The translations under genes and the position numbers were made by a program. A stretch of DNA of 64,000 nucleotides from Ideonella sp. (lineage in GTDB: Bacteria > Pseudomonadota > Gammaproteobacteria > Burkholderiales > Burkholderiaceae_C): positions 669,792 to 733,791 of the forward strand of contig JABTUC010000002.1 in assembly GCA_015075545.1 (NCBI GenBank), given 5' to 3'. Under the pieces are notes generated by a model. It was not told where the DNA came from. It searched no databases and saw nothing but the letters and a program-made list of their open reading frames with translations. Position 1 is the stretch's first letter; every line of letters begins with the position of its first letter. This document shows, piece by piece, positions 1-64,000 of the stretch.

Positions 1-207
1 GCGGGTCTGCGCACGCCGCGCTGGCGCGATCGGCTGCTGCAGCAGCTGGAACGGCGGCGCGACGCCGACGGCCGCGTGGCGCTCAGCTTCGAGGTCGTGT
101 ATGGCCATGCGGTGCGGCTGCGCGCGCGCGCGCGCGTGGCACCGGTGACCACCGTATCGCTGCAGGACATGCGGGCCGATCTGCTGCGCCAGCGGTCGCT
201 GCCCTGA
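1..207 (+). CDS. C-terminal end of a BioC-like SAM methyltransferase (partial)
   Basis: The window opens inside a reading frame that ends at a TGA at 205-207. The 68 visible residues include LSFEVVYGHA and then VTTVSLQDMRADLL. That resembles the tail of BioC, malonyl-ACP O-methyltransferase, which makes the pimeloyl precursor of biotin; betaproteobacterial BioC proteins end with a similar EVxYGHA segment followed by a TTVSLxxMR helix. No SAM-binding motif is visible because the N-terminal part is outside the window, so the assignment rests on the tail alone. The next gene is co-directional, about 130 nt downstream. Confidence 0.5.
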   Translation, partial: AGLRTPRWRDRLLQQLERRRDADGRVALSFEVVYGHAVRLRARARVAPVTTVSLQDMRADLLRQRSLP

Positions 208-337
208 ACCCATCGGCGCCGCCGCGCCATAGGCAAGAGTCCGGAGGGATCGGCCTCTGCACGAACGATGTGCTCCGCTTAGAATCGCCCGGCTTTCGCC
301 GTGCCGGGTCCCGGGCTGGCGATGCGTGCGCCCGCCG

Positions 338-868
338 ATGACTGCCACCTTCGTTCCCGGTCCCTGGTCTGCCACTGCCGTCGCTGCGCGCACGGCCTGG
401 CGGTTCGGTCGTCGGCTCGAGGGGCCGCTGGGCATGCAATGGGTGATGAAGCGCAACTGCTCGATATCGCCGCGCGGCCTGACGGCCTTCTATCTGACGC
501 TGTGCACGGTGTCGCTGGCGATCGCCGCGGCCTTCTGGTTCGCCGGCGCACGCTCGGTGCTGGCTTTCGCCGGGCTCGAGCTGCTGGCGCTGGGGGCGGC
601 GCTGCTGGTGTACGCGCGCCACGCCGCCGACTGCGAGACCATCACGCTGGCCGGTCGTGAATTGGCGATCGAGCACCGCTGCGGTGTCGATGTCGAGCAC
701 GCGCGCTTTCGCGCCGAGTGGGTGCGCGTCGAGCCGGTGCGCAGCGATGGATCATTGATCGAGGTGTCCGGCGAGGGCCGGCGCACCTGCGTGGGCCGCT
801 ATCTGCGGCCCGAGTGGCGCGGCCAGCTGGCGCACGAGTTGCGCCTGGCGCTGCGCCTGCGGGATTGA
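338..868 (+). CDS. DUF2244 membrane protein
   Basis: A small protein with the DUF2244 layout: an RNCSISPR entry motif, two adjacent transmembrane segments separated by a short turn, then YARHAADCETI and a soluble tail rich in Arg and acidic residues. DUF2244 proteins commonly sit next to cytochrome c oxidase genes, as here, directly before coxB; their function is not established. The start is uncertain. GTG 326, ATG 338, ATG 434 and ATG 446 are all in frame. ATG 434 has the best purine-rich upstream stretch (gagggg about nine bases before it) and would give a 144-residue protein starting just before the conserved core. Confidence 0.75.
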   Translation: MTATFVPGPWSATAVAARTAWRFGRRLEGPLGMQWVMKRNCSISPRGLTAFYLTLCTVSLAIAAAFWFAGARSVLAFAGLELLALGAALLVYARHAADCETITLAGRELAIEHRCGVDVEHARFRAEWVRVEPVRSDGSLIEVSGEGRRTCVGRYLRPEWRGQLAHELRLALRLRD

Positions 869-907
869 CGACGGTTTCTGGCCTGGGATTCAACCTTTCG
901 ACGAAGC

Positions 908-2074
908 ATGAACAACCTCATGACGCGGCAACGTTGGCTGGGCGCCCTCGCAGCGCTGGCCGCATCGGCCTGGGCGCGGCCGGCGCTGGCGGTCAACGAC
1001 CTGCCGGGCGGCCCGGCGGTCAACCAGATCGACCTGCATCCGCCAGCCAGCAAGATGGCCGCCGAGATCCTCTCGCTGCACAACGGCATGATGATCGTCT
1101 GCACGCTGATCTTCATCGTCGTGTTCGGCGTCATGTTCTATTCGATCTTCAAGCACCGCAAGTCCAAGGGGCACCAGGCGGCGCATTTCCACGAGAGCGT
1201 GGCGGTCGAGATCGCGTGGACCGTGGTGCCGTTCATGATCGTCGTCGGCATGGGTGTGGCGGCCACCAAGACCGTGGTGGCGCAGAAGGACACCTCGAAC
1301 TCCGACCTCACCATCAAGGCCACCGGCTATCAGTGGAAGTGGGGCTACGACTACATCAAGGGCGAAGGCGAGGGCATCGGCTTTCTGTCGACGCTCGACG
1401 TCGCGCACCGCGAGATGTCCAACTCGGGCCACCCGCAGGGCGACGACTACCTGCTGAAGGTCGACAACCCGCTGGTGGTGCCGGTCAACAAGAAGGTGCG
1501 CGTCATCACCACCGCCAACGACGTGATCCACGCCTGGATGGTGCCGGCGCTCGGCGTCAAGCAAGACGCGATTCCCGGTTTCGTGCGCGACATCTGGTTC
1601 CGCGCCGACAAGACCGGCGACTTCTACGGCCAGTGCGCCGAGCTGTGCGGCAAGGAGCACGCGTTCATGCCGATCCACGTCAAGGTGCTGAGCGACAGCG
1701 ACTACAGCGCGTGGGTTCTGGCCAAACTCAAGGAGATCGCCGCCAAGGCCGACGACCCGAGCAAGGTGTGGACGCTGGCCGATCTGGAGGCGCGCGGCGA
1801 GAAGGTCTACAACGCCAACTGCGCCGTCTGCCACAAGCCCGACGGCACCGGTGGCGGCCCGATCAAGCCGCTCGACGGCTCGCCGGTGGTCAAGGATGCC
1901 GACAAGGCCAAGCAACTGCACGTGGTGCTCAACGGCACGGCCAACGGCATGCCGTCGTGGAAGCAGTTGTCGGACACCGACCTCGCGGCAGTGGTGACCT
2001 TCACCAAGAACCACTGGAGCAACAAGACCGGACAGATCGTGCAGCCCGCCGACGTGGTTGCGGCGCGCAAGTGA
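908..2074 (+). CDS. coxB: Cytochrome c oxidase subunit II with fused cytochrome c domain
   Basis: Subunit II of an aa3/caa3-type oxidase, which takes electrons from cytochrome c through the CuA centre at the periplasmic face. The 388-residue protein has a signal peptide ending near ARPALA (about residue 28), two transmembrane helices (about 60-82 and 98-120) and a cupredoxin domain. The CuA ligands are visible: H208, C243, C247, H251 and M254. A C-terminal cytochrome c domain follows, with heme-binding CAVCH at 305-309 and a probable axial Met at 348. The fused heme domain makes it a caa3-type subunit. It opens the operon; ctaD follows after 34 nt. Confidence 0.96.
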
Positions 2075-2108
2075 CCCGGACAACGCCCAAGGCTGCAAAG
2101 GACCAACG

Positions 2109-3734
2109 ATGAGCGCAGTGATCGACCACGGCCAGGTCGCCGGCCACCACGACGACCATGCCCACGGCGCCCCGCACGGCTGGCGGCGCTGGCTGTTCGC
2201 CACCAATCACAAGGACATCGGCACGATGTACCTGCTGTTCAGCTTCTCGATGCTGATCGTCGGTGGCGTGCTGGCGATGGGCATCCGCGCGGAGCTGTTC
2301 GAGCCGGGGCTGCAGTTCTTCAACCCCGAGTTCTTCAACCAGCTCACCACGATGCACGGCCTGATCATGGTGTTCGGCGCCATCATGCCGGGCTTCGTGG
2401 GCTTCGCGAACTGGCTGGTGCCGCTGCAGGTGGGCGCGGCCGACATGGCGTTCGCGCGCATGAACAACCTCAGCTTCTGGCTGCTGATCCCGGCGGCGGG
2501 TCTGCTGGTGGCGTCGTTCTTCGTGCCCGGCGGCGCCACTGCGGCCGGCTGGACGCTCTATGCGCCGCTGACGCTGCAGATGGGCACCGCGATGGACATG
2601 GCGATCTTCTCGCTGCACATCATGGGCGCCAGCTCGATCATGGGCTCGATCAACATCATCGTCACCATCCTGAACCTGCGCGCGCCGGGCATGACGCTGA
2701 TGAAGATGCCGCTGTTCTCGTGGACCTGGCTGATCACCGCCTATCTGCTGATCGCGGTGATGCCGGTGCTCGCCGGCGCCATCACGATGACGCTGACCGA
2801 CCGCCACTTCGGCACCAGCTTCTTCACGCCCTCGGGCGGCGGCGACCCGATCATGTACCAGCACATCTTCTGGTTCTTCGGGCACCCCGAGGTCTACATC
2901 ATGATCCTGCCGGCGTTCGGCATCGTCAGCGCGATCGTCCCGACCTTCGCGCGCAAGCGCCTGTTCGGCTATACGTCGATGGTGTACGCCACGGCGTCGA
3001 TCGCGATCCTGTCGTTCATCGTCTGGGCGCACCACATGTTCACCACCGGCATGCCGGTGACGGGCCAGTTGTTCTTCATGTACGCGACGATGCTGATCGC
3101 GGTGCCCACCGGCGTGAAGATCTTCAACTGGGTGGCCACCATGTGGCGCGGCTCGATGACCTTCGAGACACCGATGCTGTGGGCGGTCGGCTTCATCTTC
3201 GTGTTCACGATCGGCGGCTTCACCGGCCTGATCGTCGCGATGGCCCCGATCGACATCCAGCTCCAGGACACCTATTACGTGGTGGCGCACTTCCACTACG
3301 TGCTGGTGGCCGGATCGCTGTTCGCGATGTTCGGCGGCGTCTACTACTGGGGCCCGAAGTGGACCGGCGTGATGTACAGCGAGACGCGCGGCAAGATCCA
3401 CTTCTGGGCCTCGATGATCTTCTTCAACCTCGCCTTCTTCCCGATGCACTTCCTCGGCCTGGCGGGCATGCCGCGCCGCTACGCCGACTACCCGATGCAG
3501 TTCGCCGACTTCAACGCCATCGTGTCGATCGGCGCGTTCGGGTTCGGGCTGGCGCAGGTGTACTTCTTCTTCGCGGTGGCGTTGCCGATGATCCGTGGCC
3601 GCGGCGAGAAGGCGCCGCAGCGCCCGTGGGAGGGCGCCGAGGGGTTGGAGTGGGAGGTGCCGTCTCCCGCCCCGTGGCACACCTTCGAGACGCCGCCGCG
3701 GCTCGATGCCAGCGCGACCAAGGTCATCGGCTGA
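2109..3734 (+). CDS. ctaD: Cytochrome c oxidase subunit I
   Basis: The catalytic heme-copper subunit that reduces oxygen and pumps protons. The frame is open further upstream, but the ATG at 2109 follows an AAGGA Shine-Dalgarno and gives the expected 541 residues. The heme and copper ligands are all present: H83 and H396 for heme a; H259 (in HPEVY, with the cross-linking Tyr263), H308 and H309 for CuB; H394 for heme a3. About twelve transmembrane helices are evident. Cofactor assembly genes for heme A and copper follow in the same block. Confidence 0.97.
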
Positions 3735-3747
3735 GGGCGCGCGCGCG

Positions 3748-3861
3748 ATGACGCCCGACTCCAAGCGCAGGGCCAACATCCGACTGGCGTTGATTCTGGC
3801 GTCGGTCGCCCTGGCGTTCGGGCTCGGCTTCATGGCCAAGATCGCGCTGTTCTCGCACTGA
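3748..3861 (+). CDS. Cytochrome oxidase small assembly protein (37 aa)
   Basis: A 37-residue protein with a short basic N-terminus (MTPDSKRRANIR) and one transmembrane helix, located between ctaD and ctaG. A tiny single-helix protein at exactly this place is usual in Burkholderiales oxidase operons and is annotated there as a small cytochrome oxidase assembly protein. The position and topology are seen in the sequence; the assembly role comes from context only. Confidence 0.75.
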   Translation: MTPDSKRRANIRLALILASVALAFGLGFMAKIALFSH

Positions 3862-3878
3862 CGCGACGTTGCAACGCG

Positions 3879-4496
3879 ATGGACCGGCCGCGCACCCTGA
3901 GCAGCCTGCTGGGCTCCGACAACCGCCGCATGACGGTCAAGCTGGCAGTCGTCGCGGCGCTGATGTTCGGCTTCGGCTATGCGCTGGTGCCGATCTACCG
4001 CGCGGTCTGCAATGCGCTCGGCATCAACGTGCTGTCGGTGTTCGAGCGCGGCGGCCCGGTGGCGCGGCAGGTGCCGGCGAACACGCAGGTCGACCGCAGC
4101 CGCACCGTGACCATCGAGTTCGACGCCAATTCCCGCGGGCCATGGGATTTCAAGCCCGCGCTGCACTCGATGCAGGTGCACCCGGGCGAGGTGGCCACCG
4201 TGATGTACGAGTTCCGCAACCGGCAGAACCGCACCATGGCGGCGCAGGCGATCGCCAGCTTCGCGCCGATGAACTCGGCCGCGCATTTCAACAAGCTCGA
4301 GTGCTTCTGCTTCAACGAGTACACGCTGGCGCCCGGCGAGAGCCGGCACTGGCCGGTGGTGTTCTACGTCGACAGCAAGCTGCCGAAGGACGTGACGACG
4401 ATCACCCTCTCGTACACCTTCTTCGAGGTCGGCGGCAAGGTGCCGCCGGCGCCGGCGGGCCGGCAGGCCAAGGTGGCTGGCGGGGGTGCGACGTGA
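3879..4496 (+). CDS. ctaG: Cytochrome c oxidase assembly protein CtaG (Cox11)
   Basis: A copper chaperone that delivers Cu to the CuB site of subunit I. The 205-residue protein has one N-terminal membrane anchor (about residues 18-38), a conserved Cys44 just after it, and a periplasmic immunoglobulin-like domain with the copper-binding ECFCF motif (C142, C144). Length and motif match the Cox11/CtaG family. Its TGA stop is the first codon of a 67-nt repeat element that runs to the start of the next gene. Confidence 0.95.
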   Translation: MDRPRTLSSLLGSDNRRMTVKLAVVAALMFGFGYALVPIYRAVCNALGINVLSVFERGGPVARQVPANTQVDRSRTVTIEFDANSRGPWDFKPALHSMQVHPGEVATVMYEFRNRQNRTMAAQAIASFAPMNSAAHFNKLECFCFNEYTLAPGESRHWPVVFYVDSKLPKDVTTITLSYTFFEVGGKVPPAPAGRQAKVAGGGAT

Positions 4497-4560
4497 GCGC
4501 ACGCGGCCGCTGCGAAGCGCTCGCCCCGAAGCACGCAGTGCGCAGGGTGATCCCTTGACC
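4494..4560 (+). repeat. 67-nt dispersed two-hairpin element, copy A
   Basis: It runs from the ctaG stop codon to the first codons of the DUF2970 gene. It contains two inverted repeats: GAGCGC/GCGCTC around a GCGGCCGC core, then GCAC-GCA-GTGC, followed by CAGGGTGAT that can act as a Shine-Dalgarno. A second copy of identical length (67 nt) lies at 37821-37887, again exactly between a stop and a start; there the second hairpin arms are in swapped order (GTGC-GCC-GCAC). Confidence 0.6.
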
Positions 4561-4800
4561 GAGAAGCCGCCGGCGCACGACGCTGCGCGGGTCACCGCGC
4601 GCAAGGGCTCGCTGCGCAACACCGCGCTCGCGGTGGCGTGGTCGTTCCTCGGCATCCGCCGGCGTGCCGACTATGCGCGCGACACCGCGCAGCTCAATCC
4701 CATTCACGTGGTGGTCGCCGGCATCGTCGGCGCTGCCGTGTTCGTGCTCGTGCTCGTGCTGCTGGTACGCTGGGTCGTCGCCAGCGGCGTCGCGACCTGA
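4555..4800 (+). CDS. DUF2970 single-pass membrane protein
   Basis: A short protein with the DUF2970 signature: AVAWSFLGIRRRADYARD, then LNPIHVVVAGIVGAA leading into one transmembrane helix. Proteins of this family sit between ctaG and ctaE in beta- and gammaproteobacteria and are presumed to take part in oxidase biogenesis; no activity is known. I chose the TTG at 4555 because an AGGGTGA lies six bases upstream and because the repeat copy at 37821 places a GTG start at the same offset. A GTG at 4486, overlapping ctaG, would add 23 Arg-rich residues that look like translated repeat DNA. Confidence 0.8.
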   Translation: MTEKPPAHDAARVTARKGSLRNTALAVAWSFLGIRRRADYARDTAQLNPIHVVVAGIVGAAVFVLVLVLLVRWVVASGVAT

Positions 4801-4844
4801 GACCCCGCCAACCATTCGAACCCGTCGATCCCCGAGGAGCCACC

Positions 4845-5729
4845 ATGTCCGCCGCGACCAGCAAAGGGTCCATGCCGTACTACTTCGTGCCGGCGCCATC
4901 GCGTCATCCGGCGATGGCGGCGCTCGGCCTCGGCCTGATGATCCTCGGTGCCGGTCAGTGGGTGAACGATCAGATGTGGGGCATGTGGGTGTTCGTGCTG
5001 GGCGTGCTGACCTGGCTGGCGACGCTGTTCGTCTGGTTTCGCGACGCCATCGGCGAGAGCGAAGGCGGTATGTACTCCGAGCGCGTCGACGTGTCGTACC
5101 GCTGGAGCATGAGCTGGTTTATCTTCTCGGAGGTCATGTTCTTCGGCGCCTTCTTCGGCGCGCTGTACTGGGCGCGCGCCTTCGCGCTGCCGATGCTGGG
5201 CGACATCGACCATCAGTTGCTGTGGCCCGATTTCAAGGCGGTGTGGCCCACCGTGGCGCCGGGCTACACCGCGTCGCCGACGGGGACGGTCGAGCCGTTC
5301 ACGACGATGGGCCCGTGGCCGATCCCGACGCTGAACACGGCGCTGCTGCTGTCGTCGGGCGGCACGATCACGATCGCGCACCATGCCTTGCTGGCTGGCC
5401 GACGCGCAAAGACCATTTTCTGGATGTGGGTCACGGTCGCGCTCGGCCTGACGTTCCTCGGCTTCCAGGCCTACGAGTACATCCATGCCTACGAAGAGCT
5501 CAACCTGAAGCTGTCGTCGGGCATCTACGGTTCGACCTTCTTCATGCTGACCGGCTTCCACGGTTTCCACGTGTTCGTCGGTGCGACGATGCTCACCATC
5601 ATCACGCTGCGGCTGATGAAAGGGCACTTCACGCCGCAGCGCCACTTCGGCTTCGAAGGCGCAGCCTGGTACTGGCACTTCGTCGACGTGGTCTGGTTGG
5701 GGCTGTATTTCCTCGTCTACTGGTTGTAG
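4845..5729 (+). CDS. ctaE: Cytochrome c oxidase subunit III
   Basis: The third core subunit of the oxidase, stabilising subunit I and its proton uptake. 294 residues with about seven transmembrane helices. Family landmarks include SWFIFSEVMFFGAFFGALYW, YEYIHA and the C-terminal WYWHFVDVVWLGLYFLVYW. The ATG follows a clear GAGGAG Shine-Dalgarno. It ends the structural-gene part of the operon; the next gene lies on the opposite strand. Confidence 0.96.
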   Translation: MSAATSKGSMPYYFVPAPSRHPAMAALGLGLMILGAGQWVNDQMWGMWVFVLGVLTWLATLFVWFRDAIGESEGGMYSERVDVSYRWSMSWFIFSEVMFFGAFFGALYWARAFALPMLGDIDHQLLWPDFKAVWPTVAPGYTASPTGTVEPFTTMGPWPIPTLNTALLLSSGGTITIAHHALLAGRRAKTIFWMWVTVALGLTFLGFQAYEYIHAYEELNLKLSSGIYGSTFFMLTGFHGFHVFVGATMLTIITLRLMKGHFTPQRHFGFEGAAWYWHFVDVVWLGLYFLVYWL

Positions 5730-5752
5730 CGCGCACGCCGCGGCCCGCGGCG

Positions 5753-5977
5753 TCAGCGCGCGATCGGCAGACCGCTCGGCTGGATCCAGCCGAGCCACCA
5801 TGCCAGCAGGATGAACAGGAACAGCGCGATCGACAGCGCAACGCGCAGCGCCAGCGCGCGTGCCATGCGCCGATCGGCGTGCGACTGGTCTGGCGGTGGC
5901 CGCCGGAGCATCGCCACGCCCGCGCTGGCGAGCGCCGCCACGATCGCCAACAGCACCACCACGATCAACACCTTCAT
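5753..5977 (-). CDS. DUF2909 twin transmembrane protein
   Basis: 74 residues with two transmembrane helices (about 2-24 and 44-66) joined by a basic loop containing RRPPPDQSHADRRMARAL. This is the DUF2909 or twin-transmembrane protein layout, usually found beside ctaE and SURF1. It is encoded on the strand opposite to all its neighbours, 23 nt from the ctaE stop and with its start 21 nt from the SURF1 start, so it is divergently transcribed from SURF1. Its role is unknown and inferred only by location to be oxidase-related. Confidence 0.8.
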   Translation of the reverse strand: MKVLIVVVLLAIVAALASAGVAMLRRPPPDQSHADRRMARALALRVALSIALFLFILLAWWLGWIQPSGLPIAR

Positions 5978-5998
5978 GGGCGCAGCTTATCGCGGCCC

Positions 5999-6742
5999 AT
6001 GTGCAAGCGCATGAAGCGCCGGCGCGCGCAGTGGCTGGTCTGGCTCGGCGTGCTGGTGGCGATGGCGGCCACCGCGCGCCTGGGCATCTGGCAACTCGAC
6101 CGCGCGGCACAGAAGATCGCCATCGAACGAGCCTGGCAAGAACGCGCGCAACTCGCGCCGCTGCCGATGGCGGCGCTGCCGCGCGACGCTGCCGATCTGG
6201 CCGCGTTGCTGCATCGGCGCGTCGTGGTCGAGGGGCGCTGGCTGTCGCGCCATACGCTGTACCTCGACAACCGTGTGCACGATGGCGCAGCGGGCTTCGT
6301 CGTGGTCACGCCGCTGCTGCTGGCCCCTGGCGACGCGGTGCTGGTGCAGCGCGGCTGGGCGCCGCGCGATGCCGGCGACCGCACACGCGTACCGGCGATG
6401 CCGCTGGCCGATGGCTCTGCGCGGCTCGAGGCGCGCATCGCGATCTGGCCGTCGCACCGGCTGGCGCTGTCGCCGGCGGCCGAGTCCGGCCCGATACGGC
6501 AAAATCTCGACTCCGCGCAACTGGCGCGCGACCTCGGCGTGGCGCTGCGCCCGCTGTCGCTGCAGCAGTTGTCGGCGCCCGAACCGGCCGATGCGCTGCA
6601 GCGCGACTGGCCCGTGCCGGTACAGGATGTCTGGAAGAACCAGGGCTACGCCCTGCAATGGTTTGCGCTGTGCGCCCTGATCGCGGGGCTGGCGCTCTGG
6701 TACGGTTGGATCTCACCGCGACGACGTGGACAAGAAGGCTGA
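5999..6742 (+). CDS. SURF1 family cytochrome oxidase biogenesis protein
   Basis: An inner-membrane protein that helps insert heme a into subunit I. 247 residues with the SURF1 topology: an N-terminal helix followed by LGIWQLDRAAQK, a periplasmic domain with VVVEGRW, YLDNR and VLVQRGWAPR, and a C-terminal helix before the basic tail. The start could be ATG 5999 or ATG 6011, both in frame. It overlaps the next gene by 17 nt, so the two are probably translationally coupled. Confidence 0.93.
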   Translation: MCKRMKRRRAQWLVWLGVLVAMAATARLGIWQLDRAAQKIAIERAWQERAQLAPLPMAALPRDAADLAALLHRRVVVEGRWLSRHTLYLDNRVHDGAAGFVVVTPLLLAPGDAVLVQRGWAPRDAGDRTRVPAMPLADGSARLEARIAIWPSHRLALSPAAESGPIRQNLDSAQLARDLGVALRPLSLQQLSAPEPADALQRDWPVPVQDVWKNQGYALQWFALCALIAGLALWYGWISPRRRGQEG

Positions 6743-7409
6743 ACCGCTGGCGATGACCGTGCACTCGCTGCCGCTGGCTGCGCTGGACGAGCAGCAGCGT
6801 CGCACCTGGCGGGGCCGGCTGCAGGCGGCGTTGATCCTGCTGGTGTGCGTGGCGCCGGTGCTGGCCAGCTACTGGGCCTTCTACGTCGCGCGTCCGACGG
6901 GTGGCGGCGCGGCCTACGGCAGCCTGATCCAGCCGCCGGTCGCGATGCCCGATGTCGTGGCCACCGACCTGCGCGGAGCCAGCGTGCCGCTGCGCTCGCT
7001 GCAGGGGCAGTGGCTGCTGGTGGTGGCGGGGCCGGCTGCCTGCGATGCCGCTTGCGAGCGGCGCCTGTTCATGCAGCGGCAACTGCGCGAGATGCTCGGC
7101 CGCGATCGCGAGCGCATCGACAAGGTCTGGCTCATCACCGACGACGCCATGCCGAAAGCCGAACTGCGTCAGGCAATGGACACGCCGCCGGCAGTGACGA
7201 TGCTGCGGCTGCCGCAGAAGGTGCTGGCGGCGTGGCTCGTGCCCGCTTCCGGCCATGCGCTTGCCGATCACCTGTACCTCGTCGATCCGCGCGGCGACTG
7301 GATGATGCGCATGCCGGCGTCGCCGGACCCGGCCAAGGTGCAGCACGATCTGCAGCGATTGCTGCGCGCCTCGTCGTGGTGGGACAAGCCCGGGAGGCCT
7401 GCACGATGA
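6726..7409 (+). CDS. SCO-like thioredoxin-fold membrane protein
   Basis: A 227-residue protein with one N-terminal transmembrane helix (about 32-54), then a periplasmic thioredoxin-like domain. CDAAC (C106, C110) sits after the first core strand, the same place as the copper-binding CxxxC of SCO proteins. Genes of this kind stand between SURF1 and ctaA in Burkholderiales and are usually left hypothetical. A role as thiol reductase or copper relay for oxidase assembly is inferred. GTG 6726 is used as start; ATG 6753 is an alternative. Its TGA overlaps the ATG of ctaA by 4 nt. Confidence 0.7.
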   Translation: MDKKAEPLAMTVHSLPLAALDEQQRRTWRGRLQAALILLVCVAPVLASYWAFYVARPTGGGAAYGSLIQPPVAMPDVVATDLRGASVPLRSLQGQWLLVVAGPAACDAACERRLFMQRQLREMLGRDRERIDKVWLITDDAMPKAELRQAMDTPPAVTMLRLPQKVLAAWLVPASGHALADHLYLVDPRGDWMMRMPASPDPAKVQHDLQRLLRASSWWDKPGRPAR

Positions 7410-8530
7410 ACGGCGTCGCGCTGGTCGACATGGCGCCCGCGCTCGAGCTGCTGGCGATCGCCACCTTGCTGGCCGGCATCGTGCTGGCACTGTGGTGGTG
7501 GCGCGCGCGGCGCACGACCGCGCTGGCGCGGCACGTGGCGCTGGCGGCGCTGACCGCTTTCCTCACCGCCGACCTGATCGTGTTCGGGTCGTTCACGCGG
7601 CTCACCGACTCGGGTCTCGGCTGCCCCGATTGGCCGGGCTGCTACGGGCAGTCGAGTCCGTTTGCGGCGTCGACGCAGATCGGCCACGCCGAGCGCGCGC
7701 TGCCCAGCGGTCCGGTGACGGTGTCGAAGGCGTGGATCGAAATGATCCATCGCTACCTCGCGATGACCGTCGGCGCGCTGATCCTCGTGCTGACCGTGAC
7801 GCTGTGGCGCGCGCGCGCCACGCTCGGCCGCGCGCCGTGGTGGGCGACTGCTGCGCTGGCATGGGTGCTGGTGCAGGGGCTGTTCGGCAAGTACACCGTG
7901 ACGCTGCGGCTGTACCCTGCCGTCGTGACGGCGCACTTGCTCGGTGGCATGGTGCTGCTGGCGCTGCTGGTCGCGCAACTGCAAACGCTGCAGCGTGCGC
8001 CGGCGCTGCCGGTTGCGCGTGCCGCAGCGGCGGTGCTGGCGCTGGTGGCGGTGCAGATCGCGCTCGGCGGCTGGGTCAGCAGCAACTACGCCGTGCTGGC
8101 TTGTCGCGGTTTTCCACAGTGCAACGGCCAGTGGTGGCCCGAGGCCGACTTCGCTCAGGGCTTCACGCTGCTGCGCCAGCTCGGGCGCTCGACGCAAGGA
8201 TTCGTCGAGTTCAACGCGCTGGTGGCGATCCAGCAGGTGCACCGCATCGCAGCTTTGGTGGTGGCGCTGGCGGTGATCGCACTGACGCTGCGCCTGCGGC
8301 GCGGTGGCCACGCCGAGCGGCGCGCCGCCGTGTGGCTGCTGGCGCTGCTCGTGCTGCAGGTGGCTAGCGGCCTGAGCAATGTGCTGCTCGACTGGCCGCT
8401 GCTGGCCGCGCTGCTGCACACCGCGGGCGCTGCCGCGCTGGTGGCCGTGCTGACGGCGCTGGCCTGCCGGCGCGCGGCGCCTCGCGCGCCGGCCGCCGCC
8501 GAAGCGGCTTGGCGCCACCGTCGGGCCTGA
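7406..8530 (+). CDS. ctaA: Heme A synthase (Cox15/CtaA)
   Basis: Oxidises the C8 methyl of heme O to the formyl group of heme A. 374 residues and about eight transmembrane helices in two four-helix repeats, with GSFTRLTDSGLGCPDWPGCYG after helix two and conserved histidines in IEMIHRYLA, TAHLLGG, QQVHRIAAL and LLHTAGA that hold the two hemes. Cysteine pairs are visible in the first half (GCPDWPGC) and in the second (ACRGFPQC), as in type D CtaA proteins. The start overlaps the previous stop (ATGA) after a GGGAGG site. Confidence 0.95.
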   Translation: MNGVALVDMAPALELLAIATLLAGIVLALWWWRARRTTALARHVALAALTAFLTADLIVFGSFTRLTDSGLGCPDWPGCYGQSSPFAASTQIGHAERALPSGPVTVSKAWIEMIHRYLAMTVGALILVLTVTLWRARATLGRAPWWATAALAWVLVQGLFGKYTVTLRLYPAVVTAHLLGGMVLLALLVAQLQTLQRAPALPVARAAAAVLALVAVQIALGGWVSSNYAVLACRGFPQCNGQWWPEADFAQGFTLLRQLGRSTQGFVEFNALVAIQQVHRIAALVVALAVIALTLRLRRGGHAERRAAVWLLALLVLQVASGLSNVLLDWPLLAALLHTAGAAALVAVLTALACRRAAPRAPAAAEAAWRHRRA

Positions 8531-8533
8531 CCC

Positions 8534-9448
8534 ATGGCCGGCAGCACCCCGCTCCAGGTATCGACCGCGAGGCGCACGTCGCGGCTGGCGCAATACATGG
8601 CGCTGACCAAGCCGCGGGTGGTGCAGTTGATCGTGTTCTGCGCGGTGATCGGCATCCTGCTGGCGGTGCCCGGCGTGCCGCCGTGGCAACAGGCCGTGGC
8701 GGCCACCATCGGCATCTGGCTGGTGGCCAGCGCGGCGGCGGCTTTCAACTGCCTGGTCGAGCGGCAGATCGACCGCCGCATGGCGCGCACCGCCTGGCGG
8801 CCCACCGCGCGCGGCGAACTGAGCGAGGCGCAGGCGCTGACCTTCTCGCTGCTGCTCGGCGCTGCCGGTTCCCTGCTGCTTTACTTGCAGGTCAATCTGC
8901 TGACGATGGCGCTCACGCTGGCCACCTTCGTCGGCTACGCGATCGTCTACACGGTGATCCTGAAGCCGCTGACGCCGCAGAACATCGTGATCGGCGGCGC
9001 CTCGGGGGCGATGCCGCCGGTGCTCGGCTGGGCCGCGATGCGCAACGACGTCGGCCCCGAGGCGATGTTGCTGTGCCTGATCATCTTCCTGTGGACGCCG
9101 CCGCACTTCTGGGCGTTGGCGCTGTACCGCAGCGAGGACTACCGGCGTGCCGGGCTGCCGATGCTGCCGGTGACGCACGGCTCGGAGTTCACACGGCTGC
9201 ACGTGCTGCTGTATACGCTGGTGCTGTTCGCCGCCACGCTGCTGCCGTTCGTGCAGGGCATGAGCGGGCGGCTGTACCTGCTGGCCGCGGTGGTACTGGG
9301 ACTGCGCTTCATCGCCTACGCCTGGCGGCTGTGGCGCGACTACAGCGATGCGCTGGCGCGCCGCACCTTCCGCTTCTCGATCTGGCACCTGTCGCTGCTG
9401 TTCGCGGCGTTGCTGCTGGATCACTATCTGCGACCATGGACCGGATGA
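8534..9448 (+). CDS. ctaB: Protoheme IX farnesyltransferase (heme O synthase)
   Basis: Transfers a farnesyl group to heme B to give heme O, the substrate of CtaA just upstream. 304 residues, UbiA-type fold with about nine helices. The prenyl-diphosphate motif reads [15 protein letters not shown], where the first Asp of the usual NxxxDxxxD is Glu; I recall this replacement as common in betaproteobacterial members, so it is probably not a defect. The second acidic region includes [15 protein letters not shown]. Three nt separate it from ctaA. Confidence 0.95.
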
Positions 9449-10068
9449 CGACGATGCGACTGCGAGCGGCTGTTCTTGCGCTGATGCTGGGTGCGGGCCT
9501 GCTGGGCTGCGGCGACAAGGCCGCGAACCCGGCGCTGCCGAAGTCGTCGTTCCACTCGATCGACATCACCGGCGCCGAGTACGCGCGCACGTTCGAACTG
9601 CCCGACGCCGACGGCAGGATGCGCAACCTCGGCGAATTCAAGGGCAAGGTGGTCGTGGTCTTCTTCGGCTACACGCAATGCCCCGACGTGTGCCCGACCA
9701 CGATGGCCGAGCTGGCGCAGGTCAGGCGCGCGCTCGGCAACGACGCCGCGAAGCTGCAGGGCGTCTTCGTCACGGTCGATCCGCAGCGCGACACCGCCGT
9801 CGTGCTGAAGGCCTATCTCGACAACTTCGGCGCCGGCTTCGTCGGCCTGCGCGGCAGCGACGAGCAGATCAAGCAGGTGGCGCGCGAGTTCAAGGTGTTC
9901 TACGCCAAGGTGCCGGGCAAGACGGATTCGACCTACACGGTCGATCACAGCGCCGGCGCCTACGTGTTCGACACGCAGGGCCGCATCCGCCTGTACAGCC
10001 GCTACGGGGCGGGCCCGAAGGCCCTGGAGGACGATATCCGCGCGTTGCTGCGCGAGGCCGCAGCCTGA
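9445..10068 (+). CDS. SCO1/SenC-type copper metallochaperone lipoprotein
   Basis: Assembles the CuA site of subunit II. 207 residues with a lipoprotein signal ending LLGC (lipidated Cys22), then a thioredoxin fold with the copper ligands C79 and C83 (QCPDVCP) and H168 (TVDHSAGA). The ATG at 9445 overlaps the ctaB stop by 4 nt; an in-frame ATG at 9436 would add three residues. It closes the oxidase block and converges on rpoH, with only 14 nt between the two stops. Confidence 0.94.
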
Positions 10069-10082
10069 AGGCCGCGGCGCGA

Positions 10083-11006
<924 letters not shown>

Positions 11007-11049
11007 CGGGCGTTTCTGATCGCTCGCTGGGGATTTGGTTCCTGCGATG

Positions 11050-11076
11050 TTAGCACTCAATGGAAGAGAGTGCTAA
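11050..11076 (-). promoter_or_regulatory. CIRCE operator (HrcA binding site) upstream of rpoH
   Basis: TTAGCACTC (11050-11058), a 9-nt spacer, then GAGTGCTAA (11068-11076): both arms and the spacer length match the CIRCE consensus with no mismatch. CIRCE is bound by the heat-shock repressor HrcA, classically in front of groESL and grpE/dnaK operons. Here it lies in the leader or promoter of rpoH, between ychF and rpoH. A weak promoter-like pair reading toward rpoH (TTGTTT, 17 nt, TTAGCA) would overlap the left CIRCE arm, but I am not confident in it. Confidence 0.93.
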
Positions 11077-11146
11077 TCGATGAGAAGCGCTGAAAACAAT
11101 GTCGGATTTGAGTGTTTGCGCAAACTAACCTATTAACGTCAATGGC

Positions 11147-12241
11147 TCAGACGTTGAACAGGAAGTTCATCACGTCGCCGTCCTTGACGACGTAGTCCTT
11201 GCCTTCGGCGCGCATCTTGCCGGCCTCCTTGGCGCCTTGCTCGCCGCCGTGGGCAACGTAGTCGTCGTAGGCGATCGTCTGGGCACGGATGAAGCCGCGC
11301 TCGAAGTCGGTGTGAATCACGCCGGCGGCCTGCGGGGCCGTGTCGCCAATGTGGATCGTCCAGGCGCGCACCTCCTTGGGCCCGGCGGTGAAGTAGGTCT
11401 GGAGCCCCAGCAGCTTGAACGCCGCGCGCACCAGCCGGCTGAGGCCCGACTCGGTCAACCCCATCTCGGCCAGGAACAGCCGGCGGTCGTCGTCGTCCAT
11501 CTCGGCCAGCTCGGCCTCGGTCTTGGCGCAGATCGCCACCACCGGGGTGGCGTGGCCGGCAGCGTGGTGCTCGAGCCGCTGCAGCAGCGGGTTGCCGGTG
11601 AAGCCGTCTTCGGCGACGTTGGCCACGATCATCGCCGGCTTGGCGGTGATGAGGCATAGTGGCTTGAGCACGGCGCGCTCCTCCTTGCTGAAGGCGATCG
11701 CGCGCACCGGGCGGCCCTGGTTCAGCGCCTCCTGGCAGCGGTTGAGCACGTCGACCAGTCGCTGCGCCTCCTTGTCGCCGCCGGCGCGGGCGAGCTTGGT
11801 CTGGCGCTGGAGCGCCTTCTCGACGGTGGCCAGGTCGGCCAGGCACAGCTCGGTCTGGATCACCTCGAGGTCGCCGACCGGGTCGACCTTGCCGGCGACG
11901 TGGACGACATTGGGGTCGTCGAAGCAGCGCACGACGTTGACGATGGCGTCGGTTTCGCGGATGTGCGACAGGAACTGATTGCCCAGGCCTTCGCCCTTGC
12001 TGGCGCCGGCCACCAGCCCGGCAATGTCGACGAACTCGACGATCGCCGGCACCACCTTCTCGGGCCTGGCGATCTCGGCCAGCCTGGCCAGCCGCGGGTC
12101 AGGCAACTCGACGATACCGACGTTGGGCTCGATCGTGCAGAAGGGGTAGTTCTCGGCCGCGATACCGGCCTTGGTGAGGGCATTGAAGAGGGTGGACTTG
12201 CCGACGTTGGGCAGGCCCACGATGCCGCACTTCAGGCTCAT
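11147..12241 (-). CDS. ychF: Redox-regulated ATPase YchF (Obg family)
   Basis: A universally conserved P-loop ATPase linked to ribosomes and oxidative stress. 364 residues with the P loop GLPNVGKST at 9-17, the [10 protein letters not shown] switch region, and NVAED in place of the NKxD of true GTPases, which explains the ATP preference of YchF. The C-terminal TGS domain is recognisable from [13 protein letters not shown] to the end. It is transcribed towards rpoH, with 140 nt between them that hold the rpoH control region. Confidence 0.96.
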
Positions 12242-12346
12242 GGCGCTTTGGCGAGACTCAGGGATGGGTGCGCGACGCGGGCCGCGCGGGCGGGCAGCGA
12301 TTCTATGGCGGGGCCGCGAATCGCCGGCCGCAGCCGGGCCGGCTCG

Positions 12347-13201
12347 TCAGTCGAAGCGGATCGTCGCGCGGCCGCCCGCGCCTAGCCGCAACCAGCGGTC
12401 GAAGCCGTGCTCGACGATCGCATTCATGCCGAAGGTGAGCTTGCCGTCGAAGCGCGCGTCGGCGCGGTAGGCCGACAGCTCGGGGCCGACCGCCTGGTCG
12501 AGTTCGCCGCGCTGCGGATCGACGTCGGGGATCGAGCAGCGGGTGCACGGCTTGACCAGCCGCAGCCCCACCGGGCCGTCGTCGGTATCGATCTCGATGC
12601 GGTCGATCGAGTCCTCGCCGTGGGCATCGAGTCCGTCGAGCACGAGGTTGGGCCGGAAGCGGTCCGACTGCACCGTCGTGGCGCCGCGCGCGGCCAGGCG
12701 GCGATTCAGCTCCGCCAGCGACGCCGACGACACCACCAGCAGCGCAAAGGCGTCGGCGAAGGCGGTGAGCGCTCGTGCATCGCCAGTCCAGCGGCGGTCG
12801 GACAACCGCTGCACCTCGGGGTCGAAGCGCGCCAGCCGCACCGGCCGGTGCAGGAAATCGCTGAACCACTGCGCCGCCAGGTCGCCCATGTCGCCGGCGC
12901 GCACGGTGTCGTCCCACACGCGCACCGTGGCCTCGCGCTCGATGGCGTCGAGGGCGAGGTGCAGCGCCAGCATGCCCGGCGCGCGCAGCACCAGGTCGCT
13001 CGCGCGCAGGGTCGGTCGCACCAGCGCAAGCCGCGGCTCGACGCGCTGCGTCAGGAACACGCCCTGCTCGTCGACCACCATCCACTGGCGGTCCCACTCG
13101 AGGCCGGTTTCGATGACCAACGCCTGGTCGACCCCGATGCGGGCACACGATTTCACCGGATGCACGTACAGCCCGGCGATCGAGACGGTTTGCTCACTCA
13201 T
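12347..13201 (-). CDS. MOSC domain protein (YcbX-like)
   Basis: 284 residues starting at the ATG at 13201. An N-terminal MOSC beta-barrel domain begins with GLYVHPVKSC and carries WDRQWMVVDEQG; the C-terminal MOSC core has FRPNLVLDG and VKPCTRCSIPDVDP, with the molybdenum-binding Cys expected at C219 or C222. YcbX-type proteins reduce N-hydroxylated compounds with the molybdenum cofactor. No 2Fe-2S ferredoxin domain is present, so it is the short form. It is divergent from the hydroxylase gene, 55 nt away. Confidence 0.85.
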   Translation of the reverse strand: MSEQTVSIAGLYVHPVKSCARIGVDQALVIETGLEWDRQWMVVDEQGVFLTQRVEPRLALVRPTLRASDLVLRAPGMLALHLALDAIEREATVRVWDDTVRAGDMGDLAAQWFSDFLHRPVRLARFDPEVQRLSDRRWTGDARALTAFADAFALLVVSSASLAELNRRLAARGATTVQSDRFRPNLVLDGLDAHGEDSIDRIEIDTDDGPVGLRLVKPCTRCSIPDVDPQRGELDQAVGPELSAYRADARFDGKLTFGMNAIVEHGFDRWLRLGAGGRATIRFD

Positions 13202-13256
13202 GGCATGCCGATTCTGCCTTGCCGGCAGCGCGCGGATGCGCTGCCTACAATGCCCC

Positions 13257-14369
13257 ATGTCAATGGCGGTGGATGTCGGCATCCGGGGGCGCGGCGCGGT
13301 GGCGACCACCCTCGCCCTCGCGCTCGGCCAGCAGGGCCTGCGCGTCGCGCTGAGCGCCGCGATCGCCAACGATCCTTCGCGCAGCGACGTGCGCGCCTAT
13401 GCGTTGAACGCGGCGTCGAGGCGGTTGCTGCAGCGGCTCAAGGTCTGGGACGCCTTGCCGGGCGACGCCGTGACGCCGGTCTACGAGATGCACGTGCGCG
13501 GCGATGCTGGGGCCGGACGGCTGCGCTTCTCGTCGTGGACGCAGCGTGTCGACGCGCTGGCGTGGATCGTCGACGCTGCCGAGCTCGACCGCGCAGCGAA
13601 CGACGCACTGCGTTTCGCCGCCCACGTGCAGCGCGGCGACGACGCGCCGCCGGCCGCGCTGACCGTGTACGCCGAGGGCAAGCACTCGGCCTCGCGCGCC
13701 GCGCTCGGCGCGCGCTTCGAGCGCCACGACTACGGCCAGACGGCGATCGCCGCGCGACTCACCGCCGCCGAGCCGCACCAGGGGGTGGCGCATCAGTGGT
13801 TCCGCGCGCCCGATGTGCTGGCGCTGCTGCCTTTCGATCGCCCGCAGGCGCAGCGGTCGTACGCGCTGGTGTGGTCGCTGCCGCGCGATCGCGCCGACGC
13901 GCTGATGGCGCTGGAGGCCGCCGACTTCGAGCGCGAGCTGAACTCCGCCGGAGCCGATCTGCCGACCGGCCTGAGCCTGGCCAGCGAGCGCTCGGCGTGG
14001 CCGCTGGCGCTGGCCAGCGCGCAGCCGAGCTGCGGCGAAGGCTGGGTGCTGATCGGTGACGCCGCGCATCTGGTGCATCCTTTGGCGGGGCAGGGGCTCA
14101 ACCTCGGGCTGGGCGACGTGCAGGCGCTGGCCGACACGCTGGCCGGCCGCGAGCCGTGGCGGCGGCTCGGCGACGAGCGGCTGCTGCGACGTTACGCGCG
14201 CTCGCGCGCCTGGCCGGTGCAGTCGATGTCGTGGCTGGCCGATGCCCTGGTGCAGGGTTTTTCTTCGCCGCACGCTTGGGTGCGGGAACTTCGCAATCGC
14301 GGCATGGGATTGATCGATCGTGCCGCGCCGGCCAAGCGATGGCTGGCCGCGCAGGCACTCGATGGTTGA
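13257..14369 (+). CDS. UbiH/UbiF-family FAD-dependent hydroxylase
   Basis: A 370-residue flavoprotein monooxygenase of the ubiquinone ring-hydroxylase family (UbiH, UbiF, UbiI, COQ6). The FAD-pyrophosphate motif EGWVLIGDAAHLVHPLAGQG and the following GLNLGLGDVQAL are canonical. The N-terminal dinucleotide motif reads GRGAVA, with Ala instead of the last Gly of GxGxxG, and the protein is shorter than typical UbiH (about 390-400). It could be a diverged ubiquinone hydroxylase; which ring position it acts on cannot be said. A TACAAT hexamer ends 5 nt before the ATG. Confidence 0.8.
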   Translation: MSMAVDVGIRGRGAVATTLALALGQQGLRVALSAAIANDPSRSDVRAYALNAASRRLLQRLKVWDALPGDAVTPVYEMHVRGDAGAGRLRFSSWTQRVDALAWIVDAAELDRAANDALRFAAHVQRGDDAPPAALTVYAEGKHSASRAALGARFERHDYGQTAIAARLTAAEPHQGVAHQWFRAPDVLALLPFDRPQAQRSYALVWSLPRDRADALMALEAADFERELNSAGADLPTGLSLASERSAWPLALASAQPSCGEGWVLIGDAAHLVHPLAGQGLNLGLGDVQALADTLAGREPWRRLGDERLLRRYARSRAWPVQSMSWLADALVQGFSSPHAWVRELRNRGMGLIDRAAPAKRWLAAQALDG

Positions 14370-14387
14370 ACGATGAGGAGTTCAGGC

Positions 14388-15107
14388 ATGTTGTCCGTCC
14401 GAACGATGCTGGCGGTGCTTGCGCTGGCGCTGGCTTGCGGCGCGTGGGCCGACGAGGCGGCGATCCGCAAGAACCTGGCCGCGCGCTTGCCCAACTTCCC
14501 GCCGATCGACGAGGTGAGCAAGACGCCGATCCCCGGCCTCTACGAGGTGCGCATCGGCACCGACGTGCTGTACACCGACGAGCAGGGGCAGTACGTGATC
14601 CAGGGCAGCATCATCGATACCAAGACGCGCGCCAACCTCACCGAGGCGCGCATCGCCAAGCTGACGCAGATCGATTTCGCCAGTCTGCCGCTGAAGGACG
14701 CCATGCTCATCAAGCAGGGCAGCGGTGCGCGCAAGCTGGTGGTGTTCGCCGACCCCAACTGCGGCTACTGCAAGCGGCTCGAGCGCGACCTGGTGGCGCT
14801 GAAGGATGTGTCGATCTACACCTTCCTGTACCCGATTCTCGGGCCCGACTCCAACGTCAAGTCGCGCGACATCTGGTGCGCGCGCGAACCCGGCAAGGTG
14901 TGGCGCAGCTGGATGGTCGACGGCGCCACGCCGCCCAAGGCGATGGGCGCATGCGACACCGCCGCGCTCGAGCGCAACCTCGCGCTCGGCAGCCGCCACC
15001 GTGTGAACGGCACGCCGGCCGTGGTGTTCGAAGACGGCAGCCGCTCGCCCGGCGCGTTGCCGCTCGAGCAGATCGAGAGCCGGCTGATCGCTGCCGCCAA
15101 GCGCTGA
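14388..15107 (+). CDS. dsbC: Thiol:disulfide interchange protein DsbC
   Basis: A periplasmic disulfide isomerase. 239 residues with a signal peptide (cleavage near GAWADEAA), an N-terminal dimerisation domain and a C-terminal thioredoxin fold with the CGYC active site (C125, C128) and the cis-Pro loop NGTPAVVF. A GAGGAG site seven bases before ATG 14388 decides the start over the in-frame ATG at 14373. Its work fits a neighbourhood exporting many Cys-rich oxidase assembly factors, though DsbC is general. Confidence 0.92.
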   Translation: MLSVRTMLAVLALALACGAWADEAAIRKNLAARLPNFPPIDEVSKTPIPGLYEVRIGTDVLYTDEQGQYVIQGSIIDTKTRANLTEARIAKLTQIDFASLPLKDAMLIKQGSGARKLVVFADPNCGYCKRLERDLVALKDVSIYTFLYPILGPDSNVKSRDIWCAREPGKVWRSWMVDGATPPKAMGACDTAALERNLALGSRHRVNGTPAVVFEDGSRSPGALPLEQIESRLIAAAKR

Positions 15108-15158
15108 AGGCGTCGGTGCCGTGATGCCGGGCGCGGCGGCGCGGGACAATGCGTGCCC

Positions 15159-16895
15159 ATGATTCGCTATCGCATCGAGCCCGCCGATCGTCACAGCCAT
15201 CACTTCCACGTCACGCTGACGCTGCGCGACCCGGCAGATGAGCAGGTGCTCAGCCTGCCGGTGTGGATTCCCGGCAGCTACCTGGTGCGCGAATTCGCAC
15301 GCCACCTCTCGCACCTGCGCGCCTGGCAGGGCCGCCGCGAGGTGCCGCTGCAGCAGCTCGACAAGTCGCGCTGGGCGGCGCGCTGCCGCGGCCGCACGGC
15401 GCTGCGCGTGAGCTATCGCGTCTACGCCTTCGACACATCGGTGCGCGCCTGCTGGCTCGACGCGCAGCGCGGCTTCTTCAACGGCACCAGCGTCTGCCTG
15501 CGCGCAGAGGGGCGCGAGGCGCAACCGCATCGCATCGAGTTCGTCGCGCTGCCGCGCGGCTGGCAGGTGGCCACCGCGATGTCGCGCGTGCGCGGTGCTG
15601 CCAATGTCTTCGAGGCGGCCGACTACGACGAGCTGGTCGACCATCCGTTCGAACTCGGTACGTTCTGGCGCGGGCACTTCGACGCCGGGGGCGCGCCGCA
15701 CGAGTTCGTCGTCGCCGCCGCCTACGACGGCTTCGACGGCGATCGGCTGCTCGCCGACACGCAGCGCATCTGCGAGACCCAGATCGCTTTCTGGCACGGA
15801 CGCGTCCGCGCGCGGCCACCGTTCGCGCACTACCTGTTCGCACTGAACGCGGTCGAGGATGGACGTGGCGGCCTCGAGCACCGCAGCAGCACCGCGCTGC
15901 TCGCGCCGCGGCGCAGCCTGCCGCGGCCGGGCATGGGCGCGGCGCACGAGGCTTACGTCGACCTGCTCGGGCTGATCAGCCACGAGTACTTCCACGCCTG
16001 GAACGTGAAGCGGCTGAAGCCGGCGGAGTTCGCGCGCCTCGACTACGCGCGCGAGAACCACACCCAGCTTCTGTGGTTCTTCGAGGGCTTCACGTCGTAC
16101 TACGACGACCTGATGCTCTTGCGCGCCGGGCTGATCGAAGCCGCGGCCTATCTCGGGTTGCTGGCCAAGAGCGTCAACGCGGTGCGCGCCACGCCGGGCC
16201 GCCAGGTGCACAGCCTGGCGCAGGCGAGCTTCGAGGCCTGGACCAAGTACTACCGCAGCGACGAGAACACACCGAACATCACGGTGAGCTACTACGCCAA
16301 GGGCGCGCTGACCGCGCTGGCGCTCGACCTCGCGCTGCGCCAGAGCGGTGCTTCGCTCGACGCGGTGATGCGCGCGCTGTGGCGAGGCACCCGTGGCGGG
16401 CCGATCGACGAGCCGCGCATCGCGCAGGCGGTGGAGGCTGCCGGCGGGCGCGCGCTGGCGCGCGAGCTGCAGCACTGGGTGCATGGCACGGGAGAGCTGC
16501 CGCTGCAGCGTCTGCTCGTCGCTGCGGGTATCGCGGTGCACGAGGAAGCTGCCACGCTCGCGACGGGGCTCGGCCTGCGCCTGAGCGAAGGCCCGCTGAC
16601 GGGCGTGCAGGTCAAGACGGTGCTGGTCGACAGCGCAGCCGCGCGTGCCGGTATCAGCGCGGGCGACGAGTTGCTCGCCATCGACGGCTGGCGCATCCGG
16701 CGGCTCGACGAGATGCTGCAGTGGAGCGCACCCGAGCGGCCGTTTCAACTGCTGCTGTCGCGCGATCGACGGCTGCACACCGTGCGCGTCGAACCCGACC
16801 TGCGCTCGCCGCTGCGCCGGCAGTGGCGGCTGGCGCTCGACGACACCGCCGCACGGCCTGCGCTGGCGAGGCGACGCGCATGGCTGGGGTGCTGA
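15159..16895 (+). CDS. M61 family glycyl aminopeptidase-like metalloprotease with PDZ domain
   Basis: A 578-residue protein with an N-terminal beta domain ([17 protein letters not shown]), the M61 catalytic core with zinc motif HEYFH around residue 275 ([16 protein letters not shown]) and the downstream [12 protein letters not shown], and a C-terminal PDZ domain ([21 protein letters not shown]). No signal peptide is visible, so it is probably cytoplasmic. A GACAAT hexamer ends eight bases before the ATG, so the mRNA may be leaderless. The last 16 nt overlap the next gene. Confidence 0.92.
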
Positions 16896-18082
16896 AGCCG
16901 CATTCGCCGCTGCAGCGCCCGCTGGGCATCGTGTTGGTGGTGGCCGTGACCCTGGCGCACTTGTGGCTGGGCGACGAACTGATGGAAGACCGCCTGGGTT
17001 TCGGGACGCAAGCCGGCGGCATGCGTCGCATCGAGGTGGCCTATGTGCGCGAGCTGTCCGTGGCGCCACCGCCCAAGCCGGTGCCTCGTCGCCCACGGCC
17101 TGCGCCGCGACCGCGCCGCGCCCTGGCCAAGGCACCTCCCGCATCGGCGCCGGCCAGTTCGGTGGCGAGATCGGTGCTCGACGGCGCGATCGTCGAGACG
17201 GTCGAACCGCTGCCCGCGCCCTCGGCGATGCCGGCATTCGAGCGGCCCGCAGCGTCGTTGGCCGCCGCCTCAGCACCGGCGGGCGTCGAGCCGAACGCGG
17301 CTGTCTCGCCCGCCACCGTGGCCGACGCGGCCAGTGCGCCGGCAGCCAGCGCCTCCGCGCCGACTGCGGCGGTGGCCAGCGTGCAGCCGGCCAGTGCCGC
17401 CGCGCCGGCGTTCGACTGGCCGCCGTCGACGCGCCTTACCTACGCGATGCGCGGCAACTACCGCGGCGAAGTGCAGGGCTCGGCCACGGTGGAGTGGATC
17501 CGCGCCGGTCTGCACTATCAGGTGCACCTGGAGGCGATGGTCGGGCCCAGCTTCGCGCCGATCCTGGTGCGACGCGCCAGCAGCGACGGCGTACTTGGCG
17601 ACCACGGACTGACACCGCATCGCTTCGAGGGCGAGCAGCGCGTGGCCTTCAGGAGCCGGCGCTGGGCGATGACCTTCGAGCCCGACCGCGTGCGCCTTCC
17701 CGAGGGGCGCGAAGGCCCGGCGCTGCCCGGCGTCCAGGACGAAGCGAGCCTGTTCGTGCAGCTCACCTGGCTCTTCACCACGCAGCCGCAGATGCTGCAG
17801 CCCGGCCGCAGCATCGAGGTGCCGCTGGCGCTGCCGCGGCGCGTCGAGGTGTGGCAGTACGACGTGGTGGCTCAGGAGACGCTGCGGCTTCCTTTCGGCG
17901 AGGTGAGCACGACGCATGTCAAGCCGCGGCGCCTGCACCGGCCGGGGCCCGAGATCACGACCCAGATGTGGTTCGCCCCGGGGCTGCAGTACCTGCCGGT
18001 GCGCATTCTGGTCGAGCAGGGCGACGACACCTTCATCGATCTGCAGCTCGAGCGCCCACCGCAGCAGGCGGCCGACCGCTGA
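16880..18082 (+). CDS. DUF3108 domain protein
   Basis: 400 residues: a short N-terminal hydrophobic anchor (about 14-28), a long Ala/Pro/Ser-rich linker (about 60-175), then a DUF3108 domain from [13 protein letters not shown] to the C-terminus, with [11 protein letters not shown] and [17 protein letters not shown]3108 proteins are predicted periplasmic or outer-membrane-facing beta-rich proteins of unknown function. The linker resembles a periplasm-spanning spacer as in TonB-like proteins; this is inference. It overlaps the M61 peptidase gene by 16 nt. Confidence 0.82.
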
Positions 18083-18138
18083 GGACCGCCGCGCCTATGG
18101 TGCAATGCGGTTTTCGCAGTTGCCGCAGGAGCCCTTCG

Positions 18139-18927
18139 ATGAGCGAGCCGTTGATCCTCACCTCCACCCGTGGCGACGGTGCCCGCCGCGTCGGCCTGGT
18201 GCAGTTGAACCGGCCCAAGCAGCTCAACGCGCTGAACGACGCGCTGATGGACGAACTCGGCGCCGCGCTGCTGGCGTTCGACGCCGACGATGGCATCGGC
18301 TGCATCGTGATCACCGGCAGCGACAAGGCCTTCGCCGCCGGCGCCGACATCGCGGCGATGGCCAAGTACAGCTACATGGACGTGCATCGCAACGAGTACA
18401 TCACGCGCAACTGGGAGACCATCCGCCGCGTGCGCAAACCGGTGATCGCCGCGGTGGCCGGCTTCGCGCTCGGCGGCGGCTGCGAGCTGGCGATGATGTG
18501 CGACTTCATCATCGCCGCCGACACGGCGAAGTTCGGCCAGCCCGAGATCAAGATCGGCGTCATCCCTGGCGCCGGCGGCACGCAGCGACTGCCGCGCGCG
18601 GTGGGCAAGAGCAAGGCGATGGACATGGTGCTGACCGCGCGCATGATGGATGCGGCCGAGGCCGAGCGCACCGGGCTCGTCTCGCGCGTGGTGGCGGCCG
18701 ACAAGCTGCTCGACGAGGCGCTCGCCGCCGCGGTCACGATCTGCGCGATGAGCGGCCCGAGCGTCGCGCTGGCCAAGGAGTGCGTCAACCGCGCGTTCGA
18801 GGCGCCGCTGTCCGACGGCGTGATGTACGAGCGGCGGCTGTTCCACTCGCTGTTCGCCACCGAAGATCAGAAGGAAGGCATGGACGCCTTCCTCAATAAG
18901 CGCGCGCCGAAGTTCAGCAACGGCTGA
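18139..18927 (+). CDS. Enoyl-CoA hydratase
   Basis: Hydrates 2-trans-enoyl-CoA to 3-hydroxyacyl-CoA in fatty-acid beta-oxidation. 262 residues of the crotonase fold with [10 protein letters not shown] and [13 protein letters not shown] forming the oxyanion hole, and both catalytic glutamates E116 and E136 spaced 20 apart as in mammalian crotonase (E144, E164). This argues for a true hydratase rather than another crotonase. A GCAGGAG site precedes the ATG. It is convergent with lysS. Confidence 0.93.
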
Positions 18928-18994
18928 GCCCTCGCGGCCCGGCCCGCATGGCGCGCCGCTTCGCAAGTACGCTGGGACTGGCTCTCGTCCGGCC

Positions 18995-20503
18995 TCAGCC
19001 CTCTCTGCGCAACGCCGGGAACAGGATCACGTCGCGGATGCTCGGGCTGTCGGTGAGCAGCATCACCAGGCGGTCGATGCCGACGCCGCAGCCGCCGGCC
19101 GGCGGCATGCCGTACTCCAGGGCGCGGATGAAGTCGGCGTCGTAGTACATCGCCTCCTCGTCGCCCGCCTCCTTATTGGCGGCCTGCGCCTGGAAGCGCG
19201 CGGCCTGGTCCTCGGCGTCGTTGAGTTCCGAGAAGCCGTTGGCGATCTCGCGGCCGGTGATGTACAGCTCGAAGCGCTCGGTGCGGGTGGGGTCGGCGTC
19301 GGAGGCGCGCGCCAGCGGGCTCACCTCGACCGGGTGGTCGACGATGAAGGTCGGATCCCACAGGTGCTGCTCGACCAGTTGCTCGAACACCGCGAACTGC
19401 AGTTGCGCCAGGTTCCAGTGCGCCGGCGGCTCGTCGCCGTGCTTCTTCAGCTCGGCGCGCAGCGCGCGCGCGTCGTCGAGGTGCGCGCTGCCGATCGAAG
19501 GCACGTGGCGCGCCACCGCGTCGCGGATCGACAGCCGCGCGAACGGCGCCTGCAGATCGACTGCGCGCCCCTGGTAGCTGAGCTGCCCGCTGCCCGCGGT
19601 GTGGCGCGCGGCATGGCGGATCACCTGCTCGGTGCAGGCCATCACGTCGTGGTAGTTCCAGTACGCCGCGTAGAACTCCATCATCGTGAACTCGGGGTTG
19701 TGGCGCACCGAGATGCCTTCGTTGCGGAAGTTGCGGTTGATCTCGAACACCCGCTCGAAGCCGCCGACCAGCAGCCGCTTGAGGTACAGCTCCGGCGCGA
19801 TGCGCAGGAACATCTGCTGGTCGAGCGCGTTGTGGTGGGTGACGAACGGCTTGGCGTTGGCGCCGCCGGGGATCGGGTGCAGCATCGGCGTCTCGACCTC
19901 GAGAAAGCCGTGCTCGACCATGAAGTTGCGGATCGACGCCACGCACTTGCTGCGCGCCACGAAGCGCGCGCGCGCCTGCTCGTCGGCGATCAGGTCGGCG
20001 TAGCGCTGTCGCACCTTCTGCTCGGCGTCGGCCATGCCGTGGAACTTGTCGGGCAGCGGCCGCAGGTTCTTGGTGAGCAGCCGGATCGAGGTGGCCTTGA
20101 CGGTCAGCTCGCCGGTCTTGGTGCGCATCAGCGTGCCCTCGCAGCCGACGATGTCGCCCAGGTCCCAGTGCTTGAAGGCGGCGTAGGCCTCCTCGCCGAC
20201 GAGGTCGGTGGCCACCCGCAGCTGGATGCGCCCGCCGGTGGGGCCGAACGAGCCGTCTTGCAGCGTGGCGAAGCTCGCCTTGCCCATCAGCCGCTTGAGC
20301 ATCATGCGCCCGGCCACCGCCACGGCCACGCCCTGCGGCTCGAGCTGCTCGTTGGGCACGTCGGCGTAGCGCTGCTGCAGCTCGGCGGCCTGGTGGCGCG
20401 GCTTGAAGTCGTTGGGGAAGGCGGGCTTGCCCAGTGCGCGCAACTGCGCCAGCTTCTGGCGGCGCTCGGCGATGAGGGCGTTGTCGTCGGGGGTGTCGGT
20501 CAT
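18995..20503 (-). CDS. lysS: Lysyl-tRNA synthetase, class II
   Basis: 502 residues from the ATG at 20503. An N-terminal OB-fold anticodon-binding domain ([20 protein letters not shown]) precedes the class II catalytic core, with motif 2 [20 protein letters not shown] and motif 3 GIDRLVMLL near the C-terminus. The frame is open another 36 codons upstream, but those have no conserved look. The 173 nt to the divergent wbpB gene hold no other gene. Confidence 0.96.
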
Positions 20504-20676
20504 CGGCGGGCTTTCGGTCCGTGCCGATGTTAACGATTCGGGCGTGGGTGCCGGGCCACTGCCAGCCGCGGCCACGCATCGGTTCGATGGGACAATCATG
20601 CGGCGGCCCAATGAGCCTGCCCAGAGTTGATCGCTCCAGAAGGTGCCGTCGCGGCACCGTGCCAGCCCGCCGAAAC

Positions 20677-21738
20677 ATGCACACGCACCGCCCTCCGATC
20701 ACCGACCGCAAGCTGCGCTTCGCGCTGGCCGGGTGCGGCCGCATCGCCGCCAACCACTTCGAGGCCATCAAGGCGCACGAGGCTCGCTGCGAACTGGCCG
20801 ATGTGTGCGATATCGATGCCGCGGCGCTGAAGGCCGCGGTCGGCCGCACCGGTGCACGTGGCCACTCCAGCCTGACCGATCTGCTGGCTCAGACCAGCGC
20901 CGATTGCGTGGTGCTCACCACCCCGAGCGGCCTGCATCCGGCGCAGGTGATCGAGGTCGCGCGCAGCGGCCGCGACGTGATGACCGAGAAACCGATGGCC
21001 ACCCGCTGGAGCGACGGCCTGGCGATGGTGCGCGCTTGCGACGAGGCCGGGGTGCGCCTGTTCGTCGTCAAGCAGAACCGGCGCAACCGCACGCTGCAGT
21101 TGCTCAAGCGCGCTGTGACGCAGGGGCGCTTCGGGCGCATCTACATGGTGACCGTCAACGTCTTCTGGTCGCGCCCGCAGTCGTACTACGACAGCGCGGC
21201 CTGGCGCGGCACCTGGGAGTTCGACGGCGGCGCGTTCATGAACCAGGCCAGCCACTACATCGACCTGCTCGACTGGATCGTCGGCCCGGTCAAGAGCGTG
21301 ATGGCCTACACCGGCACGCTGGCGCGCCACATCGAGGTCGAGGACACCGGCGTGGCCGCGCTCGAGTGGCGCAATGGCGCGATGGGCACCGTCAACGTGA
21401 CGATGCTCACCTATCCGAAGAACCTCGAGGGCTCGATCACCATCCTCGGCGAGCGCGGGTCGGCGCGCATCGGCGGCGTGGCGGTCAACAAGATCGAGCA
21501 CTGGGAGTTCGACACGCCGCACGAGATGGACCGCGAGATCGACGAAGCCAGTTACCAGACGACCTCGGTCTACGGTTTCGGCCACCCGCTGTACTACGAC
21601 AACGTGATCGCCACCTTGCGCGGAGAGGCAGAACCCGAGACCGACGGCCGCGAGGGCCTGAAGTCGCTCGAGCTGCTGATCGCGATGTACATCTCGGCGC
21701 GCGACGGCAAGCGCATCAACCTGCCGCTGGCGTACTGA
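20677..21738 (+). CDS. wbpB: Gfo/Idh/MocA oxidoreductase, WbpB/WlbA-like UDP-GlcNAcA 3-dehydrogenase
   Basis: Predicted to oxidise C3 of UDP-N-acetylglucosaminuronic acid, first step to UDP-2,3-diacetamido uronic acids. 353 residues: a Rossmann domain with GCGRIA (19-24), EKP catalytic Lys at 104-106, and a C-terminal substrate domain starting at [17 protein letters not shown], the form seen in WlbA/WbpB. The order wbpB-wbpD-wbpE that follows strongly supports the call. The preceding enzyme, a UDP-GlcNAc 6-dehydrogenase (WbpA), is not in the window. Confidence 0.85.
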
Positions 21739-21747
21739 ACAGGGCCG

Positions 21748-22335
21748 ATGGCCACCACGATCCACCCCAGCGCCATCGTCGACGCGGGCGCGCGGCTCGG
21801 CGACGACTGCCGCGTCTGGCACTTCGTGCACATCAGCGCGGGCGCACGCATCGGTGCGCGCTGCTCGTTCGGCCAGAACGTGTTCGTCGGCAACGACGTC
21901 GTGATCGGCGACAACGTGCGCATCCAGAACAACGTGTCGGTCTACGACGCGGTGACGCTGGAAGACGACGTCTTCTGCGGCCCGAGCATGGTGTTCACCA
22001 ACGTCTACAACCCGCGTGCAGCGGTCAGCCGCAAGGCCGAATACCGGCGCACGCTGGTACGGCGCGGGGCGACGCTGGGCGCCAACAGCACCATCGTCTG
22101 CGGCATCACGATCGGCCGCTTTGCGTTCATCGGCGCCGGCGCGGTGGTCAACCGCGACGTGCCCGATTTCGCACTGATGGTCGGCGTGCCGGCGCGGCAG
22201 ATCGGCTGGATGAGCCGGCACGGCGAGCGGCTTGCGCTGCCGCTGAGCGGTGCCGGAGAGGCCACCTGCCCGCACACCGGCGACCGATATCGGCTGTCGG
22301 GCAGTGCGGTGATTCTCGAGAGCCACGAACCATGA
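21748..22335 (+). CDS. wbpD: N-acetyltransferase, left-handed beta-helix, WbpD/WlbB-like
   Basis: Predicted to N-acetylate the 3-amino group of UDP-GlcNAc(3NH2)A. 195 residues, mostly hexapeptide repeats ([20 protein letters not shown] onward) forming a left-handed beta-helix trimer, with the loop [16 protein letters not shown] and the pantothenate-side [23 protein letters not shown] ending. Length and order between wbpB and wbpE match WbpD/WlbB. It ends in a 4-nt overlap with the aminotransferase gene. Confidence 0.85.
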
Positions 22336-23465
22336 ACGCACGCGACAAGACCAGGCCGTCTTTTCCATTCAGCGATCTGCAGGCGCAGTACCGGGCGCTC
22401 AAGCCGCAGATCGACGCGCGGATTCAGCGAGTCCTCGATCACGGGCAGTACATCATGGGCCCTGAGGTCGGCGAACTCGAGGAGGCGCTGGCCGCTCGCA
22501 CCGGTGCGCGCCACTGCGTCGCCGTGGCCAGCGGCACCGAGGCGCTGCTGATCGCATTGATGGCGGTCGGCGTCGAGGCGGGCGATGAAGTGATCACCAC
22601 CGACTTCAGCTTCGCCGCCACCGCCGAAGTGATTGCGCTGCTCGGCGCCAAGCCGGTGTTCGTCGACATCGAGGCCGACACCTGCAACATCGACGTAGCG
22701 CAGATCGCGGGCCGCATCAACGACCGCACGCGGGCCATCATTCCGGTGGGCTTGTACGGCCAATGCGCCGACATGGACGAGATCAATGCGCTGGCCACCC
22801 GCCATTCGCTGGTGGTGATCGAGGATGCGGCCCAGAGCTTCGGCGCCAGCTACAAGGGCCGCCAGAGCTGCAACCTGTCGACCGTCGGGTGCACCAGCTT
22901 CTTTCCGAGCAAGCCGCTGGGGTGTTATGGCGACGGCGGTGCGCTGTTCACCACCGACGATGCCCTGGCGCAGGCGATGCGCGAGATCCGCGTCCATGGC
23001 CAAAGTGGTCGCTACCACCACACACGCGTGGGCGTCGGCGGGCGTATGGATGCGCTGCAGTGCGCGATCGTGCTGGCCAAGCTCGAGCGCTTCGACTGGG
23101 AGCTGCAACGGCGCCGTGAAATCGCTGCCCGCTACGACAGTCTGCTGCGTGGCGTGTCGGGCTTGCAGACGCTGGCCCAGCGCGGTGAGTGCAGGTCGGC
23201 CTGGGCTCAATACACCGTGCTGGTCGAGCGACGCGAGCAGGTGCAGTCGGCCTTGACCGAGCGTGGCATTCCGACCGTCGTGCACTATCCGAAGCCGCTT
23301 CACCTGCAACCGGCATTCGCGCAGTTCGGCGAGCCGGACGACAACCCCGTCAGCCGCCGCATCGCGCAGCAGGTGCTGAGCCTGCCGATGAGCGCCGACC
23401 TGGATCCCGATGACCAGGCCGAGACGGTGCGCCAGCTCGTCGGTGCGCTGCGCGCTCGCGCCTGA
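22332..23465 (+). CDS. wbpE: DegT/DnrJ/EryC1 aminotransferase, WbpE/WlbC-like
   Basis: A PLP enzyme predicted to aminate C3 of the 3-keto uronic acid made by WbpB. 377 residues with [11 protein letters not shown] (PLP-binding Asp) and the Schiff-base Lys194 in [15 protein letters not shown]. The SKPLG context is the variant typical of WbpE-like sugar aminotransferases. The start ATG overlaps the wbpD stop. Reaction order in the family is WbpB, WbpE, WbpD; gene order is B, D, E. Confidence 0.87.
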
Positions 23466-23468
23466 GCC

Positions 23469-24266
23469 ATGATCGTCGTGCTGCTTCCGGCCTACAACGA
23501 GGAGGCCTCACTGCCGCGGCTGATGCCCAAGCTGCGCGAGGTGCTCGACCGGCAGGGCGAACCTTATCGCATTGTCACCTGCAACGACGGCAGCCGCGAC
23601 GGCACACGCGAGGTGCTGCAGCAGATGATCGAGCAGTATCCGCTGGAGGTGCTGACACACAAGATTAACCGCGGCCTCGGTGAGACTTCGCGCGATCTGT
23701 TCGAGCGAGCGGCGGAGATCGCCAGCACTGGTGACGTCATCGTGCGCCTGGACTGCGATGACACGCACGAGCCCGAATTCATGCCGCGGCTGATCTCGAA
23801 GGTGCGTGAAGGCTACGACGTCGTGATCGCGTCGCGCTTTGCACCCGGCGGCGGCCAGCTCGGCGTTGGCCCTTATCGAGCGTTCATCAGCCGCTGCGCG
23901 AACCTGTTCATGAAGGTGTTCTTTCCGATCGAGGGGCTGCGCGAGTACTCGTGCGGATTCCGGGCCTACCGGGCCGAGGCGATCCAGAAGGCGATCGCCT
24001 GCTACGGCAACAACTTCATCCAGCTCAAGGGGCTGGGCTTCACCTGCACGCTGGAGAAACTGGTCAAGCTCAAGCTGGTCGGTGCGCGCTTCGCCGAGGC
24101 GCCCTTCGTGTTGCGCTACGACCAGAAGCTCAGCGACAGCAAGATGGTCAGCAGCATCACGACCCTGGGCTACATCGTGATGACCATCATGTATCACTGG
24201 CCTTGGGGCGGCTGGCGCACCGCAGCGCGGCGCCAGGCACCTGCGCGGGACTCCGCCGGTGGCTGA
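23469..24266 (+). CDS. Family 2 glycosyltransferase (DPM-like)
   Basis: 265 residues with a GT-A fold: LLPAYNEEASLPRL at the N-terminus, NDGSRDGT, and a nucleotide-binding acidic motif RLDCDDTHEP. It resembles polyprenyl-phosphate or dolichol-phosphate-mannose synthases without extra membrane helices. The sugar is unknown. It lies 3 nt after wbpE and overlaps the next methyltransferase by 8 nt, so it belongs to the polysaccharide transcript. Confidence 0.85.
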   Translation: MIVVLLPAYNEEASLPRLMPKLREVLDRQGEPYRIVTCNDGSRDGTREVLQQMIEQYPLEVLTHKINRGLGETSRDLFERAAEIASTGDVIVRLDCDDTHEPEFMPRLISKVREGYDVVIASRFAPGGGQLGVGPYRAFISRCANLFMKVFFPIEGLREYSCGFRAYRAEAIQKAIACYGNNFIQLKGLGFTCTLEKLVKLKLVGARFAEAPFVLRYDQKLSDSKMVSSITTLGYIVMTIMYHWPWGGWRTAARRQAPARDSAGG

Positions 24267-25101
24267 TATCGAGGCGGTTCGCGCCTTCTGGGAGAGCAAC
24301 CCGCTGTGGGCCGGCGAATCCGCCCACGAGGTGGGTGAGGCTGCCTACTTCGACGAGCACCGCCATGTGGTGTTGGCCGACTGCTTCGGCGGCGAGTTCG
24401 ATCTGCGCACCATGCCGCCGCCGCGGCCGGGCGGCCAGCGGGCATCGATTCTGGATCTCGGTTGCGGCGTGGGATTCTGGAGCGCCGAGTTCGCGATGCG
24501 CGGCCTGCAAGGTATCGTCGCCGCCGACCTGACGCAGCGCGCCCTGGAGATTACGCGCGAGCGCCTGCGCGTGCTGGACGTGCAGGCCCAGCTGCGGCAG
24601 GAAAATGCAGAGCAACTGTCGTTCGCCGACGCCAGCTTCGATCACGTCAACTGTCAGGGCGTAGTGCATCACACGCCGGACACCGACCGCGCCGTCGCTG
24701 AGATCGCGCGCGTGCTCAAGCCTGGCGGGACGGCGTGTCTCTCCGTGTACCACCGCAACGTCCTTCTGCGCCTATGGCCTGCGCTGCGATGGGCGGGTTG
24801 GCTGCTCGCGAAGCTCGGCGCCCGACTCGAGGGCCGTGGCCGCGACGACATCTTCCTGCAGCGCGACGTCGATCACATCGTGCGCCTGTACGATGGCGCC
24901 GCCAATCCGATCGGCAAGTGCTATTCGCGCGAACAGTTCGTCGCGATGCTGAGGCCGCACTTCGAAGTGGAGCAAACTTATCTGCACTACTTCCCGGCGC
25001 GCGCACTGCCATTCCGTCTGCCGCGGGCGCTGCACCGGTGGCTCGACCGTCACCTGGGCTTCATGATCTACGCCAACGTTCGCAAGCCATGTGCGGCATA
25101 G
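24259..25101 (+). CDS. SAM-dependent class I methyltransferase
   Basis: 280 residues with a class I SAM fold: motif I ILDLGCGVGFWSAEFA, an acidic residue in AADLT, QGVVHHTPDT and LKPGGTACLSVYHRN. The start is a GTG overlapping the glycosyltransferase stop. The substrate is unknown, but position in the glycan cluster suggests O- or N-methylation of a sugar. It overlaps asnB by 13 nt. Confidence 0.82.
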   Translation: MADIEAVRAFWESNPLWAGESAHEVGEAAYFDEHRHVVLADCFGGEFDLRTMPPPRPGGQRASILDLGCGVGFWSAEFAMRGLQGIVAADLTQRALEITRERLRVLDVQAQLRQENAEQLSFADASFDHVNCQGVVHHTPDTDRAVAEIARVLKPGGTACLSVYHRNVLLRLWPALRWAGWLLAKLGARLEGRGRDDIFLQRDVDHIVRLYDGAANPIGKCYSREQFVAMLRPHFEVEQTYLHYFPARALPFRLPRALHRWLDRHLGFMIYANVRKPCAA

Positions 25102-26984
25102 CCGGCATTCTGACCGACGGGCGCCCGCTCGACGACCGGCAAACGGTCGTCGACGCGATGCTCGAGCGGCTCGCGCACCGTGGGCCCGATGGCGAAGGCA
25201 AGGTGCACCGCCCGTCGCGGGCCCTGCTGGGTCACCGTCGATTGGCAGTGATCGACGTCGAGCACGGTCAGCAGCCGATGTGCTCGGCCGACGGCCGCTA
25301 CACGCTGACCTACAACGGCGAGATCTACAACTACGTCGAGCTGCGGCAGTCGCTGATCGGTCAGGGCGTGCACTTCGATACGCGCTCCGATACCGAGGTG
25401 CTGCTGCAGTTGCTGATGCGCGAGGGCGCGCAGGCGGTGCAACGGTTGAACGGCATGTTCGCCTTCGTCTTCCACGACGCGCTCGACAACCGATGGATCG
25501 CCGCTCGCGACGCCTTCGGCATCAAGCCCTTGTACTACGTGGGGCTGCCCGGCGAATGGGTGTTCGCCTCCGAGATCAAGGCGCTGTTCGCACACCCCGG
25601 GATCCGGCCAGGCCGCGACGAGCGCAGCCTTCAGCAGTACCTGACCTTTCAGTTCTGCCTCGAGGACCGAACCCTGTTCGCCGGCGTGCGCAAGCTGCAG
25701 CCCGGCTTCGTGCTGACCGGCCGTGGCGCGCAGGTCGTCGAGGAGCGCTGCTACTGGGACACCAACTATCACATCGACGGCTACCACACCGAGGACTATT
25801 TCGTCGATCGCCTGCGCGCGCTGCTGGACGACAGCGTCCGCCTGCAGGTGCGGTCGGACGTGCCTCTCGGCGGCTACCTGTCGGGCGGCATCGATTCCAG
25901 CGTGGTGTGCACGCTGGCGTCGCGCCATGTCGACGCGCCGCTGCACATGTTTCACGGTCGCTTCAGCGAGGGCCCGGAGTTCGATGAGTCGGCCCATGCC
26001 AAGGCCGTCGCGCGTGCCGCCGGCGGCATCTACCACGAGGTCGTGCCGACCGCGGACGCCTTCGTCGACGAACTGCCCGGCCTGGTCCGCGCGATGGACG
26101 AGCCGCTCGCCGGCCCGGGCCTGTTCCCGCAGTTCCTGGTCAGTCGCATGGCGCGCGGCGTGGTCACCGTGGTACTGGGTGGGCAGGGCGGTGACGAGAT
26201 CTTCGGCGGCTACGCACGCTACCTGGTCGGCTATCTCGAACAGGCGCTCAAAGGCGCCATCTTCGAAACCCACGAGGAGGGGCGTCACCTGGTGACGCTA
26301 GCGTCGATCATCCCCAACCTGCCGATGCTCAAGCAGTACCGGCCGCTGCTGAAGCAGTTTCTGAGCCGCGGCATGTTCGACGACATGGACGCGCGCTACT
26401 TCCACCTGATCGACCGCAGCCAGGATCTGTCGCAGCTGTTGAGCGGCGACGCGCTGTCGGCCTTCGACCGGCGCGGGGTGTTCGAGGACTTCCAGCGGGT
26501 CTTCAACCATCCGGACACCTTGTCATACATCAACAAGATGACTCACTTCGACCAGAAGACGTTGCTACCGGCGCTGCTGCATGTCGAAGACCGCGTCAGC
26601 ATGGCGGTGTCGCTCGAGTCGCGCGTGCCCTTGTTGGACACGCGAATCGTCGACCTGGTGACGACGATGCCGCCACCGCTGAAGTTCCAGGGCGGCCACG
26701 CGAAGCACATCTTCAAGAAGGCGGTGGCGGGGCTGCTGCCCGCCAGCGTGGTCGACCGCAAGGACAAGATGGGCTTCCCGGTGCCGCTCAAGGAGTGGAT
26801 GTCGGCCGGCCGCGTGCGCGAGTTCGTGTCCGACAAGTTGCTGAGCCGGCGCAGCCGCGAGCGTGGTATCTACCGTCCGCAGGCGCTGGCGACGATGCTG
26901 GCGGACCCGGGTGTTGGTGGGCGCCAGCTGTGGGGGGCGCTGAGCCTCGAGATCTGGCACGAGACCTTCATCGATGCGGCATGA
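25089..26984 (+). CDS. asnB: Asparagine synthase-like glutamine amidotransferase
   Basis: 631 residues: an N-terminal class II glutaminase domain with nucleophile Cys2 (MCGIAGILTDG), then an ATP-pyrophosphatase synthase domain with PP loop SGGIDSS at 265-271. Such copies in O-antigen and capsule loci (for example WbpS in Pseudomonas) are thought to convert a sugar uronic acid to its amide. That substrate is inferred from the uronic-acid genes around it. Both active sites look intact. The gene overlaps both neighbours. Confidence 0.88.
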   Translation: MCGIAGILTDGRPLDDRQTVVDAMLERLAHRGPDGEGKVHRPSRALLGHRRLAVIDVEHGQQPMCSADGRYTLTYNGEIYNYVELRQSLIGQGVHFDTRSDTEVLLQLLMREGAQAVQRLNGMFAFVFHDALDNRWIAARDAFGIKPLYYVGLPGEWVFASEIKALFAHPGIRPGRDERSLQQYLTFQFCLEDRTLFAGVRKLQPGFVLTGRGAQVVEERCYWDTNYHIDGYHTEDYFVDRLRALLDDSVRLQVRSDVPLGGYLSGGIDSSVVCTLASRHVDAPLHMFHGRFSEGPEFDESAHAKAVARAAGGIYHEVVPTADAFVDELPGLVRAMDEPLAGPGLFPQFLVSRMARGVVTVVLGGQGGDEIFGGYARYLVGYLEQALKGAIFETHEEGRHLVTLASIIPNLPMLKQYRPLLKQFLSRGMFDDMDARYFHLIDRSQDLSQLLSGDALSAFDRRGVFEDFQRVFNHPDTLSYINKMTHFDQKTLLPALLHVEDRVSMAVSLESRVPLLDTRIVDLVTTMPPPLKFQGGHAKHIFKKAVAGLLPASVVDRKDKMGFPVPLKEWMSAGRVREFVSDKLLSRRSRERGIYRPQALATMLADPGVGGRQLWGALSLEIWHETFIDAA

Positions 26985-28311
26985 CGGCCTGCCGCCGGTC
27001 GATCGGGCTGCGCTGCAGGATCATGTGCGATCGGCAATGCGACGCTACTGGCCTCGCGGCGGGGCCATGCTCGATCGTGCGGCGCCGCAACGGCTCGCCT
27101 TCCCGAGCGCTCTGTCGGCACTGAGCGGCGTCGAGGTCACGCTGCCCGACTGGGCTCGGCCGCATGGCGTCGAGGGTCGATTGTTGGTGCCGCGAGAGGC
27201 CTGCGCCGAGCCGGCGCAGGCGCAGTGGACGCGGGTCGATTGGTGGTTGGCGGCCTTCCTGCTGCTGGAAGGCTGGCATGAGCGGGCATGGGAGCGGCGG
27301 CATGGCCCGATCCATTCGTATAGCTTCCGTCTGCGCGATTGGGATGCGCGCGTCTGGCAACGGGCGTGGGTGAATCGCATCGCGCTGTTCCTGCGCGAAT
27401 GGGCCGCGCGCGAGAGCGGCACCGACGCGAGCACGCTGTTCGGGCCGCTGCCGCGTGCCGAGATCTCCATCTCGCACGACGTCGACGCCATCGACAAGAC
27501 GGCAGCCATCCGAATCAAGCAAAGCGCGTTCATGGTGTTCAATGCGCTGCGCCAATTGGCGCAAGGCCGGCCAGGCCCTGCGTCGTCGCAGGCGGCACGC
27601 GCGGTTCGGTTCGCATTCGGCCGCGACGACTGGTCGGTGCCCGAGCAGATGCTCGACCTGGAGCGCGACGCCGGGGTGCGCAGTCAGTTCAACTTCTATG
27701 CCGACGATAGGGCGAAGGACGTCACGCGCTGGCTGTTCGATCCTGCCTACGATATTGCCGATTCGGCGCTTCGCCAGAGGCTGTCTGATCTTGTGCAGGG
27801 GGGCTGGCAAGTCGGCCTGCATCCATCCTACGATGCTTGGAGATCTCCGGAGCTGATACGGGCCCAACGCGAACGCCTGCAGTCGTTTGCGCCTGCCGCG
27901 GTGACCAGCTGTCGCCAGCACTGGCTACGGTTCAGTTGGCAGGAGACTTGGGCAGCGCAGTCGGCCGCTGGGTTGTCGCAAGACACGACCCTCATGTTCA
28001 ACGACCGTCCGGGCTTGCGCAACTCGGCGGCCGTGTGCTGGAAGCCGTGGCACGTGCGGGAGGCGCGGCCCCATTCGATCGTCGCACTGCCTACGATGCT
28101 GATGGATTCACATGTCTACGACTACCGACCCATGGCCCCGGTCGAGAGGCGCGCGGTCCTGCGCTACTGGATCGACGAAGTGATCGCGGTCGGCGGCGAG
28201 GCAGCCCTGCTCTGGCATCCGCACACGCTCGCCGACGACTACGGCTGGGCGGATGGCTACCGCGAGCTCCTGGCCACCTTGGCGGAACGGCCGAGCGAGG
28301 GGGTAGCGTGA
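26974..28311 (+). CDS. Polysaccharide deacetylase-like protein
   Basis: 445 residues. The segment ISISHDVDAIDKT (SHDVD at 167-171) corresponds to the catalytic and metal-binding Asp motif of carbohydrate esterase 4 deacetylases, and QVGLHPSYDAW supplies a second conserved His motif. The first 160 residues are an extra helical domain. No signal peptide is seen, so it would act in the cytoplasm, perhaps on a lipid-linked sugar. Its GTGA junction overlaps the next gene. Catalytic activity is not proven by the motifs. Confidence 0.7.
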   Translation: MRHDGLPPVDRAALQDHVRSAMRRYWPRGGAMLDRAAPQRLAFPSALSALSGVEVTLPDWARPHGVEGRLLVPREACAEPAQAQWTRVDWWLAAFLLLEGWHERAWERRHGPIHSYSFRLRDWDARVWQRAWVNRIALFLREWAARESGTDASTLFGPLPRAEISISHDVDAIDKTAAIRIKQSAFMVFNALRQLAQGRPGPASSQAARAVRFAFGRDDWSVPEQMLDLERDAGVRSQFNFYADDRAKDVTRWLFDPAYDIADSALRQRLSDLVQGGWQVGLHPSYDAWRSPELIRAQRERLQSFAPAAVTSCRQHWLRFSWQETWAAQSAAGLSQDTTLMFNDRPGLRNSAAVCWKPWHVREARPHSIVALPTMLMDSHVYDYRPMAPVERRAVLRYWIDEVIAVGGEAALLWHPHTLADDYGWADGYRELLATLAERPSEGVA

Positions 28312-29069
28312 TTCGCGAGTGGCTGCCGCATGCGTTGCGCGTTCCGCTGTGGGGCGATCGCGAGCGGTGGGGCGCCAGCGTTCGCACCGACGACCCCTGC
28401 TGGCGCGAATGGGAGCGCACCTACCTGAACTTCTATGCGGCCAATCAGCGTACCGGCATTGGCACGCGGGTCAACGATGCGGGCTACCGGGTCATGTCGC
28501 TGGTGGACCTCAGCGGCAAGCGCGTGCTGGAGATCGGCCCGGGCGACATTCGCCACACCGCGTACTGGAAGGGCAAGCCGCGCGAGTATCTCCTCGCCGA
28601 CATTCATGTCGGCATGCTCGAGCAGGCCGCGCGCAACCCGGCGCTGGGCGGCGTGCCGACGCGAACGCTGCTGATCGAGCGCGGTGCCCCACTGCCGATC
28701 GAGAGCGCTTCGGTCGACGTGGTGGTCTCGTTCTACTCCCTGGAGCACCTTTATCCGCTGGAGCCCCACCTGCTGGAGCTTCGTCGCGTGCTGGCTGCAG
28801 GCGGCACGCTGGTCGGAGCAATCCCAACCGAAGGGGGCCTGGCCTGGGGCGCGGGGCGTTTGCTGACATCGCGACGCTGGTTCAAGAAACACACATCGAT
28901 CGATCCCGACAAGATCATCTGCTGGGAGCATCCGAATTACGCTGACACGATTCTGGCGGCGCTCGACAGCCATCTGGTGCGGTGTCGCGTCGGCACCTGG
29001 CCCCTGCCGTGGCTGCCGTGGTTGGATGCCAACCTGATCGTTCGCCTGCTGTACCGCAAACCCGACTAG
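28308..29069 (+). CDS. SAM-dependent methyltransferase
   Basis: 253 residues with SAM motif I VLEIGPGDIRH and VVVSFYSLEHLYPLEPHL, then LAAGGTLVGAIPTEGG. The N-terminal segment WREWERTYLNFYAANQRTG is shared by some glycan-locus methyltransferases. GTG start within a GTGA overlap. A sugar methylation role is inferred from the operon. It is distinct from the methyltransferase at 24259; the two do not look like duplicates. Confidence 0.75.
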   Translation: MIREWLPHALRVPLWGDRERWGASVRTDDPCWREWERTYLNFYAANQRTGIGTRVNDAGYRVMSLVDLSGKRVLEIGPGDIRHTAYWKGKPREYLLADIHVGMLEQAARNPALGGVPTRTLLIERGAPLPIESASVDVVVSFYSLEHLYPLEPHLLELRRVLAAGGTLVGAIPTEGGLAWGAGRLLTSRRWFKKHTSIDPDKIICWEHPNYADTILAALDSHLVRCRVGTWPLPWLPWLDANLIVRLLYRKPD

Positions 29070-29072
29070 GCG

Positions 29073-30635
29073 ATGGCGGACAACCCCTACCTCGGCCACT
29101 TGAAGCAGGCCTTGCCGCGCCTGCTGTCGCTGTTCGATGGCGATCGGACGAGCGACAGTCACGGCGTCGGCGATCGACTTCGCTGGGCTTGGGGGCTGAT
29201 CGATTTCGGCAACGCGACTTACCAGGGCGCGGCACACGGGTTGGCTCGACTGTGGAGTTGCGGAATGTGGCCATACGCCACGGCGCCCGACACCTTCTTC
29301 GCACGCATCGACGCCATGTTCGACGGCGCACGGCGGTTGACTCGCAGCGACGGCAGTCTCGAAGAGGCCTTTCCATTCGAGGGATCGTTCTGCGTGACCG
29401 CGCTGGTGGCCTTCGATCTCCTTTGTGCATTGCAGCTGCTCAAGAAGGAGATTCCTGCGGAGACAGAAAGAAGGTGGCAGAGCATCATCGAGCCGTGGAT
29501 CCAGTATCTGATGGACGCCGACGAGGCGCATGCCGTGATCTCGAACCACCTTGCAACCGCTGCGAGCGCGCTGGCGCGGTGGCACGCGTTGACCGGTGAC
29601 GAAGGCAGCCTTCGGAAGGCCCGCGAACTGACCGATCGCATCCTCGCCCATCAGTCGAAGGAGGGGTGGTTTCGGGAGTACGACGGCGCCGACCCTGGCT
29701 ATCAGTCGCTTTGCACCTACTACCTGGCCGACCTGCATGCGCAGCGACCGGACTGGCAGCTGTACGAGCCATTGCGTAGATCGATTGCGTTCCTCTGGCA
29801 CTTCGCCCATCCGGACGGGTCGTTCGGTGGCGTATACGGCAGCCGGTGCACGCGCTTCTACTTTCCTGCCGGCTTGGAGGCCCTGGCCCGTGAGATCCCG
29901 GAGGCCGCCGCCCTTGCCCGATTCATGCGCGAGAGCATCCGACACGATCGTGTGGTGACGCTGAGCTGCATGGATGACTCGAATCTGGTCCCGATGCTCA
30001 ACGCCTACTGCGTGGCCGCCCAGCATGGAGGCGAGGAGCTAGCACCGGGCGATGATTGCGTCCTGCCGGCACTACGGGCACGGCCCGCGCGAGTTCACTT
30101 CGCGCAGGCGGGTCTATGGCTCGATGCCGGTCCGCGTCACTACACTGTGATCGGCACGCACGTCGGCGGGGTCGTGATGCACTTCGTCGATGGTCGCCTG
30201 ATGCTGGTAGACGCCGGCGTCGTCGTGCGCGATGCGCGTGGCCGGATGGGCAGCAGCCAGGCGCTCGACGTGCGGAATCGCTGTCAGGTTGACGGCGACG
30301 ACCTGGTCGTCGAAGCCTGCATCCGGTCGATGCCAAGACGCCTGCCCACGCCAATGCAGTTCCTGTTGTTGCGACTCTTGTGCGTGACCGCATTCCGATG
30401 GCGTGGCCCGCGCGAGTGGGTCAAGCGGCGTCTGGTGGCGGCGCTGATCTCGCCACAGAATCCGTGGCCTGCTGCAAACGTCAGGCGCATTCACCTCGGC
30501 GCTGAACTGTCGATCGACGACCGCAGCGAGTTGCCTGCTGGCTATCGAAGACTGGCGACGTCGGGAGCGTTCGTCTCGATCCACATGGCCAGTCAGGGCT
30601 ACTGGCAGCGGCAGGACGAGGCGTCATCGCGATGA
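29073..30635 (+). CDS. Unassigned protein with helical toroid and beta domain (heparinase/epimerase-like layout)
   Basis: 520 residues not assignable to a named family from sequence alone. Roughly the first 330 residues are helical repeats with aromatic clusters (FPFEGSFCVTALVAFDLL, HPDGSFGGVYGSR, YYLADLHAQRP) like an (alpha/alpha)-toroid. Residues about 350-510 look beta-rich (VHFAQAGLWLDAGPRHYTVI, VVMHFVDGRLMLVDAG). That order is seen in heparinase II/III and related polysaccharide lyases or epimerases. No signal peptide is visible, which is odd for a lyase. It lies 3 nt after a methyltransferase gene and overlaps the next aminotransferase gene by 4 nt. Confidence 0.6.
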   Translation: MADNPYLGHLKQALPRLLSLFDGDRTSDSHGVGDRLRWAWGLIDFGNATYQGAAHGLARLWSCGMWPYATAPDTFFARIDAMFDGARRLTRSDGSLEEAFPFEGSFCVTALVAFDLLCALQLLKKEIPAETERRWQSIIEPWIQYLMDADEAHAVISNHLATAASALARWHALTGDEGSLRKARELTDRILAHQSKEGWFREYDGADPGYQSLCTYYLADLHAQRPDWQLYEPLRRSIAFLWHFAHPDGSFGGVYGSRCTRFYFPAGLEALAREIPEAAALARFMRESIRHDRVVTLSCMDDSNLVPMLNAYCVAAQHGGEELAPGDDCVLPALRARPARVHFAQAGLWLDAGPRHYTVIGTHVGGVVMHFVDGRLMLVDAGVVVRDARGRMGSSQALDVRNRCQVDGDDLVVEACIRSMPRRLPTPMQFLLLRLLCVTAFRWRGPREWVKRRLVAALISPQNPWPAANVRRIHLGAELSIDDRSELPAGYRRLATSGAFVSIHMASQGYWQRQDEASSR

Positions 30636-31825
30636 TTCCGCGCTTCAAGCCCGACATCGGCTGGGCCGAGCTGGGCGCGCTCACCGCGCGCTGCGCGGGT
30701 GCCGTCGAGCGCTTCGAGCGCGAATTCGCACGCAGCTTCGAGGCCAGCGAAGCGGTGGCGTTTCCCTATGGGCGCAGTGCGTTGTGGGCCTTGCTGCAGG
30801 CACTCGAGTTGCGCGGTGCCGAGGTGGTGATGCCGGCATATACCTGCTCGGTGGTGGCCCACGCGATCAGCCTGAGCGGCAATCGGCCCCGCTTCGTCGA
30901 CATCCGTCTCGGCGACTACAACATGGATCTCGAGCGTCTGCCGGCGACCATCGGCCCTGGCACGCGCGCGATTGTCGCGACGCACCTGTTCGGCTATCCA
31001 CTCGATCTCGGGACGCTGGAGTCGATCGTCGCCGAGGCGCAGGCGCGCCACGGCCACAAGATCTGGCTGATCCAGGACTGCGCCCACGCATTCGGTGCGT
31101 CGTGGCACGGGCGACCGGTCGGCAGCAGCGGCGACGCGGCCCTCTATGCATTCAACATCAGCAAGTCGATGACCGCCATCTTCGGTGGCATGTTGTGCTT
31201 TCGCGATGCCGCGCTGGCGCAGCGGGTGCGCCAATGGCGCGACCGCTCGTTTCGCCGGCCCGGCATCCTCAAGCCCTGGCTGCGGCGCCTGTATCTGCTC
31301 GCGGCCAAGGCGGCGTTCTTCGAGCCCGTCTACGGCGCGACGCGCTGGCTGCAGGAACGGACACCGCTGCTGGATCGTCTGACGCGCTCGTACCACCTCG
31401 ACGACCGCATCGCGCTGCCGCCGGATCACCTCGACCGCATGCTCGACGTCGAGGCGGCGGTGGGCCTCGCCCAACTGGTCAAGTATCCACACTACATCGC
31501 GCGCAGACGCGCGCACGCGGCCTTTTACGACGAGCAACTGCCGCGCAAGCCCGGCTGGGTGCTGCCGCCGCTGGTGGAGGGTGCCACCTACTCGCACTAC
31601 GTGGCGCGTGTGCCGGACCGTGCCGGCAGCATCCGCGACGCGGCACGGCGCGGCGTCCATCTCGGTGAGTTGATCCAATACAGCGTGCCCGCGCTGAGCA
31701 GCTACGCCGCCGGCGCCGACGCGTGCCCCAACTCGCTGCTCGCCAGCCGATGCACGGTCAACGTTCCGCTTCATCCCAGCATGAGCGAGCGGCAGCTCCA
31801 GCAGGTGGTCGATGCATTGCGCTGA
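30632..31825 (+). CDS. DegT/DnrJ/EryC1-like PLP aminotransferase
   Basis: 397 residues of fold type I PLP enzyme: VVMPAYTCSVVAHAI, LIQDCAHAFGASW (PLP ring Asp) and NISKSMTAIFGG with the probable Schiff-base Lys. It is divergent from the WbpE and PseC proteins in the window, with long insertions around WLRRLYLLAAKAAFFEP. The substrate is probably a nucleotide- or lipid-linked keto sugar. It overlaps the GNAT gene by 14 nt, so the two may act in series: amination then acylation. Confidence 0.8.
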   Translation: MIPRFKPDIGWAELGALTARCAGAVERFEREFARSFEASEAVAFPYGRSALWALLQALELRGAEVVMPAYTCSVVAHAISLSGNRPRFVDIRLGDYNMDLERLPATIGPGTRAIVATHLFGYPLDLGTLESIVAEAQARHGHKIWLIQDCAHAFGASWHGRPVGSSGDAALYAFNISKSMTAIFGGMLCFRDAALAQRVRQWRDRSFRRPGILKPWLRRLYLLAAKAAFFEPVYGATRWLQERTPLLDRLTRSYHLDDRIALPPDHLDRMLDVEAAVGLAQLVKYPHYIARRRAHAAFYDEQLPRKPGWVLPPLVEGATYSHYVARVPDRAGSIRDAARRGVHLGELIQYSVPALSSYAAGADACPNSLLASRCTVNVPLHPSMSERQLQQVVDALR

Positions 31826-32450
31826 AGGTCCGACCACGCTGGCCGGCACGCAGATCGTGCGGTTGGGCGGCCACTTCGTCGAACCCCTGGTGGGACTGCA
31901 TGTCGCTGCACTGGCCGGCGATGTGCTGCCAGCGTTGGGGCCGGCCTTCTTGCGGCGGTATTACGCGGCGGTGCTGCGAACCGACTCGCAAGCGGTGCTT
32001 GGCGCCGTTCGCGCGGGTGATCTGCTGGGCTTCTGCCAGTTGGCCATGGCGCCGATGTCGATCAGCGCCGTGCTCGCGTCTGCACCGCTGTCTGTCCTGT
32101 CGATCCTGCGGCTTGGCCTGCTCCACCCGAAGATGCTGCGGCGCGGCCTGGCGATGGCCACTCGACCGGAACCGGTGCGTGCAATGCCCGAGATCGCCTT
32201 CATCGCCGTTGGGGTCCGGTTCCAGCGCGGCGGTATCGGTCGCGCACTGGCCTCTGCGGCAACAGCGATGGCTGCCGAACGTGGAGTCGCCGAGATCTGC
32301 ACCAAGACGTCCAACGAAGCAGCCCGTGCCCTCTACGAGCGGCAGTTCGGCGCGCGCGTGGTCGCCACCCGCAGTGCCGCGGGGCGCACCTACTGGCATC
32401 TGGCCTGGCGCACCGGCGCGCCGGAAGGCGCACACCATGTCGCGGCTTGA
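31812..32450 (+). CDS. GNAT family acetyltransferase
   Basis: 212 residues with the acetyl-CoA binding region IAFIAVGVRFQRGGIGRAL (R/QxxGxG/A form) and CTKTSNEAARALYERQFGAR at the C-terminal side, typical of GNAT enzymes. Likely N-acetylates the amino sugar made by the preceding aminotransferase; this pairing is inference from the 14-nt overlap on each side. Confidence 0.78.
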   Translation: MHCAEGPTTLAGTQIVRLGGHFVEPLVGLHVAALAGDVLPALGPAFLRRYYAAVLRTDSQAVLGAVRAGDLLGFCQLAMAPMSISAVLASAPLSVLSILRLGLLHPKMLRRGLAMATRPEPVRAMPEIAFIAVGVRFQRGGIGRALASAATAMAAERGVAEICTKTSNEAARALYERQFGARVVATRSAAGRTYWHLAWRTGAPEGAHHVAA

Positions 32451-33873
32451 GCAACTGGGCCGGGATTCGCTGGTCTACGGGCTCGGCGCCGTGGTGGCCA
32501 AGGGCATCGGCTTTCTGCTGCTGCCGGTGTACACGCGCGTGTTCTCGCCCGCCGACTACGGCGCGATCGAAATGCTCACCACCATCGCCGCGCTTCTGTC
32601 GGCTGTGTTGGCGATGGGCATGGATTCGGCGCAGTCGTTCTATTTTTTCCAGTGTAGGGAAGGCGGCCGGGCCGAGCGGGCCAGGCTGATCTCGGCGATC
32701 TTGCAGTGGCGCCTGATCTGGGGCACGGCCATCGTCGCAGCCGCCACGGTGGCGTCGCCGCTGCTGAACGCCGCGCTGTTCGGCGGTCACCTGAGCTGGC
32801 CGTACTTCGCTGTGGCCTTCGCCGGCGCGCTGTTTATGCAGTGGATGAGCCAGAGCGTCGAGGTGTTCCGGCTACTTTATCGGCCCTGGCCGTATGTGCT
32901 GGTGACGCTCGCGCAGTCGCTCGGTGCCGCGGCGTTGATCCTGCTGCTGGTGATCGGTTTCGACCAAGGCCTGCTCGGCTACTTCGTCGGCTCCACGGTG
33001 GCCACGGTTTTCGCGGCCGTGGTGGGTTGGTACGGTGCGCGCGACTACCTCGATCTCGGCACGCTGCATTCGCATTGGTGGCCGCGCCTGCTGCGGTTCG
33101 GCGCACCGCTGGTGCCCGCGGGCGTGGCAATGTACGTGATGAACACGTCGGACCGTTGGTTCATCCTACACTATCAGGGAGAGGCGGCGCTGGGCATCTA
33201 TGCGGTGGGCGCCAGGTTCGCGCTGGTGATGGCGCTGGTGATCGAGACATTTCGCAAGGCGTGGTGGCCGATCGCGATGGACGCCATGCACAGCGCCGAT
33301 GGCCCGCAGACCTTTCGCACCATTGCGCGCGTGTTCATGGGAGCCGGTGTCGCGATGGTGGTGTACATCACCTTCCTGTCGCCGTGGCTGGTGCGCTGGT
33401 TCACTGCGCCCGCGTTCCACGACGCTTGGCCGCTGGTCGGTGTGCTGGCCTGGCAGTCGCTCTTTTACGGCTTTTACCTGGTCGCGTCGGCAGGTATCTG
33501 GAAGGCCGAACGCACGAAAATGGCGATGCTGATCATGTTCTTGGCAGCGGCAATCAACATCGGCTTGAACTGGTTGTTGGTGCCGCCGTTCGGTGGCGTG
33601 GGCGCGGCGGTGGCGACGGCGCTGTCATTCGGTGCCTGGATCCTAACGGCATTGTGGATGAGCGAGCGGCTGTGGCGTGTGGGCTTTCCACTGGGCTGGC
33701 TTGGCGCGCAGGTGGGCCTGGGTGCGGTCGCGATGGCCTGGTTGATCGCCACGAGACCCGAGATCTGGCTCGGTGCACTCGTCGCCCATGCGGTCGTCGG
33801 CGTGCTACTGGCCACCAGCGTGGCCCGCAGCAGTTGGGGTGCGCTCAGGCGAAGGGGCGCGAACCATGCATGA
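32437..33873 (+). CDS. Wzx-like polysaccharide flippase (MOP superfamily)
   Basis: 478 residues, about twelve to fourteen transmembrane helices, starting GLGAVVAKGIGFLLLPVYTR, the classic N-terminus of oligosaccharide flippases, and with INIGLNWLLVPPFGGVGAAVAT near the C-terminal repeat. It moves lipid-linked oligosaccharide units across the inner membrane. A second Wzx-type gene lies on the minus strand at 50634. It overlaps both neighbours. Confidence 0.88.
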   Translation: MSRLEQLGRDSLVYGLGAVVAKGIGFLLLPVYTRVFSPADYGAIEMLTTIAALLSAVLAMGMDSAQSFYFFQCREGGRAERARLISAILQWRLIWGTAIVAAATVASPLLNAALFGGHLSWPYFAVAFAGALFMQWMSQSVEVFRLLYRPWPYVLVTLAQSLGAAALILLLVIGFDQGLLGYFVGSTVATVFAAVVGWYGARDYLDLGTLHSHWWPRLLRFGAPLVPAGVAMYVMNTSDRWFILHYQGEAALGIYAVGARFALVMALVIETFRKAWWPIAMDAMHSADGPQTFRTIARVFMGAGVAMVVYITFLSPWLVRWFTAPAFHDAWPLVGVLAWQSLFYGFYLVASAGIWKAERTKMAMLIMFLAAAINIGLNWLLVPPFGGVGAAVATALSFGAWILTALWMSERLWRVGFPLGWLGAQVGLGAVAMAWLIATRPEIWLGALVAHAVVGVLLATSVARSSWGALRRRGANHA

Positions 33874-35470
33874 GCATGGCGTCATCACGGTGGCCCGGCG
33901 CATCGGCTCGGCGGTCGGCCCGCTGGGTTGGATCGAAGCCCTGCTCTATCTGGCGCTGACGCCGCTGTTCACGGCCGTCGCCTGGGTGCGGTCGCTATGG
34001 GCCGCACGTGGATTGTTGGCAGGACGTTGGTCGCACTTCCAGGGCTTTCACCCGCTGAATGTGATGACCTCGTTCTTCTACCGGACCCAATGGCTCAACA
34101 TCGAGCGCTTTGGCCGGCACGGTGTCAGTCCTTTGGTGGGGCTCGGGGAGCACCCGTTGAGCCGTTGGTTCCATCTGACGCTGTTGTCCAGTTGCCTGTA
34201 CGCGAACGCCGGCGCCGTGACCACGCTGCTGGGCACGCTGGCCTGGGTCGCGCTGCATCTGGTCTGGCTCGACGGTGGCGCTGCGGGTTGGACGCTGGCC
34301 ACGGTGGCGGTGCTGTGGGCGAGTTCGACGGCCTACGCCATGGCGTTCACGCGCCAGAACTACAACATCCTGGGCTGGATGTGGCTGCCGCTGGCAATGC
34401 ACGGCGCGCTGACGGAGCAATGGACCCTGGCATCACTAGCGTGGCTTGCCGCTTCGCTGTCCAGCATCACCGTGATCTTCACGGCTGTCCCGTTGATGGC
34501 CGTGTTGGCTTGGCATACCGGCAGTGCGCTGCCGCTGCTGGTGCTACTGCCGGCGCTGGTCAAGGTCGCTGCGCACGTGTTGCCGCTGATGGGCGGAGGC
34601 GGCCTGCGGCCGGCATTGCTGAACGTGGCGAAGATGATCGGCATGACCAGCGCCAGCGTGCGCTACAAGCGCCAATCGATGCGGCCGCGGCCGTTCACCG
34701 TGTACTTCATCGTCATCTATGCCGTCGGCTGTGCCCTGCTATGGGCCGATCGAGGGCCACCGGCGCTGCCGCTCGCCGCCCTCGCGCTGGTGGCGATCAA
34801 CCAGGTGCTGCTGCGTTTCGCCGATGAGCAGTCGGTGATAGTGATGTTCATCTCGGTATTCGCCGCCGAGCTGCTGGCGTCGGCGCCGTCGGCGTTGGCA
34901 CTGGCCGGGTTTTGGGTTGTCGCCAATCCGTTGCCCGTGTTCCTGGGCCTTTGCTCGCCGCAACGCGATCGCAGTATCGTGCGCGTGCAAGTTCGGCCGC
35001 CGTACGACCATTCGCGCCTGCAGGCTGGGCTAGAGCGGTTCTTGCGCGACGTGCCGGCCGGGCAGCGCGTGCTGTTCGCATTCGGCGACCCGGGCGGTGT
35101 CTACGAAAACGTGTTCGACGGCTATCGCAACCTGATCGAGCTGCCGCTGTTCGTCGCGGCGACGCGCGGTGTGCACCTGTTCCCCGACTGGTATGCGGTG
35201 GCCGAGACCAACTACCAGGGCGCTCCCGAGTTCTGGGGCCGTTCGGTCGGCCAGGTGCGTGCACTGGCCGCGAGCTGGCGCGCGCAGCACGTGATCGTCT
35301 ACCACGACTCCGGTGCCGAGCTGGATCACGACTGGTCAGCGGCCGGCTTCCGCCTCCAGGCGACGTTCGATTGGGGTGAATGGCTGCACGAGCTCGATGG
35401 CATCGCGCTGTGGCGCTCGTCCAAACCGCCCTGTTGGCGGCTGCTGGCAGTGCCAGACAATCAATCATGA
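33866..35470 (+). CDS. Polytopic membrane protein of unknown function (polymerase candidate)
   Basis: 534 residues. The first 370 or so are strongly hydrophobic with about ten transmembrane segments and a cytoplasmic or periplasmic loop YRTQWLNIERFGRHGVSP. The last 160 residues are soluble and mixed alpha/beta (RVLFAFGDPGGVYENVFDGY, HVIVYHDSGAELDHDW). I do not recognise the family. Position between a flippase and a nucleotide-sugar epimerase makes it a candidate Wzy polymerase or GT-C transferase, but no diagnostic motif supports either. It ends in a 4-nt overlap with the next gene. Confidence 0.6.
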   Translation: MHEHGVITVARRIGSAVGPLGWIEALLYLALTPLFTAVAWVRSLWAARGLLAGRWSHFQGFHPLNVMTSFFYRTQWLNIERFGRHGVSPLVGLGEHPLSRWFHLTLLSSCLYANAGAVTTLLGTLAWVALHLVWLDGGAAGWTLATVAVLWASSTAYAMAFTRQNYNILGWMWLPLAMHGALTEQWTLASLAWLAASLSSITVIFTAVPLMAVLAWHTGSALPLLVLLPALVKVAAHVLPLMGGGGLRPALLNVAKMIGMTSASVRYKRQSMRPRPFTVYFIVIYAVGCALLWADRGPPALPLAALALVAINQVLLRFADEQSVIVMFISVFAAELLASAPSALALAGFWVVANPLPVFLGLCSPQRDRSIVRVQVRPPYDHSRLQAGLERFLRDVPAGQRVLFAFGDPGGVYENVFDGYRNLIELPLFVAATRGVHLFPDWYAVAETNYQGAPEFWGRSVGQVRALAASWRAQHVIVYHDSGAELDHDWSAAGFRLQATFDWGEWLHELDGIALWRSSKPPCWRLLAVPDNQS

Positions 35471-36558
35471 AACTCGTCACCGTGCTCGGTGCACGTCCAC
35501 AGTTCATCAAGGCCAGCGTGGTCAGCAGCGCGCTGCGAGAGGCCGGTGCGTTGCGCGAGATCGTGCTGCACACCGGGCAGCACTTCGACGCCAACATGTC
35601 GCAGGTCTTCTTCGACGAGCTCGGCATGTCGCCCCCGGCGCACCACCTCGGCATCCACGGCGGTGGCCACGGCGAGATGACCGGGCGCATGCTGGCCGAG
35701 ATCGAGCGGGTGCTGCAGGCCGAGCGGCCGCAGGCGGTGCTCGTTTACGGCGATACCAATTCGACGCTGGCGGGCGCGCTGGCGGCGGTGAAGCTGCACA
35801 TCCCGGTCGCGCACGTCGAGGCCGGGCTGCGTTCGTTCAACTGGGCCATGCCCGAGGAGATCAACCGCATCCTGACCGATCGCATCTCGCATTGGCTGTT
35901 CACGCCCACGGATGCGGCGCAGCGGCATCTGGTACGCGAAGGTACGGCCGAATCGCAGATCTTCCCGGTCGGTGACGTGATGTACGACGTCGCGCTGCAC
36001 CACGGCGCCCGGGTCGGTGCCGGTGGCGGGGTGCTGGCGCGCCTGGGCCTGGCGCCGGGTCGATACCTGCTGGTCACCGTGCACCGCGCCGAGAACACCG
36101 ACGATGCCCAACGCCTGCGCGTGATCGTCGATGCGCTGGCGGTCATCGCGCGTGAGATGCCAGTGGTGTGGCCGCTGCATCCGCGCACCCGCCAGGTGCT
36201 GGCGGCTGGCGTGCAGGGCGCCGACCCGAGCCAGGGCCTGCACCTGATCGACCCGCTGGGCTACCTCGACATGGTGCAGTTGGAGAAGCATGCCGCAGTG
36301 ATCGCCACTGACTCGGGCGGTGTGCAGAAGGAGGCGTTCTTCCACAAAGTGCCGTGCGTGACGCTGCGCGACGAGACCGAGTGGGTCGAACTGGTCGATG
36401 CGCGCTGGAATCGCCTCGCACCGCCTAGGTCGGTGCAGGAGGTCGCGACAGCGATCCTCGCCGCCGTTGGCAGCGCGGGCGAACCGGTCGAGCCTTACGG
36501 ACGTGGCGACGCCGCGCAGCGCATCGTGCAGCGCCTGCGAACCGATCTGGGTGCGTGA
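35467..36558 (+). CDS. wbpI: UDP-GlcNAc 2-epimerase family, WbpI-like
   Basis: 363 residues of the GT-B-like nonhydrolysing 2-epimerase fold, with GARPQFIKASVV, HTGQHFDANMSQVFFDELG, YGDTNSTLAGALAAVKLHIPVAHVEAGLRS and the C-terminal DSGGVQKEAFF. The QFIKA and HFDANMSQVFF forms are those of WbpI, which converts UDP-GlcNAc(3NAc)A to UDP-ManNAc(3NAc)A, rather than of WecB. With wbpB, D and E in the locus this completes the route to the manno uronic acid, except for WbpA. Start ATGA overlap. Confidence 0.82.
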   Translation: MKLVTVLGARPQFIKASVVSSALREAGALREIVLHTGQHFDANMSQVFFDELGMSPPAHHLGIHGGGHGEMTGRMLAEIERVLQAERPQAVLVYGDTNSTLAGALAAVKLHIPVAHVEAGLRSFNWAMPEEINRILTDRISHWLFTPTDAAQRHLVREGTAESQIFPVGDVMYDVALHHGARVGAGGGVLARLGLAPGRYLLVTVHRAENTDDAQRLRVIVDALAVIAREMPVVWPLHPRTRQVLAAGVQGADPSQGLHLIDPLGYLDMVQLEKHAAVIATDSGGVQKEAFFHKVPCVTLRDETEWVELVDARWNRLAPPRSVQEVATAILAAVGSAGEPVEPYGRGDAAQRIVQRLRTDLGA

Positions 36559-37823
36559 AGCTGCTCTACATCGACCACTACGCCGGCGGACCGGCGTACG
36601 GCATGGAATACCGGCCGTTCTACCTGGCGCGCGAGTGGGTTCGATGCGGCCACCAAGTGACGATCGTCGCCGCGACGCAGGCGCACGTGCGGAGCCGGCA
36701 GCCCGTGGCCCACGGCGCGTTCACGCGCGAGGTCGTCGATGGCGTGTCGCACGTCTGGTGTCGCACGCCCCGCTACCAGGGCAACGGCGTGGGCCGGGTC
36801 ATCAACATCGCGGCTTTCCTGCGCCGGTTGCGACAGTGGCGGCGCTGGCTCGACTTCGAGCCTGATGTGGTGATCGCCTCGTCCACCTACCCGGCCGATA
36901 TCGGGCCGGCACGCGCCATCGCGCGCGCCCATTCGGCGATGCTGGTGTGGGAGGTGCACGACCTCTGGCCGCTGTCGCCGATCGAGCTGGGCGGCATGTC
37001 GCGGCGGCATCCGTTCGTGATGTGGATGCAACGCGCCGAGAACATTGCCTGCGGCCACAGCGATCTGGTGGTGTCGATGCTGCCGCTGGCCGAAGCGCAT
37101 TTGCGCGAGCACGGTCTGCCGGCAGGCAGGTTCGTCTATGCGCCCAACGGCATCGACCCGCAGGAGTGGTCGGCCGCACCAGTGGCGCTGCCCGCCGCGC
37201 ACGCCGCGGCGATCGGCGATGCGCGTGGCCGCGGCGACGCGCTGGTGGCCTATGCCGGCTCGCACGGCCTGGCCAACGACCTGGGCAGCCTGATCGATGC
37301 CGCGAGCCGGCTGAAGGATGAACCGGTCACCTGGCTGCTGGTGGGCACGGGGCCCGAGAAGGCGGCTCTCGAGCGAAAGGTGGCGCAGCAGGGCCTCGCG
37401 CGGGTGAAGTTGCTCGATCCCGTGCCCAAGGCCTGCATTCCCGAACTGCTTCGCCAGATGGACCTTCTGTATCTCGGACTGCTGCCGCACTCGCTGTTCC
37501 GTTTCGGCATCAGCCCGAACAAGCTGATGGACTACATGATGGCGGGCCGGCCGGTGGTATGCGCCATCGAGGCCGGCAACGATCCGGTTGGCGAAGCCGG
37601 TTGCGGCGTCACCGTGCCGCCGGGCAACCCCCAGGCCATCGCCGACGCCGTCAGGCGGTTGGCGTCGATGCCGGGTTCCGAGCGCGACGCCATGGGCGAG
37701 CGCGGTCGGGCCTACGTGCTGGCGCGGCATACTTACCCGGTGCTGGCGCATCGCTTCATCGAAGCCATCCAGTTGCACGAGCGCGCGCGGCCGTTGCGCA
37801 GCGCTCATGCTGCCGCCCGATGA
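36555..37823 (+). CDS. Family 4 glycosyltransferase
   Basis: 422 residues, GT-B fold. N-terminal DHYAGGPAYGMEYRPFYLA and WEVHDLWPLSPIELGG, then the C-terminal donor domain with YAPNGIDP, LVGTGPEKAAL and FGISPNKLMDYMMAGRPVV. This pattern is that of the WbuB-type glycosyltransferases of O-antigen clusters. Acceptor and donor are unknown; coupling to wbpI suggests transfer of the diacetamido uronic acid, an inference. GTG start in a GTGA overlap. Confidence 0.85.
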   Translation: MKLLYIDHYAGGPAYGMEYRPFYLAREWVRCGHQVTIVAATQAHVRSRQPVAHGAFTREVVDGVSHVWCRTPRYQGNGVGRVINIAAFLRRLRQWRRWLDFEPDVVIASSTYPADIGPARAIARAHSAMLVWEVHDLWPLSPIELGGMSRRHPFVMWMQRAENIACGHSDLVVSMLPLAEAHLREHGLPAGRFVYAPNGIDPQEWSAAPVALPAAHAAAIGDARGRGDALVAYAGSHGLANDLGSLIDAASRLKDEPVTWLLVGTGPEKAALERKVAQQGLARVKLLDPVPKACIPELLRQMDLLYLGLLPHSLFRFGISPNKLMDYMMAGRPVVCAIEAGNDPVGEAGCGVTVPPGNPQAIADAVRRLASMPGSERDAMGERGRAYVLARHTYPVLAHRFIEAIQLHERARPLRSAHAAAR

Positions 37824-37887
37824 GCGCGCACGGCCGCCTCGGAGCGCTCGGCGCCGCAGTGCGCCGCACGCAGGATCGCCAGTGACC
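37821..37887 (+). repeat. 67-nt dispersed two-hairpin element, copy B
   Basis: It begins with the TGA of the GT4 gene and ends with the GTG-ACC of the next gene, exactly as copy A at 4494-4560. It has the GAGCGC/GCGCTC hairpin followed by GTGC-GCC-GCAC, then CAGGAT that serves as Shine-Dalgarno. The two copies share the first half closely and keep stems in the second half with the arms exchanged. Confidence 0.6.
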
Positions 37888-38589
37888 GCGCCGATGCCCC
37901 ACGACGAAGCGGCGGCGGTGGCCGAGCGCTACGCCCGACGCGAAGCCACCGATCTCTACAGCCTGCTGAGGCCCAACGTCTGGCAGTCTGTGCACGAGCG
38001 GCAACGCGCGATGCTGCGCTTGTTCGCGCGGCTGGGCTGGCATGACCTCTCGTCGCGCCGCGTGCTCGAGGTGGGCTGCGGCACGGGCGGCAACCTGCTC
38101 GAGCTGCTGCGCATCGGCTTCGCGCCGCGCAACCTGGCCGGCATCGAGCTGCTGCCCGAGCGCTTCGCCCACGCGATGCAGACGCTGCCCGCCGGCGTGG
38201 TGCTGATGCAGGGCGACGCCTCGCTGGTCAAGCTGCCCGACGAGAGCGAGGACATCGTGCTGCAGTCCACCGTGTTCTCGTCGCTGCTCGATGCGCCGTT
38301 CCAGTGGCGGCTGGCGCAGACCATGTGGCGCTGGGTGCGCCCGGGTGGCGGCGTGCTGTGGTACGACTTCACGGTCGACAACCCGCGCAACCCCGACGTG
38401 CGCGGCGTGCCGGTGGCGCGCATCCGCGAGCTGTTTCCCACCGGGCGCGTGCAATACCAACGCCTCACGCTGGCACCGCCGCTGGCGCGCCGCGTGTGCG
38501 CATTGCATCCGGCGCTGTACCCGGTGTTCAATGCGATTCCGCTGCTGCGCACGCACGTGCTGGCGTGGATCGAGAAGCCACCATCCTGA
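37882..38589 (+). CDS. SAM-dependent methyltransferase
   Basis: 235 residues with motif [18 protein letters not shown], an acidic GIELLPERF and [11 protein letters not shown], then [24 protein letters not shown] 37882 sits six bases after AGGA in the repeat element and is taken as start; ATG 37894 is four codons further in. A role in modifying a sugar residue of the glycan is inferred from location. Confidence 0.78.
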
Positions 38590-38596
38590 TGCCCGT

Positions 38597-39763
38597 ATGA
38601 GCAAGCCGTTTCTGCCCTTTGCGATGCCCGACATCGGCGACGACGAGATCGCCGAGGTGGTCGACACGCTGCGCTCGGGCTGGGTCACCACCGGGCCGAA
38701 GGCCAAGCGCTTCGAGGCCGACTTCGCGGCCTTCCTCGGTGATGCGTCGCTGCACTGCATCGCGGTCAACTCGGCCACGGCCGGCTTGCACCTCGCGCTC
38801 GAGGCACTGGGCATCGGCCCGGGCGACGAGGTGATCACCACCACTCACACCTTCACCGCCACCGCCGAGGTGGTGCGTTACCTCGGTGCCGACGTGAAGC
38901 TGGTCGACATCGACCCCGCCACGCTCAACATCGACCCGCGGCTGATCGAGGCGGCCGTCACGCCGAAGACCAAGGCGATCATCCCGGTGCACTACGGCGG
39001 GCTGGCCGCCGACATGCCGGCGATCCTCGCACTCGCGCAGCGCCGCGGCCTTGCGGTGGTGGAAGACGCCGCACACGCGCTGCCCACCACCAGCGGCGGG
39101 CGGCTCGTCGGCACGCTGGCCAGCGACGCCGCAGTGTTCAGCTTCTACGCCAACAAGACCATCACCACCGGCGAGGGCGGCATGCTGGTCACGCGCGACG
39201 CCGCGCTGGCCAAGCGCGCGCAGGTGATGCGGCTGCACGGCATGAGCCGCGATGCGTTCGATCGCTTCACCGCGCAGGTGCCGAGCTGGTACTACGAGAT
39301 CGTGGCGCCCGGATTCAAGTACAACCTCACCGACATCGCCGCGGCGATCGGCCTGCAGCAGCTCAAGAAGGCGCACGCCTTCGCGCAGCGGCGCACGCAG
39401 ATCGCGCAGCGCTTCAATGCGGCGTTCGCGCGGCTGCCGGTGCTGACGGCGCCCGAGCCGCCGGCGGGCGAATTGCACGCCTGGCACCTGTACCCGCTGC
39501 GCCTGCGCGACGATGCGCCGGTCGGTCGCGACGCGCTGATCGAGCGGCTGTTCGCGCGCGGCATCGGCTGCAGCGTGCACTACATCCCGCTGCACCAGCA
39601 GCCGTACTGGCGCGAGCGCTACGGCCTCACGGCGGCGATGTTCCCGCACAGCCAGCGCGTCTACGAGCGGCAGCTCAGCCTGCCGATCTACACGCGCATG
39701 AGCGACGCCGACGTCGAGCGGGTGATCGACGCGGTACGGGGCGCCCTCGGTGGCGGCGCATGA
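38597..39763 (+). CDS. DegT/DnrJ/EryC1 sugar aminotransferase
   Basis: 388 residues with [12 protein letters not shown] (PLP Asp), Schiff-base Lys in [16 protein letters not shown] and the C-terminal [17 protein letters not shown]. This is the form of aminotransferases acting at C4 of UDP-4-keto-6-deoxy-HexNAc. The WbpM/CapD-like dehydratase 1.4 kb downstream would make that substrate, so the pair probably yields a 4-amino-4,6-dideoxy sugar. It is followed by a toxin-antitoxin module. Confidence 0.87.
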
Positions 39764-39790
39764 GAGCCGGCCGGTCGCAGGCGATCCGCG

Positions 39791-39826
39791 CTTGATGCGG
39801 TGATGCAGTAGAATCAACGCATCAAG
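39791..39826 (+). promoter_or_regulatory. Inverted repeat, likely VapBC operator
   Basis: CTTGATGCG (39791-39799) and CGCATCAAG (39818-39826) are perfect 9-bp arms with an 18-nt spacer, ending 16 nt before the antitoxin ATG. A TAGAAT (39809-39814) between the arms is a possible -10 element. Such a site fits autoregulation by the VapB-VapC complex. Confidence 0.6.
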
Positions 39827-39842
39827 ACAGGCGAGGCAGATC

Positions 39843-40091
39843 ATGCGAACCACGCTGGACATCGACGACGACGTGTTGCGTGCCGCGAAGGATCTGGCGC
39901 GTCGCGAGAAGCGCTCTGCCGGCGAGGTGATCTCTCGCCTGGCGCGCCACTCCCTCACCGGCGGTGCGATGGCGCCTGTGGCGCCGGCCAAGGCCCAGCC
40001 CGTGGTAGGGGGCTTTAGGCCCTTCGCACCGCGCGGCGCCGTGGTGTCGAACGACCAGATCGACGGCTTGCGCGACGCGGAAGGTGTCTGA
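39843..40091 (+). CDS. vapB: Ribbon-helix-helix antitoxin (VapB-like)
   Basis: 82 residues with an N-terminal ribbon-helix-helix DNA-binding segment MRTTLDIDDDVLRAAKDLAR and EKRSAGEVISRLARHSL, then a disordered toxin-binding tail containing GFRPFAPRGAVV. It neutralises the PIN toxin encoded next and represses the pair. A 9-bp inverted repeat upstream is the likely operator. Confidence 0.85.
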   Translation: MRTTLDIDDDVLRAAKDLARREKRSAGEVISRLARHSLTGGAMAPVAPAKAQPVVGGFRPFAPRGAVVSNDQIDGLRDAEGV

Positions 40092-40098
40092 TCGCGCC

Positions 40099-40530
40099 AT
40101 GCGCGCGCTGCTCGACGTGAACGTGCTGATCGCGCTGCTCGACTCGGCGCACGTGGACCATGGGCGCGCGCGCCGATGGCTGGCAGCCCATCTGCGCTCC
40201 GGGTGGGCTTCCTCGCCGATCACGCAGAACGGCTGCATCCGCATCCTGGCGCAACCGAACTATCCGAGTCCGCTGCCGGCGTCGCAGGTGGCGCTGCGTC
40301 TGGCCGAGGCCACGGCCGACGCGAGCCACCGGTTCTGGCCCGACAGCATGAGCGTGCTCGACGCCGGCCGCATCGACTGGGCCCGCATACTCGGTCATCG
40401 GCAGGTGACCGATGCCTACCTGCTCGCGCTGGCGGTGGAGCACAGGGGTTGCTTCGCCACGTTCGATCGGCGAGTCGATTTCCGCGTCGTGCCGGGCGCC
40501 AAGGAGGCGAACCTGGTCGTCATCGATTGA
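40099..40530 (+). CDS. vapC: PIN-domain ribonuclease toxin (VapC-like)
   Basis: 143 residues. It starts with ALLDVNVLIALLD, where the first catalytic Asp lies, and keeps the later acidic residues in TDAYLLALAVEHRGCFATFDRRVDF. VapC toxins cleave tRNA or rRNA. ATG 40099 is used; GTG 40084, overlapping the antitoxin stop, would add five residues. The module sits between polysaccharide genes without interrupting them. Confidence 0.87.
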   Translation: MRALLDVNVLIALLDSAHVDHGRARRWLAAHLRSGWASSPITQNGCIRILAQPNYPSPLPASQVALRLAEATADASHRFWPDSMSVLDAGRIDWARILGHRQVTDAYLLALAVEHRGCFATFDRRVDFRVVPGAKEANLVVID

Positions 40531-40537
40531 GCCGGGC

Positions 40538-41134
40538 GTGGTCAAGCGCGGATTCGATCTGCTGCTGGTCGGCGTCGGGCTGATCGTGTTGGCGCCGCTG
40601 CTGCTGGCGGCAATGCTGTGGGTGCGGCTGGATTCGCCCGGCCCGGCGTTGTTTCGGCAGGAGCGCGTGGGCCGGCACGGGCGGCTGTTTCGGATCCACA
40701 AGCTGCGCACGATGCGCGCCGACGCGCCGGCGGTCGGCCCGGCGATCACAGCGCACGCCGATGCGCGCGTCACGCGCGCGGGCCACTGGCTGCGCCGCTA
40801 CCGCATCGACGAGCTGCCGCAGTTGATCGACGTGCTGCGCGGCGACATGAGTCTGGTGGGCCCGCGGCCCGAGCTGCCGCGCTTCGTCGCGCTGTATCCG
40901 GCCGAGCTGCGCGCCAAGGTGCTGGCCGTGCGCCCGGGCATCACCGACCCGGCGTCGCTCGAGTTCGTCGACGAGAGCGAACTGCTGGCGGGCAGCCCCG
41001 ACCCCGAGCGCACCTACGTCGAGACCATCCTGCCGCGCAAGCTGCAACGCCAGGTGCAGTACGCTGAGCGCGCCACCTGGTGGACCGACCTCGCAGTGAT
41101 GGCGCGCACGCTGCGCGTGTTGCTGGCGCGGTGA
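40538..41134 (+). CDS. Initiating undecaprenyl-phosphate sugar-phosphate transferase
   Basis: 198 residues of the bacterial sugar transferase family (PglC/WlbG-like short form): one N-terminal reentrant hydrophobic helix (FDLLLVGVGLIVLAPLLLAA), LDSPGPALFRQERVGRHGR, KLRTMRADAP, DELPQLIDVLRGDMSLVGPRPELP and ending with PGITDPASL. It starts glycan assembly by moving a sugar-1-phosphate, probably a 6-deoxy-HexNAc derivative, to undecaprenyl phosphate. The GTG at 40538 follows the toxin stop by 7 nt. Confidence 0.9.
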   Translation: MVKRGFDLLLVGVGLIVLAPLLLAAMLWVRLDSPGPALFRQERVGRHGRLFRIHKLRTMRADAPAVGPAITAHADARVTRAGHWLRRYRIDELPQLIDVLRGDMSLVGPRPELPRFVALYPAELRAKVLAVRPGITDPASLEFVDESELLAGSPDPERTYVETILPRKLQRQVQYAERATWWTDLAVMARTLRVLLAR

Positions 41135-41136
41135 CA

Positions 41137-43161
41137 ATGCCGGCCATGACGGAGCGTCCCGAACCGCGCCCCCAGGCGGCGCAAGCGCTGTCACCCCGCG
41201 AGGGGGCTGAGTCGAGTGGCCTGGCCGCACTGACTCGGGAGGGAGTGGGCACCGAGCGGGCGCAGCCGCAGGCCGCTGGCCTGACCATCTGGCACCGGCT
41301 CGACCGCGCACTGGCGCGCCTGCGCCCGCACCGCGAGTGGGCCGCGCTGCTGATCGACGCGGTGCTGGTGGCCGTGGCCTGGAACGCCACCTATCTGTTC
41401 CGCCTCGGTTTCGAGCGCTGGTTCAGGGTGCGCCCGGACTACGACCATTGGGTGATGCTCGGCATCGTCGGCGTCTACGCGGTGCTGTTCCGCGTCTTCG
41501 GCGTGCCCAAGGGCATCTGGCGCTTCTCGGGCTTCGGCGAGGTGCAGCGGCTGGCGCTGGCGTGCGCGGTGGCCGGCGCTCTCAGCGGCGCGGCCGTGAT
41601 GCTGCTGGGCCTGCGCGAGGTGCCGCGCGCGGTGCTGGCGCTGCACCCGGTGATCACGCTGATGGCGGTGGCGCTGGCGCGGCTGGCGTACCGCATGCTG
41701 TACGAGCACGCGCGCTCGCGCATCACCGGCAGCGACAGCGAGGTGCGGCGCGCGCTGGTGCTCGGCGCCGGCGAGGCGGCGCGCCTGCTGGTGGCCGGCA
41801 TACATCAACAAGGCTGGATCGTGCTCGGCTTTCTCGACGACGACCCGCACAAGCGCGGCGCGCGCGTGGCCGGCGTGCCGGTGCTCGGGCCTCTTGCGTC
41901 GCTGCGCGACAAGGCCACCGTCGGCTCGGCGACGCACCTGATCCTGGCCATGCCGTCGGTGCGCGGGGCGCGCCGGCGCGAGTTGCTCGAGCTGGCTGCA
42001 GGCTCCGGCCTGCCGGTGGTCACCGTGCCGTCGGCCGACGAGCTGCGCGACGGCAACCAGCGAATCGACCGCTTGCGCGACATCGAGCCCGAAGACCTGC
42101 TCGGCCGTGAGCCGGTGCAGCTCGACGAGGCCGGCATCGCATCGACGCTGCGCGACAAGACAGTGCTGATCACCGGCGCCGGCGGCAGCATCGGCGCCGA
42201 GCTGTGCCGCCAGGTGGCGCAGTACCAGCCGGCGCGAATGGTGCTGTACGAGCTGAGCGAGTTCAACCTCTACAACATCGAGCAGGACCTGGGCGAGCGC
42301 TTCCCGGCGCTGCCGCTGGCGCGCGTGATCGGCGACGTGAAGGATCTCGATCACCTGCGGCACACGCTCGGGCAGTACGCGCCGCAGGTGGTGTTCCACG
42401 CCGCCGCGTTCAAGCACGTGCCGCTGATGGAAGAAGGCAACGCGCTGGCGGCATTGCGCAACAACACGCTGGGCACGTACCACGCGGCGCTGGCCGCAGG
42501 CGAGGCGCGAGTCGAGCGCTTCGTGCTGATCAGCACCGACAAGGCGGTGAACCCCACCAACGTGATGGGCGCCACCAAGCGCGCCGCCGAGATGGTGGTG
42601 TCGGCGCTGGCCGCGCAATACCCAGGCACGCGATACGTCGCGGTGCGCTTCGGCAACGTGCTGGGCTCCAGCGGTAGCGTGATCCCCAAGTTCAAGGAGC
42701 AGATCGCGCGCGGCGGCCCGGTGACGGTGACGCACCCGGAGATCATCCGCTACTTCATGACGATCCCCGAGGCGGCGCGCCTCGTGCTGCAGGCGGCGGC
42801 CATCGGCGAGAGTGGCCAGGTGCTGGTGCTCGACATGGGCGAGCCGGTGAAGATCGTCGACATGGCGCGACAACTCATCCGCCTGTCGGGCCACTCGGCC
42901 GACGACGTGGCCATCGAGTTCAGCGGCCTGCGCGCTGGCGAGAAGCTCTACGAAGAGCTGCTGGCCGACGCCGACACCACGGTGGCCACCGCGGTGCCGC
43001 AGCTTCGAGTGGCGCGGTTGGCGCAGCACGGGTCGCTGCCCGACGAACTGCTCGCGCTGGCGGCGGCGTCGGCGCATGCCGGCGATGCGGCCGTGCGCGC
43101 AGCGCTGCGGCGCGCGGTACCGGAGTACCGGAGTTCCGACCCGAAGACTTTCGACCGATGA
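41137..43161 (+). CDS. Membrane nucleotide-sugar 4,6-dehydratase (WbpM/CapD-like)
   Basis: 674 residues. After an unusual 45-residue N-terminal stretch come four transmembrane helices, a first Rossmann region (RRALVLGAGEAARLLV) and the C-terminal SDR dehydratase domain with VLITGAGGSIGAELCRQ near residue 343 and STDKAVNPTNVMGATKR, where Met replaces the usual Tyr of YxxxK, as in long dehydratases such as WbpM. It makes UDP-4-keto-6-deoxy-HexNAc. A GACAAT hexamer eight bases before ATG 41146 may mark a leaderless start; ATG 41137 is also in frame. Confidence 0.92.
   Translation: MPAMTERPEPRPQAAQALSPREGAESSGLAALTREGVGTERAQPQAAGLTIWHRLDRALARLRPHREWAALLIDAVLVAVAWNATYLFRLGFERWFRVRPDYDHWVMLGIVGVYAVLFRVFGVPKGIWRFSGFGEVQRLALACAVAGALSGAAVMLLGLREVPRAVLALHPVITLMAVALARLAYRMLYEHARSRITGSDSEVRRALVLGAGEAARLLVAGIHQQGWIVLGFLDDDPHKRGARVAGVPVLGPLASLRDKATVGSATHLILAMPSVRGARRRELLELAAGSGLPVVTVPSADELRDGNQRIDRLRDIEPEDLLGREPVQLDEAGIASTLRDKTVLITGAGGSIGAELCRQVAQYQPARMVLYELSEFNLYNIEQDLGERFPALPLARVIGDVKDLDHLRHTLGQYAPQVVFHAAAFKHVPLMEEGNALAALRNNTLGTYHAALAAGEARVERFVLISTDKAVNPTNVMGATKRAAEMVVSALAAQYPGTRYVAVRFGNVLGSSGSVIPKFKEQIARGGPVTVTHPEIIRYFMTIPEAARLVLQAAAIGESGQVLVLDMGEPVKIVDMARQLIRLSGHSADDVAIEFSGLRAGEKLYEELLADADTTVATAVPQLRVARLAQHGSLPDELLALAAASAHAGDAAVRAALRRAVPEYRSSDPKTFDR
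41185..41247 (+). repeat. Repeat-like GC-rich element inside the dehydratase N-terminus
   Basis: A stretch reading GTCACCCCGCGAGGGGGCTG, then GAGTGGCCTGGCCGCACTGA and GGGAGGGAGTG. It contains imperfect inverted arms (GAGTC 41209-41213 with GACTC 41232-41236, flanking AGTGGCC and GGCCGCACT). It looks like the intergenic GC-rich repeats I recall from Burkholderiales genomes. Here it is translated in frame as part of a low-complexity leader (about residues 17-37). Only one copy is present in the window, so repeat status is inferred. Confidence 0.35.
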
Positions 43162-44279
43162 GCGCAAACGACAGTGGCCCCCTGATCGACATCGTCGCCG
43201 GCGCGCGACCCAACTTCATGAAGATCGCGCCGATCATCCGCGCGATCGAGGCGCGGCAGAAGGCGGGAAGCGCGCTGCGCTGGCGCCTGGTGCATACCGG
43301 CCAGCATTACGACGCGCGCATGTCGGCCGACTTCTTCACGCAACTCGACATCCCGGAGCCCGACGTCAACCTCGAGGTCGGCTCGGGCACGCAGGCCGAG
43401 CAGACGGCGGCGATCATGGTGCGCTACGAGGCGCTGCTGGTGAAGCAGCGCAGCGCGCTGTGCCTGGTGGTGGGTGATGTCACCTCGACGATGGCGTGCG
43501 CCATCGTGGCGCAGAAGCTGTGCGTCGCGGTGGCGCACGTCGAGGCCGGCATCCGCTCGGGCGACTGGACGATGCCCGAAGAGATCAACCGCATGGTGAC
43601 CGACGCGATCACCAACTGGTTCTTCACCACCAGCGAGGTGGCCAACGACAACCTGCGGCGTGCCGGCGTCCGCAACGAGCGCATCTTCTTCGTCGGCAAC
43701 ACGATGATCGACACCCTGCTGGCCAACCTGCCGCGCCTGAGGGCGCCGTCGTTCTGGGGCGAGGCCAGGCTGCAGCCGGGTGGCTATTTCGTGATGACGA
43801 TGCATCGGCCGGCCAACGTCGACACCGCGCAAGGCTTCGCCGCCGTGCTGAAGGCCATCGGCGACGGCGTGCGCGGCATGCCGGTGGTGTTTCCGGTGCA
43901 CCCGCGCACGGCCAAGACGCTGGCGGCGCTGGGCGAGCTGCCGAACAACCTGCTGCTCGTCGACCCGCAGCCGTACCTGGAGTTCAACTACCTGGTCAAG
44001 CATGCCAAGGCCGCGATCACCGACTCCGGCGGCGTGACCGAAGAGACCACGGTGATGGGGGTTCCGTGCATCACGATGCGCAACACCACCGAGCGACCCG
44101 AGACCGTGACGCTGGGCACCAACGAGCTGATCGGCACCGATCCAGCACAGTTGAAGCCTGCGCTCGATCGCCTGTTCGATGGTGGCTGGAAGACCGGCAG
44201 CGTGCCGCCGTTGTGGGACGGCAAGACGGGCGAGCGCATTGTCGAGCGGCTCGAGGCGTTGCTGGCCGCGCCTCGATGA
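43158..44279 (+). CDS. wecB: UDP-GlcNAc 2-epimerase (WecB family)
   Basis: 373 residues, nonhydrolysing epimerase fold with GARPNFMKIAPI, HTGQHYDARMSADFF, VGDVTSTMACAIVAQKL, VAHVEAGIRSGDWTMPEEINR and DSGGVTEETTVMGVPC. The NFMKI form and the YDARMS segment are of the UDP-GlcNAc to UDP-ManNAc type and differ from the WbpI-like paralogue at 35467. It starts in an ATGA overlap with the dehydratase gene and converges with the minus-strand epimerase 15 nt later. Confidence 0.88.
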   Translation: MSANDSGPLIDIVAGARPNFMKIAPIIRAIEARQKAGSALRWRLVHTGQHYDARMSADFFTQLDIPEPDVNLEVGSGTQAEQTAAIMVRYEALLVKQRSALCLVVGDVTSTMACAIVAQKLCVAVAHVEAGIRSGDWTMPEEINRMVTDAITNWFFTTSEVANDNLRRAGVRNERIFFVGNTMIDTLLANLPRLRAPSFWGEARLQPGGYFVMTMHRPANVDTAQGFAAVLKAIGDGVRGMPVVFPVHPRTAKTLAALGELPNNLLLVDPQPYLEFNYLVKHAKAAITDSGGVTEETTVMGVPCITMRNTTERPETVTLGTNELIGTDPAQLKPALDRLFDGGWKTGSVPPLWDGKTGERIVERLEALLAAPR

Positions 44280-44294
44280 TTTCGCGTCGCGCGC

Positions 44295-45281
44295 TCAGCC
44301 GAATCCACCGGCCTTCCACTGCCTGAGCCAGGCGACGAAGCGGCGCAGGCCTTCGCTCAACGGCGTCGACGGCTCGAAGCCCACGCGCTCGCGCAGCCGC
44401 GTGACGTCGGCGCAGGTCATTGTCACGTCACCTGGCTGCGGGCCCAGCATCTGCAGCTTGGGCTGAACACCGAGCGCGGAGGCCAGCGTCTCGACGAACT
44501 CGAGCACCGTCACCGGCGCGTGGTTGCCGATGTTAAACACCTCGTGCGGCGGCGTCGCCGGCGGCGGCGATGCAAAGGCGACGCGCACCACGCCTTCGAC
44601 GATGTCGTCGATGTAGGTGAAGTCGCGCTGCAGCTTGCCATGGCCGAACACCGGCAGTGCCTCGCCCGCGAGCAGCTTCTCGGCGAAGCTGAAGGCGGCC
44701 ATGTCGGGCCGGCCCCACGGGCCGTAGACCGTGAAGAAGCGCAAGCCGGTGGCGCGCAGGCCGTAAAGGTGGCTGTAGGTGTGCGCCATCAGCTCGTTGG
44801 CCTTCTTGGTTGCCGCGTACAGCGACACCGGCGCATCGGTGTTCTGCGTCTCGCGAAAGGGCGGGTCGGTGCGGTCGCCGTAGACGCTGCTGGAGCTGGC
44901 GTACACGAGGTGCTGCACCCTGTGGCGGCGGCAGGCCTCGAGCACGTTGGCGAAGCCCACCAGGTTGGACTGCACGTAGGTCTCGGGGTGGTTGATCGAG
45001 TAGCGCACGCCGGCCTGGGCGGCAAGGTGGACCACGACGCCCGGCTTCACCGCTTCGAACAGCGCACGCACGGCAGCCGCGTCGGCGAGCTCGACGGCGT
45101 CGCAGCGCACGCCGCACGGCGCCAGCAGGTGCGCAACACGAGCGCGCTTGAGCGCCGGGTCGTAGTAGTCGTTGAAGTTGTCGCAACCATGCACCGTGTG
45201 CCCCTGCTCCGCCAGGCGCGCGGCGACGAACGAGCCGATGAAGCCGGCGGCGCCGGTGACGAGGATGACAGGGTCGGGCAT
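44295..45281 (-). CDS. NAD-dependent epimerase, UDP-glucuronate 4-epimerase-like
   Basis: 328 residues, extended SDR: VTGAAGFIGSFVAARL, CDNFNDYYDPALKRAR, SSSSVYG, catalytic YAATK and LRFFTVYGPWGRPDMA. The DNFNDYYDPxLKxAR segment is the hallmark of UDP-glucuronate (or GlcNAcA) C4-epimerases. It would convert UDP-GlcA from the ugd product to UDP-GalA. ATG 45281 is the start; the frame runs only 5 codons further to a TTG. It is the only minus-strand gene in this part of the locus. Confidence 0.88.
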   Translation of the reverse strand: MPDPVILVTGAAGFIGSFVAARLAEQGHTVHGCDNFNDYYDPALKRARVAHLLAPCGVRCDAVELADAAAVRALFEAVKPGVVVHLAAQAGVRYSINHPETYVQSNLVGFANVLEACRRHRVQHLVYASSSSVYGDRTDPPFRETQNTDAPVSLYAATKKANELMAHTYSHLYGLRATGLRFFTVYGPWGRPDMAAFSFAEKLLAGEALPVFGHGKLQRDFTYIDDIVEGVVRVAFASPPPATPPHEVFNIGNHAPVTVLEFVETLASALGVQPKLQMLGPQPGDVTMTCADVTRLRERVGFEPSTPLSEGLRRFVAWLRQWKAGGFG

Positions 45282-45416
45282 GGCGGTGGCACGCAACGAG
45301 ACGCCGCATTGTCAGCGATGGCACCACGAGCCGCGATGCGTGGGCAGCGCAGACGCCGCTCGCCCGACGCCTCCGTGCAGAAACGAATCGCCACTTCAAG
45401 ACTGCCATGGGTTGGT

Positions 45417-45434
45417 GCATCAAGATGCTAAGAT
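45417..45434 (+). promoter_or_regulatory. Short palindrome and -10-like box before the second antitoxin
   Basis: GCATC-AA-GATGC (45417-45428) is directly followed by TAAGAT (45429-45434), seven bases before the antitoxin ATG. The octamer GCATCAAG also occurs in the operator of the first VapBC module (39819-39826). It is likely an autoregulatory site. No convincing -35 box is at a normal distance. Confidence 0.4.
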
Positions 45435-45440
45435 GACAAA

Positions 45441-45716
45441 ATGCGAACAACGATCGATCTGCCGGAGGCGACGCTGCGCCAACTCAAGGCCAGAGCCGCT
45501 CTGGAGGGTGTGCAGATGAAGGAGTTGGTGCTCGGGTACGTGCAGCACGGCCTGGCGCGGCGGCCAGCCCCGGCGCAGGCCGTCATGCGCAGCCCGCTGC
45601 CCGACCTGGTGCCGAACAAGCCGCTCGCGCTGCGCCGGCCCAAGAACGCCGCGCTGTTCGCCGCCCTCGACGAGGCCGACGCGCGGTGCGCCACGGGCAG
45701 ACGGCGTGCGCGTTGA
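45441..45716 (+). CDS. vapB: VapB-type antitoxin, second module
   Basis: 91 residues with MRTTIDLPEATLRQLKARAA and LEGVQMKELVLGYVQHGL forming a ribbon-helix-helix domain, then a tail with LPDLVPNKPLALRRPKN. It belongs to a different subfamily from the antitoxin at 39843. Its partner toxin gene, overlapping by 11 nt, is frameshifted, so this is an antitoxin that may have outlived its toxin. Confidence 0.8.
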   Translation: MRTTIDLPEATLRQLKARAALEGVQMKELVLGYVQHGLARRPAPAQAVMRSPLPDLVPNKPLALRRPKNAALFAALDEADARCATGRRRAR

Positions 45717-46159
45717 GGCAGGCGATCTGCTCGACGTCAACGTCCTGGTTGGCGCTGGCTGCGCCGTCACACGTGCACCACGGCGCGGCGCGCGCCTACT
45801 GGATGCAGCCCGTACTGCCGCGGCTGTGGTTCAACCGCATCACGATGCTCGGCCTTGTGCGCCTGCTGTGCGAGCCCAAGATCATGGGCGAGGCCAAGCT
45901 GTCGCCGACCAGGGCGCTGGAGGTCTACGAGCACCTCGAGGCGCTGCCCGAGGTGGGCTTCATGGACGAGCCGCCAGCCTGTGGTCCGGCCTTCGCTGCT
46001 GCGCTGCGCTCGATGGCGCCGAGCTCCGGCCGGTTGTTGACCGACCTCTACCTGGGCTGCTTCGCTCAGGCAGCGCAATTGCGTCTGGTGACATTCGATC
46101 GTGACTTCGAGCGCTTCGCCGGGCTTGCGGTGCTGCGCCTATCACCCGCGGGGAAATGA
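45706..46159 (+). pseudogene. Frameshifted PIN-domain toxin gene (vapC)
   Basis: Translation from GTG 45706 gives AGDLLDVNVLV, the PIN start with its first catalytic Asp, and then leaves the family pattern. The +1-shifted frame resumes at once with ALAAPSHVHHGAARAYW and continues to RLVTFDRDFERFAGL and a stop at 46159. One extra G at 45751-45752 (ctggttggcg) explains both halves. Either the toxin is inactivated or this is a sequencing error. All later motifs are intact, so the event would be recent. Confidence 0.8.
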
Positions 46160-46289
46160 CGCCCTTCGTGCGAGGGTGTCGGAGTGGGGCCTTGGTTGAG
46201 GGAGCGGTCGGATACCGCCGCTCTGGCGCGATCCACGAGAATGCGCGGTCTGTCCTCGCCCACCAGCAACCTGCAGCAGCCCTCTCACC

Positions 46290-47612
46290 ATGAAGATCAC
46301 CCTCGTCGGCTCCGGCTATGTCGGCCTCGTCACCGGCGCCTGCCTGGCCGAGATGGGCAACCACGTGGTGTGCCTCGACGTCGATGCCGGCAAGATCGCG
46401 CTGCTGCAAGGCGGCGGCGTGCCGATCCACGAGCCCGGTCTCGAGCCGCTGATCCAGCGCAACGCCGCCGCGGGCCGGCTGCAGTTCACCACCGACACCG
46501 ACGCTGCGGTGCTGCACGGCACGGTGATCTTCATCGCGGTGGGCACGCCGCCCGGTGAAGACGGCTCGGCCGACCTGCGCTACGTGACGCAGGCCGCGCG
46601 CTCGATCGGCCAGCGCATGACCGACTACAAGCTGATCGTCGACAAGAGCACGGTGCCGGTGGGCACCGGCGACGCGGTGGAAGCCACCGTCCGCGCGGCA
46701 CTCACCGAGCGCGGCGTCGACGTCGCGTTCTCGGTGGTGTCGAACCCCGAGTTCCTGAAGGAAGGTGCCGCGATCGAGGACTTCATGAAGCCCGACCGCG
46801 TGGTGGTCGGCAGCGACGACGAGCGGGCGATCCACCTGATGCGCGCGCTGTACGCCCCGTTCATCCGCAACCGCGACCGCCTGCTGGTGATGGACCGCCG
46901 CAGCGCCGAGCTCACCAAGTACGCGGCCAACGCGATGCTGGCCACGCGCATCAGCTTCATGAACGAGCTGGCCAACCTCGCCGAGCGCATCGGCGCCGAC
47001 ATCGAGCTGGTGCGCCAGGGCATCGGCAGCGACCCGCGCATCGGCACGCAGTTCTTGTACCCCGGGTGCGGCTACGGAGGGTCGTGCTTTCCCAAGGACG
47101 TGAAGGCGCTGATGCACACCGGCCAGCAGTCGGGGTTGCAGTTGCGCGTGCTCGGCGCCGTGGAGGCCGCCAACGAGCGGCAGAAGAGCGTGCTGGTCGA
47201 CAAGGTGGTGGCGCGCTTCGGCGCCGACCTGACCGGCCGGCGCTTCGCGCTGTGGGGGCTGGCGTTCAAGCCCGGCACCGACGACATGCGCGAGGCGCCG
47301 AGCATCGCGGTGATCCAGGGGCTCACCGAGCGCGGCGCGTCGGTGGCGGCCTACGACCCGGTGGCGATGGCCGAGGCCAGGCGGCACCTGGCCGACGTCA
47401 AGTCACTCGACTACGCGTCGAGCAGCGATGCCGCGCTTGCGGGCGCCGACGCGCTGATCATCGTCACCGAGTGGAAGGAGTTCCGCAGCCCGGACTTCGA
47501 TGCGCTCAAGGCGACGCTGCGGCAGCCTGTGATCTTCGACGGGCGCAATTTGTTCGATCCGAGGCTGGTGCGCGAAATGGGGCTTGAGTACCACGGCATC
47601 GGGCGCGGGTAA
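46290..47612 (+). CDS. ugd: UDP-glucose 6-dehydrogenase
   Basis: Oxidises UDP-glucose to UDP-glucuronate with 2 NAD. 440 residues: [18 protein letters not shown] Rossmann start, [34 protein letters not shown] and the catalytic Cys266 in YGGSCFPKD. The [14 protein letters not shown] form separates it from WbpA-type UDP-GlcNAc dehydrogenases. Its product feeds the UDP-GlcA 4-epimerase (44295) and the UDP-GlcA decarboxylase (48271) nearby. The 130 nt upstream contain no gene. Confidence 0.95.
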
Positions 47613-47885
47613 GGTCGCGATTCCACCACCTTATGGTGAAATGGCGCCCACAGCGCGTCGCGCGATGGACTGCGTCTCTCGTCCAAAATGCAGTGGCTCT
47701 GCACATTGGACGAACCGCAGGCGCTGCCATGGTTTCGCCCCGACCAGACGAGCGACAACTGGACAAGCCCGTAAACAGTCGTGTGCCATCTCGGCTTCGG
47801 GGTCACGGCCCCTGACAAGCAGGGTCTCGCGTGGCTGTGGAGCAGGGTTGTACAAATTCAAAGCCGTTCTTTGAATCTGTACGGA
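47613..47885 (+). other. Non-coding stretch between ugd and the ATPase remnant
   Basis: No gene-like frame is convincing here. The last third contains a strong 14-bp-arm palindrome (47850-47882). The rest has no recognised feature; base composition is a little lower in GC than the flanking ugd gene. It may be the left side of an old insertion. Confidence 0.5.
47850..47882. promoter_or_regulatory. Strong inverted repeat before the ATPase remnant
   Basis: GTACAAATTCAAAG (47850-47863), loop CCGTT, then CTTTGAATCTGTAC (47869-47882): 13 of 14 positions pair. It ends 3 nt before the ATG of the truncated ATPase gene, so it is either an operator overlapping the promoter or a hairpin over the start site. 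It is AT-rich compared with its surroundings. Confidence 0.6.
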
Positions 47886-48143
47886 ATGCTGTCCCGCGAC
47901 TCCTCCGCAGCACTGCATCGGCTGGCGCACAGTCTTCCGATCGTCGTGGTCACCGGGACGCGGCAATCCGGCAAGATCAGGCTGGTGCGGCAGGCCTTCC
48001 ACGAACTGCAGTACGTGACCCTCGAAGACTTGGACAGGTACGACCGCGGGCTGTCTGACCCGCGCCGCCTTCTCGATCTGCATGCCGATGCCGTCCTCGA
48101 CGAGGTGCAGCGTGCGCCGGGTCTGATGTCGTATCTGCTTGGA
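47886..48143 (+). pseudogene. Truncated AAA_14-type ATPase gene (5' end only)
   Basis: About 85 residues match the N-terminus of the ATP-binding AAA_14/DUF4143 family: SLPIVVVTGTRQSGKIRLVRQAF, YVTLEDLDRYDRGLSDPRRLL and [16 protein letters not shown] (Walker B). The family is normally around 380-420 residues, so some three quarters are missing. The Walker A reads GTRQSGKIRL, with Ile where Thr or Ser should bind magnesium. Truncation occurs where IS66-like sequence begins. Confidence 0.75.
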
Positions 48144-48270
48144 ATCGACGGCTACGATCCCTTGTCTACCTCAACGACGTGCTGCGGCGATTGCCCACCC
48201 AGCTCAACAGCCGCGTGGAGGAGTCGTCGGCGCGCGTGGGCGCCGATATGCGCGCGACGATAATGAAGGT

Positions 48271-48274
<4 letters not shown>
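48144..48274 (+). mobile_element. Remnant of an IS66-family transposase 3' end
   Basis: In the ATPase frame GIDGYDPL appears, then one base further on a shifted frame reads [17 protein letters not shown]. Joined, [19 protein letters not shown] fits the C-terminal NGxDPxxYLxDVLxRLPTQ segment of IS66 TnpC transposases. A single missing G at about 48164 explains the shift. The segment decays after RVEE and runs into the start of the next gene, whose ATG overlaps the frame's TGA at 48272. No inverted terminal repeat was recognised. Confidence 0.6.
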
Positions 48275-49230
<956 letters not shown>

Positions 49231-49263
49231 GGCATAGCAAAGCACCCCCCACGGGTGACTTCG

Positions 49264-50565
49264 ATGGCAAAGCACTTCATCGGAATCTGGCTCATCTACT
49301 GGGCGGCAGTGCTCCTGCTGCCAGTTCACTCGATATATCCCAGTACCTTTGCCGCGGCTTTCTTGCAGGCCGGATTCGTCGCGCTTGTGCTGCTCGGAAT
49401 TGCCTGTCTGCGAATCATGGTCGAAGTGCGATCGATGCCGCCCGCCGGTCGGTTTGACATCCCGGCTGCAAGGGACCTGACCAGAATTGCCATCGCGATG
49501 TCGGTGATCGGGCTTGTCTCGCTGATCTACGACAAGGCCTATGTGCAGGGCATCGACTACTCGGAAGGGGTCGCTGTCGCCCGGGAAGAATGGCGGCAGC
49601 TGGGTGAGGAACGCGGGGCGCACGTCTCGTCAGCTTTTAGCGTTCTGGGGTACCTGATCGGCAGCGCATACTACGTGGCCATCGTATTGGCTATCACCCA
49701 GCCGGGTGCACTAACGGTGCGCCAAAGACTCTGGACACTGTTGGCCGGCTTCGGCCTCATGATGGGCAACTCGATCATCACTGGCGGGCGTTCGAACTTG
49801 CTGCTGCTTGCAGCCTTCGTGGTCGGAGCATTCGTGTCGAGGCGCGGACTGACCTTCTCCACGGTGGTTCCGGTGGCGATGGCGCGACGAATGATCAAGG
49901 TAGTCGTGCTACTCGGTCTCGCCTATGGTGTCTTCATCTTCTACGAGCGAGCAAGAGCCGGTGAAGTCGAGGTGCTGGAGTACGCAATCGAATTCCTACC
50001 GTTCCTCGGCCTTGAGCCGTCCCAGGCGTATCGCGACAGCCTAAACGGTGGCGTCTTGAGTTCCTTGTCGGCCTTGTTGGTTCTGACGTTCAGCTACGTA
50101 ACGCATAGCTTCGCCACGGTGGCCGCAATAGTAGATGCCCCAAACGAGCACAAGACCATCATCTTTCTTCACGTCGCGAGTCTGCTGTCCAAGCTCGGCG
50201 TCACCGGCGAGCCAGACGGTGACTGGTTCCTGTCGGGGCGGCTACCCTCAGTTCCGGGCTCCCTGTGGCATCAGTTCGGGTTAGCCGGTTTCCTGGTCGG
50301 GAGTTGGCTCATCGGCATGGCGGCAGAAGCCTGTCGGATCTGGGCCGCCCGGCACCCCAGGCGCTTGCTCCCGCTTGGTGCCTTTGTCATGGCCTATGCA
50401 ACACTCATACTGACTCCGGTACTTTTCGCGGGAGACTTTCTTAGCTCCCCGTTTGTCTTAGGTTCATTCTTGCAACTGGCGCTCGTCGACGCCTGGCTGC
50501 GCAGCCTCAAGCGGGCGCGCAGGCGATTCACTCAGACACCGGCGGTTAGCCCTCAGCCCCTGTGA
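49264..50565 (+). CDS. O-antigen polymerase-like membrane protein (Wzy candidate)
   Basis: About 433 residues with ten or more transmembrane helices and a large loop (about 100-125, DYSEGVAVAREEWRQLGEERG). GNSIITGGRSNLLLLAAFVVG and the late HQFGLAGFLVGSWLIGM resemble oligosaccharide repeat-unit polymerases, which have little conserved sequence. GC is clearly lower than in the flanking loci (about 55 percent in a line counted, versus about 75 percent in ugd). ATG 49264 is preferred; GTG 49255 is also open. It is convergent with the minus-strand flippase. Confidence 0.7.
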   Translation: MAKHFIGIWLIYWAAVLLLPVHSIYPSTFAAAFLQAGFVALVLLGIACLRIMVEVRSMPPAGRFDIPAARDLTRIAIAMSVIGLVSLIYDKAYVQGIDYSEGVAVAREEWRQLGEERGAHVSSAFSVLGYLIGSAYYVAIVLAITQPGALTVRQRLWTLLAGFGLMMGNSIITGGRSNLLLLAAFVVGAFVSRRGLTFSTVVPVAMARRMIKVVVLLGLAYGVFIFYERARAGEVEVLEYAIEFLPFLGLEPSQAYRDSLNGGVLSSLSALLVLTFSYVTHSFATVAAIVDAPNEHKTIIFLHVASLLSKLGVTGEPDGDWFLSGRLPSVPGSLWHQFGLAGFLVGSWLIGMAAEACRIWAARHPRRLLPLGAFVMAYATLILTPVLFAGDFLSSPFVLGSFLQLALVDAWLRSLKRARRRFTQTPAVSPQPL

Positions 50566-50633
50566 TGGGTTCAATGTGGCGGGGGCGGCGTTGTGCGCGT
50601 TAACGGTCGGCGGAGACGCGCGGGCGCCTTCAT

Positions 50634-52022
50634 TCAATTCGTCTTGCGCCAGACTCGATCAGTGTTCAGGACAGACAGCCAGGCTGCGAGAGCCGTCGCA
50701 GCGTAGCCCGTCGACGCGAGTACCAGCGCGAGCACCGCGATGCTAGTCAACTCGGTCGCGCGGCCGCTTGGCTGCAAGATCCACCAGATTGCACCGCCGC
50801 AGAGCGCCGCCGCTCCCTGGACCGTCAGTAGTCGCAACTCGCGTCCGAAGACGATCAGGCAGGTGGTCCAGAAGTCGGACACGCGGAACAACGCCACGAC
50901 AATGAGCATCGGCAGCAATGACCGTGCATCCGCGTAGGCCGGGAACCAAAGGTCGATGGTCGATGCCAGCAGCCACCAGAGCGGCCAGGCCAGTGCGGCG
51001 CCAGCGCCGAGTAGGCCCAGCGAAGCCAAGGCCCCGATGCGGAATGCTGCGATAGCTCCGACGCTGGCGCTACGACGCGCCACCAAAGGGAACAATGACG
51101 CATTCGCCACGACCTGAATTGCCTGGGCCATCATCAAGATAGTCCAGGCGAAGGCGTACTGGGCGAAGGCTGATGGCTGCAGCCACTGCGCGGCAATCCA
51201 GCGATCAGCATTGATAAGCAAGAAGCTCAGAGATGTTGCTGCCAGCAGCGTGAGCGCGCTGCGCCACTTTACTTGGGGGAGCCTCCTGCCTGCCAATTGC
51301 ATCGTCGTGGTCAAGGAGATGCGGACTGCGCTCAGGTGTCGCCTGAGCACCAGCGCGGCCAACGCCAGAGAAATTGCTGCCTCGCTCAGAAGCGCGGCGC
51401 CGGCGCTGTGGAGCCCTGCTGCCGCAGTGATACCGATCGGCAGAACGAGGACTGCACGAGTCAGATTCTGGCGTGCAAAGCGCAGCGGATCGCCGCGGCT
51501 TCGGCTCTCGACAGTGACCGAGAGAAAGAGTTGCTGTGACAGCCCGTGGATCAGTCCGATCGACAGCAGGCCCGGTGAAAGGCCCGCTAGCGACAAGCCA
51601 GCCACTGCAGCGACTAGCCCGCAGGCTGCGCATGCCATGGCCGCCAGAACGCATTGCGTCATCAACACCGCGCCTGCCCGTTCGCGGCGTCGTACCAGCA
51701 TCACCGGTAGCTCTCGCTGGAGCACATTGTGCAAGCCGAGACAGGCAAGCATCCCAAAGCTACTCGAAACCAGCAGCCCGGCACTGTATGTAGCGAAGCC
51801 AGTCACATCGAGCAGGCGCGCCATCACCAGAATCCGCAGCAACATCAGGCCCATCGCTGTCGACAGAAGCGGTGCGTACCAGAGTTGACGCAATCGCGCG
51901 CCGCTCAGGGTCGACGGCAACCGCGGAGTCCTTGCGCCGGGCCAGGTCAAGCCAGAATGTCCAACTGGGTGGGGCACCGATGTTCGCGCAGGGCGCCCTG
52001 CCAAGCGATGCGAAGGCGCCAC
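50634..52022 (-). CDS. Second Wzx-like flippase / polysaccharide biosynthesis membrane protein
   Basis: Up to 462 residues with about twelve hydrophobic helices beginning at LWYAPLLSTAMGLMLLRILVMARLLD, the N-terminal form of MOP flippases. It is the last gene of the minus-strand pse operon, 21 nt after the preceding stop. The start is uncertain: GTG 52022 gives a 45-residue hydrophilic leader, and an internal start nearer the first helix is likely. Like wzy next door it has lower GC than the rest. Confidence 0.7.
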   Translation of the reverse strand: MAPSHRLAGRPARTSVPHPVGHSGLTWPGARTPRLPSTLSGARLRQLWYAPLLSTAMGLMLLRILVMARLLDVTGFATYSAGLLVSSSFGMLACLGLHNVLQRELPVMLVRRRERAGAVLMTQCVLAAMACAACGLVAAVAGLSLAGLSPGLLSIGLIHGLSQQLFLSVTVESRSRGDPLRFARQNLTRAVLVLPIGITAAAGLHSAGAALLSEAAISLALAALVLRRHLSAVRISLTTTMQLAGRRLPQVKWRSALTLLAATSLSFLLINADRWIAAQWLQPSAFAQYAFAWTILMMAQAIQVVANASLFPLVARRSASVGAIAAFRIGALASLGLLGAGAALAWPLWWLLASTIDLWFPAYADARSLLPMLIVVALFRVSDFWTTCLIVFGRELRLLTVQGAAALCGGAIWWILQPSGRATELTSIAVLALVLASTGYAATALAAWLSVLNTDRVWRKTN

Positions 52023-52043
52023 ATCTCTTCTTCGCAGCAGCGG

Positions 52044-53624
52044 CTACAGGTCACCGCGCGGCATCGCCTCGCGGATACGGTCTATCGGGCGGAACAGCCA
52101 GCGGCGCTTCACTGGCGAAAGTGCAGTGACAGACGGCGCGGTCGCTCCGTCGAGCAGCGAGTTCCAGTCGCGTGCCGCGATGCGCTCGAGCACCGCGTCC
52201 TCCCCCGATGCATCGTCGCTCCAGCCGCTGTCGTCGGCCGTCAACACCGCGCTGCGCAACAGCTCGGTCAGGCGCGCCGGGTCGGCGCCTTCGCGGTACT
52301 CGTAGCGAGTGGTCGTGATGCAGCGCACCTGGTCCACGAACTGGGGCACGCGGTAGATCATCGTGTAGGCGAAGCGCAGCGTCAGGCGCGCGATCTCGGC
52401 CGCACGACGCGCCTGCGTCTGGCGGTCGAGTTCGCAGTGTAGGGTCACGTCGCGCATCGCGGCCGGCGTGTCAGCGTCACTCTGGAACCCCGCCTGTTGG
52501 TAGTTCGACGGCGCCACTGCGATGACCTGTTTGCCCAGCACGCCGGCCTCCAGCGCGGCGCTACCCCCGCACACGACGACGGCATCGCATTGTTCGATCA
52601 GCCCGAGCGTGCTCGCGGGATCGGTGCTGGCGATGCAGTGGATACCGCGTTGGCGCGCCCACTCGGTGAAGTGCTGCTCCGAGCGGTGGCCGTCCTGGGT
52701 GCCGATGCGCTCGCCCCAGTTGGGGTGGCAGCGCAGCACCACCTCTCTGGCGTCGAGCCCGAGTTGGTCGATGAGCGCGTCGAACGCCACCGTGTGGTGT
52801 GGCCACTTCGAGATCCAGTCGGGGTGACCCCACACCTCATTGCGGCTGCCAGGCACCAGCAGTACGCGCCGAGGTGCGGCTGGCCGCGGCCAGTCGGCCT
52901 GGCGGGCCGCGATGTTGTAGGCGCGCCATTCCTTGCCGTTGCGACGCAGGAAGCGCGAAGCGATATGGCCGGCGGCACGCAGCGCCTGCGATTGGGTCAG
53001 CGGCCGGTTGCGCCACTCGCGCACCAACTGGTCGACGTTCTGTAGCCCGAGGCAGTTCTCGCCAGGCAGCAGCTGCAGTCCGTCGCCGAACCAGGTGCGC
53101 TCCAGGCTGACAAACGGAATGCCGGCAGCGCGCGCTGCCTCGAGTACGGCGCGGGTGGCATCCATGCGGCCGTTGAAGAGGCAAATCGCGTCGAGCCGCG
53201 CGCGCTCGATCCAGCGCAGCGCTGCGGTGTAGGCGTCGCGCGTCGGCGGGTCCAGGTGTGCCGCGAGGTCGAGGAACTCGCCGCTGGCGAACTCTTCGTC
53301 GGATTCGAACCGTCCGAGCGTGCTGGCGCTGGAGCGGCTCCACTCGCTCGCGCACGCCGGCAGCGCGACGGTGCGATCCACCAGCGAGCCGATCGAGTGC
53401 ACGCCACGGCCCGCATACGAGCGCACGCCGCCGACGCGGCAGCGCGTGCAATGGACGAAGTCGCTGACCTCTGGCCGCAGCGCCTTGGTGTAGCAGTGCT
53501 CCAGGTCGGAGTCGCAGGTCAGGAACGAAACCGCGTGGCCCCCCGCTTGGGCCAAGCCTGCCAAGTAGGACAGATGCTCGACGTGGGGCCGCCAGGCGTA
53601 GATGCTGGTGAATCCGATACGCAT
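52044..53624 (-). CDS. Unassigned GT-B-like surface-carbohydrate protein with four clustered cysteines
   Basis: 526 residues. It opens as a Rossmann domain (MRIGFTSIYAWRPHVEHLSY, FLTCDSDLEHC) and has a second Rossmann-like half with LLVPGSRNEVWG and QCDAVVVCGGSAALEAGVLGKQVIAV, like GT-B transferases and capsule or surface-carbohydrate proteins. Cys37, Cys44, Cys59 and Cys62 lie close together (HCTRCRVGG), a spacing that could bind metal. Its place, 3 nt after the GT2 gene in the pse operon, suggests a glycosyltransferase, possibly for the nonulosonic acid. I cannot name the family with certainty. Confidence 0.6.
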   Translation of the reverse strand: MRIGFTSIYAWRPHVEHLSYLAGLAQAGGHAVSFLTCDSDLEHCYTKALRPEVSDFVHCTRCRVGGVRSYAGRGVHSIGSLVDRTVALPACASEWSRSSASTLGRFESDEEFASGEFLDLAAHLDPPTRDAYTAALRWIERARLDAICLFNGRMDATRAVLEAARAAGIPFVSLERTWFGDGLQLLPGENCLGLQNVDQLVREWRNRPLTQSQALRAAGHIASRFLRRNGKEWRAYNIAARQADWPRPAAPRRVLLVPGSRNEVWGHPDWISKWPHHTVAFDALIDQLGLDAREVVLRCHPNWGERIGTQDGHRSEQHFTEWARQRGIHCIASTDPASTLGLIEQCDAVVVCGGSAALEAGVLGKQVIAVAPSNYQQAGFQSDADTPAAMRDVTLHCELDRQTQARRAAEIARLTLRFAYTMIYRVPQFVDQVRCITTTRYEYREGADPARLTELLRSAVLTADDSGWSDDASGEDAVLERIAARDWNSLLDGATAPSVTALSPVKRRWLFRPIDRIREAMPRGDL

Positions 53625-53627
53625 GAG

Positions 53628-54446
53628 TCAGAGCTTGCCCTTCAGCACGCGCCAGTACACGGACATGCCACCGTAGCCCAGCAGCAGCAGCGGCGCGGCG
53701 ACCGGAAACGCCCAGCGCCAGCCGCCGCGCTCGGCGGCCAGTCGAATCACGCGCATCACCTTGCGCATGTGGCGCCACTTGCTCGCGGACAGCGACCCGG
53801 AGAGCCGGCGGTAGGCAACCAGCGGCAGCGCGATGCGCAGCACCCGGAAGCCGGGGCGTTCCATCAGGCGCAGCCACAGGTCGTAGTCTTCCACTGCGAC
53901 CAGTTCGCGCGCGACGTCGAAGGCGCCATCGCACAACAGGTGCTCACGCCGGCACAGGACGCTGGAGGTGGCGATGCGATCCTTGATCAGCATCTGCCAG
54001 TACGGCAGCGGGTGTGCGGGCATATCGGTTGGTAGACGCATCTGGCGCAGCGGCGGGCGCTGCCCGTCGACGAAGTCCTCGATCGCGCTGCAGACCAGGT
54101 CGGCCCCGCTGCGTCGCGCCAGGTCGAGTTGCACGCGCAGCTTGCGGGGGTGCCACAGGTCGTCGGCATCGCACAGTGCGACCCACTCGCCGCGCGCGGC
54201 CCGCACTGCCTGGTTGCGCGGCGCCGCCGGGCCGCCGCTGTTGGCTGGCGTGCGCAAGTAGCGCACTCGTGGGTCTCGCTGCGCCGCTTGCGCCACGCAG
54301 TCTGCCGTGTCGTCGCTGGAGCAGTCGTCGACGACGAGCAGCTCCAGCGCCACCTCCTCCTGCGCGAGGATGGATGCGATCGTCTCCGGCAGGTGGCGTG
54401 CCGCGTTGTACGCAGGCACCGCTACCGAAACTTCTACTGCCGTCAC
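53628..54446 (-). CDS. Family 2 glycosyltransferase
   Basis: 272 residues with VSVAVPAYNAARHLPETIAS, LLVVDDCSSDDT and the metal-binding CDADDLWHPRKL, then EDYDLWLRL, the acceptor-side motif of O-antigen and capsule GT2 enzymes. A hydrophobic C-terminal stretch (WAFPVAAPLLLLGYGGMSVY) may anchor it. The GTG start overlaps the pseI stop by 4 nt. Confidence 0.87.
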   Translation of the reverse strand: MTAVEVSVAVPAYNAARHLPETIASILAQEEVALELLVVDDCSSDDTADCVAQAAQRDPRVRYLRTPANSGGPAAPRNQAVRAARGEWVALCDADDLWHPRKLRVQLDLARRSGADLVCSAIEDFVDGQRPPLRQMRLPTDMPAHPLPYWQMLIKDRIATSSVLCRREHLLCDGAFDVARELVAVEDYDLWLRLMERPGFRVLRIALPLVAYRRLSGSLSASKWRHMRKVMRVIRLAAERGGWRWAFPVAAPLLLLGYGGMSVYWRVLKGKL

Positions 54447-55486
54447 GCCAGCAGGTCCCAGGTGAGCGGCGTTCCCGCCGGGGCGTCGCGATTGATGCGC
54501 TTGCCCAGCATCGTGTCGTAGTACTTGGGCGCCATCCCGAAGCCCGGCCGCACGATGCGCAGCGTGGCCTCGCTGAGCACGTCACCGGCCTTCATGTCGC
54601 GTGCGATGTACAGCGTGCGGCGGAACACCCGCGACTTTTCCTCGGCAGCGGTGCCGCCGTAGCTGACGTGGCCGAGGCCCTGCCACGCGCGTTCGGTTTC
54701 CACTCGCAAGGCCGCGAACTCCTGCGGCTCCAGCGAGAACGCCGAATCGACGCCACCATCGGCCCTGCGCAGGGTGAAGTGCTTCTCGATCACCGTGGCA
54801 CCCAGCGCGACGGCTGCCACCGCGACGCCGCAACCCATGGTGTGGTCCGACAGGCCGACCTCGCAGCCGAACGCATCTCGTAGGTTGGGAATCGTGCGCA
54901 GGTTGCTGTTCTCCGGCGTCGCGGGATAGGTGCTCGTGCACTTGAGGAGCACCAGGTCGCGACACCCAGCGTCGCGCGCGGTGCGCACTGCTTCGTCGAT
55001 CTCGCCGCAGGTGGCCATGCCAGTGGAGATGATCATCGGCTTGCCGGTGCGCGCGACCTTGCGGATCAGAGGCAGGTCGGTGCATTCGAAGGACGCGATC
55101 TTGTAGGCCGGCACGTCGAGGGATTCGAGGAAGTCGACCGCGGTGTCGTCGAACGGCGTGCTGAAGCAGTGCAGCCCGTGCGACGCCGCACGCGCCATGA
55201 TCGGCCCGTGCCATTCCCACGGTGTGTGCGCCTCGTCGTAGAGGTCGTGCAGCTGCCGGCCGGCCCACAGGCTGCCGGGGTCATCGATGACGAAGCCAGG
55301 CACACGCACGTCGAGTGTCATCGTCTCGGCGGTGTAGGTTTGCAGTTTGAGGGCGTCGGCGCCTGCATGGGCCGCCGCGTCGACGATTTCGAGGGCCCGG
55401 TCGAGCGATCGGTTGTGGTTGCCGGACATCTCGGCAATCAGATAGGGCTTGACGCCCAGGCCCAGCGCACGGTCGGCGATCTTCAT
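54443..55486 (-). CDS. pseI: Pseudaminic acid synthase
   Basis: Condenses 2,4-diacetamido-2,4,6-trideoxy-L-altrose with phosphoenolpyruvate to pseudaminic acid. 347 residues: a NeuB-type TIM barrel with YLIAEMSGNHNRSLDRA, ADALKLQTYTAETMTLD, YKIASFECTDLPLI, LLKCTSTYPA and GLSDHTMG, and a C-terminal antifreeze-like SAF domain (SRVFRRTLYIARDMKAGD). The EMSGNHN start is the PseI rather than the NeuB or LegI variant. The ATG at 55486 overlaps the PseG-H stop by 4 nt. Confidence 0.93.
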   Translation of the reverse strand: MKIADRALGLGVKPYLIAEMSGNHNRSLDRALEIVDAAAHAGADALKLQTYTAETMTLDVRVPGFVIDDPGSLWAGRQLHDLYDEAHTPWEWHGPIMARAASHGLHCFSTPFDDTAVDFLESLDVPAYKIASFECTDLPLIRKVARTGKPMIISTGMATCGEIDEAVRTARDAGCRDLVLLKCTSTYPATPENSNLRTIPNLRDAFGCEVGLSDHTMGCGVAVAAVALGATVIEKHFTLRRADGGVDSAFSLEPQEFAALRVETERAWQGLGHVSYGGTAAEEKSRVFRRTLYIARDMKAGDVLSEATLRIVRPGFGMAPKYYDTMLGKRINRDAPAGTPLTWDLLA

Positions 55487-57045
55487 GGGTGCATCCCCTG
55501 CAGCGAGCTTCTCTCGGGCGCCACAGGCCAGCTCCACTGCGGCCCGCCACGCACGAATCCAGCGCCTTCGAAGGCCCGCATCGACGCCCGATTGGCGGGC
55601 AAGATGGTGGCGACCAGCCGTTCGAGCGCCGTGTTCTCTCGCGTCCAGCGCTGGCCTGCGCGCAGCAGGCGCGGGCCCAGGCCTAGGCCGGTCAACGCCG
55701 GATCGAGGTAGATCGACACCTCGGCCTGCGTGCCTTCGATGTCGAGCCTCAGCACGCCGACGTTGCGCCCGCCGATGTGGGCGACGAAGAGGCGGCGCGC
55801 TGGATCGGCTAGCGCGCCCGACCACCAGCGACGATGGTCGACGGGATCGATCTCGCGTGTGTCGCACGAGTGGCGGCGGGTCGACTCGTCGTTGCGCCAG
55901 GCGAAGCTACATTCGGCATCCTCGGCTCGCGCGGGGCGCAGGGCCAGCGTGTCGGCCCCCAAGGCGACCGCGACCCGGCGCGCCCCGAGGCCGTCGACAA
56001 GGGCGCGCGCGCGCTGCGCGAGCGCCCGGCGGCGGGGTGCGTCGGCGAGCAAGTCGGCCACGGCCCGACCGACGGTGGTAACCGAAGCTGCTTCATGCTC
56101 GGCCAGCGCGGCAGCTGCACCGATGACAGCCAGTTCGCGCACGACCACCTGCTGGTTCGCGGCCGCTTGAAGCAACAGCATCGGTGCGCCAGCGCAGCAT
56201 CGCTCCCACGTGGCTCCGCCGCCAGCGCCGATCTGCAGGCCGTGGCGTGCGAAGAACGCTGCCAGGTCGGGCAGGTCGACCGACACCCGGGGGTCGGCCC
56301 AGCGGCCGGCCCGCGCCTGCAGGCCGGCCAAGTGCGCACTGGCGCCGGTGGCGACGATCTCGATCGGGCCGCTGAAGCCAGCCTGCTCCCGGCACGCGCG
56401 TAGCGCCAGTGAGGCAAGGTCCGTCGAGTCGACGCCACCCATGAAGATACCGATGCTGGCTACTGCATCGTCGATCCGCGCCGGCTGCAGGCCCGCGTAG
56501 GCCGGCCCCAGCAGCGCGAAGCGGGGCCCGCCGAGCAGTGCCGTCGCGGCACCGACGAGCGCGCCATACTTTCTGCGGTGATCGGCGTGCAGGTTGTGGT
56601 CGATCAGGCAATCGACCTCATGCGGCCGGTCGGCCAGGTCGTCGATGGCCGCCATGCGCACGCCTAACGATTGCGCCACTTGGCGCTGCCAGCGCGCGTC
56701 GAAGGCGTAGTGGTCGACGACTACCCAGCCGCAGTGCCAACCCGCCAGCGCCTCGGCCGTCTGCCGTGCATCGTCGGACCAGCGCGCGCCGGCCCAGCCT
56801 GCGTGCGCCACCGGGTCGTCGGCGACGCTCAGTCCGGGTACCGACGCTGGCAGTAGCACGGACTCGACACCAGCGGCGCGGGCTAGGCTGGCCGTGTCCA
56901 AATCCAGCTGCCGCGTGACTAGCCGGATCTGCGCGCCGCAGTCGCGCAGCGCGGCGGCGAGCGCTAGGCAACGCACAATGTGACCGGTCCCGGATGCCTG
57001 CGAGGCATCAGCCCGCAGCGCGACGCGAAGGGGGGGCATGCTCAC
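55483..57045 (-). CDS. PseG-PseH fusion: UDP-sugar hydrolase plus GNAT N-acetyltransferase
   Basis: 520 residues in two parts. Residues 1 to about 355 are PseG, the UDP-2,4-diacetamido-2,4,6-trideoxy-altropyranose hydrolase: RADASQASGTGHIVRCLALA with the catalytic His22, DHYAFDARWQ, and a C-terminal GAGGGATWERCCAGAP donor-site loop. Residues about 365-510 are a GNAT domain (LALRPARAEDAECSFAWRND, LDPALTGLGLGPRLL) matching PseH, which acetylates the C4 amino group before PseG acts. Separate genes are the rule in Campylobacter; here consecutive steps are joined. GTG 57045 is in a GTGA overlap; ATG 57039 is alternative. Confidence 0.88.
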   Translation of the reverse strand: MSMPPLRVALRADASQASGTGHIVRCLALAAALRDCGAQIRLVTRQLDLDTASLARAAGVESVLLPASVPGLSVADDPVAHAGWAGARWSDDARQTAEALAGWHCGWVVVDHYAFDARWQRQVAQSLGVRMAAIDDLADRPHEVDCLIDHNLHADHRRKYGALVGAATALLGGPRFALLGPAYAGLQPARIDDAVASIGIFMGGVDSTDLASLALRACREQAGFSGPIEIVATGASAHLAGLQARAGRWADPRVSVDLPDLAAFFARHGLQIGAGGGATWERCCAGAPMLLLQAAANQQVVVRELAVIGAAAALAEHEAASVTTVGRAVADLLADAPRRRALAQRARALVDGLGARRVAVALGADTLALRPARAEDAECSFAWRNDESTRRHSCDTREIDPVDHRRWWSGALADPARRLFVAHIGGRNVGVLRLDIEGTQAEVSIYLDPALTGLGLGPRLLRAGQRWTRENTALERLVATILPANRASMRAFEGAGFVRGGPQWSWPVAPERSSLQGMHP

Positions 57046-57815
57046 ACTGCGATGAAGTTCATCCGCACTGGGATGCCAGCGGCATGCATGGCCTGCTTGG
57101 CGCCGGCCGGGGTCTGCTCGGTGAAGTGGAAGATGCTGGCCGCCGCCACCGCAGAGGCGCCGGCCTCCTTGACCACGCGGACCAGGTCGGCGTAGCTGCC
57201 GGCGCCGCCGGAGGCGATGACGGGAATGTCGACCGCGGCCACGACGCGCGACACCAGCTCAATGTCGTAGCCATGCATCGTGCCGTCGCGGTCGATCGAG
57301 GTGAGCAGGATCTCGCCTGCGCCTCGCGATGCCACCTCGCGGGCCCACTCGACTGGGTCGCGGCCGGTGTCGCGCCTGCCCGAATGGCTGAACACCGAGT
57401 AGCGCCCGTCCGCGTGGCGGCGGGCGTCGATGCTAGCAACGACGCATTGCGCACCGAAACGGGCTGCCGCCTCTTCAACGAATGCCGGGTGCTCGACGGC
57501 GGCGCTGTTGATGCTGACCTTGTCGGCGCCGGCACGCAGCAGGGTGGCGATCTGGGCCACCGTGGTCACGCCACCGCCGACGGTGAGCGGCACGCTGCAT
57601 TCGTCGGAGAAGTCCGCCACCGACTCATGGTCGGGTGCCTCGCTTGTCGAAGTGGCGGTGATGTCGACTAACACCAGTTCGTCCACGTCGCGCGTGTTGT
57701 AAACCTTAAGCGCCGGCAGCACCGGCCCCACGCGGCGCCAGCTGTCGAAGCCCACACCTTTGACGAGGCCCAGGTTCTTCCACAGCAGGGTCGGGATGAC
57801 GCGAACCTTCAGCAC
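57042..57815 (-). CDS. hisF: HisF-like cyclase subunit paralogue (amidotransferase partner)
   Basis: 257 residues of (beta/alpha)8 barrel: [74 protein letters not shown] and [10 protein letters not shown]. It aligns without gaps to the HisF N-terminus, but residue 11, the catalytic Asp of HisF, is Leu, while the second Asp (in SIDARR) is kept. No other his gene is near. I infer it does not cyclise histidine precursors but channels ammonia from HisH to the amidotransferase, as HisF2 is thought to do beside WbpG. It starts with GTG, 7 nt inside hisH. Confidence 0.85.
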
Positions 57816-58429
57816 GGTACGTAATCCAGGAAATTGCGCAGCAACTGGCGCCCTGCCTTCGAGCTCTTCTCCGGGTGGAACTGGGTGCCGAAGACGTTGC
57901 CCTGGCGCACCGCCGCCGTCACCAGCACGCCGTAGTCGGTGGTGGCTGATACGAACTCCTGGCTCTCGGGTTCGAACGCGAAGCTGTGCACGAAGTAGAA
58001 GTCGGAGCCAGAAGGGATGTGGCCGAACAGCGGGTCGGATGCCTGGCATCGGACCTCGTTCCAACCGACATGAGGGACGCGCAGGGTGCAGCCGATGGCA
58101 TCGAGCCGGCGCACGCGGCCCGGGACTAGGCCCAGGCCGGACGTTGTGCCGCCTTCGTCGCCGGCGCTGGCCAGCATCTGCATGCCCAGGCAGATGCCGA
58201 GCAGCGGCTTGCCCTCGTGCACTATGCGGCGCACCACCTCGACCCAGCCGCCATCGCGCAGATGAGCCATACCCTCACCAAAGGCGCCGACGCCTGGCAG
58301 CACGGCGCGGTTGGCTTCGAACAACGCGGCCGGGTGCTCAGCGACGAAAACCTGCACACCCAGGTCCTCGAGCGCTCTGCGCACCGAGCCGAGGTTACCC
58401 ATGCCGTAGTTGACGATGCCGACCTTCAT
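57809..58429 (-). CDS. hisH: HisH-like glutaminase paralogue (ammonia donor)
   Basis: 206 residues, class I glutamine amidotransferase: VGIVNYGMGNLGSVRRAL, PGVGAFGEGM, nucleophile Cys80 in LLGICLGMQML and the His185/Glu187 pair in GTQFHPEKS. The full triad is intact, so it should release ammonia from glutamine. It sits between the sugar amidotransferase (ATGA overlap) and the HisF-like gene (7-nt overlap), which points to a three-subunit complex rather than histidine synthesis. Confidence 0.88.
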   Translation of the reverse strand: MKVGIVNYGMGNLGSVRRALEDLGVQVFVAEHPAALFEANRAVLPGVGAFGEGMAHLRDGGWVEVVRRIVHEGKPLLGICLGMQMLASAGDEGGTTSGLGLVPGRVRRLDAIGCTLRVPHVGWNEVRCQASDPLFGHIPSGSDFYFVHSFAFEPESQEFVSATTDYGVLVTAAVRQGNVFGTQFHPEKSSKAGRQLLRNFLDYVPC

Positions 58430-59580
58430 GCGTTGTCGTGATTCAGCTTCTCGAGGTTCCCGTGCTTGTCCTTGGCCAGCGCGCCGGCGCCGTCGCGCTT
58501 GAAAATCTTCTTGTTGGTGAACTTGTCGCAGACCTTGACGAACTCGTCGACCGTCATGTCCAGCGGATCGAGGATGTCCGCCAGCGGCTTGCCCAGATAG
58601 GTCCACGGGAACTTGCCGTCGCGCTTGCGGACGATCTCGAGTGCGTCCTGGCGCGAGATGCGACCACGCCTCACGTGCAGGCAGGCGATGTCGGTCGCGC
58701 GCGAGAAACCGAACTTCAGAAACTTGAAGTAGTCGTGGATGCCGGTCTGGTGATTGTCCAGGTTCTCGTAGTTCACCATCGACCCTTCGACGGCACGGTC
58801 CAGCGACGTGAAGCCGTTGGCCTGCGAGATGAGCGCGTTGGACAGGCCGTCCCAGGGCAGGTAGTGGCCAAGGAAGAGCCCGGTGACGCCGACGCGCTGC
58901 AGCGCTTCGTCGCTGGGGTACTGATACGGAAGCAGGTGACGCGGCTCGATGCCGTAGGTCTGCGATAGGTCGGTGACGCGCAGGCCGAGCAGGCCGCCGA
59001 ACTCCTCCAGCCAGCGCCGGGTGAGCACGTTGTTCTGCGCCGCCGCGGCCGGGCCGCCGTACTCGTTCTGCGAGTTCTCGCCCCAGACGATCAGCGGCAC
59101 GTCGAACTGGACCGCGGCGCGCACCGGGATCGTGAAGATGCCGACATGCTCGGGCCAGGAGATGTCGCCCACCTCCGTGAGGCCGATTCGGTTCAGACGC
59201 GCCCGCACGAGCGGGTTGGGCGAGAACTCGACGTAGTCGACGCCGAGGCGCTTGATGTTCTCGATGTTCTCGCGCCCGATGTCGCTCAGGTCGCAGGTGG
59301 TTGCGGTCACGCACAGCGGGTTCAGGCCCAGTTGCAGCATGCGCACCACCTGGTAGGTGCTGTCCTTGCCGCCGCTGACCGGCACGATGCAGTCCCAGTT
59401 CGAGCCGTGTCGCCGGTAGCGATCGAGGACACCGAGCAGTTCCTCGCGCCGCTGACTCCAGTCCACTGCCTTGCGCTGCTCGTAGGCGCGGCAGGCGTTG
59501 CAGACCCCCTGCTCGTCGATGTGTAGGTCAGGCTTGGTGTGCGGCATCACGCAGCGGACGCAGTACTTGAGCATGTTCAT
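58426..59580 (-). CDS. pseA: N-acetyl-sugar amidotransferase (PseA/WbpG family)
   Basis: 384 residues. It begins with a zinc-like cluster C7/C10 and C27/C30 (YCVRCVMPHTKPDLHIDEQG, then VCNAC), followed by an ATP-pyrophosphatase PP loop VPVSGGKDST (69-74) and WGENSQNEYGG. The family converts a sugar N-acetyl group to an acetamidino group, on pseudaminic acid (PseA, Campylobacter) or on ManNAc(3NAc)A (WbpG, Pseudomonas O5). Location inside the pse operon favours pseudaminic acid. Its partners hisH and hisF follow with overlapping ends. Confidence 0.88.
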   Translation of the reverse strand: MNMLKYCVRCVMPHTKPDLHIDEQGVCNACRAYEQRKAVDWSQRREELLGVLDRYRRHGSNWDCIVPVSGGKDSTYQVVRMLQLGLNPLCVTATTCDLSDIGRENIENIKRLGVDYVEFSPNPLVRARLNRIGLTEVGDISWPEHVGIFTIPVRAAVQFDVPLIVWGENSQNEYGGPAAAAQNNVLTRRWLEEFGGLLGLRVTDLSQTYGIEPRHLLPYQYPSDEALQRVGVTGLFLGHYLPWDGLSNALISQANGFTSLDRAVEGSMVNYENLDNHQTGIHDYFKFLKFGFSRATDIACLHVRRGRISRQDALEIVRKRDGKFPWTYLGKPLADILDPLDMTVDEFVKVCDKFTNKKIFKRDGAGALAKDKHGNLEKLNHDNA

Positions 59581-60203
59581 GCCCTCTTCTCCATCAGGAA
59601 CCAGGTGACGTCGTCTTGCGGGAATGCCGGGTCGCGCCGGTAGGCGAAGCCGTAGTCGACCAGCGACAGCGCGGGAAACATGTCCAGCATCTCGCCGGCG
59701 AAGTCGCGCTTGAAGAGGCGGTCGGAGTGGCCGCGGTAGGGAATGGCCACCGGCGTCGGGTTGTAGTACTCGCACACCAGCAGCCAGCGCCGGGTGGCGT
59801 CGTACAGCTTGCGGTAGGTGTGGGCCAACATCTCGGGGTTTAGGTGAATGAGCACGCCCTTGATGAGCGCCAGGTCTGCCTGCTGCCCATCCGGGGCATC
59901 GAAGATCGATCCCAGGAACACGTTCTCCGGCCCGACCAGCTGCGCCAACTGCGCAGCAGCGTCGGCGTTGATCTCGATGCCGCGCGCCGCCAGGCCCGGG
60001 TAGAGCAGCTTCAGCGCGCGTAGGTTCATACCGATATTGGCGCCGAACTCGACACAGGATCCGATACGCGCGGCGCGCCGCAGCGCGCAGGCGAAGAAGT
60101 TCAGGTTCGAGGCCAGCAGGCCGCTGCTTTCGTTGCGGCCGATGTATTGGGTGCCGAACGCACCGGCCCAGAACGCCTCCTGTTCGGTCTTGAAGGGCAT
60201 CAT
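59577..60203 (-). CDS. Pseudaminic acid biosynthesis-associated methylase
   Basis: 208 residues: FKTEQEAFWAGAFGTQYIGRN at the N-terminus, SAM motif I SCVEFGANIGMNLRAL, and LALIKGVLIHLNPEML. The TEQExFWxGxFGxxYIxRN opening is the signature of the Pse-associated methylases found next to pse genes. Substrate unproven. It begins in an ATGA overlap with the cytidylyltransferase gene; two consecutive ATGs (60203, 60200) are possible after AAGGAAG. Confidence 0.85.
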   Translation of the reverse strand: MMPFKTEQEAFWAGAFGTQYIGRNESSGLLASNLNFFACALRRAARIGSCVEFGANIGMNLRALKLLYPGLAARGIEINADAAAQLAQLVGPENVFLGSIFDAPDGQQADLALIKGVLIHLNPEMLAHTYRKLYDATRRWLLVCEYYNPTPVAIPYRGHSDRLFKRDFAGEMLDMFPALSLVDYGFAYRRDPAFPQDDVTWFLMEKRA

Positions 60204-60946
60204 TCTTCCTTGGTCGTCCGCGCTACGGTCTTCTGCCGGACGTGACGGTTGAGTTGCACCCACTCTGGGTGCTCGTCCAGGAGGGCCAGCACGTCCGCCA
60301 TGCCGAAGTCGGGTTGTCGGGGGTACAGCGTGGTCAAGATTCGCGAAACCAATTCCAGGTCCTCTGGCGTGTCCACGGTCCATCGGTTGGCGCTGAGGTC
60401 GGGCTCCATCGTCAGCGACTTGAGGCGGAACCGCTCGGGCTGCCAGTAGACGAACGGCGTGACGTGCTCGCGCTCGGCCGCGTCGGTGGCTTCGGCGTCG
60501 GCTTGGAGCAGTGCTTCGCGCGTGATCACCTCGACTGCCATGCCGTAAGGCCACGTGGGCTGGATCATGTTCGACAGGTAGTCGCAGGGCTCTCCGGTGC
60601 GGAAGGTCGTCACCGCTAGGTCGACGAGCGCCGGCTCGATCAGCGGACAGTCGGAAGTGACGCGCACGACGATGCTGGCGTCGAAGGCGCGTGCCGCCTG
60701 GGCATATCGGGACAGGACGTCCAATTCAGACCCGCGCGTGCAGGCAATCAATTCCGACTCGCAGAAGGCGACGATAGCGTCGTCGGCCACCTGGGCGGTC
60801 GTGGCCACGACCAGACGGTCGACCTGCCGGCAGCGGCGCAGACGCTCGATCTGGTAGGACAGCATCGGCCGGCGGGCGATCGGCGCCAGCACCTTGCCAG
60901 CGAGCCGCGTCGACCCCATGCGTGCCTGGATGACGACGACGATCAT
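60200..60946 (-). CDS. SpsF-type nucleotidyltransferase, probable CMP-pseudaminic acid synthetase (PseF role)
   Basis: 248 residues with the nucleotide-binding start VIQARMGSTRLAGKVLAPI, RVTSDCPLIEPALVD and RWTVDTPEDLELV. This is the SpsF/cytidylyltransferase family (KdsB/NeuA relatives). In pse clusters without a canonical PseF this gene type stands in its position, so CMP activation of pseudaminic acid is the likely function. It lies 2 nt after pseC. Confidence 0.82.
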   Translation of the reverse strand: MIVVVIQARMGSTRLAGKVLAPIARRPMLSYQIERLRRCRQVDRLVVATTAQVADDAIVAFCESELIACTRGSELDVLSRYAQAARAFDASIVVRVTSDCPLIEPALVDLAVTTFRTGEPCDYLSNMIQPTWPYGMAVEVITREALLQADAEATDAAEREHVTPFVYWQPERFRLKSLTMEPDLSANRWTVDTPEDLELVSRILTTLYPRQPDFGMADVLALLDEHPEWVQLNRHVRQKTVARTTKEE

Positions 60947-60948
60947 GT

Positions 60949-62109
60949 TCAGCGTAAGGCGGCGGTGAGCGTGCGCACGACGAAATCCTGCTGTTCGCCG
61001 GTCATCGCCGGGAACAGCGGCAAGGTAATTGCGCGCGCGTAGTAGCGCTCGGCGGCTGGGAAGTCACCGCGCTTGAACCCGAGCGAAGCATAGTACGGCT
61101 GGGTGTGGATCGGGATGTAGTGAACGTTGGCGCCAATGCGCGCGCGGCGCAGCGCGTCGAACAGAGTGGCGCGGCGGCAGGCGGTGCGTGCACCATCGAT
61201 CTCGACTACGTAAAGATGCCACGCCGACACTCGGTCGGGCACGCGCGCTGGCAGCAGCAAAGGCAGGTCGCGCAGAAGCATGTCGTAGCGGTCGGCCAGC
61301 GCCACGCGCGCAGCATGCAGCGCGTCGAGCCGCTTCAGCTGTGACCAGCCGAGCGCGGCCTGCAGATCCGTGAGCCGGTAGTTGTAGCCCAAGAGTTGCT
61401 GCTCGTAGACCCACGGGCCTTCGACCTCGTGCTGCAGGTCCTCCGGCTCGCGCGTCATGCCGTGCGAGCGCAGCAGACGTAAGCGCTTGGCCAGCGCCGC
61501 GTCGCGCGTCGTGACGACACCGCCTTCGGCCGTGGTCACGATCTTCACCGCATGGAAGCTGAAAGCAGTAGCGTCGGCGTAGTCGCTGCCCACGGGCTGG
61601 CCCTGATAGCTGGCGCCGGTCGCGTGTGAGGCGTCCTCCAGCAGCGCAAAGCCGTACTTGTCAGCGAGCTCGCGCATCTCGCGCAGGTCGCACGGCAGGC
61701 CCGCGAAGTCGACCGGAATGACCACCTGTGGCAACTCGCCGCGTCCCGCGGCGCGCTCCAGCTTTGCGCGCAGGGCCGCGACCGACATGTTGCGCGTCAC
61801 CGGGTCGATGTCGACGAAGTCGATATCGCCGCCGCAGTACAGGACGCAATTGGCCGACGCCAGGAAGCTGTTCGGCGAGGTCCAGACGCGGCTGCCGGCG
61901 GTGACGCCCAGCGCCAGGCAGGCCACGTGCAGCGCCGCCGTCGCATTGGCCATCGCGACAGCGTGCCTTGCGCCGACGCGGCGCGCGAACGTCTCCTCGA
62001 ATTGGGCCACCATCGGCCCCTGGGTCAGGTATTCGGAGCGCAGCACCGCAGTAACGGCGGCGATGTCGTCGTCGTCGATGTTCTGGTGGCTGTACGGGAT
62101 GTGCGACAT
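60949..62109 (-). CDS. pseC: UDP-4-amino-4,6-dideoxy-N-acetyl-L-altrosamine transaminase
   Basis: The second enzyme of the pseudaminic pathway. 386 residues, DegT/DnrJ family: SHIPYSHQNIDDDDIAAV, LTQGPMVAQFE, VWTSPNSFLASANCVLYCGG, LLEDASHATGASY and the Schiff-base Lys in FSFHAVKIVTTAEGG. The N-terminus and the TSPNSFLASANC segment are typical of PseC. Stop and start are separated from pseB by 7 nt. Confidence 0.94.
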   Translation of the reverse strand: MSHIPYSHQNIDDDDIAAVTAVLRSEYLTQGPMVAQFEETFARRVGARHAVAMANATAALHVACLALGVTAGSRVWTSPNSFLASANCVLYCGGDIDFVDIDPVTRNMSVAALRAKLERAAGRGELPQVVIPVDFAGLPCDLREMRELADKYGFALLEDASHATGASYQGQPVGSDYADATAFSFHAVKIVTTAEGGVVTTRDAALAKRLRLLRSHGMTREPEDLQHEVEGPWVYEQQLLGYNYRLTDLQAALGWSQLKRLDALHAARVALADRYDMLLRDLPLLLPARVPDRVSAWHLYVVEIDGARTACRRATLFDALRRARIGANVHYIPIHTQPYYASLGFKRGDFPAAERYYARAITLPLFPAMTGEQQDFVVRTLTAALR

Positions 62110-62116
62110 GGCGCGC

Positions 62117-63127
62117 TCAGCAGGCAGGGCTATTCGCCTCGAATGATCGAATCAGCGTTCTCAGTTGCTCGACTGACAGGAAATCGCTGTTGCGCCCGCT
62201 GTCGTAGGCGAATCCGGGGTCGACGCGAGTCGCGCCCATGCGTTCGCAATACTCTTCGATCGAATAGTTGCCGGCAGCCGGCAGAATGGCGAAGTAACGA
62301 CCCAGGTCGACGGTGTTGAAGCTGTCGCTGGCGGTGATCATCTCCTCATGGATCTTTTCGCCCGGTCTGATGCCGACGATCTCGTGGCGGCACTCGGGCC
62401 CGATCGCGCGTGCGACATCGGTGATTCGGTACGACGGGATCTTTGGCACCAGTACCTCGCCGCCCCACGTGTGCTCGAGCGCCCACAGCACCATGTCGAC
62501 CCCGTCCTGCAGAGAGATGTTGAAGCGCGTCATCCGCGGGTCTGTGATTGGCAGCGAGCCGGATCTGCGCTTCTCCAAGAAGAACGGAATGACCGAGCCG
62601 CGGCTGCCCATCACGTTGCCGTAGCGGACCACGCTGAAGCGAACGTCGCGCTTGCCCTTGATGTTGTTGGCAGCGACGAACAGCTTGTCCGAGCACAGCT
62701 TGGTGGCACCATACAGATTGATGGGCGCGGCGGCCTTGTCGGTGGAAAGGGCAACCACTCGTTCGACGTGGCAATCAAGGCAGGCCTCGATGAGGTTCTG
62801 GGCGCCGATGATGTTGGTCTTGATGCACTCGAATGGGTTGTACTCCGCTGCCGGCACCTGCTTGAGCGCAGCCGCGTGTACCACGTAGTCGACGCCTTCG
62901 AGCGCGCGACGCAGACGCGCCTCGTCGCGGATGTCCCCGATGAAATAGCGCAGGCCAGCATGCACGCGGTCGGAGTACACCTGCGACATCTCGTACTGCT
63001 TGAGCTCATCCCGCGAATACACGACCAGGCGTCGTATGCCGGGGTAGCGCGCCAAAACCGTTCCGACGAATGCCTTGCCGAATGAACCGGTCCCACCGGT
63101 AATGAGTATTGCTTTGTCGTCGAGCAT
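62117..63127 (-). CDS. pseB: UDP-N-acetylglucosamine 4,6-dehydratase (inverting)
   Basis: Starts pseudaminic acid synthesis by making UDP-2-acetamido-2,6-dideoxy-beta-L-arabino-4-hexulose. 336 residues, short soluble SDR: ILITGGTGSFGKAFVGTVL, VVYSRDELKQYEMSQVY, HAAALKQVPAAEYNPFE, STDKAAAPINLYGATK with catalytic Asp, Lys and Tyr, and RYGNVMGSRGSVIPFF. It is 42 nt after the MarR regulator gene, the longest gap in this part of the operon, which may hold a promoter. Confidence 0.95.
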   Translation of the reverse strand: MLDDKAILITGGTGSFGKAFVGTVLARYPGIRRLVVYSRDELKQYEMSQVYSDRVHAGLRYFIGDIRDEARLRRALEGVDYVVHAAALKQVPAAEYNPFECIKTNIIGAQNLIEACLDCHVERVVALSTDKAAAPINLYGATKLCSDKLFVAANNIKGKRDVRFSVVRYGNVMGSRGSVIPFFLEKRRSGSLPITDPRMTRFNISLQDGVDMVLWALEHTWGGEVLVPKIPSYRITDVARAIGPECRHEIVGIRPGEKIHEEMITASDSFNTVDLGRYFAILPAAGNYSIEEYCERMGATRVDPGFAYDSGRNSDFLSVEQLRTLIRSFEANSPAC

Positions 63128-63169
63128 GGGGCGTTGGTTTGATTCGAGAATCCGGTGAACCGTGTCGCA

Positions 63170-63538
63170 TCACTGACGGGGTGCGTCGAGCTCGTTCCGC
63201 AGCATGGCAATGGTGTTCCGCAGGACCTGATACTCGGCTTCCTTACGGGAGAGGAACGCTCGCGTTAAGCGTAGCTTCTGGCGCAATCCTGCCGGAGTCA
63301 GGACGTATGCATACGCCATCTTCCTATCACTGCGCTTGAAATTGCGCACCTTGACAAGCCCCCTATCAAGCAGGGCGTGCAGCACGTAGTGCGTCTTGCC
63401 CAAGCTGAGCCCCAAAGCGCGCGACAGCTCTCGCTGTGACACTTCTGGGCGTGCGGCCAAGAGTCGCAGTGCCTCGAGTGCGCGTGCACTGTCGGTGTCT
63501 TCGGTGGCCATGCCAAGAGGTGATATGGGTGCGTTCAT
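63170..63538 (-). CDS. EPS-associated MarR family transcriptional regulator
   Basis: 122 residues with a winged helix (EALRLLAARPEVSQRELSRA, LGLSLGKTHYVLHALLDRG, VKVRNFKRSDRKMAYAYVLT) and a C-terminal helix (FLSRKEAEYQVLRNTIAMLR). This matches the small MarR-type proteins that accompany exopolysaccharide loci in betaproteobacteria. It is the first regulator of the pse operon and the only transcription factor besides RpoH in the window. ATG 63510 is an alternative start. Confidence 0.85.
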   Translation of the reverse strand: MNAPISPLGMATEDTDSARALEALRLLAARPEVSQRELSRALGLSLGKTHYVLHALLDRGLVKVRNFKRSDRKMAYAYVLTPAGLRQKLRLTRAFLSRKEAEYQVLRNTIAMLRNELDAPRQ

Positions 63539-63594
63539 GACGTGAACGCAGTGTATTCGATCGTGCCTAGCGGCGCGCGCCTGCGCCCCGACGC

Positions 63595-64000
63595 CTATCC
63601 GAATGTCTCCGCCAAGGCGAGCGAAGGCGGTGCGCGGTCCTTTTCCGAGAGCCTGATCTCTAGCTCTGCATCAGGCCATACGATCGCCAATTGCGGATCG
63701 TCCCAGCGCACGGCCCGCTCTGCGGCCGGAGCGTAGTAGTCGGTAGTCTTGTACAGGAAGTCCGCCGTCTCACTGAGCACCAGAAAGCCGTGCGCAAAGC
63801 CGGCCGGGATCCACAACTGCCGGTGTGTGCCAGCATCGAGCTCGGTGCCGACCCAGCGGCCGAAAGTCGCACTGCTGCGCCGCATGTCCACCGCCACGTC
63901 GAACACGCGGCCGCTCACCACCCGCACCAGTTTGCCTTGCGCATGCGGTGGCAACTGGTAGTGCAACCCGCGCAGCACCCCGCGCTGCGAGCGCGAGTGG
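63595..64000 (-). CDS. rfbC: dTDP-4-dehydrorhamnose 3,5-epimerase (partial, cut by window end)
   Basis: The C-terminal 134 residues of RmlC/RfbC: HSRSQRGVLRGLHYQ with catalytic His, KLVRVVSGRVFDVAVDMR, LWIPAGFAHGFLVLS and YYAPAAERAVRWDDP. It epimerises dTDP-4-keto-6-deoxyglucose in dTDP-L-rhamnose synthesis. The N-terminus lies beyond 64000. It is upstream of the MarR gene on the same strand, so rhamnose genes probably continue outside the window. Confidence 0.93.
   Translation of the reverse strand, partial: HSRSQRGVLRGLHYQLPPHAQGKLVRVVSGRVFDVAVDMRRSSATFGRWVGTELDAGTHRQLWIPAGFAHGFLVLSETADFLYKTTDYYAPAAERAVRWDDPQLAIVWPDAELEIRLSEKDRAPPSLALAETFG

Follow-up and report, generated by a model that had tools for sequence, protein, structure and literature searches.

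A WbuX-HisH-HisF trio within a pseudaminic acid operon of Ideonella sp. and its probable part in glutamine-dependent amidination

In the 64,000 nucleotides of Ideonella sp. DNA analysed here (the window), genes for an N-acetyl sugar amidotransferase, a HisH-type glutaminase and a HisF paralogue stand among pseudaminic acid (Pse) genes, which raises the question of what such a trio does there. The original prediction placed overlapping PseA/WbpG, HisH and HisF genes between the Pse methylase and PseG-PseH, and this was confirmed, with the outer coordinates exact and overlaps of 4 and 7 bases. According to ORF positions and NCBIfam profiles, the trio lies inside the Pse operon and all of these genes are on the minus strand, with PseB, PseC, the CTP-transferase and the methylase upstream of the trio and the PseG-PseH fusion and PseI downstream:

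62117..63127, minus strand, PseB dehydratase (TIGR03589, 520.2 bits, cut-off 407.75)
60949..62109, minus strand, PseC aminotransferase (TIGR03588, 518.2 bits, cut-off 423.5)
60200..60946, minus strand, cytidylyltransferase (CTP-transferase), probably replacing PseF (PF02348, 106.3 bits; PseF TIGR03584, 25.3 bits, cut-off 205.7)
59577..60203, minus strand, pseudaminic acid biosynthesis-associated methylase, Pse_Me-ase (TIGR03587, 278.1 bits, cut-off 112.05)
58426..59580, minus strand, WbuX/PseA-type N-acetyl sugar amidotransferase, 384 aa, ATG start, 4-base overlap with the methylase stop (TIGR03573, 315.7 bits, cut-off 203.2)
57809..58429, minus strand, HisH-type glutaminase, 206 aa, 4-base overlap with the WbuX stop (TIGR01855, 227.1 bits, cut-off 105.4)
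57042..57815, minus strand, HisF paralogue (WbuZ), 257 aa, GTG start, 7-base overlap with HisH (TIGR03572, 301.5 bits, cut-off 299.7)
55483..57045, minus strand, PseG-PseH fusion, hydrolase and N-acetyltransferase (TIGR03590, 207.6 bits, residues 7-304)
54443..55486, minus strand, PseI pseudaminic acid synthase (TIGR03586, 484.3 bits, cut-off 340.25)
53628..54446, minus strand, family 2 glycosyltransferase, 4-base overlap with the PseI stop (PF00535, 119.1 bits)

PseB, PseC, PseG and PseI each score above their NCBIfam cut-offs. The PseF and PseH equivalogs stay below theirs in the operon; the PF02348 cytidylyltransferase probably stands in for PseF, and a GNAT domain of the fusion (PF13302) stands in for PseH, whose profile TIGR03585 reaches 41.8 bits over residues 373-499 (cut-off 93.1). 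No PF01973 match to a Maf protein of the flagellin glycan route was found in the genome, a weak negative as the genome is 85% complete. Elsewhere in the window, two WecB-type epimerases and one nucleotide-sugar dehydrogenase were seen among the 20 window proteins scanned.

The catalytic motifs expected of an amidotransferase and a glutaminase are present. The window WbuX carries the PP-loop SGGKDS at residue 69 and the tetracysteine motif CXXCXn[GN]XCXXC at residues 7-30, and among the 101 WbuX proteins of the comparison set the PP-loop SGGXDS was found in 88 and the tetracysteine motif in 97. It matches PDB 8wex (E=7.8e-40), the structure of LpNASAT, in whose description the WbuX chemistry and the PP-loop and zinc motif are given (PMC10607449); the two share the WbuX-family fold, PP-loop and zinc site, but LpNASAT is distant, the match spanning residues 16-330 of the window protein, and was solved without HisH/HisF. 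A second WbuX was not found in the genome at E 0.001 (genome 85% complete). In the WbuX tree, where several rows are long and the deep branching order is unsure, the window copy falls in a starred 26-row clade made up of 23 rows with pse genes, two unlabelled rows and the window itself. The window HisH matches PDB 4gud (E=4.1e-44) with an intact catalytic triad (C80, H185, E187), and the triad was present in all 80 HisH proteins tested, 12 more matches having been dropped for a stop inside the match.

The HisF paralogue is the more informative member. Its membership of WbuZ is marginal, as the protein exceeds the TIGR03572 cut-off by little and the six-frame genome search gives 298.6 bits, just below it; in that search the cut-off was exceeded in only 2 of 299 family genomes. 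Against AglZ_HisF2 (NF038364) and histidine hisF (TIGR00735) it scores 269.3 and 256.2 bits, below the cut-offs of 310 and 294.55. WbuZ proteins are defined as HisF homologues encoded together with a HisH homologue and WbuX at saccharide loci, and the window gene fits this context through the overlaps that join the trio. When aligned to HisF-LUCA, the window HisF has D11 replaced by L while D130 is present, and the ammonia gate is intact (R5/E46/K99/E168, E168 being E167 of Thermotoga maritima). Among non-redundant trio HisFs, D11 or D130 was missing in 92/92, and the gate R5-E46-K99-E167 read R-E-K-E in 88 and R-E-R-E (K99R) in four, whereas D11, D130 and the gate were all present in the 21 presumed histidine HisFs. 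This combination of loss and retention supports a HisF in which cyclase activity has been lost and the barrel turned into an ammonia conduit feeding PseA, and the pattern itself is a result beyond existing annotation; no paper joining HisF, acetamidino and ammonia was found in the literature searched. It also provides a simple sequence test for separating amidination HisFs from histidine HisFs, useful since annotation can still confuse the two kinds (PMC12102941), and it opens the idea that ammonia is channelled to WbuX to experimental test.

The three-part version had been regarded as unusual in a pse operon, and this was not borne out. The trio occurs in 12 of 29 pse loci of the family sample, and in the best 80 methylase loci WbuX directly follows the methylase in 51, 48 of which also carry HisH and HisF just downstream. 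In 9 of the 80 the methylase instead adjoins PseG without the trio, indicating that the trio behaves as a cassette. Window-type WbuX (at least 77% identity) was found in six genomes of the family sample; in five of them it belongs to a pse operon that includes PseB, PseC, PseG and PseI, and in the sixth (G011) PseB alone lies beside it. The same gene order surrounds such a WbuX in G035, G044 and G134, and also in G273, where no counterpart of the window's cytidylyltransferase was matched. Free-living relatives that carry the operon include Limnohabitans strains (L144, L145). Across several phyla the trio order recurs with pse genes, and the profile scores together with this conserved synteny exclude a chance origin of the trio call. 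The non-redundant WbuX that share 70% identity or more with the window protein number 46 (own copy included), a set biased in that most members were drawn from the methylase search; PseC or PseI lay within 9 kb of 42 of them, four had neither gene and none had only a legionaminic-type synthase. No HisH/HisF match was found near WbuX in G132 or L155. The WbuX family was found at legionaminic-type and other loci too, so family membership alone cannot name the sugar.

The module has relatives in known systems. In Methanococcus maripaludis, the amidotransferase and HisH/HisF homologues AglX-AglY-AglZ make an acetamidino group, but on a uronic acid of an archaeal N-glycan. The Pseudomonas aeruginosa O5 system has three parts, WbpG-HisH2-HisF2. 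Campylobacter jejuni differs from the window in having separate PseG and PseH and a PseF, and is not known to have a Pse_Me-ase beside PseA. The O5 system likewise amidinates an N-acetyl sugar, but acts on a derivative of mannuronic acid (PMC10607449). In C. jejuni, PseA (Cj1316c), HisH (Cj1315c), HisF (Cj1314c) and PseH (Cj1313) have consecutive tags (PMC12102941), the same three genes beside PseH as in the window, by tags and names, and PseA is named CMP-Pse5Ac7Am acetamidino-synthase (PMC13317340). PtmG and PtmH of Legionella and Campylobacter amidinate and then N-methylate a CMP-nonulosonic acid (PMC3766260), but there it is legionaminic acid, at position 5. Novelty by combination was ruled out, as the trio is frequent in pse loci, WbuX, WbuZ and AglZ/HisF2 are already curated families and the Campylobacter tags are consecutive; no paper naming at least two of WbuX, WbuY and WbuZ was found in the literature searched. 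The window trio is a good new example of an already known module.

From the gene content and motifs, we consider it likely that the trio is a glutamine-dependent amidination cassette embedded in an operon for CMP-pseudaminic acid. In this scheme HisH would hydrolyse glutamine and release ammonia, which would travel along the inside of the HisF barrel; WbuX/PseA, with ATP on its PP-loop, would activate one N-acetyl oxygen of (CMP-)Pse5Ac7Ac, and ammonia would displace it to give an acetamidino group. The product would be Pse5Ac7Am, by analogy with Campylobacter PseA, or possibly Pse5Am7Ac, and may be used in a surface polysaccharide. For reference, the DMB derivative of Pse5Ac7Ac has m/z 451.18 and that of the acetamidino form m/z 450.20 (PMC7371886). 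The acetamidino-pseudaminic function is likely, and the best reading is still the one originally predicted, in which glutamine feeds the making of an acetamidino nonulosonic acid, whereas the premise that HisH/HisF belongs to the WbpG uronic acid system and is new in a pse operon did not hold. Amidinated pseudaminic acid is predicted in many free-living bacteria, and charge-altering decoration of nonulosonic acids may thus be widespread.

It is quite improbable that the trio acts instead on a sugar made by the neighbouring polysaccharide genes, whether a uronic acid or an amino hexose, as WbpG does, and sits among pse genes by coincidence. WbuX homologues do take several sugars (mannuronic acid for WbpG, L-FucNAc for WbuX; PMC10607449), and the epimerases and dehydrogenase among the 20 scanned proteins would suit such a route, but the trio sits between pse genes with overlapping starts, its order recurs with them in several phyla, and only G011 of the six family-sample genomes departs from the full operon. 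We also give little credence to a redundant or histidine-backup HisH/HisF pair, with WbuX taking free ammonia. By the TIGR03572 text, WbuX homologues reportedly can work without the pair, and WbuY/WbuZ are said to be non-essential for WbuX activity. The Campylobacter pair has been interpreted as serving histidine synthesis (PMC12102941). Against this, the genome already has a separate hisF above the histidine cut-off (C1:24168-24938, 364.4 bits), every one of the 92 trio HisFs has lost a cyclase aspartate with the gate kept, and the pair follows WbuX in nearly all the WbuX-adjacent methylase loci.

Rather than competing with amidination of pseudaminic acid, N-methylation of the amidine by the adjacent Pse_Me-ase would add to it, and we regard this as rather unlikely. 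PtmH on legionaminic acid is a precedent (PMC3766260), WbuX follows the methylase in most of the best methylase loci, and six of the seven family-sample methylases above the cut-off (window included) adjoin WbuX, the G132 WbuX being of a different type. On the other hand, 29 of the 80 best loci have no adjacent WbuX, among others those where the methylase directly precedes PseG, and, leaving the window's copy aside, WbuX lies within 1.5 kb of just 3 of the 10 class-sample methylases. Strict amidine specificity is weakened by these 29 loci and the other seven class-sample methylases, and loci without WbuX point to a role for the methylase that does not depend on the amidine. Bolder, and unlikely, is an N-methylated acetamidino pseudaminic acid combined with WbuX docked on the open face of the dead HisF and ammonia crossing three proteins; if so, the operon would yield a new nonulosonic acid. 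On plasmids, four Sinorhizobium records carry the methylase, and in the one examined no WbuX or pse gene was found within 9 kb; WbuX matches occur in 16 plasmid records, all below 60% identity, one of which, from Azospirillum, was examined.

The three genes of the trio (the WbuX/PseA amidotransferase, the HisH glutaminase and a HisF paralogue) were found at the coordinates given in the original prediction, in a minus-strand run within the following pseudaminic acid (pse) operon.

Genes of the pse operon of the window
62117-63127, minus strand, PseB
60949-62109, minus strand, PseC
60200-60946, minus strand, cytidylyltransferase (PF02348)
59577-60203, minus strand, pseudaminic acid biosynthesis-associated methylase
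58426-59580, minus strand, WbuX/PseA
57809-58429, minus strand, HisH
57042-57815, minus strand, HisF
55483-57045, minus strand, PseG-PseH fusion, the PseH half being a GNAT domain
54443-55486, minus strand, PseI
ending at 53628 after PseI, minus strand, family 2 glycosyltransferase

Successive genes from the cytidylyltransferase to the glycosyltransferase overlap by 4 bases (7 between HisH and HisF), the pattern expected of a single transcript. The cytidylyltransferase fails the PseF model and the GNAT domain scores below the PseH cut-off, and both are regarded as stand-ins for those steps. PseG and PseH share a single open frame, which is ordinary, since the frame was open throughout in 36 of 50 adjoining PseG/PseH pairs from the opened loci (a few genomes counted twice). 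Directly upstream of PseB lies a winged-helix protein of 122 amino acids resembling MarR/IclR (63170-63538, minus strand), a possible regulator of the operon. A second polysaccharide gene set (35380-49230, plus strand) contains two WecB-type epimerases, an aminotransferase, a sugar phosphotransferase, a nucleotide-sugar dehydrogenase and a PF02719 dehydratase. The assembly comprises 3.69 Mb in 13 contigs and is 85% complete.

The WbuX of the window has both the PP-loop SGGKDS and a motif of four cysteines, and its HisH retains the glutaminase triad. The LpNASAT structure paper gives the PP-loop and the four cysteines as family marks, and proposes that ATP is used and that ammonia is ligated to a sugar N-acetyl group (PMC10607449). 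The trio of the window is real and well supported, and represents a module that is already known. The glutamine-fed amidination originally proposed is probably right, but the trio is common and the three-part version is not unusual as had been claimed: it occurred in 12 of 29 family pse loci and in 48 of the 80 best methylase loci. According to the NCBIfam text for WbuZ (the HisF paralogue), the WbuX, HisH and HisF homologues always occur together, PseA of C. jejuni is among the amidotransferases of the trio, and the HisH/HisF-type pair is not essential for WbuX.

In the family sample, WbuX exceeded the cut-off in 42 of 299 genomes and PseI in 29, and 12 of these 29 had WbuX, HisH and HisF within the pse locus (G000, G273, G035, G044, G134, G207, G109, G200, G227, G078, G013 and G143). 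No WbuX match was found within 17-20 kb around PseI in 16 of the 29, and in G099 the nearest lay 15 kb from PseI, beside a different synthase type. The exact gene order of the window recurred in G035, G044 and G134; G273 has the same order, except that nothing there matched the cytidylyltransferase of the window. The trio in a pse operon is thus not a rare combination.

Searching 84,980 species with an eight-methylase alignment gave 303 relatives; the best 80 were used, which biases the set towards methylases closely related to that of the window. Three loci that appear to duplicate family-sample genomes (L134, L137, L151) were retained in locus counts, and identical sequences were removed in sequence-based counts. 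Among these best 80, WbuX lay at most 200 bases after the methylase in 51 loci, among them loci of alpha-, beta- and gammaproteobacteria, cyanobacteria, Bacteroidota and a Myxococcales bin. One or more pse genes were present in 49 of the 51, PseI of at least 45% identity in 41, and HisH and HisF directly downstream in 48; of the other three, L118 stops at a contig edge, the WbuX of L140 is split in two, and no HisH or HisF match was found in L155. PseG directly followed the methylase in 9 of the 29 best-80 loci lacking an adjacent WbuX. With WbuX in this position in 51 loci and PseG in 9, the trio looks like a cassette joining or leaving the operon between the methylase and PseG. The closest WbuX in this set (91% identity) was from a Rubrivivax metagenome bin, which makes it likely that the window belongs to a burkholderial organism. 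In L140 (8001-12481, a Hydrogenophaga bin) the two WbuX pieces overlap and HisH and HisF are missing before PseG, and the cassette seems to be decaying. The Rhodoferax locus L143 (2331-4919) has a trio with a different type of WbuX upstream of PseB, and nothing occupies the usual position between the methylase and PseG.

Six of seven methylases over the cut-off in the family sample adjoined WbuX. The class sample (369 genomes) gave 11 over the cut-off, the window's own included, and WbuX lay within 1.5 kb in three of the other ten (L100, L103, L107). Together with the nine loci in which PseG directly follows the methylase, these counts mean that the methylase also serves a purpose independent of the amidine. 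By analogy with PtmH, as described in PMC3766260 for the legionaminic acid amidine, the methylase may N-methylate the amidine.

In HisF (T. maritima numbering) D11 and D130 are the acid-base pair, and R5, E46 and E167 are the gate residues besides K99. Two papers make K99 part of the ammonium gate (PMC10115891) and include D11, K99 and D130 in a signature-residue table for 1thf (PMC5980557). The HisF of the window has L at position 11 and N at 14, and retains R5, E46, K99 and D130, with the E167 equivalent at position 168. Matches of more than 640 bases at most 2.5 kb from a WbuX match were collected from the opened loci and copies identical across residues 16-180 removed, giving 92 trio HisFs including the window's, none excluded for stops. 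At least one of the two aspartates was gone in all 92. D11 was lost in 78 (residues 11/130: L/D in 69, T/D in 4, I/D in 1, T/P in 3, P/P in 1), and 14, mostly near legionaminic-type synthases, kept D11 and had E at 130 (L221, L233, L219, L223, L227, L226, L229, L234, L035, L228, L218, L222, L235 and L220). The gate was R-E-K-E in 88 and R-E-R-E in 4. Both aspartates and the gate were kept in all 21 control HisFs, which were drawn from one family: 20 were hand-picked from HisF matches and are presumed histidine HisFs, and the window genome's own was the only one scored with the histidine model. The varied aspartate losses beside a kept gate suggest that amidination HisFs lost the cyclase chemistry by more than one route and retained the pipe. 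A limited literature search found no earlier description of this pattern, which does not in itself establish novelty. The residue test and the cassette behaviour of the trio are what we consider worth keeping from this analysis. The D11/D130 test could clear histidine-synthesis readings such as that in PMC12102941, where Cj1315c and Cj1314c (Campylobacter HisH and HisF) are taken as signs of histidine synthesis although their tags adjoin pseA.

The WbuX tree had 80 rows, left after thinning a set of 101 and the window's own, with Campylobacter PseA absent; several of its branches are long and its deep branching order is uncertain. The window fell in a starred 26-row clade, in which 23 rows have pse genes, 2 are unlabelled and the last is the window itself; this clade together with the Bacteroidota and G207 types forms a group of 31 (support 95/85), 28 with pse genes. 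Among 18 rows beside legionaminic-type synthases, 15 formed a separate clade, two were in a deeper branch and one was beside the pse group. The tree requires six changes of the pse label, so that WbuX probably entered pse loci on several separate occasions. PseC or PseI lay within 9 kb in 42 of 46 WbuX at least 70% identical to the window's, its own included.

In four family genomes two different WbuX flank a single HisH-HisF pair. This arrangement follows PseI directly in three loci (L036 9012-12572, L040 9678-13165, L044 8726-12231) and lies 2 kb downstream of it in L041 (11205-14715). In the tree, one of the two WbuX falls next to the legionaminic-type WbuX and the other elsewhere, on long branches, and this separate grouping suggests that both N5 and N7 would be amidinated. 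In L082 (8163-11122, Azospirillum brasilense plasmid p5) no HisH or HisF match was found near WbuX in the 21 kb examined; an asnB-type glutamine-hydrolysing synthase lies just before this WbuX and may be an alternative source of ammonia.
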